The notes below the pieces were generated by a model. The model searched no databases and was not told the DNA's origin. It saw only the letters and a program-made list of their open reading frames with translations. From IMG/VR virus record IMGVR_UViG_3300023084_000142, positions 1 through 22,768 of that record: a stretch of DNA of 22,768 nucleotides, one strand, 5' to 3'. Numbering within the stretch: the first letter of the stretch is position 1; each line of letters starts with the position of its first letter. The position numbers and the translations under genes are program-made. Below, piece by piece: positions 1 through 22,768 of this stretch. Source of the stretch: a virus.

Positions 1-28
1 CACCTCCCACAAGATACCATGGCATCAT
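1..28 (-). CDS. Possible start of a further gene, cut by the window edge
   Basis: On the minus strand an ATG-ATG pair at 28-23 opens a reading frame that stays open to the window edge (MMPWYLVGG). It would lie about 50 nt downstream of the DUF4385 stop codon and point the same way, which suits the packed gene order here. No clear Shine-Dalgarno sequence precedes it, and nine codons are too few to identify anything. It may equally be a chance open frame. Confidence 0.2.
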
Positions 29-77
29 CTGACCATGATACTGTGGATGTGCTTGATACTCAGTAGTATACTCTCGA

Positions 78-629
78 TCACCGAGATACATTAGTTCGGT
101 TGGGGGAATATCGTGATCGCGTAACATTGCTTGTAGCTGCAAGTGCGTCAACTCGGGTTGCGTAGGTACTTTCATTAGATCTCCATTGTTTACGAAGTTG
201 TTGGTATTCAGGGTCATATGCTGCGAGATCTCGCATTTTTTTAAAAATTTGTGCTGCCCTTGCTTTTACATTCGTGAGGCAATCTTCCTCACAGGTAGAT
301 ACACTCCCATCTTCTGCATATTTGCGTCCCGAAGAGTGATTGGCATACCGTCTGGCACGAGTGAATCCCATCTCAAGAAATTTCCTTGCCATGTCCATCC
401 CAACGAAATCATTCCGTCGTTTATACTCACAGAACATTTCGTATATTTTATTAGAACTTTTAGTAGCTGTTTCTTCATCTACAAAACGCCAGTGAGAACA
501 AATGTCGTTAGTGTAAGGGCGTACCAATAGCACTCCTTGCTCTCCCCTTCCAATACGATAAAGTTGGCGAGTTTCTGTGTCTGTAAAGTCAAGGTCCTCA
601 TAAGGGAGTTCATAACAAAATTCAAGCAT
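78..629 (-). CDS. DUF4385 family protein
   Basis: A 183-aa protein that I recognise as DUF4385, a family of unknown function found in phages and bacteria. The recognisable core is YRIGRGEQGVLLVRPY (residues 24-39), HWRF (46-49) and the basic block DFVGMDMARKFLEMGFTRA (74-92), followed by RRYANH. Three cysteines follow the core or lie close to it (C113, C117 and, near the N-terminus, C44). There is no signal peptide or membrane segment, so a soluble cytoplasmic protein is expected. The C-terminal 60 residues are polar and rich in Arg, Ser and Asn and look poorly ordered. The start is the only ATG that keeps the full N-terminal family region; no strong ribosome binding site precedes it. It lies 46 nt after the 117-aa gene and may belong to the same transcript. 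The family call is fairly secure. Its role is unknown, and position alone does not make it structural. Confidence 0.8.
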   Translation of the reverse strand: MLEFCYELPYEDLDFTDTETRQLYRIGRGEQGVLLVRPYTNDICSHWRFVDEETATKSSNKIYEMFCEYKRRNDFVGMDMARKFLEMGFTRARRYANHSSGRKYAEDGSVSTCEEDCLTNVKARAAQIFKKMRDLAAYDPEYQQLRKQWRSNESTYATRVDALAATSNVTRSRYSPNRTNVSR

Positions 630-675
630 GGTGGATTGCTCGCTGACGCTATCCTACCATGCTCTCAGACGGGCG

Positions 676-1029
676 TCAATCCCCCGTCTCAACATTCTCA
701 AAGACAATGTTACCATTCTGGTCAAACACCAGCACTCTGAAGTAATGATCAGCATTCTCATATGCTGAGACTGGTGGGAACCACTCAGATGCATTAAGAA
801 CTGCTACTTCTTCGCTACCATATTCGATAGCACAGTCTCTCTCACCACCAATAATACTGATGATGTCATCTGGTACATAACCTTCTAGTTCTGCAAGACA
901 TGCTGCTTTCTGTGCATCATCAAACGTTGCCCACTTCTTATTCTCAAAGTGCAGTAGGCATACATTATTCATGGCACAGTGACTGCCTGCCAACTCATAT
1001 ACTGATAGACTTTCGATTGCGGTGATCAT
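676..1029 (-). CDS. Hypothetical protein, 117 aa, coupled to the chaperone-like gene
   Basis: I do not recognise this protein. It is acidic and soluble-looking, with no signal peptide or membrane segment. It has three cysteines (C18, C24, C44) and a fourth in an RDCAIEYG stretch. The second half (EWFPPVSAYENADHYFRVLV and the Asp/Gly/Asn-rich FDQNGNIVFENVETGD end) looks like a small beta fold. Its start codon overlaps the stop of the upstream 299-aa gene in an ATGA (1026-1029), and a strong GGGGAGG ribosome binding site lies inside the end of that gene. Coupled translation with the chaperone-like protein is therefore likely, suggesting a partner or accessory role in fibre assembly. That role is inference from position only. 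Confidence 0.7.
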   Translation of the reverse strand: MITAIESLSVYELAGSHCAMNNVCLLHFENKKWATFDDAQKAACLAELEGYVPDDIISIIGGERDCAIEYGSEEVAVLNASEWFPPVSAYENADHYFRVLVFDQNGNIVFENVETGD

Positions 1030-1925
1030 CCTACATCCTCCCCGTTGTCAATTCTAGAGATGAGATCATCTAGAGAACGTTTGATACTATCTAGGTTCTG
1101 ATGTTGATTGCTCCATGGTGTACCTTCAATACCAAGTGCAACAGGATTTTCTCTCATAGCACGGATCATTGCATCAGTGTACATTCTATCAGTAATATCT
1201 CTAACCATGAGATACTTCACCATCTTATCCTTGAACTGAGTATAGAAGAAGTGAGCAGGTAGTGTCCACTGATCTTCAGTGTCAAGATAAACTGCATCAG
1301 GATTGTTTGCCTTGTATACATTGACAAATGCATCAGGTGACATGGGGAACTTGATTGTTTTAATGTCCTCAATGTCAGCAAAAATTGCAGGAAGATCTCT
1401 TAGTTTAGTGCGATATGTAGTGTACAATGCTTTCATATCATCAGACAATGGACTGTCTGGTAGCAATGCAAAGTCTGTTTCTTGTAGTAGGAAGTTGCGA
1501 GCAAGGCGAACAGTGAACCATGTCTCAGTTCTAACTTCACCATACATGCGTCCCATTTCTTCTTGGAACTCTTCATTCTGTAGTCGCTCGATGTTCATGA
1601 AAGTATCTTTCAAGAAATCGTAGAACTCTCTAGCAGCATCTACATCTGACTGCTCCATCTCATAGTCTTTCCACTCATACTGACCAGTCTTAAAGTTCTT
1701 GACAAACTTTCTTCTAGTACAGTGATAGGTATTGTTATCATACCAAGTAAATTCAACTAGACGATCCTTTTCAGTATCCCAAAGAGGATACAACTTAGGA
1801 CGTACAGTATCAGTCCAATATGTATCAGGGACAGTCTTCATGATGCCTCTATACACAATAGAGCGATCCATCAAATTCAATTGCAAAATCAAATTTGGTA
1901 CATTACTGTTTGCTACGATACCCAT
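1026..1925 (-). CDS. Tail-fibre assembly chaperone-like protein (Phage_tail_APC-type core)
   Basis: A 299-aa protein. Residues about 141-200 read like the phage tail assembly chaperone (APC) family: an aromatic/Arg lead-in, RNFLLQETDFALLPDSPLSD (143-162), then an acidic helix, YRTKLRDLPA (171-180) and a Pro-containing segment FPMSP. This is the familiar 'RN-LL--TD---LPD-PLS' followed by 'YR--LRDLP' pattern. Such proteins help tail fibres fold or attach and are usually encoded just after fibre genes, exactly the position seen here, directly downstream of three collar-domain proteins. The family core is usually short; this one has about 130 unrecognised N-terminal residues and a 100-residue C-terminal extension predicted helical (HFFYTQFKDKMVKYLMVRDI and a charged tail). 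Either extension could give fibre specificity. No Shine-Dalgarno sequence is visible before the ATG. The gene overlaps the next by ATGA. The core assignment is moderately secure; the substrate is inferred from synteny. Confidence 0.65.
   Translation of the reverse strand: MGIVANSNVPNLILQLNLMDRSIVYRGIMKTVPDTYWTDTVRPKLYPLWDTEKDRLVEFTWYDNNTYHCTRRKFVKNFKTGQYEWKDYEMEQSDVDAAREFYDFLKDTFMNIERLQNEEFQEEMGRMYGEVRTETWFTVRLARNFLLQETDFALLPDSPLSDDMKALYTTYRTKLRDLPAIFADIEDIKTIKFPMSPDAFVNVYKANNPDAVYLDTEDQWTLPAHFFYTQFKDKMVKYLMVRDITDRMYTDAMIRAMRENPVALGIEGTPWSNQHQNLDSIKRSLDDLISRIDNGEDVG
1037..1043 (-). promoter_or_regulatory. Shine-Dalgarno sequence for the 117-aa gene
   Basis: GGGGAGG on the minus strand, seven bases before the ATG at 1029. 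It sits inside the 3' end of the 299-aa gene. It is the best ribosome binding site in the window and fixes the start of the 117-aa protein. Confidence 0.75.
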
Positions 1926-1953
1926 GAGAGGCGAATATACTATGTGCTGAATG

Positions 1954-1961
1954 TATTTAGT
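1954..1961 (-). promoter_or_regulatory. Weak late-promoter-like motif before the chaperone-like gene
   Basis: On the minus strand ACTAAATA matches six of eight bases of the T4 late consensus TATAAATA, with the TAAATA core intact. It overlaps the TAA stop of the 1278-aa gene and lies 28 bases before the next ATG, a geometry similar to the perfect promoter at 22167-22174. With two mismatches in AT-rich DNA it may be chance. Confidence 0.25.
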
Positions 1962-4900
1962 ATGCCTTGATTAGATACTTGACAAGGAAATATGGTTCAA
2001 TCAGTGGCACCTTGATGTCTGGATCAAGTGCAGCAACAGGAATAATTGGACTTGCAGATGATAGTGTCAATGTTAGATCATTTGCAAAGATACCAGATGT
2101 ATATGTAGATCCTGCTTCACCACGAACATCATAAGTTTGAATATCATTTGAGACTGCCATCTTACCCTCAGATGGTACAAATGTCAGTTCTGTTGTCTGC
2201 TCATTCTCAAATGTAACCTCAAGTATACCATAGTTATCTGTGTTATCCGCATTGTCATTAGAACCACTAGCAGCACCTCTATTCTGTCTAATAGAGAAAC
2301 GTGCAGTCTCTACCTTTGCTGCTTCAGGAAGATCAATACTGTAAGTATACCAGTTAGTTGGATTAGTACCAGTGCCTGTACCATCGTAATTAGATGTAAT
2401 TTCACTTGCAGATGGGATGGGAACTAGGGTGCCAATAAATCCAGATGATGGGAAATTCAGACTTTCATCAGTATTATAATAGAGTAGTAGTTCATCTCCA
2501 CCATTCTCGGGTAGATCACCACCATTATTATCGTTGCCTCTTGCTACCTTAACTGTCATTCTTTGGAAGTCACTAGCATCAATAGTGCCAAGTGTGACAA
2601 ATCTATCATTCTGTGTGCCACCAAACTTCAAATAAGTTGTTGGTTCATCACTGCTTTGGAGTGTCAATCCTGTTAGAACACCAGTTGCTTCATCAAAACC
2701 TACGGTAGCATAGTTCTTAACACCAACACCGTGTAAAATACGAACTCGTGGTGCCTGTGTGTATCCAGATCCAGAGTTAGTCAGTGATATACCACTAATT
2801 TTATTACCAGACACAGTAACACTTGCGGCAGCGCCTGATCCACCACCACCTCCTTCAAATACAACTACAGGTGTTTGTGTAGTTGGTAATTTAAATCCAC
2901 CACTAGTACCAGAACCACTACCAGAAGAGAAGAAGTTCATACCATTATCTTGATCACCAGAACCATCGATGAATACATCACCAACAGAAATACTTTCAGT
3001 GCCTCCTTCGTATCCAGTGATAGTTTGCCAAACAATCTTAGCATAACCATCAGAAGCAGTGCTGGATGATACTCCACTACTACTGACACCAGCACCACCT
3101 TCACCTACACTGATTTGAATACTAGACTGACCTTGGAATGCATCAGCAGGGATAGTACCAACATACAGACCGCCTGATCCACCGCCACCACCACCAGAAG
3201 TCCAATATCCACCGTCTTCTGTGACAACTGCTGTAGCATATCCATTACCATTATTAGTGTTAGATTGAGAGGTAACTTCAGAAAAATAATCCATGTGACA
3301 AGAAGAAATGCCACGTCTACCGCCATATCCTTCCTCGTGACCACCAGAACCTTGGGCACCACCACCCGTGCCAGAAGCACCACCTAGACCAGTTCCATCA
3401 AGACCACAGCCTCCACCGCCGCCGCCTCCGCCGCCGCCTGTGCAACCATAACCACCGCCAGTACCACCACCACCAGTGTTCAAAGTTGTACTGCTGCCAC
3501 TTACTTCTTGAACGTCATCGCCAGGATTAACTGCGTTTCTGCCGTTCTGACCACAGGATCCTTCACCAAATCCTCCACCACCGCCACCGCCGCCAGCACC
3601 AGCAATGATAGTGTTACCATTCTGTAGTCTAAGAACAGTAGCAGCACCACCGCCGCCACCATCATTACTTTCATATCCATCACCTGCTCTTCCACCTTTA
3701 CCAGAGTGAGCAGCATTTGCTTGACCATTATATACTCTACCATATTGCCCTGGTTGAACTCTGAATATTACACCTGATGTTGGGTTAGCATATTTTGCTG
3801 TGAAAACTTTACCAGCGCCACCTGATCCAGCAGTACCGCAACCATTGCCACCAAAATTACCACAGAATCTACCACCACCACCTGCTAGTGTCCATGATAA
3901 AGAGACGATGCCATAGTTATCATTAGATGCAGCTAAAGTCCAGTCTTGATTAAGGTTATCATTATTATACGAGAAATCATATTGTTGAGTAAGAATATTG
4001 ACTACAGGACGTGATCTGCCCCCTGTACCATTGTAACCAATTGAGTTTACACCAGCAGAACCTTCTGCATTTTCAGGAACAACATTCTTATCTTCTAGAT
4101 CTTTATTCCAATATCTACCATTACCACCATCTCCACCATTTCCACCAGTACCTGCACCGTTTTGTACAATAACAACATCACCAGATATAGAACCAGAGAT
4201 AGATTGAGTTCCTGCAGAACCACCAGTGCCACCAGTAGTATCACTAGCAGCACCGCCACCAGCTCCACCACCAGCAGTCATAAGCAATACGCTACCACCA
4301 GAAACACTAATAGTTGAACTACCACCACTATTACCTGCAACATCATATGATGCGCCAGAACCACCAGCACCAACTAGTGTAATAGATGCTTGGTCAACAC
4401 CAGATGGTACAGTAGTGTCATAGTCTCCTGGTGATGTAAATTCAACAGTTGATGAAGAATAAACTGGCACACCATCAGTAACAATAGTTCTACCACCAAC
4501 CAAACTGACACTGCTGAATTTTTTCATGGTTGGTGTACCATAGCTGGTGATCTCTACATATGATCCAGCACCAGCACCACCAGATGCATAATAATAATTT
4601 GGTTCTTTAATAGATCCAGAGTTTTGGTCACCACCACTCCAGTTGAAGATGTCATATGTACCAACACTACCATCTAGAATAGGTGCTTTAGATAGAACGT
4701 GAGTGTGGTTGTATGCAATACCACCAGGGGGCAAGAAACTATTAACTTTACCTGTCGATTGCTTGTATGATACTACATATCTGTCACCTGATACTGCCTG
4801 TGGAGATGGTGTATCCTGTGGTGCTTCAGAGTGTAGCAGGAAGTGTGAGTGCTGTGGAGCACCAGCAATTTTTTTCTCTTGTAGTTCTACACTAACTACC

Positions 4901-5793
4901 TGACCACCAATAATAGATGCTTCTACACTATCAAAGACATTACTATATCCTGTCGTGGTAATATTTCCCAGAGCAAATTGATCTTTCTGGGTCTGTTTAT
5001 CCATGTACCAATTACCATCAATGGTATTGATACCTACACCCAGTTCAGAGTTACCAACGTTAGGTGTGTTATTACCATAAACAGGACCATTGCCTACAAT
5101 TCTCTTTGCCTTGAGATCAGGAACTTTAAACGTTCCCATATTTGGATCTGGCCAATAATCATATACATTATTACTATTGATAGATTGGATCTGTCCAACC
5201 TCAGAGTTTATTCTGAGTGCATATGTTGGTGTTGTACCAGCATTGGAAGATGAGAATGTTACATTAGGTGGATTTTCTGGATCATATCCTTTTCCTGGGT
5301 TTGTTATTTCTACACCAGTAATGACGCCATTAACTACAGTTGCAGTAGCAGTTGCCTGCACTGGAGTAACACCCGCAAATACTTGATTGGCACCGCTAGG
5401 TGGAGCATCGATAGTTACAGTTACAGTTGATCCCCATCCAGCACCACCAGTTAAGATATCAATACCATCGCTAGCCGTACCACCATATTCGTTACCAATT
5501 GCTGCATACAAAGCAGGATAGTGATGAATATAATACTCTGCACCATCGCAGTAGATGTAACCTTCATATTGATACTCTGGATTATTCTCTGGTTCTGCGT
5601 CTCCAGAAATTTCTGTATATGCGGTGGTGCCACCTCCCAAAGAAGGTACAATTGCTGGTACAAAAGAGTGATCATAAGATCCCTCAACAGACTTCAATGT
5701 CTGAATGATAGTACCAATTCCCTGACTATCAGGGAACTTGTCAGTATAGTAGACTTCACGTCTATTTCTATATTTTGGATTAATTGCAACCAT
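1957..5793 (-). CDS. Tail-collar protein with giant glycine-rich adhesin region
   Basis: A 1278-aa putative receptor-binding or tail-tip protein. The N-terminus carries a phage tail collar domain in two pieces: GYIYCDGAEYYIHHYPALY (78-96) with GNEYGG, and GTFKVPDLKAKR near residues 216-227. Between them is an inserted beta module ending in a GKGY motif (VITGVEITNPGKGYD). Two His-x-His sites follow (HSH near 314, HTH near 363), as in metal-binding T4-type fibre tips. Residues about 452-990 are extraordinarily glycine-rich, opening with a Gly_rich-like segment (DQASITLVGAGGSGAS) and including ten consecutive glycines at 786-795. Such regions can form polyglycine-II helix sandwiches in phage adhesins. 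A second GSGY module follows (ISGISLTNSGSGYTQAP), then a jelly-roll-like beta region, and the C-terminus ends FLVKYLIKAY like the two upstream collar proteins. Start: ATG five bases after the previous stop, with only a weak AAAGA behind it. Structural role is well supported; receptor binding is inferred. Confidence 0.8.
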   Translation of the reverse strand: MVAINPKYRNRREVYYTDKFPDSQGIGTIIQTLKSVEGSYDHSFVPAIVPSLGGGTTAYTEISGDAEPENNPEYQYEGYIYCDGAEYYIHHYPALYAAIGNEYGGTASDGIDILTGGAGWGSTVTVTIDAPPSGANQVFAGVTPVQATATATVVNGVITGVEITNPGKGYDPENPPNVTFSSSNAGTTPTYALRINSEVGQIQSINSNNVYDYWPDPNMGTFKVPDLKAKRIVGNGPVYGNNTPNVGNSELGVGINTIDGNWYMDKQTQKDQFALGNITTTGYSNVFDSVEASIIGGQVVSVELQEKKIAGAPQHSHFLLHSEAPQDTPSPQAVSGDRYVVSYKQSTGKVNSFLPPGGIAYNHTHVLSKAPILDGSVGTYDIFNWSGGDQNSGSIKEPNYYYASGGAGAGSYVEITSYGTPTMKKFSSVSLVGGRTIVTDGVPVYSSSTVEFTSPGDYDTTVPSGVDQASITLVGAGGSGASYDVAGNSGGSSTISVSGGSVLLMTAGGGAGGGAASDTTGGTGGSAGTQSISGSISGDVVIVQNGAGTGGNGGDGGNGRYWNKDLEDKNVVPENAEGSAGVNSIGYNGTGGRSRPVVNILTQQYDFSYNNDNLNQDWTLAASNDNYGIVSLSWTLAGGGGRFCGNFGGNGCGTAGSGGAGKVFTAKYANPTSGVIFRVQPGQYGRVYNGQANAAHSGKGGRAGDGYESNDGGGGGAATVLRLQNGNTIIAGAGGGGGGGGFGEGSCGQNGRNAVNPGDDVQEVSGSSTTLNTGGGGTGGGYGCTGGGGGGGGGGCGLDGTGLGGASGTGGGAQGSGGHEEGYGGRRGISSCHMDYFSEVTSQSNTNNGNGYATAVVTEDGGYWTSGGGGGGSGGLYVGTIPADAFQGQSSIQISVGEGGAGVSSSGVSSSTASDGYAKIVWQTITGYEGGTESISVGDVFIDGSGDQDNGMNFFSSGSGSGTSGGFKLPTTQTPVVVFEGGGGGSGAAASVTVSGNKISGISLTNSGSGYTQAPRVRILHGVGVKNYATVGFDEATGVLTGLTLQSSDEPTTYLKFGGTQNDRFVTLGTIDASDFQRMTVKVARGNDNNGGDLPENGGDELLLYYNTDESLNFPSSGFIGTLVPIPSASEITSNYDGTGTGTNPTNWYTYSIDLPEAAKVETARFSIRQNRGAASGSNDNADNTDNYGILEVTFENEQTTELTFVPSEGKMAVSNDIQTYDVRGEAGSTYTSGIFANDLTLTLSSASPIIPVAALDPDIKVPLIEPYFLVKYLIKAY
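3409..3438 (-). repeat. Glycine-codon microsatellite (ten consecutive GGN codons)
   Basis: On the plus strand this is a run of GCC/CCT/CCA triplets, giving ten consecutive Gly codons (residues 786-795) bracketed by Cys on both sides (C-T-Gly10-C). Similar shorter GGN runs recur across roughly 2830-4440, making this the most GC-biased stretch in an otherwise AT-rich window. Near-perfect triplet repeats of this kind can gain or lose units by slippage without breaking the frame. Confidence 0.8.
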
Positions 5794-5798
5794 CGTCT

Positions 5799-7184
5799 TT
5801 AATACTTAATTAGATATTCCATGATGATGTAAGGACTGGTAACCTGATCAAGAGAAGCAACTTGATCGGTTTGCAGTGTCAATGTCGTCTGTAGATTATC
5901 GGGTGACAATAGGAAACCATTTGTCTTAATTTTATATGTATGTGTCCCTTGGGTCAGCAGAATTTTGTGAGAGTGAATGGTAGGATCACCATCATTCTGC
6001 ACTAGTTCATCAATCTCAGTAAATACGTTATTAACCTGAGGATATGATTGCGCCGTTTTAGATTGCGTGTTACTGTTTAGAGGAACAACGTCAGATAGAC
6101 TGGTGCCATTAGAATCAACAGGAACACCAGTTGCACCAGTAACATAGGTAGCAGGAACGTTTCCTGTATCATTATAACTACCAGAATCTAGTTGGTTACA
6201 ACTTCCAAGTCCAAGACCAAAGCTGACAAAGTTTGGTGGTGCAGCAAAATCAATATCTTCTAAACTAAAGTTAGTTCCAGAATTCAATAGGCACTGATAT
6301 CTCAGAGAGTTTAGACCAGCAGATCCTGCCAAGTCATAGCAATAGTTAGAGTAAACAACCTCAAAACCTGTGTTAGTTTCAACTGGTTGAGATCTTGATG
6401 TCGCACCAGATGCAATCGCCCAACATGGTGGTTGGTTTGTTCCAGCACCCTCACTACTAGATCCATTAGGATACTGAGTGTTATCCATCCATCCCTGAAT
6501 GGGAATGGTTGTAGCATTAAAGTATGATCCAATACCCTGAGATCTTGCTTCTGTATCCTCATTGGTAGTCTTAATTCTCAATCTATTTGTAGTTGAGAAG
6601 TGCATGTGAGAATGTAGTGCAAGACTATCAACTGCCTCACTATCAGTGAAACCACTATTGTTAGTACCTTTTGACCACGATGGTTTACCCTTTAGTGCAA
6701 TCTCCTGTGATGGTACGTTAAAATTTCCAGTATAACTTAGATTAATGACAGTTGTGTTACCAGTAGTTGTACCCGCAGTTGGTGTGGAGATAATACCCAT
6801 ACCAGATCTACGTCGTTCAACCTCATTCTGATCTTCAGTTACAATGTTAATATATGAACCAGCAGATGCACCTGTGGTTGGTTTAGGATATTTGGATCCT
6901 AAATCAGGGACAATGAACTCATCATCTCCTACGTCATCAATAACATCATTATTAATGTCACGCCTAATAAACTTAGATGCAGTCCCAGTGCCAAGTATTT
7001 CAGCAAGTTGAGGGTAATCATCCGCTTTGTAGATTTTTCCATCACACTTCAAATAACCAGCAGGTAACGCATTGATATTTTCTTCTGCGTTAGGATCAGT
7101 GCTGGTTAGTTCAACTGGCCAGGTAATAATACTGCCTGTGCCAGACCCATATTTTGATCTTTCTCTTGAGTAATGTGCAGGCAT
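5799..7184 (-). CDS. Tail-collar-domain fibre protein, 461 aa
   Basis: The N-terminus (about residues 14-100) is a phage tail collar domain: GSIITWPVEL, then LPAGYLKCDGKIYKADDYPQ (40-59), LAEILGTG and the closing EFIVPDLGSKYP (89-100). Collar domains sit in short tail fibres and tail-tip proteins such as T4 gp12. His-rich metal-site-like motifs follow: LHSHMHF near residue 192 and IHSHKI near 405. The rest is Asn/Thr/Ser/Gly-rich with no strong hydrophobic segment, typical of trimeric beta fibre proteins. The last residues (SPYIIMEYLIKY) match the ends of the neighbouring collar proteins. Its start overlaps the stop of the 530-aa gene by one base (TAATG, 7182-7186), so coupled translation is likely; only a weak AAAG lies upstream. 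It is probably a paralogue of its neighbours with a diverged middle. The virion position (baseplate, short fibre or tip) cannot be told from sequence. Confidence 0.8.
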   Translation of the reverse strand: MPAHYSRERSKYGSGTGSIITWPVELTSTDPNAEENINALPAGYLKCDGKIYKADDYPQLAEILGTGTASKFIRRDINNDVIDDVGDDEFIVPDLGSKYPKPTTGASAGSYINIVTEDQNEVERRRSGMGIISTPTAGTTTGNTTVINLSYTGNFNVPSQEIALKGKPSWSKGTNNSGFTDSEAVDSLALHSHMHFSTTNRLRIKTTNEDTEARSQGIGSYFNATTIPIQGWMDNTQYPNGSSSEGAGTNQPPCWAIASGATSRSQPVETNTGFEVVYSNYCYDLAGSAGLNSLRYQCLLNSGTNFSLEDIDFAAPPNFVSFGLGLGSCNQLDSGSYNDTGNVPATYVTGATGVPVDSNGTSLSDVVPLNSNTQSKTAQSYPQVNNVFTEIDELVQNDGDPTIHSHKILLTQGTHTYKIKTNGFLLSPDNLQTTLTLQTDQVASLDQVTSPYIIMEYLIKY

Positions 7185-8776
7185 TAGAACGCTTTAATAA
7201 GGAACGTAACAACTAGCGCAGGCATTGAAACCTCAGCAATAATATTTAGGGCGTCATCTATATTTTCAGGCGATACGGTGCCTAAACTGATGTCATTCAA
7301 AGCAAATACTGTTGGTGCTGCCAAAGATCCTTGACCTTGGATCATCTCAAAACTACCGTGGTTGTGACCCAAGAAAGAAGAACTATTTGGATCTAACTGA
7401 GAGGTAATATTGTTTGTAGTTGTTGGATATGTTCCGTGCTTAAAGCTAAGAGTTTGGTTTGTTAATTGTGCCGAATTGAGTGTTGGTTGTGATAGATCTA
7501 GAGTATAAACATAATCCGTACTTGACGATCCTTCTCTACTGATGGCAACAATCTGTGTACCAGGAGCAAGTACCGTGTCTAGATATACCCACATAAATGG
7601 TACAACTTCATCCAATTCGTAGGCATTACCAATATTGGCACCAGCAGGCAAATCAATAGAACTGGAAGTAGGTTCGATAGTTACACCAGTAACAGTAAAT
7701 GCTGCAGATGTGTCAGGATCATAGTTTGAAGTTGGACCGAAGAAATTTCTTCTGTTAGCAACTTCTAGTGGTTTAGGGAACATACCAGTCCATGCATCTT
7801 GTGCGTGTGTCTTGACTGGATCTGTAACATCATAAGTGCTAGTATATGCACTACCATTAAACTGATATGTCAAATCATTTGATTTTACTAGACCAGATGG
7901 GTGTGCTTGTGCAGGTGGCCATGATGCTGCAGGAACTTGACCCCAGTAGCTAGATCCTTCAAAGTTATAAAATCTGTCTGTTTGTGGTAGTGTAAATTCA
8001 TGCTGCTCATCACCATAGAATGTAATAGAATTTCTACCTTGCTGCCATGATGGTGCTGTAGTGGCATTAGTTAACTGACATTCTGAATAACCAAAGTCAG
8101 TAACACAGTTACCAGTAATACCACCACCAGTAGAAATACCAGATGGTTCAAATGGCATTGGACCAGCAAACTGTGCGGTTGCTCTACTATATGTTCCTGG
8201 GTGTGAGTGACCAGGAGTGTGGTTAATACCTAGTTTTCTGTTGATAGTGTAAACTGTTGTACTGAAGTCTGGTGGTGCAATACTAATGTTAGTAAACTTA
8301 CCACTCATCACCAATGATGGATCAACAGTAAAGTCGATGTCACAGTTGGCGTTGATTGTGATGGGAATAGGTGAATTCAAACTGATGCTACCAAAACCAG
8401 CAACTAGTGCATCTCCAGTATATGTCTCAGACACCAATACATTATATGCATCTGTCTGACCATACTGATATTCTGATTGTAATAGATACTCAGGTTCCAA
8501 ATCAATTGGCATCTGAAGTGTCATATTTGGTACGCGAAATTTTCCCTCATACTCAGGAAATTGTCCCGCAAATGCAGCATCAGCACCATAAGTGTCACCT
8601 ATGACTGATGCCAACAGCGGATACCTTGAGGCATCCTGTAGTCTGCCATCACAGACAATCCATCCTTGGGGGATGTTAGACAGGGCGAAACCTGTGTTAC
8701 CATCCCCAGACCAAGGCATGATAGTGCCAATTTTGGCACTTTTCATGAACTTGACTATACCGTATCTTACTGCCAT
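7184..8776 (-). CDS. Tail-collar-domain fibre protein, 530 aa
   Basis: The clearest tail collar domain of the three: GTIMPWSGDGNTGFALSNIP (17-36), then QGWIVCDGRLQDASRYPLL (37-55), IGDTYGAD and the closing FRVPNMTLQMP (80-90). This fits a short-tail-fibre or tail-tip structural protein. Two His motifs are present: NHTPGHSHPGTY near residue 190 and LGHNHGSFE near 471. HxH motifs of this type bind metal ions in T4 gp12 and gp37, holding trimeric tips together. The middle is Ser/Thr/Pro/Asn-rich, beta-type and unrecognised. The C-terminus MPALVVTFLIKAF is shared in form with the next two genes. The start is supported by AGAGGA directly before the ATG. The stop of the giant gene lies seven bases upstream and forms part of that ribosome binding site, so translation may be coupled. 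Collar-domain call is strong; the exact fibre it belongs to is unknown. Confidence 0.85.
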   Translation of the reverse strand: MAVRYGIVKFMKSAKIGTIMPWSGDGNTGFALSNIPQGWIVCDGRLQDASRYPLLASVIGDTYGADAAFAGQFPEYEGKFRVPNMTLQMPIDLEPEYLLQSEYQYGQTDAYNVLVSETYTGDALVAGFGSISLNSPIPITINANCDIDFTVDPSLVMSGKFTNISIAPPDFSTTVYTINRKLGINHTPGHSHPGTYSRATAQFAGPMPFEPSGISTGGGITGNCVTDFGYSECQLTNATTAPSWQQGRNSITFYGDEQHEFTLPQTDRFYNFEGSSYWGQVPAASWPPAQAHPSGLVKSNDLTYQFNGSAYTSTYDVTDPVKTHAQDAWTGMFPKPLEVANRRNFFGPTSNYDPDTSAAFTVTGVTIEPTSSSIDLPAGANIGNAYELDEVVPFMWVYLDTVLAPGTQIVAISREGSSSTDYVYTLDLSQPTLNSAQLTNQTLSFKHGTYPTTTNNITSQLDPNSSSFLGHNHGSFEMIQGQGSLAAPTVFALNDISLGTVSPENIDDALNIIAEVSMPALVVTFLIKAF

Positions 8777-8778
8777 GT

Positions 8779-8784
8779 TCCTCT
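8779..8784 (-). promoter_or_regulatory. Shine-Dalgarno sequence for the 530-aa collar gene
   Basis: AGAGGA on the minus strand, two bases before the ATG at 8776. Its first base is the last base of the giant gene's TAA stop codon. The spacing is shorter than usual, but it is the only good match, and termination of the giant gene would place ribosomes right on it. Confidence 0.6.
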
Positions 8785-11700
8785 TAGAGTTCGACTAACC
8801 ACCAACCGCGTAGGTCTGTTGGAATTTCGGATGCATCTGGGTCACCCTCTGCATCACTCACACCAACATAGACTAGACCGAAGGATGCATTTCGTGTTTG
8901 AACGATCATTTCACCACTGCTCCAAGCAAGTGCAGATGGACCCGCAGATCCTGCTTGTGCCTTTGTACCAGTGGTATCACCTTGGATTGCAACCGCAGTT
9001 GTACCGATAGGTAGAGCACGGATGATCAAGCTAGCGGCATAAGATAGGTTGCTACTAATATCGATAAATCTAATCATATCACCAGTCTTAGCATCAGATG
9101 GTAGATAAACAACCATGTTACCGCTAGAAGATGGGTTAACGAGATAGTTACCGTTTGGAGTTAGTGGGTTAGAAACAACTTGACCGAAACCAGTGGTGGA
9201 TGCTGCCAGATATGTCCAGCGTCTACCACCATTAGCGTTGAAGTATCTTCTAATACCAAAGGCATCAATAGATCCATCTTGATACATGATGAAGTCATTA
9301 GGACCAGCGCCAGTGTTACCAGCAGATCCTAGGTTATCTATATGTAGAACCTCAGAGGCACTACTTGAACTCTCAAGGATTTGACCCTTGATGTATAGAC
9401 TTTCACCTAGTCTTACAGATCCGTCGCTGTTATCAACGTCGAACATCAAGTCATTGCTGCAGGTTCCGTTCTCCTGACAGGTTTGCTGATATACTCTCAA
9501 CTTACCATAGATGTCTGCTCTACCGTTGAGGTACATTCCTGCTCTATTAGTAACTGGGTCAAGAATTGCACCATCACCAGGGTGACCGTCATCGTTAGCG
9601 ATACCAAGAATAAGTGTCTTGCTATCCGTGCCATACATTCTGAAGTTACCAGCGTTGATGTTAAGATCATCATTGATCGTTAACTTACCACCACCAAAGT
9701 ATCTTCTGACACCTTTTTCTGGTTGAGATGAATCGTTTGTATCTCTGATGCTCTTAGGCATCTTGACACCGAAGTTAGGATCAACTGTGCCATCAATACT
9801 ATCTGGGAAGAAGAACTCACTACCAATTCTGATGAATTGCTCATAGTCAAGTTTCTGAGAAACTAGATTACCATTAGCAAGTTTGAGGACAATTCTGTCG
9901 GGATTAGTGTTTGGCGTAGGTGCCTGAGTTCTACCAGTTGCAGGTAGTGCTTCTAGTAGAGTTGTGCTTCTGCTGTCCTTTTGGATCTTAACAACTACAG
10001 CACCAACCGTGAAGGATTGTGCAGTTGTTGTTTCTTGAGCACGACCACCGCTAGGATAATCAATAGTAGTATTAAATGGTATACGTGGTTCATTAGAACT
10101 GCTATCAACGTATGGATCATCGGTAATACGAATGATTTCTGCCTGTGTTGCACCATTAATGATTGCAACTAGGTCACCCTTTTCAAATCCAGTGATGCTG
10201 TTGACAACCATGAACTGTGTTTGACCAGCAGATAGAGTAGAAGCAAGTAGTGTCTCAGGACCAGTTGCTTGTGCAGTCTGTGGATCTCTAGTGTAAACGT
10301 AAACTGGTTCGGTTACAGAGTGAGCAACAGCAGTAGAACTGTAATATCCTTGCAGTGCCCAGACCCAACCCCATTCGTTACCAATAATTGTGTTACCTTG
10401 GCAGGTATCAACTTCAAACGTGGTGAAGTCTCTATTGGTTAGGGTCAGTTTAGAGTTGTCAGAAGTATCCTCAAAGATATCATAGATGTTATTAACGATA
10501 GGTGTAGAACCGCAACCACCAGACAGTTTCAGCGAACCGTAGATGTCGAGAACACTGTTCTGTACAGTTTCATCACCAATAGTGATGTCACCAGTAACAC
10601 TATCAACAACAAATACGTCCTTCTCGTTTGCACTATCACAACCGCTGGTAACGATCAGTTTCTTGGAAACTTGATCCAACTGGGTCTGAACCTTGACAAT
10701 CTCACCTTGATTGAAGTCGCCGTCATCGTTTGTATCTTCACGATCAACAATAACGTAATCATTAGTGGTTAGAGAACCACCAAACTGCGAGAGGTAGAAG
10801 TTGTCAACAGGACCAGTTGCATCAACTACTTGCGTTGTCCAAGTAGCATCGAAGGAGATATTTGCCTTCCAGAGGTTGGTTGCATCTAGGTGTGTGGATA
10901 GATAATCCTGAGCAGGAGATAGTTGTTGTAGCTTGTACTTGGTGAAAGAACCAAGTGGGTGACGCTTAACCTTAATGTAATAAGGAGCAGCACCTGCACC
11001 CGCTAGACCATCTTCAGTAATTCTGACGAGTTCAGGATAACGCTCAGTTGCACCAGATCCAGTAGGAACAGTATCGATTAGGATGTAATCGCCTGCTTGG
11101 AAGTATGGAGTTGGAGCATACTTCATTGGGAGGTAGAACTCATCACCAGTGATTGCTGGTAGATCAGAACCTTCAGCACCTGCTCCAGTCTTACTTTCTT
11201 GGAATGTTGCATCACCCCAAGTAGCAGCACCTGCGGTGTCAATTCTGTTGAAACCAGCAGCGAGTTCTGCAGTTGTTGGAGCGTTACCATCAGCAACAGT
11301 GATAACAGAAACGTTGATGATGTCAATGTTGCTGTTAAATGTATCCTGACCTAGAATACCGCTAGCGTGAGCGAAGTCGTCTGTACCTAGTTGTGCTCTT
11401 AGACCTTCAAAGGAGTAAGAAGCATTACCACCACAGAGTTTGATGTCAGCATTGAAACGTGAATTAGCATCAACAATAAAGTTGTTTCTAACAGTTGTGC
11501 TACCACCCTGACCACCAATGGTGATTAGAGATGCGTTAGTAGCAAAGTTTAGTGTCTGTGTTTGAGTGGTGAAGAAGTTAACAACACCTGCTTCAGATCT
11601 CAGTGTGACGGTCTGAGTAGGATCAGTTGCGTCACCACCAATAGTCTTATTAGCACCGATTAGCATGTCACCAGCAACACTGAATTGCTTGGTTCCAACT

Positions 11701-14700
11701 AGAGTGTAAGAGTTAGAGGAGTTGTTGTTATATGCACCACCGATTTGGATCTTCGAGATCTTATTTTCACTATCATCAATGTCGCCAATGAAGATGTTAG
11801 AATGATCAGATGCATTACCCAGTCTGAAGTATGTATCTCCAGTTCTGTCATTGCCAATTCTGATGTCTTCTACATTACCAGCAAGGTTTAGTCTGCCCTC
11901 AAATGTAGTATCAGTTACGAGGTTGAATGTGCCAGAGGTCTGAGATGTTCTGATCTCAGCAATTACACCGTCATCACCATTGACTTCGATGTCATGCTCA
12001 AAGCGAGCATCATCAGTAAATCTAGATGTACCATCAACAACCAGTGCTCTATCAAGTTGAGAGTTGTCAACGTTAATACCAACACGACCACCGTTTGTAG
12101 TAGCAACTCTTAGAACTGCCTCATCATTAGGAGCAGCACTGTCACCACCAACTAGTAGAGCATTATCTACCGCAGTCTTATCACGATCAGCGAAGTTGGT
12201 GTGATCTAGGAAGTCAGCAGTTGTTCTACCACTGATGAATGCAGTACCAACAACATCTAGGTTTGCACGAGGATCTGTTTCAATGCTTGTCCATGCATTC
12301 TCAGCAGCAGAATGTGGAGCACGAGCAACAGTGTTGATGCCCAGTTTATAGTCACCGATAGTAGCAGTCTCGGTTCTAAGTGTTTCAGCGCCAATGACGC
12401 CTACTTCCTTCCAAGTAGAGTTAGAGAACTCAATCTTGGGTTCTACACCAGCAGCAGCGTTAGCAATAACGTCTGCCCAAGGCTTAACCTCAGTGCTTAC
12501 AGCATCAATCAGTTGAACGTGTACGAAATCATTAGATCCAGCAAATGCATCTACACCACCTGGGTTGACAACGTACCACGTACCATTAACTACACTGTTT
12601 GGATAGTAATCACTAACTCTAATTTGAGATGCTAGTGTAATACCAAGACCATCATTTGTAGTGTTGTTAAACGTGATCTTAAAGATGTTAGATCCGTTGA
12701 ATACGATATCATCTAGAGTTGCATCTGCAATCGTAGTATAACCATCTGCAAGTACCCAAGCAAAAGAACCAGTTAGATTGACTTCTTTACCCTTGATTAG
12801 AACATCACCAGGGGAAGGAACAACACCACCGTAAGTGATGTACTGATCTGCAAGAATTCTTGTACCGCCAGCAGAATATAGTGGAGACTGGTTAGGTGTT
12901 AGGTTAGAACCAAATGCACCAATAGCATGTGTGAGGAACTTATATCCTCTTGCTCTTGGGTATCTGATAGGAGTAATCTCGAAGACCGCTGCCTTAACTC
13001 TATTCTTACCAATCTTAATGTCACCAGCATTTGGTGGATTAAACTCAGTATTGTCTAGTCTCTCATCCTGTTCGATAACACCCAGATCGTTCTCTGTGCT
13101 CTTAACATAGGAGCGAATGATTAGAGGTTGATCAACCTGAGTGAAGTCACCGTCTTGTACAGCGATGACAACAGGAGATTCAAAGTTATTGACTAGTGTA
13201 CCATCTCCACCAACAACTGTGATGTTCTGGTTGAACGTTACAGGTGTATCGAAGGTAGTAACGAGACCGCCAATTACATCATCCTCGTCTCCGTCATCAT
13301 TGAGAGTTGCTCTGTCGATGAATGTCTCTTCACCAGTAATAGCGTTAATTCTTCTGTTACCAATGTAGAGGTCACCCTGAGAGTTAATACCCGTATAGAA
13401 GACGATACCACCATCTTGTTTCTTACTTTGAGCATAGAAGTCCTCATCGGGTGTTAGGACAATCTCCTGACGCGCTGGGAGACCTGTGGAGTAGTTACCA
13501 GGACCGAAACCAAGATATTCAAATGTGTGGTTACCAGCACGAGCGATAGATGGTCTACGGAGTTCAACATAGTAACGCTGATCCGAGAGAACTGTGCTAT
13601 CACCAGCAATAGGAATGAGACGATCTTCAGAACCAGAGACTGCGTTACCATCTTTTGCTCTAATCTGATTATCACCAGTGTAGGTATTGAGGATAAACGC
13701 TGGGTTGCTGAGTAGATCTTCGACAAGTTCTCTGGTTACAGAGTTCTTATAGTCGTTAACGGTAACAAGACCGTGGATGTAGTTATCAGCAGCAGAGTAT
13801 GCCTGTGGTGGGTCAATTAGGTTAGCATAGTAATCTTTCTCTGCCTGAGTTGTACCAGAGTTCTTGAACCAGAGAGGATCGTTTCTATAGTTGAGAGGAT
13901 AGAGTTTACTGACTGGTTGAGAGAACTTAAACTTCTTGAAGTTATTGATAACACCAGCACCCGTTGGGAATGGCGAAATGTTACCACGGAGAGCAGTAAC
14001 ATAATAGATACCATCTTGCTGACCAGCAATTCTGCGCTGTAGTGTCTCATATCCAAAGATATAGAAGGTGTCTTCAATGACGCCTGCATCTTCAACAGAA
14101 GCAACGTAGTATTCGATACCTGCACTATCCTGAATACGATCACCAGGGGTGATAGTATAAACGTTAGCGCCGTTTTGCTTGTAATAATACTCAGGATAAT
14201 TTTTTCTGATTAGTGTTTTCAGAGGTAGCGATTTGCCCATATCCTGGTCTTCCAGCATATCAGCAAATACATTGCCTTGCCTGAACGTAGTGGTTGTATA
14301 CTCACTGTACTCAAGAATACCACCACGGATGTTCTTGATGATTAGATAGTGATCACCACCAACGTTGAAGTAACCATGGATGTTGCACTGACCCGAAGAA
14401 TTACCACTAAATGTTGCAGCATTAGTATCTCCTGCACCATTTTGTGTCTTATTCGTGATGAAAGATCCACCTTGAGGAGCAGTGATCTTAACTGTAGTTA
14501 GGATCTCATTGCTTAGACCAGAGAAATTGATAGTATCAATAGTGTGGTCATAAACAGTCAGTTCTAGATACTTGATTGATGCATCTAGAGCATCCTCAAC
14601 ATAACGACCAGATTGAATTGTTGCCTGAACACCAGAGTTAAAGCGTGCATACGCTCTTCTGTCTGCAGCAAGATATGGATCATACTGAGCATCTAGACTG

Positions 14701-17700
14701 AGGTTTGCAGTCTGTGCATCTTCTTTGGTAACACCAATAAATTCACCTGCTTGAACTGGGTTCTCGAAACGAGCACCATATACAGATCCTGTTACAGGCT
14801 TGAGTAGGATCTTCTGAGGAACAAGTTTACGGGTGTCGTCAGTTCTTGTCTTAAGAACGAAACCATTGATAGGATCTCTTGCGTTCTCAAGATACTTAGG
14901 AATGACAAGACGTAGTTTGTACGTTCTCTCATCCGCCTCACGAGTGTCATCGAGACGCTCATACCACATGTCAGTAGATCTCTGACGATCAGCATAATCA
15001 CTCTCGTTAATTCTCCAGAAGATGTCATTCTTTCTTACGCTATCAGTATTACTGGAAGAACCGTTATCCTTACACTGAATGTACCACTTACCAGTCGATA
15101 CAGTAGTGTTAGTGAACGTTGGATCAAAGCGCATTGGGCTTCTACGCTTGTTAGCGTAGATCTGGAACTCGTTTTGAGTTACAACAAAGTTGATCTCACC
15201 TACACCGTTGATAGCATCAGCATGTGTCTTGTGTAGAGTGATCTTCTTAGGAGATGCATAGCGAGCATAGAACTCTGCATTTGGATTAACTCTACCATAA
15301 TTTGCATCATTACTATCAGTAATAGTAACAGCAGGATCAGTTGCAGAATCTCCACCAGTTTGTGGTAGTTGACCACCTTCAGATTCTCTGATGAATACCA
15401 GCTGAGGAGTTACACCAGCATCAGGAACGTCAAAGATGTGTGCAACATCTGTTTGTAGTTCTGTTCCGTTTGCAGTTACAGCAGTATAGTTGTGTAGATC
15501 ATACTTGTCATCTAGAACAAACTGATAGAGATCAATCTCAACATCCTTGTCAATTGCATCAGTCTCAGATGCATAGATGTAAATACCTGCTGCTGCGTTC
15601 TCTTTGGAGGTCGCAAGCATCAACTTAGTTTGATCGCTACCATCGAAGAACGATGTGCCATTATACTCTTCACCACCTGCTTCTGTGCTTCTACCAGGAG
15701 CAATTACATAGTAAGTTCTGTTTGTCTCGAAACCATTGGGTAGTCTGACGAGACGCTTATCAACATCAACATACTTACCAGTATCAACATCAAAGCGAGG
15801 ACGTGGAACAAGTCTAACTGGTGTGCCAGTTTCAAAGTTGTGTGGGTTGGAAGGACCAGTACCCGTGGTGTCAATTGTGAATACAGTTGCTCTCGCAGCA
15901 AGTGCAGCAGTGTCAACTGTTTGCTCTTGTCTAGTAACAGAACCAAGACCACTATCAATGATGGTAGTAATGTTACCAATTAGAACTTCAATAGCATCAG
16001 CAGTACCAGAGCACTCTCTGTAGCTGGTAGAAGTTAGAGTATCTACTAGAACTTCAGGTGTTACATCATCACCAGATCCACCAACAGTAACGGTAGTTGG
16101 TAGTGTATCTGCCCAAATACCTTGATTGTACTCAAAGTATAGATCAACGTTAATTGTAGCACCAGGAGGATCTCCTTGTGGTACGGGAACAGATACTGGA
16201 GTTCCTTCATCTAGCGCAGATCCAAAAGTTCCAAGTTCAATAGTAGTTGGACCTAGGATCTTCTTAACGTAGGTATCAGCAGGAATTCTGGATACAACTT
16301 GAGTTAGTGCATATGGAGTAGCATCTTCATCTCTTCTGAGTTGAACTTCTTCGGTCTGTAGTAGACCATAGCGATACGCAGGTTCATTAACATTGGTGTT
16401 GTCATATTCTTTGACGCTCATACCAATGACAATACCACGAGTATCACCAACATCAACAATATTGGATCCCGTTGTTACAGTACAACCACTTGCGAGAACA
16501 TCAAAGTTACGCATTGCAGCAGTTGCCAGCTGTCCAACGTAATCCCAGGCGTCTGTTGTTTCTTGTCTCTCACCATCGATGTATGTAAGGCTGTTACCAA
16601 CGTAGTATGCTTCACCTGCTTGGATGCTGTTGATATTACCGCCAAGTCTGAGGTCATTAACAACAGCGTCAACGATGTAGGAAACGTCACGGAAACACTT
16701 AGATGCTTCGTTATTAATTGTGAAATCACCTTTATTAACAGGAGGTAGACCAGCAAGTGTGCCACCGCTGATTGCATCAGTAAGGATATCAAATAGGTTC
16801 TCAATAGTAGAACGAACGTTAGCACAATCCCACTGACCATTGCTTACTGGTGGGAGATCATTCAGATTACCAGCAAGAAGTGCATCACAAAGGATGCCAG
16901 TTAGAGTATCAATCGTCTGGAGAACATCAGAGCAGTTACCTACAGTGTAGGTTGTTGGTTGCGTTGGTGCAGTTCTAGTAACACCAGAGAGATTACCAAC
17001 ACCAGAATCAGTACCGATTGCTTGAATAACAATGTCAAGCAAAGTATCGGTAGCAGCAACAGCAGAACCACAAGTAGGTAGTAGTTCATCAATGTCCCAA
17101 TCATCTACGATTGTTAGATCTTTCTTCTGAGTTAGAGTATTTCCAGCAGATACGCTTACAGTCTCATTTCTGATAACTTGAATTGCAATATTCTTGACTT
17201 CAGTGAATACCTTAGCAGCTTCATCACGCTCAGCATCAATAAATGTCTCTACTACTTGACCATTGAATGTATTAGTGACATATACATTTGCAGCATCATA
17301 AGTCTTGGAGTTACCACCAAACTTGACATCCCACATTACCTCTTCTAGAACGTCATAAACGTCATCTAGACAATCTTGCTTGGTATTATTTTGTTGAGGT
17401 TGGTAAGAAGGATATGCAGCAAGCATACGCTCATATGCCTCAGCAGCAATGAACTCCTTGTTATCAAGAACAAGGTTGTATGCATCAGCGTGAATGTCAG
17501 AAACAAATGCAGGATCTTCAGTTTGATCTAGAGTAATGGTTAGATCACGATCATAGTATTGGTTATTTGCTGCGCGGTTCATTAGATCAGCAGCACGCTT
17601 GAATGCAGTGATCGAAGGACCAACTTCGTTATCAACACCATTACTGATTAGAGAATTGCTGTTGAAGTATTCTTTAGTTGCAGCAATAGTGTACTCGTTA

Positions 17701-20700
17701 CCACCAAACCAGATATCTTGTGCGATAGCATCAACAACGTGACCGATATCTCTGCGGCACTTAGTCTCACCTGTGAGGAAAGAACCAGCATTATCTGCAT
17801 CATTCCAAACACCACCAATAACATTGCCATTGTTAATTGCACTAACAGCAATATTACCAAGAGTATCAATTGCTGCCTGAACATCAGAACAAGCAGCAGA
17901 AGATTGTCTATCAATAGGACCGTCAGCAGGATTAATACCATACTCACTGTCACCTTCAGTAACAGTTAGATCCTTATAGTATAGAGCATTATATACTGCT
18001 TTCTTCATCTCTGCAATAGCAGTGTTGAATGCAGTAACACTCTGTGTTACTTCTCCTACAAGACCATTGCTAATTGGAGTTGTTCCAGCAGCATCAAAAT
18101 ACTGTCTGGTAAATGTCTTGGTGTGCTTGTTACCACCAGTGAACATGTCAACAGAGATGGCATCGATGAAGTAACCAATATCTCTACGGCACTTGGTTTC
18201 ACCAGGACCAGCAGAACCCTTATTAATCTCAGTTGGCATTGAAGATAGATTGCCATCAAGGAATACTGTATCAACAATACCACCAAGAGTATCGATTGCT
18301 GCTTGAACATCAGAGCAGAGAGCGGTGTTGAACTGGTTATCTGTGTTAGAACCAGCAGTTCCATATGGATCACCAGGAGATGGATCAGCAGTAACGCTTA
18401 GATCTTTTTCATAGAGTTGGTTTGCAACTGCCTGCTTCATCATGTCAGCAGCTTTAGCAAATGCAGTCCTAGAAGGACCTTCTTCGCCTACAAGACCATC
18501 AGAAATCTGTGTGGTTGCATTCTCAAAGTATTCTGCACAGAACTTCCATGTATACTCGTTACCATCAATGAACAGGTCAAGTGCTAGAGCATCTACAAAG
18601 TAACCAATGTCTCTGCGGCACTTAGTTTCACCAGGACCAGCAATGTAGGAAGTTTCAGCAGGTAGACCAGATAGATTACCAGCGTTAATTGGACCAGTGA
18701 TAATAGCAACTAGAGTATCGATTGCAGACTGGACATCATCACATGCTGCAGCATTTGTTCTAGAGACATTTCCACCGCCACCACCATATTGTGCGGGACC
18801 TTCACTAACTGTAGGATCAGAAATGCTGAGTTGGTTAGCAACAGCAGCACCCATAAGATCTTTTGCTTGGTTGAATGCTTCAATCGATGCAGTCTCTTCA
18901 CCTTGCAGACCACCAGAGATCCAGTTCTGTCCAGTAGCATCAAAGTATTCAGAGATGAACTTACGGGAATACTTGTTGCCACCAACAAATAGGTCGAGAG
19001 ATACAGCATCAACTAGATAACCGATATCACGCTTACACTTATCACCAAAAGTGTTGCCACCATTGCCATCATAGTTTGGATAGATAGCAAGCATATTTGC
19101 ATATGCTGTGTTGACAATCTCAGTCTTGTTCTGCTGGATCAAACGATAACCATCTGCGTATCTAGAACGCTCATCGGTTGCTGGATCACCAGGAATATAG
19201 AAATCAGGATGACCGATAGCAATCTGTGCTAGACCAGTGTCAACAATCTGATCTCTGTTCTGTTGGATAAGACGGTATGCATCAGCATATCTGGAAGTTT
19301 CATCCGTTTGCTGATCACCAGGAATGTAGAAGCCTGGGTGATTAAGTGCGATAGCAGCAAGTGCCTTGTCTCCAATCTCCTTGCTGTTGCGACGGATTAG
19401 ACGGAATGCATCAGCATATCTTGATTGATCGTTAGACTGAGTATCGCCAGGAATATAGAAGTCAGGATGATAAACAGCAACCTCAGCAAGTGCTGCATCA
19501 AGGATAAAGTCTCTGTTAGCAACAATACGATTACGAGCATCCTTATAGCGACCAGCTGGATCTGCGAGACCAGCGGTATCATAAGTTACACCATTATCAG
19601 TTAGACTTGCTTCTTCTGCTGCAGAACCAGTGTAACCCTTGCCAGCAATGAAGTCAGGATACTTATTAGTATTGCCGTTAAAGAGGATACTATTAGGATC
19701 GGGATCGTAGATGTCTGCCTTAACAGTTAGGAGGTTAGCAATTGCTTTCTTACAAAGATCTCTTGCTCTGTTGAATGCAAAGATTGATTGCTCTTCTTCA
19801 CCTACAAGACCGTTATTGATTGGAGCACCAGCACCATCAAAGTAGAACTTCGTAGCATCGATGATGTTAGCGTTACCACCGTCTTTAAGGTCTTCTGCGA
19901 TAGCGTCAACGATGAAACCAATGTCACGCTTACACTTACCATCAGCAACACCTTGGATGTTACTAATACCAAATGTTTCAACCATCTGGTCGAATGCTGT
20001 GTTGACAATCTCCTGGCGGTTAGCAAGGATTAGATTGCGAGCATCGAAGTATCTGTTACCTGCAGGATTTAGACCAGGGTTGACATAAGAAATGTTCTGA
20101 AGTCTAGGATATTTCTGGAGGATATAACCGAAGACTTCCTCTTGGATCATGCGACGGTTGCTTTCGATTAGATTAGCAGCGTCAGCATAGACACTGTTAA
20201 TTACACCGCCAGTTGGGTTGAGAATATCACCCTTAGCAAGATACTTAACGAAACCAGTTGGTTCTAGTGCTGCTTCAAAGAATTCATCCGTGCCAGGTGC
20301 TGGATCTAGTTTAACGTATAGTTTTTCGTTAGACTTAGCACCAATTCTGAAACCATCAATAGTAGCAGCAGGGCGATCAGTTGGTTGAACAATATCGTCA
20401 CTACCTAGGTATAGTTTGGTGTAGTTACCACTCTGCTGTAGAGTACCTTGGATATCAATGGTATAGTAAGCAACCTTCTTAGTTTGTGCCGCAGTGTCCT
20501 TAACCTGCTTAGGTGGAATAATGTGAGTAAGATATCCACCCTTATCTTGGTTGAAGGCAAATCCTTTGAAACCAATAGCATGAAGTGATGTATTACCGAA
20601 GTTGGAGTTAGAGTTGGTGATCGACATGTCACCACCACTTTCCATCAGGAAGTGATCAGCGAAACCAACAGCGAAGATCGAAACGTTCTGGATGAATGCA

Positions 20701-22130
20701 TCTTCCGAAGCACGAACGTGGAAGTTTCTCCACTCATCCTTCCAGTAACTATCACCCTTGGTGTGATAAGGAACCGTAGCAAATGCGTCTACTAGTGATG
20801 CTTGGTTCCAAGTGTTAGAATACTCGTCGTAACGGATAAATGCTCTGTCGTCTTTCTGTAGCGAAACACCCGTGTACTGAGCGATAACCATCGACTTAAA
20901 GCCTGTTGCCTTAAGACCATTTGCCCAGATACCACAAATACCCCAGGTAGATCTGATCGATACGTTGAAGACGTAAGGAGATGCAGATTCAACACTATCA
21001 ACTTCTGCTAGGGTTTGTGCGTTTGCACCTAGCGTAGGTTGAGTGATGATATCACCAGAAGAGTTACCCGAACCAATAGCACTTACAACAAATGGAACCT
21101 CATAAGTAAACTTACGGGGATCATTCTGGTCAATCTCCTTAACAGGGAAGATACCCTCAAGAACATCATCAACAGTTGTATTAGCAATAGCAACAAACTG
21201 ACCTTGGAAATAACCATGGTCAACCTTTGTTGTTACCTCAACTTCAGTGGTAGAAGCAGCGATGCTGCTATCAGTTGTAGCATCAGTTAGCTTCAGACTT
21301 TCAATAACTCTACTGTCAGACAAAGGTCCAACAATTCTGTTTTCCTGAATGTTAAAGTCGAACTCACCAGGATCATCGATTGTAGGCTGATAACCAGCAA
21401 ATGCCTTAGCAATCTTTCTATAGAATAGCGCAAGTTCTTCCTTGTCAGCGTATTCAAAGACAGTTAGTTTGTGGTGAGAATAGTTAGGTGCTGCTAGTTT
21501 GGTAAAGTCATTAGGATCATAGTAAACCTTACCAGTACCTTCTACATTATCAAATAGAGGAGATTCAGATGTAGTCTGTCCATCTTTGATGGTGAACTGC
21601 CAGAAGTAACAACCACCTGTTACGTTAAAGATAGCAGAGCGAGGAATTTCGTTCTCGGTTGTTGCAGGATCGGGAACGTATAGAGGTCTAATAGTAGTTC
21701 TTCTTAGGTCATAACCTACGAGAGAAGAACCTCTAGGGATGATTGCACCACCCTCAGTGTTGTTAAACTTATAGAGAATGTTATCTGGGCTAGAGATATC
21801 AAGAATAGGATCAGAACCCCAAGCATTAGTTGTTTGATCAAATGGGAATTCTGTAATACCTGTAGTATCAATTAGACCAGGACGGTTATCGATATAGTGA
21901 ATACCAGGCATCAGCATGATGCTGAATTGGTCAAATCTGTCATTACCAAAACCAGGCAGATACGAATATCTTGCGACTTCTAGGAAAGCACGCTGAATGC
22001 TTTTAAATGGTGTGACAGGAGAATTGCCTCTATTAGACAACGAATCTGTCGCGTTAAAATCGTCTGGCGAAACATAAAGATACTTACCAGTCTTAGAGCT
22101 GATAAGATTATCTAAACGTGTTAAAGGCAT
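8784..22130 (-). CDS. Giant modular virion protein, tail-fibre-like, 4448 aa
   Basis: A single uninterrupted 13.3-kb frame, more than half the window. Residues 1-530 resemble a pectin-lyase-like beta-helix: NSPVTPFKSIQRAFLEVARY (36-55) followed by FSIMLMPGIHYIDN is the usual entry strand. Residues about 645-2060 are an array of three interleaved helical modules. Module A starts K-C-x-R-D-I-G-x-x-V-D-A with Cys at 733, 1032, 1171, 1314, 1458, 1587 and 1812. Module B ([RSH]-x-A-D-A-x-x-L-I-x-x-N) starts near 648, 693, 861, 904, 947, 990 and 1547. Module C (C-x-D-V-x-x-x-I-D-T-L) has Cys at 1130, 1272, 1414, 1687, 1733, 1769 and 2040. The rest is beta-rich: NHTFEYLGFGPGNYSTGLPA near 2870, IGGLVTTFDTPVTFNQNITV near 2957, and T4-fibre-shaft-like stretches near 3350-3600 (GRVGINVDNSQLDRALVVDG). 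The distal end (about 4290-4448, from RRYFNANGGRRWTYLAAS to GWWLVEL) looks like a compact tip. It has no signal peptide, membrane segment or S74 protease. A late promoter precedes it, with no strong ribosome binding site. Structural fibre is likely; the precise organelle is unknown. Confidence 0.8.
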   Translation of the reverse strand: MPLTRLDNLISSKTGKYLYVSPDDFNATDSLSNRGNSPVTPFKSIQRAFLEVARYSYLPGFGNDRFDQFSIMLMPGIHYIDNRPGLIDTTGITEFPFDQTTNAWGSDPILDISSPDNILYKFNNTEGGAIIPRGSSLVGYDLRRTTIRPLYVPDPATTENEIPRSAIFNVTGGCYFWQFTIKDGQTTSESPLFDNVEGTGKVYYDPNDFTKLAAPNYSHHKLTVFEYADKEELALFYRKIAKAFAGYQPTIDDPGEFDFNIQENRIVGPLSDSRVIESLKLTDATTDSSIAASTTEVEVTTKVDHGYFQGQFVAIANTTVDDVLEGIFPVKEIDQNDPRKFTYEVPFVVSAIGSGNSSGDIITQPTLGANAQTLAEVDSVESASPYVFNVSIRSTWGICGIWANGLKATGFKSMVIAQYTGVSLQKDDRAFIRYDEYSNTWNQASLVDAFATVPYHTKGDSYWKDEWRNFHVRASEDAFIQNVSIFAVGFADHFLMESGGDMSITNSNSNFGNTSLHAIGFKGFAFNQDKGGYLTHIIPPKQVKDTAAQTKKVAYYTIDIQGTLQQSGNYTKLYLGSDDIVQPTDRPAATIDGFRIGAKSNEKLYVKLDPAPGTDEFFEAALEPTGFVKYLAKGDILNPTGGVINSVYADAANLIESNRRMIQEEVFGYILQKYPRLQNISYVNPGLNPAGNRYFDARNLILANRQEIVNTAFDQMVETFGISNIQGVADGKCKRDIGFIVDAIAEDLKDGGNANIIDATKFYFDGAGAPINNGLVGEEEQSIFAFNRARDLCKKAIANLLTVKADIYDPDPNSILFNGNTNKYPDFIAGKGYTGSAAEEASLTDNGVTYDTAGLADPAGRYKDARNRIVANRDFILDAALAEVAVYHPDFYIPGDTQSNDQSRYADAFRLIRRNSKEIGDKALAAIALNHPGFYIPGDQQTDETSRYADAYRLIQQNRDQIVDTGLAQIAIGHPDFYIPGDPATDERSRYADGYRLIQQNKTEIVNTAYANMLAIYPNYDGNGGNTFGDKCKRDIGYLVDAVSLDLFVGGNKYSRKFISEYFDATGQNWISGGLQGEETASIEAFNQAKDLMGAAVANQLSISDPTVSEGPAQYGGGGGNVSRTNAAACDDVQSAIDTLVAIITGPINAGNLSGLPAETSYIAGPGETKCRRDIGYFVDALALDLFIDGNEYTWKFCAEYFENATTQISDGLVGEEGPSRTAFAKAADMMKQAVANQLYEKDLSVTADPSPGDPYGTAGSNTDNQFNTALCSDVQAAIDTLGGIVDTVFLDGNLSSMPTEINKGSAGPGETKCRRDIGYFIDAISVDMFTGGNKHTKTFTRQYFDAAGTTPISNGLVGEVTQSVTAFNTAIAEMKKAVYNALYYKDLTVTEGDSEYGINPADGPIDRQSSAACSDVQAAIDTLGNIAVSAINNGNVIGGVWNDADNAGSFLTGETKCRRDIGHVVDAIAQDIWFGGNEYTIAATKEYFNSNSLISNGVDNEVGPSITAFKRAADLMNRAANNQYYDRDLTITLDQTEDPAFVSDIHADAYNLVLDNKEFIAAEAYERMLAAYPSYQPQQNNTKQDCLDDVYDVLEEVMWDVKFGGNSKTYDAANVYVTNTFNGQVVETFIDAERDEAAKVFTEVKNIAIQVIRNETVSVSAGNTLTQKKDLTIVDDWDIDELLPTCGSAVAATDTLLDIVIQAIGTDSGVGNLSGVTRTAPTQPTTYTVGNCSDVLQTIDTLTGILCDALLAGNLNDLPPVSNGQWDCANVRSTIENLFDILTDAISGGTLAGLPPVNKGDFTINNEASKCFRDVSYIVDAVVNDLRLGGNINSIQAGEAYYVGNSLTYIDGERQETTDAWDYVGQLATAAMRNFDVLASGCTVTTGSNIVDVGDTRGIVIGMSVKEYDNTNVNEPAYRYGLLQTEEVQLRRDEDATPYALTQVVSRIPADTYVKKILGPTTIELGTFGSALDEGTPVSVPVPQGDPPGATINVDLYFEYNQGIWADTLPTTVTVGGSGDDVTPEVLVDTLTSTSYRECSGTADAIEVLIGNITTIIDSGLGSVTRQEQTVDTAALAARATVFTIDTTGTGPSNPHNFETGTPVRLVPRPRFDVDTGKYVDVDKRLVRLPNGFETNRTYYVIAPGRSTEAGGEEYNGTSFFDGSDQTKLMLATSKENAAAGIYIYASETDAIDKDVEIDLYQFVLDDKYDLHNYTAVTANGTELQTDVAHIFDVPDAGVTPQLVFIRESEGGQLPQTGGDSATDPAVTITDSNDANYGRVNPNAEFYARYASPKKITLHKTHADAINGVGEINFVVTQNEFQIYANKRRSPMRFDPTFTNTTVSTGKWYIQCKDNGSSSNTDSVRKNDIFWRINESDYADRQRSTDMWYERLDDTREADERTYKLRLVIPKYLENARDPINGFVLKTRTDDTRKLVPQKILLKPVTGSVYGARFENPVQAGEFIGVTKEDAQTANLSLDAQYDPYLAADRRAYARFNSGVQATIQSGRYVEDALDASIKYLELTVYDHTIDTINFSGLSNEILTTVKITAPQGGSFITNKTQNGAGDTNAATFSGNSSGQCNIHGYFNVGGDHYLIIKNIRGGILEYSEYTTTTFRQGNVFADMLEDQDMGKSLPLKTLIRKNYPEYYYKQNGANVYTITPGDRIQDSAGIEYYVASVEDAGVIEDTFYIFGYETLQRRIAGQQDGIYYVTALRGNISPFPTGAGVINNFKKFKFSQPVSKLYPLNYRNDPLWFKNSGTTQAEKDYYANLIDPPQAYSAADNYIHGLVTVNDYKNSVTRELVEDLLSNPAFILNTYTGDNQIRAKDGNAVSGSEDRLIPIAGDSTVLSDQRYYVELRRPSIARAGNHTFEYLGFGPGNYSTGLPARQEIVLTPDEDFYAQSKKQDGGIVFYTGINSQGDLYIGNRRINAITGEETFIDRATLNDDGDEDDVIGGLVTTFDTPVTFNQNITVVGGDGTLVNNFESPVVIAVQDGDFTQVDQPLIIRSYVKSTENDLGVIEQDERLDNTEFNPPNAGDIKIGKNRVKAAVFEITPIRYPRARGYKFLTHAIGAFGSNLTPNQSPLYSAGGTRILADQYITYGGVVPSPGDVLIKGKEVNLTGSFAWVLADGYTTIADATLDDIVFNGSNIFKITFNNTTNDGLGITLASQIRVSDYYPNSVVNGTWYVVNPGGVDAFAGSNDFVHVQLIDAVSTEVKPWADVIANAAAGVEPKIEFSNSTWKEVGVIGAETLRTETATIGDYKLGINTVARAPHSAAENAWTSIETDPRANLDVVGTAFISGRTTADFLDHTNFADRDKTAVDNALLVGGDSAAPNDEAVLRVATTNGGRVGINVDNSQLDRALVVDGTSRFTDDARFEHDIEVNGDDGVIAEIRTSQTSGTFNLVTDTTFEGRLNLAGNVEDIRIGNDRTGDTYFRLGNASDHSNIFIGDIDDSENKISKIQIGGAYNNNSSNSYTLVGTKQFSVAGDMLIGANKTIGGDATDPTQTVTLRSEAGVVNFFTTQTQTLNFATNASLITIGGQGGSTTVRNNFIVDANSRFNADIKLCGGNASYSFEGLRAQLGTDDFAHASGILGQDTFNSNIDIINVSVITVADGNAPTTAELAAGFNRIDTAGAATWGDATFQESKTGAGAEGSDLPAITGDEFYLPMKYAPTPYFQAGDYILIDTVPTGSGATERYPELVRITEDGLAGAGAAPYYIKVKRHPLGSFTKYKLQQLSPAQDYLSTHLDATNLWKANISFDATWTTQVVDATGPVDNFYLSQFGGSLTTNDYVIVDREDTNDDGDFNQGEIVKVQTQLDQVSKKLIVTSGCDSANEKDVFVVDSVTGDITIGDETVQNSVLDIYGSLKLSGGCGSTPIVNNIYDIFEDTSDNSKLTLTNRDFTTFEVDTCQGNTIIGNEWGWVWALQGYYSSTAVAHSVTEPVYVYTRDPQTAQATGPETLLASTLSAGQTQFMVVNSITGFEKGDLVAIINGATQAEIIRITDDPYVDSSSNEPRIPFNTTIDYPSGGRAQETTTAQSFTVGAVVVKIQKDSRSTTLLEALPATGRTQAPTPNTNPDRIVLKLANGNLVSQKLDYEQFIRIGSEFFFPDSIDGTVDPNFGVKMPKSIRDTNDSSQPEKGVRRYFGGGKLTINDDLNINAGNFRMYGTDSKTLILGIANDDGHPGDGAILDPVTNRAGMYLNGRADIYGKLRVYQQTCQENGTCSNDLMFDVDNSDGSVRLGESLYIKGQILESSSSASEVLHIDNLGSAGNTGAGPNDFIMYQDGSIDAFGIRRYFNANGGRRWTYLAASTTGFGQVVSNPLTPNGNYLVNPSSSGNMVVYLPSDAKTGDMIRFIDISSNLSYAASLIIRALPIGTTAVAIQGDTTGTKAQAGSAGPSALAWSSGEMIVQTRNASFGLVYVGVSDAEGDPDASEIPTDLRGWWLVEL
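17600..19043 (-). repeat. Long in-frame repeats (A+C composite units, 139-144 codons)
   Basis: Inside the giant gene, four composite units begin at Cys residues 1032, 1171, 1314 and 1458, spaced 139, 143 and 144 codons. Each has a KC[KR]RDIG helix pair, a [DG]GN turn, a YF-[DEN]-x segment, a G-[LV]-x-x-E motif with [AT]AF-x-x-A, and an N-x-x-[YS] helix. The first three units also end with a C-module (C-[DS]-D-V-Q-[SA]-A-I-D-T-L) and a GPGE/TGE linker. DNA identity between units is visible, for example the shared antisense phrase around 18606-18635 and 18176-18206. Confidence 0.85.
19121..19550 (-). repeat. Tandem 129-bp repeats inside the giant gene
   Basis: Module B occurs in direct tandem at residues 861, 904, 947 and 990, a strict 43-codon (129-bp) period. 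A DNA landmark, AGGAATATAG or AGGAATGTAG on the plus strand, recurs at 19191, 19320 and 19449, exactly 129 bp apart. Each unit encodes an RY-x-DA-x-R-x-I helix, an [AG]-L-A-x-[IV]-A helix and HP[DG]FYIPGD. The fourth copy diverges after its first helix (AIYPNYDGNGG). These are the youngest-looking duplications in the gene. Confidence 0.9.
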
Positions 22131-22166
22131 GACTACTCTGACCCTGCTAACTTTTGTCCTCGGGTT

Positions 22167-22174
22167 TATTTATA
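22167..22174 (-). promoter_or_regulatory. T4-type late promoter TATAAATA
   Basis: A perfect match to the T4 late promoter -10 consensus on the minus strand, 36 bases before the ATG of the giant gene. Late promoters of T4-like phages are read by host RNA polymerase carrying the phage late sigma (gp55) with its coactivator. Transcription would start shortly after the motif, leaving a leader of about 30 nt. No second perfect copy was found in the window, so this promoter may drive the whole fibre gene cluster. Confidence 0.8.
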
Positions 22175-22178
22175 CCAG

Positions 22179-22206
22179 AAAACCCCAAGAAACACTGTGA
22201 GGTTCT
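22179..22206 (-). terminator. Weak terminator-like hairpin after the HNH gene
   Basis: On the minus strand AGAACCTCA (22206-22198) can pair with TGGGGTTTT (22187-22179) around a 10-nt loop, giving a nine-pair stem with two G-U pairs. The T-rich 3' arm is followed by the late promoter. It sits 28 nt after the HNH stop. The stem is weak and the T-run is inside it, so it could be incidental. Confidence 0.3.
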
Positions 22207-22232
22207 AAGATTTGAAGACTGTAAGATTTGAA
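22206..22232. repeat. 11-bp direct repeat pair between HNH gene and late promoter
   Basis: TAAGATTTGAA occurs perfectly at 22206-22216 and again at 22222-22232, a 16-bp period. The pair is framed by GGTTC (22201-22205) and GAACC (22230-22234), an inverted pair. The function is unknown; a regulator site or a scar of an insertion event would both fit. Confidence 0.6.
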
Positions 22233-22234
22233 CC

Positions 22235-22585
22235 CTAAGGAATAACGATGAGATCGGGGAGTTCAACATATCCATGCTGCAACAGTCTATGACAATTTGC
22301 ACATATAGGAGCGCATTTGTCTATTTCTTCCTTCAGTGTTTTGTAACTAGCAATCTGTAATAGTTTAGATACACTATGCTTTTTTGGTGATGGATCGATG
22401 TGCAATAAATCCATTACCTCAGGAGGATATTCTTTATTGCAGATAATACATGGATGCTTCTTTGCATCATCAACTATCTGCTTTCTCCTCTTAGCACTAA
22501 CTTGATTTGTTTTAGAAGTTTTAGAATTCTTTCTAGCCCACTCACGCTGATACTTACGATTTTCTTCTTTATCTTTATAAGGCAT
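22235..22585 (-). CDS. HNH homing-type endonuclease
   Basis: A 116-aa free-standing HNH nuclease. A basic N-terminus (MPYKDKEENRKYQREWARKN, residues 1-20) likely contacts DNA. The core has a zinc-ribbon cysteine pair C46-I-I-C49, then PPEVMDLLHIDPSPKKHSVS (54-73) with catalytic-type H62, then the second pair C95-A-N-C98 followed by H99, and H104. This layout matches the common phage 'PC-x-x-C, HxDP, CANCHR' HNH family. The first His of the usual D-F-H-H motif is Leu61, but the core His62 is kept, so activity is plausible. Such genes spread between phages by cutting intergenic or conserved sites. It lies between tRNA-Asn and the late promoter, a typical intergenic landing place. A modest AGG is seen three bases before the ATG. 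The family call is strong; its target is unknown. Confidence 0.88.
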   Translation of the reverse strand: MPYKDKEENRKYQREWARKNSKTSKTNQVSAKRRKQIVDDAKKHPCIICNKEYPPEVMDLLHIDPSPKKHSVSKLLQIASYKTLKEEIDKCAPICANCHRLLQHGYVELPDLIVIP

Positions 22586-22658
22586 AACCTAGAAACTTCT
22601 GCTAGACATATGTAGATGTATCCAAACTGTTCAGACCATGTACAATCACCTCTCATAA

Positions 22659-22731
22659 CTCCTCCACCTGGGCTCGAACCAGGGACATAGTGATTAACAG
22701 TCACTCGCTCTACCGACTGAGCTATAGAGGA
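22659..22731 (-). tRNA. tRNA-Asn (anticodon GTT)
   Basis: A complete 73-nt cloverleaf on the minus strand. The acceptor stem TCCTCTA pairs with TGGAGGA (with one G-U pair) and is followed by discriminator G. The D arm is GCTC-AGTCGGTA-GAGC. The anticodon stem AGTGA/TCACT holds loop CTGTTAA with anticodon GTT at 22698-22696. The T arm is CCTGG-TTCGAGC-CCAGG. The CCA end is not encoded. tRNA-Asn is among the tRNAs carried by T4-like marine phages, where it probably helps translate late phage genes; the fibre proteins here are visibly rich in Asn. Confidence 0.96.
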
Positions 22732-22735
22732 ATGT

Positions 22736-22759
22736 ATTCGCTATTCGCAAATAGCGAAT
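22736..22759. repeat. Perfect 10-bp inverted repeat just before the tRNA
   Basis: ATTCGCTATT (22736-22745) and AATAGCGAAT (22750-22759) are exact reverse complements around a 4-nt CGCA loop. On the transcribed strand the hairpin ends four bases before the tRNA 5' end. No T-run follows in either direction, so it is not a standard intrinsic terminator. It could be a processing or stability structure in the tRNA precursor, or a protein-binding palindrome. Confidence 0.75.
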
Positions 22760-22768
22760 GGAGAATAG

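Follow-up and report, generated by a model that had tools for sequence, protein, structure and literature searches.

Few viruses of the ocean are as abundant as the T4-like cyanophages, and in the literature searched we found no solved structure of the attachment apparatus of such a phage. Among the closest described systems are those of phages T4 and lambda. In T4 gp12 (1OCY, 5LYE), which is encoded by a single gene, a collar domain is closed by an NYIIK strand, and a single HxH motif (HKH445-447) stands where the inserted head begins; the protein has a receptor-binding head (PF14928) and a middle domain (PF09089), and its metal site is octahedral and lies on the threefold axis (PMC3004832). 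The T4 gp37 tip (2XGF) and lambda Stf have the same kind of collar start and seven or eight HxH motifs along a long needle, and in gp37 the iron-binding histidines are required for plaques (PMC6957217). T4 gp10, gp11 and gp12 come from consecutive genes and are trimers that share a single fold, the flower fold, with large insertions added to it (PMC3004832); they bind one another at the baseplate rim. In cyanomyoviruses g10, g11 and g12 were reported not to be recognisable, and a late promoter of S-PM2, NATAAATA, has been described (PMC2984593). HxH motifs in marine phage tail proteins, cyanophage ones included, have already been noted (PMC11705849).

The window analysed here, the 22,768 nucleotides of IMG/VR record IMGVR_UViG_3300023084_000142, is a piece of the genome of a cyanomyovirus (Kyanoviridae) whose nearest relative is Synechococcus phage S-WAM2. 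Positions 1957-8776 hold three genes on the minus strand, where all features given below also lie: the 'short tail fiber (gp12)' gene, the 'tail collar' gene and another structural gene of the collar type. They encode proteins of 530 aa (7184..8776), 461 aa (5799..7184) and 1278 aa (1957..5793), and the tail collar gene overlaps the upstream gp12-like gene by one base. Their orthologues in S-WAM2, gp223, gp222 and gp221 (85%, 88% and 77% identity, respectively), stand in the same order and have the same architecture without notable difference. The operon begins with the gene of a giant tail fibre protein of 4448 aa (8784..22130; phrog_4527 and phrog_529 tail fiber), which is syntenic in S-WAM2, S-RSM4, S-PM2 and Syn1. 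The last gene of the cassette with a functional assignment encodes a tail (fibre) assembly chaperone of 299 aa (1026..1925; PF16778 Phage_tail_APC, 37.7 bits; phrog_4697, E 2.5e-31). A late promoter core, ATAAATA (GTATAAATAAA, 22167..22173), precedes the giant gene by 36 nt and is the sole copy within the window; the same TATAAATAAA also stands upstream of the S-WAM2 and S-PM2d orthologues of the giant gene. Scans for sigma-70 promoters gave matches at no more than chance level. The order of the three collar genes was identical in every relative examined, the collar gene was directly downstream of the gp12-like gene at all 136 testable loci, and the complete cassettes seen always contained all three genes together.

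The original prediction held that the three proteins share an N-terminal collar motif, two HxH sites each and similar C-termini, with middles unrelated by eye, and in these respects it was borne out. The collar motif reads WIVCDG in the gp12-like protein (aa 39, 8645..8662), YLKCDG in the tail collar protein (aa 44, 7038..7055) and YIYCDG in the third protein (aa 79, 5542..5559); the PF07484 matches score 54.8, 28.5 and 34.9 bits, all above the curated cut-off of 24 bits. The C-termini FLIKAF, YLIKY and YLIKAY are exactly as claimed. The HxH sites are HSH190 and HNH471 in the gp12-like protein, HSHMH191-195 and HSH404 in the tail collar protein, and HSH315 and HTH363 in the third. That the middles are unrelated is right, because in pairwise BLASTP no more than the collar segment aligned, together with a weak alignment of the C-terminal segment. 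Profile-profile comparison gave collar matches among the three families (E 1.3e-10, 4.9e-9 and 3.2e-15), supporting the view that the proteins are paralogues of one collar-domain fold with diversifying insertions. By family assignment (PHROGs) they are virion or tail proteins.

The absence of detectable similarity between the middles could also be read to mean that the HxH sites and the similar ends arose by chance or by convergence between unrelated folds, which we consider to have a negligible probability. Besides the collar matches just described, the HxH columns are invariant in family alignments of 73 and 76 sequences, and the first HxH is invariant in the 12 sequences of the third family. 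When residues were shuffled, as many HxH motifs were reached in 0.7%, 0.01% and 0.4% of trials for the three proteins, respectively. At least two HxH motifs together with the C-terminal signature were kept in 272 of 273 distinct relatives (263 that the profiles placed in one of the three families, plus ten third-gene orthologues that the profile missed); the sole exception, among the 263, was one broken ORF, and all of the ten keep at least two HxH and the end. Among 368 further ORFs at the same loci, each 200 aa or longer, just one showed the C-terminal pattern.

The gp12-like protein is the one with clear matches to T4. It matches phrog_4591 short tail fiber over residues 5-530 (E 2e-101), its family profile finds T4 gp12 (1ocy, E 1e-5) and a direct match to T4 gp12 has an E of 1e-10. 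Its AlphaFold2 model aligned with 1ocy over 112 residues (Z 8.9; model 4-530 to T4 331-526), with 5lye over 66 residues (Z 7.9, 1.9 A, 32% identity) and with the gp37 tip 2xgf over 78 residues (Z 7.5). These matches came from VIA-align; Foldseek alone gave nothing below E 0.001 for this model. Both this model and that of the tail collar protein are monomers of low mean confidence (pLDDT 58 and 61). The model superposes on T4 gp12 at both the N-terminal collar and the last strand. Its HxH sites, HSH190 (8201..8209) and HNH471 (7358..7366), are invariant in the family, and we propose that HSH190 is the equivalent of T4 gp12 His445/His447. Between the two sites lies an inserted domain (aa 353-450, 7427..7720), a block of high pLDDT that resembles barrel domains of tailspikes and tail tips in the model (best Z 7.7) and may tentatively be described as a small beta-barrel. 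VIA-align matches of this insert to the Uba1 and F1-ATPase barrels were read as a common arrangement and not as kinship.

The tail collar protein matches phrog_31602 over its whole length (1-461, E 5e-241) and phrog_4714 tail collar (E 4e-39). Its first HxH site consists of two overlapping motifs (HSHMH191-195, 6600..6614); the second, HSH404 (5967..5975), is invariant in the family. A search of solved structures with its profile gave no PDB match, and likewise none to T4 gp12. Its model matched the A-1(L) fibre (Z 4.9) and 1ocy (Z 2.9) weakly, and since the model is poor these Z values are supportive only; a search of the A-1(L) tail paper for a collar or metal sites in that fibre found nothing relevant.

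The third protein is rich in glycine, and its orthologue in other Kyanoviridae is the product of the terminal 'short tail fiber' gene. It matches phrog_30655 (E 0, best stretch 401-1278) and phrog_4924 short tail fiber, and in BLAST it matches the stf proteins of Syn1, S-PM2 and S-RIM32 at both ends. Compared with the family consensus, a GSGY-type module of about 100 aa lies within the collar domain (aa 111-214, 5152..5463), with a weak phrog_701 match at 110-181. Just 48 aa separate the two HxH sites, HSH315 (4843..4851) and HTH363 (4699..4707); the large glycine-rich insert (aa 371-945, 2959..4683) follows the second site, before the C-terminal strands, instead of lying between the two. This insert is the fastest-evolving long region (dN/dS 0.30 against S-WAM2). 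A glycine-rich adhesin region is also found in Salmonella phage S16 gp38, whose type of domain is a lattice of polyglycine II helices, and in the cyanophage Pam3 fibre tip; here the match to Gly_rich_2 is below the Pfam cut-off (E 0.0095), and the region has no PDB match by sequence. A search of solved structures with the third-protein profile returned no phage structure, and its armadillo-repeat matches were discarded as low-complexity.

The original prediction went on to suggest that the conserved ends dock to a shared partner, with the giant protein and the 299-aa protein (here the chaperone) as candidates, and that the middles diversify. The three ends are indeed alike and the genes of the candidate partners are always neighbours. 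The same kind of end is, however, found outside the cassette: T4 gp12 ends NYIIKVKE, and T4 gp37 and lambda Stf end NYIVRLA (Mu S and P2 H, considered as further examples, end differently, and Mu S gave no collar match). The end pattern is almost wholly hydrophobic, as a buried strand would be, and in the gp12-like model the closing strand PALVVTFLIKAF (7187..7222) aligns with the last strand of T4 gp12 inside the collar domain (model 530 to T4 526). In the tail collar protein (SPYIIMEYLIKY, 5802..5837) and the third protein (PYFLVKYLIKAY, 1960..1995) the collar-closing strand is recognised by its sequence pattern, to which the former adds its weak structure match. The two conserved ends thus make up, each as one half, a single collar domain, a known folding unit predicted to be trimeric here, with the presumed receptor-facing and metal-binding parts inserted between them, and the shared end is therefore structural. 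This corrects the docking-tag idea, which we now regard as quite improbable; the conserved last strand may also serve as a contact surface. The opposing view named at the outset, that the YLIK ends are buried strands of unrelated folds, came close as to the buried strands and failed as to the folds, which are related. Recognising start and end as one collar domain distinguishes the core from the host-facing insertions in all three proteins at once.

Taken together, the three genes very probably encode paralogous tail-collar adhesins of the PF07484 (T4 gp12/gp37) type and share one late operon with those of the giant fibre and the chaperone. Each chain would start as the first half of the collar domain ([WY]xxCDG), run outward through the metal-binding and receptor-facing segments and return, so that its last strand ([YF][IL]IK...) completes the same domain. 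Three chains of each protein would be knitted into a trimer, with their HxH pairs meeting on the threefold axis, where they may bind Fe or Zn at two stacked sites. Contact with Synechococcus would be made by the variable insertions, namely the small barrel, a loop of about 170 aa and the glycine-rich region of about 575 aa. Co-assembly of the three proteins on the particle is plausible. The proposal of three alternative tips, one displayed per particle or condition, found no support: the diversified middles are compatible with it and nothing speaks for it directly, whereas a single operon with a single late promoter, the retention of all three genes in every complete cassette and the RefSeq and PHROG names of virion proteins make it very improbable.

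A different arrangement, in which the three proteins, co-assembled, functionally replace the T4 gp10-gp11-gp12 pin module and one or two of them are connectors instead of receptor-binding tips, seems to us unlikely. The analogy with the three consecutive T4 genes of one decorated fold, the reported lack of recognisable g10, g11 and g12 in cyanomyoviruses, and the conserved gene order with one-base overlap or few-base spacing all argue for it. Against it, all three proteins carry PF07484 and HxH like gp12, whereas T4 gp10 is without HxH; the family profiles show no similarity to gp10, and only the gp12-like protein is similar to T4 by sequence beyond chance, its match being to gp12. The kinship of gp10, gp11 and gp12 shows in structures only, whereas in the present proteins, whose trimers are predicted, the sequence itself reveals collar and HxH. 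As paralogous adhesins, the three proteins differ from T4 gp12 in their number and in having two HxH sites, and none of them has PF14928 or PF09089; from gp37 and Stf they differ in having two HxH sites and large inserted domains. HxH is shared with tail proteins of marine phages, a theme that includes Alteromonas phage R22Y, the iron of T4 gp37 and the Ferrojan horse hypothesis, but here each of the three collar paralogues has it at two fixed places.

A new detail is that the cassette exists in two clade-specific architectures. In architecture A the collar protein is long, the glycine-rich insert is inside the third protein and there are no extra genes. In architecture B the collar protein is short, one to three separate glycine-rich or variable proteins are present and the third protein is N-terminally extended; we looked for homology between the type-B vsp proteins and the stf N-terminal extension, and BLAST found no similarity. 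It is possible, though doubtful, that cyanomyoviruses independently triplicated a gp12/gp37-type collar adhesin in the place of gp10/gp11/gp12, with two stacked Fe/Zn sites per trimer, as one co-assembled attachment unit with the giant fibre in architectures A and B.

The trio is ordinary in kind and illustrates the attachment machinery of abundant ocean viruses. By matching locus tags, the S-PM2 orthologues of the giant gene and the trio were identified as S-PM2d218, 219, 220 and 224. These genes gained mutations during long host-phage coexistence in a chemostat (PMC9910659); the experimentally selected giant, gp12, collar and stf orthologues thus belong to one operon.

We examined the three consecutive structural genes that encode a gp12-like protein (7184-8776 (-), 530 aa), a collar protein (5799-7184 (-), 461 aa) and a third protein (1957-5793 (-), 1278 aa). 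The original prediction had assigned to all three a common collar, two His-x-His (HxH) sites and related C-termini, and each of these elements was found where it had been placed. PF07484 scored over its cut-off in all three proteins. The HxH counts exceed the shuffled expectation, since only 0.7%, 0.01% and 0.4% of residue shuffles reached the observed number in the gp12-like, collar and third proteins, respectively. That the middles bear no visible relation to one another was also borne out: pairwise BLASTP aligned the collar alone plus, weakly, the ends, and profile-profile comparison of the three families (E-values of 1.3e-10, 4.9e-9 and 3.2e-15) gave matches restricted to the collar.

Thirteen annotated Kyanoviridae genomes and 165 metagenomic viral loci supplied the orthologues; after removal of near-duplicates the set held 99 gp12-like, 102 collar and 62 third-gene proteins, and ten more third-gene proteins that the profile had missed were added. 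At least two HxH sites and an end of the type [hydrophobic][hydrophobic][RK]x0-2 were present in all relatives but one, the usual ends being IIRAY or IIKAY (gp12-like), YLIKI or YIIKF (collar) and KYLIKAY (third). Such an end occurred in just one of 368 other ORFs of at least 200 aa from the same loci. The Asp of the collar motif is not strict, as variants such as WIVCKG, WILCGG and WEQCNG were seen. The sole family member without both the end and the HxH sites is at locus L152 (14475-17427), where the third gene is broken into an ORF of 620 aa and another of about 365 aa, probably by a frameshift or an assembly error.

The shared end was also compared with known fibres. T4 gp12 ends in NISLNYIIKVKE and has a single HxH, at residues 445-447; judged from their sequences, T4 gp37 and lambda Stf both end in NIAFNYIVRLA and carry eight HxH sites apiece. 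A domain scan of Mu S gave no collar match and its end differs, and the end of P2 H is unlike the shared one. An AF2 model of the gp12-like protein, built from 73 sequences (pLDDT 58 on average, but 88-90 in the collar block and 75 in the last one), matched T4 gp12 1ocy with Z 8.9 over 112 residues (model 4-530, T4 331-526), 5lye with Z 7.9 (66 residues aligned at 1.9 A and 32% identity) and the tip of gp37 with Z 7.5; T4 gp12 entries filled the first three rows of the comparison. The collar-protein model was poorer (pLDDT 61); its top row was the tail fibre of cyanophage A-1(L) (Z 4.9, model 19-459), and its match to T4 gp12 (Z 2.9, 19-458) again spanned both ends. These both-ended matches argue that, as modelled, a single domain is made of both conserved parts, the start supplying one half and the end the other, and that the end is its last strand. 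Model confidence was low, so what carries this structural claim is that T4 gp12 was consistently matched at both ends, together with the sequence comparison.

Other clades have collar proteins of ~294 aa that display the minimal form: collar, HxH1 (the first HxH site), ~50 aa, HxH2 (the second), ~55 aa and the end. HxH1 and HxH2 lie 210-280 aa apart in the gp12-like and collar proteins of the window; in the third protein ~900 aa, including a ~575-aa glycine-rich stretch, separate HxH2 from the end, and a ~100-aa module lies within the collar itself. Across the families the middles were the least conserved regions. Between the window and the Synechococcus phage S-WAM2, the glycine-rich insert was the fastest-changing of the long regions (72% identity, dN/dS 0.30), and constraint was strongest in the HxH2-to-end segments of the other two proteins (92% and 98%; dN/dS 0.06 and 0.01). 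The last 63 aa of the third protein, a short segment, showed no special constraint on this measure (81%, dN/dS 0.30). GSGY-type modules (e.g. EITNPGKGYDPENPPNVTF and SLTNSGSGYTQAPRVRI) were noticed at 5152-5463 (-) and 2700-2850 (-) in the window and at aa 120-190 of the third protein of locus L006. They differ in position between the third proteins of the window and S-RSM4, as if mobile, and they caused weak matches to phrog_701 and phrog_460.

Architecture was scored in 73 loci with both collar and third genes, plus ten added by eye, and two states, A and B, were found with no mixed locus. In A (47 loci) the collar protein has 456-500 aa and the third gene immediately adjoins, its product containing 17-21% Gly and having its collar motif near aa 75; a minimal variant (three loci) encodes proteins of 298-299 and 370 aa. 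In B (33 loci) a collar protein of ~294 aa is followed by one to three intervening structural genes, whose products have an unrelated end in common, of the NWxxVRQI type, and the third protein is extended N-terminally by 550-650 aa and contains 9-12% Gly. The gp12-like proteins are at least 37% identical within A and ~20-27% identical between A and B. Because the two states follow clades, the split reflects few events, not 83 independent ones. The extra B proteins (L007:3845-10118, L008:3514-8645 and similar loci) are mutual paralogues, mostly 37-72% identical, with the identity falling largely in the C-terminal 250-350 aa; several start with a glycine-rich module.

PHROG names for the families are short tail fibre, collar or virion structural. 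In the T4 gp12 trimer each of the three chains contributes its HxH to binding a metal on the axis (PMC3004832), and changing gp37 H929 or H931 to alanine abolished plaques (PMC6957217). HxH sites in cyanophage tail proteins were noted earlier in the iron-binding literature (PMC11705849), and the virion proteome of another cyanomyovirus, S-CREM2, includes a short tail fibre (PMC10665884). During 500 days of coexistence with Synechococcus, S-PM2d218, 219, 220 and 224 were mutated (PMC9910659); their locus tags identify them as the giant, gp12-like, collar and third genes. By analogy with T4, we infer that the three proteins would be trimeric, metal-stapled adhesins; they may be tips, or partly connectors like T4 gp10-gp11-gp12.

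S-WAM2 (Kyanoviridae) matches the first 8.8 kb of the 22,768-base fragment (80% nucleotide identity over 90%), and both have the order tRNA-Asn region, HNH gene, giant fibre, short tail fibre, collar-type structural protein, third structural protein and tail assembly chaperone. The late promoter core TATAAATAAA occurs in a single copy, 36 nt upstream of the giant gene (8784-22130 (-), 4448 aa); ATAAATA is found once in the window, with ~4 expected by chance. An identical promoter sequence precedes the orthologous giant genes of S-WAM2 and S-PM2d, and NATAAATA is the S-PM2 late promoter (PMC2984593). Genes of this set abut, overlap by 1-4 bases or have a few bases between them, and only the chaperone gene (1026-1925 (-), 299 aa) is preceded by a longer gap, of 31 bases. 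The lone conserved late promoter and the tight spacing suggest a single late operon from the giant gene onward. The HNH endonuclease gene (22235-22585 (-); phrog_3106, E 4e-34) sits between tRNA-Asn and the operon.

The giant fibre protein carries six KC[KRF]RD-[IV] repeats (aa 732, 1031, 1170, 1313, 1457 and 1811), which mostly read KC[KR]RDIGYxVDAIxxDxxxGGN. The motif is similar to the chromophore-cysteine region of phycobiliproteins. Pfam Phycobilisome (PF00502) matched over cut-off (48.6 bits, E 1.1e-12), as it did in the S-WAM2 and S-PM2 orthologues. Sequence search found no solved relative. In most other Kyanoviridae, 2OG-Fe(II) oxygenase genes flank the chaperone gene; they are absent beside it in the window (1026-1957) and in S-WAM2. 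A CpeT-like gene lies ~1.3 kb upstream of the giant gene in S-WAM2.
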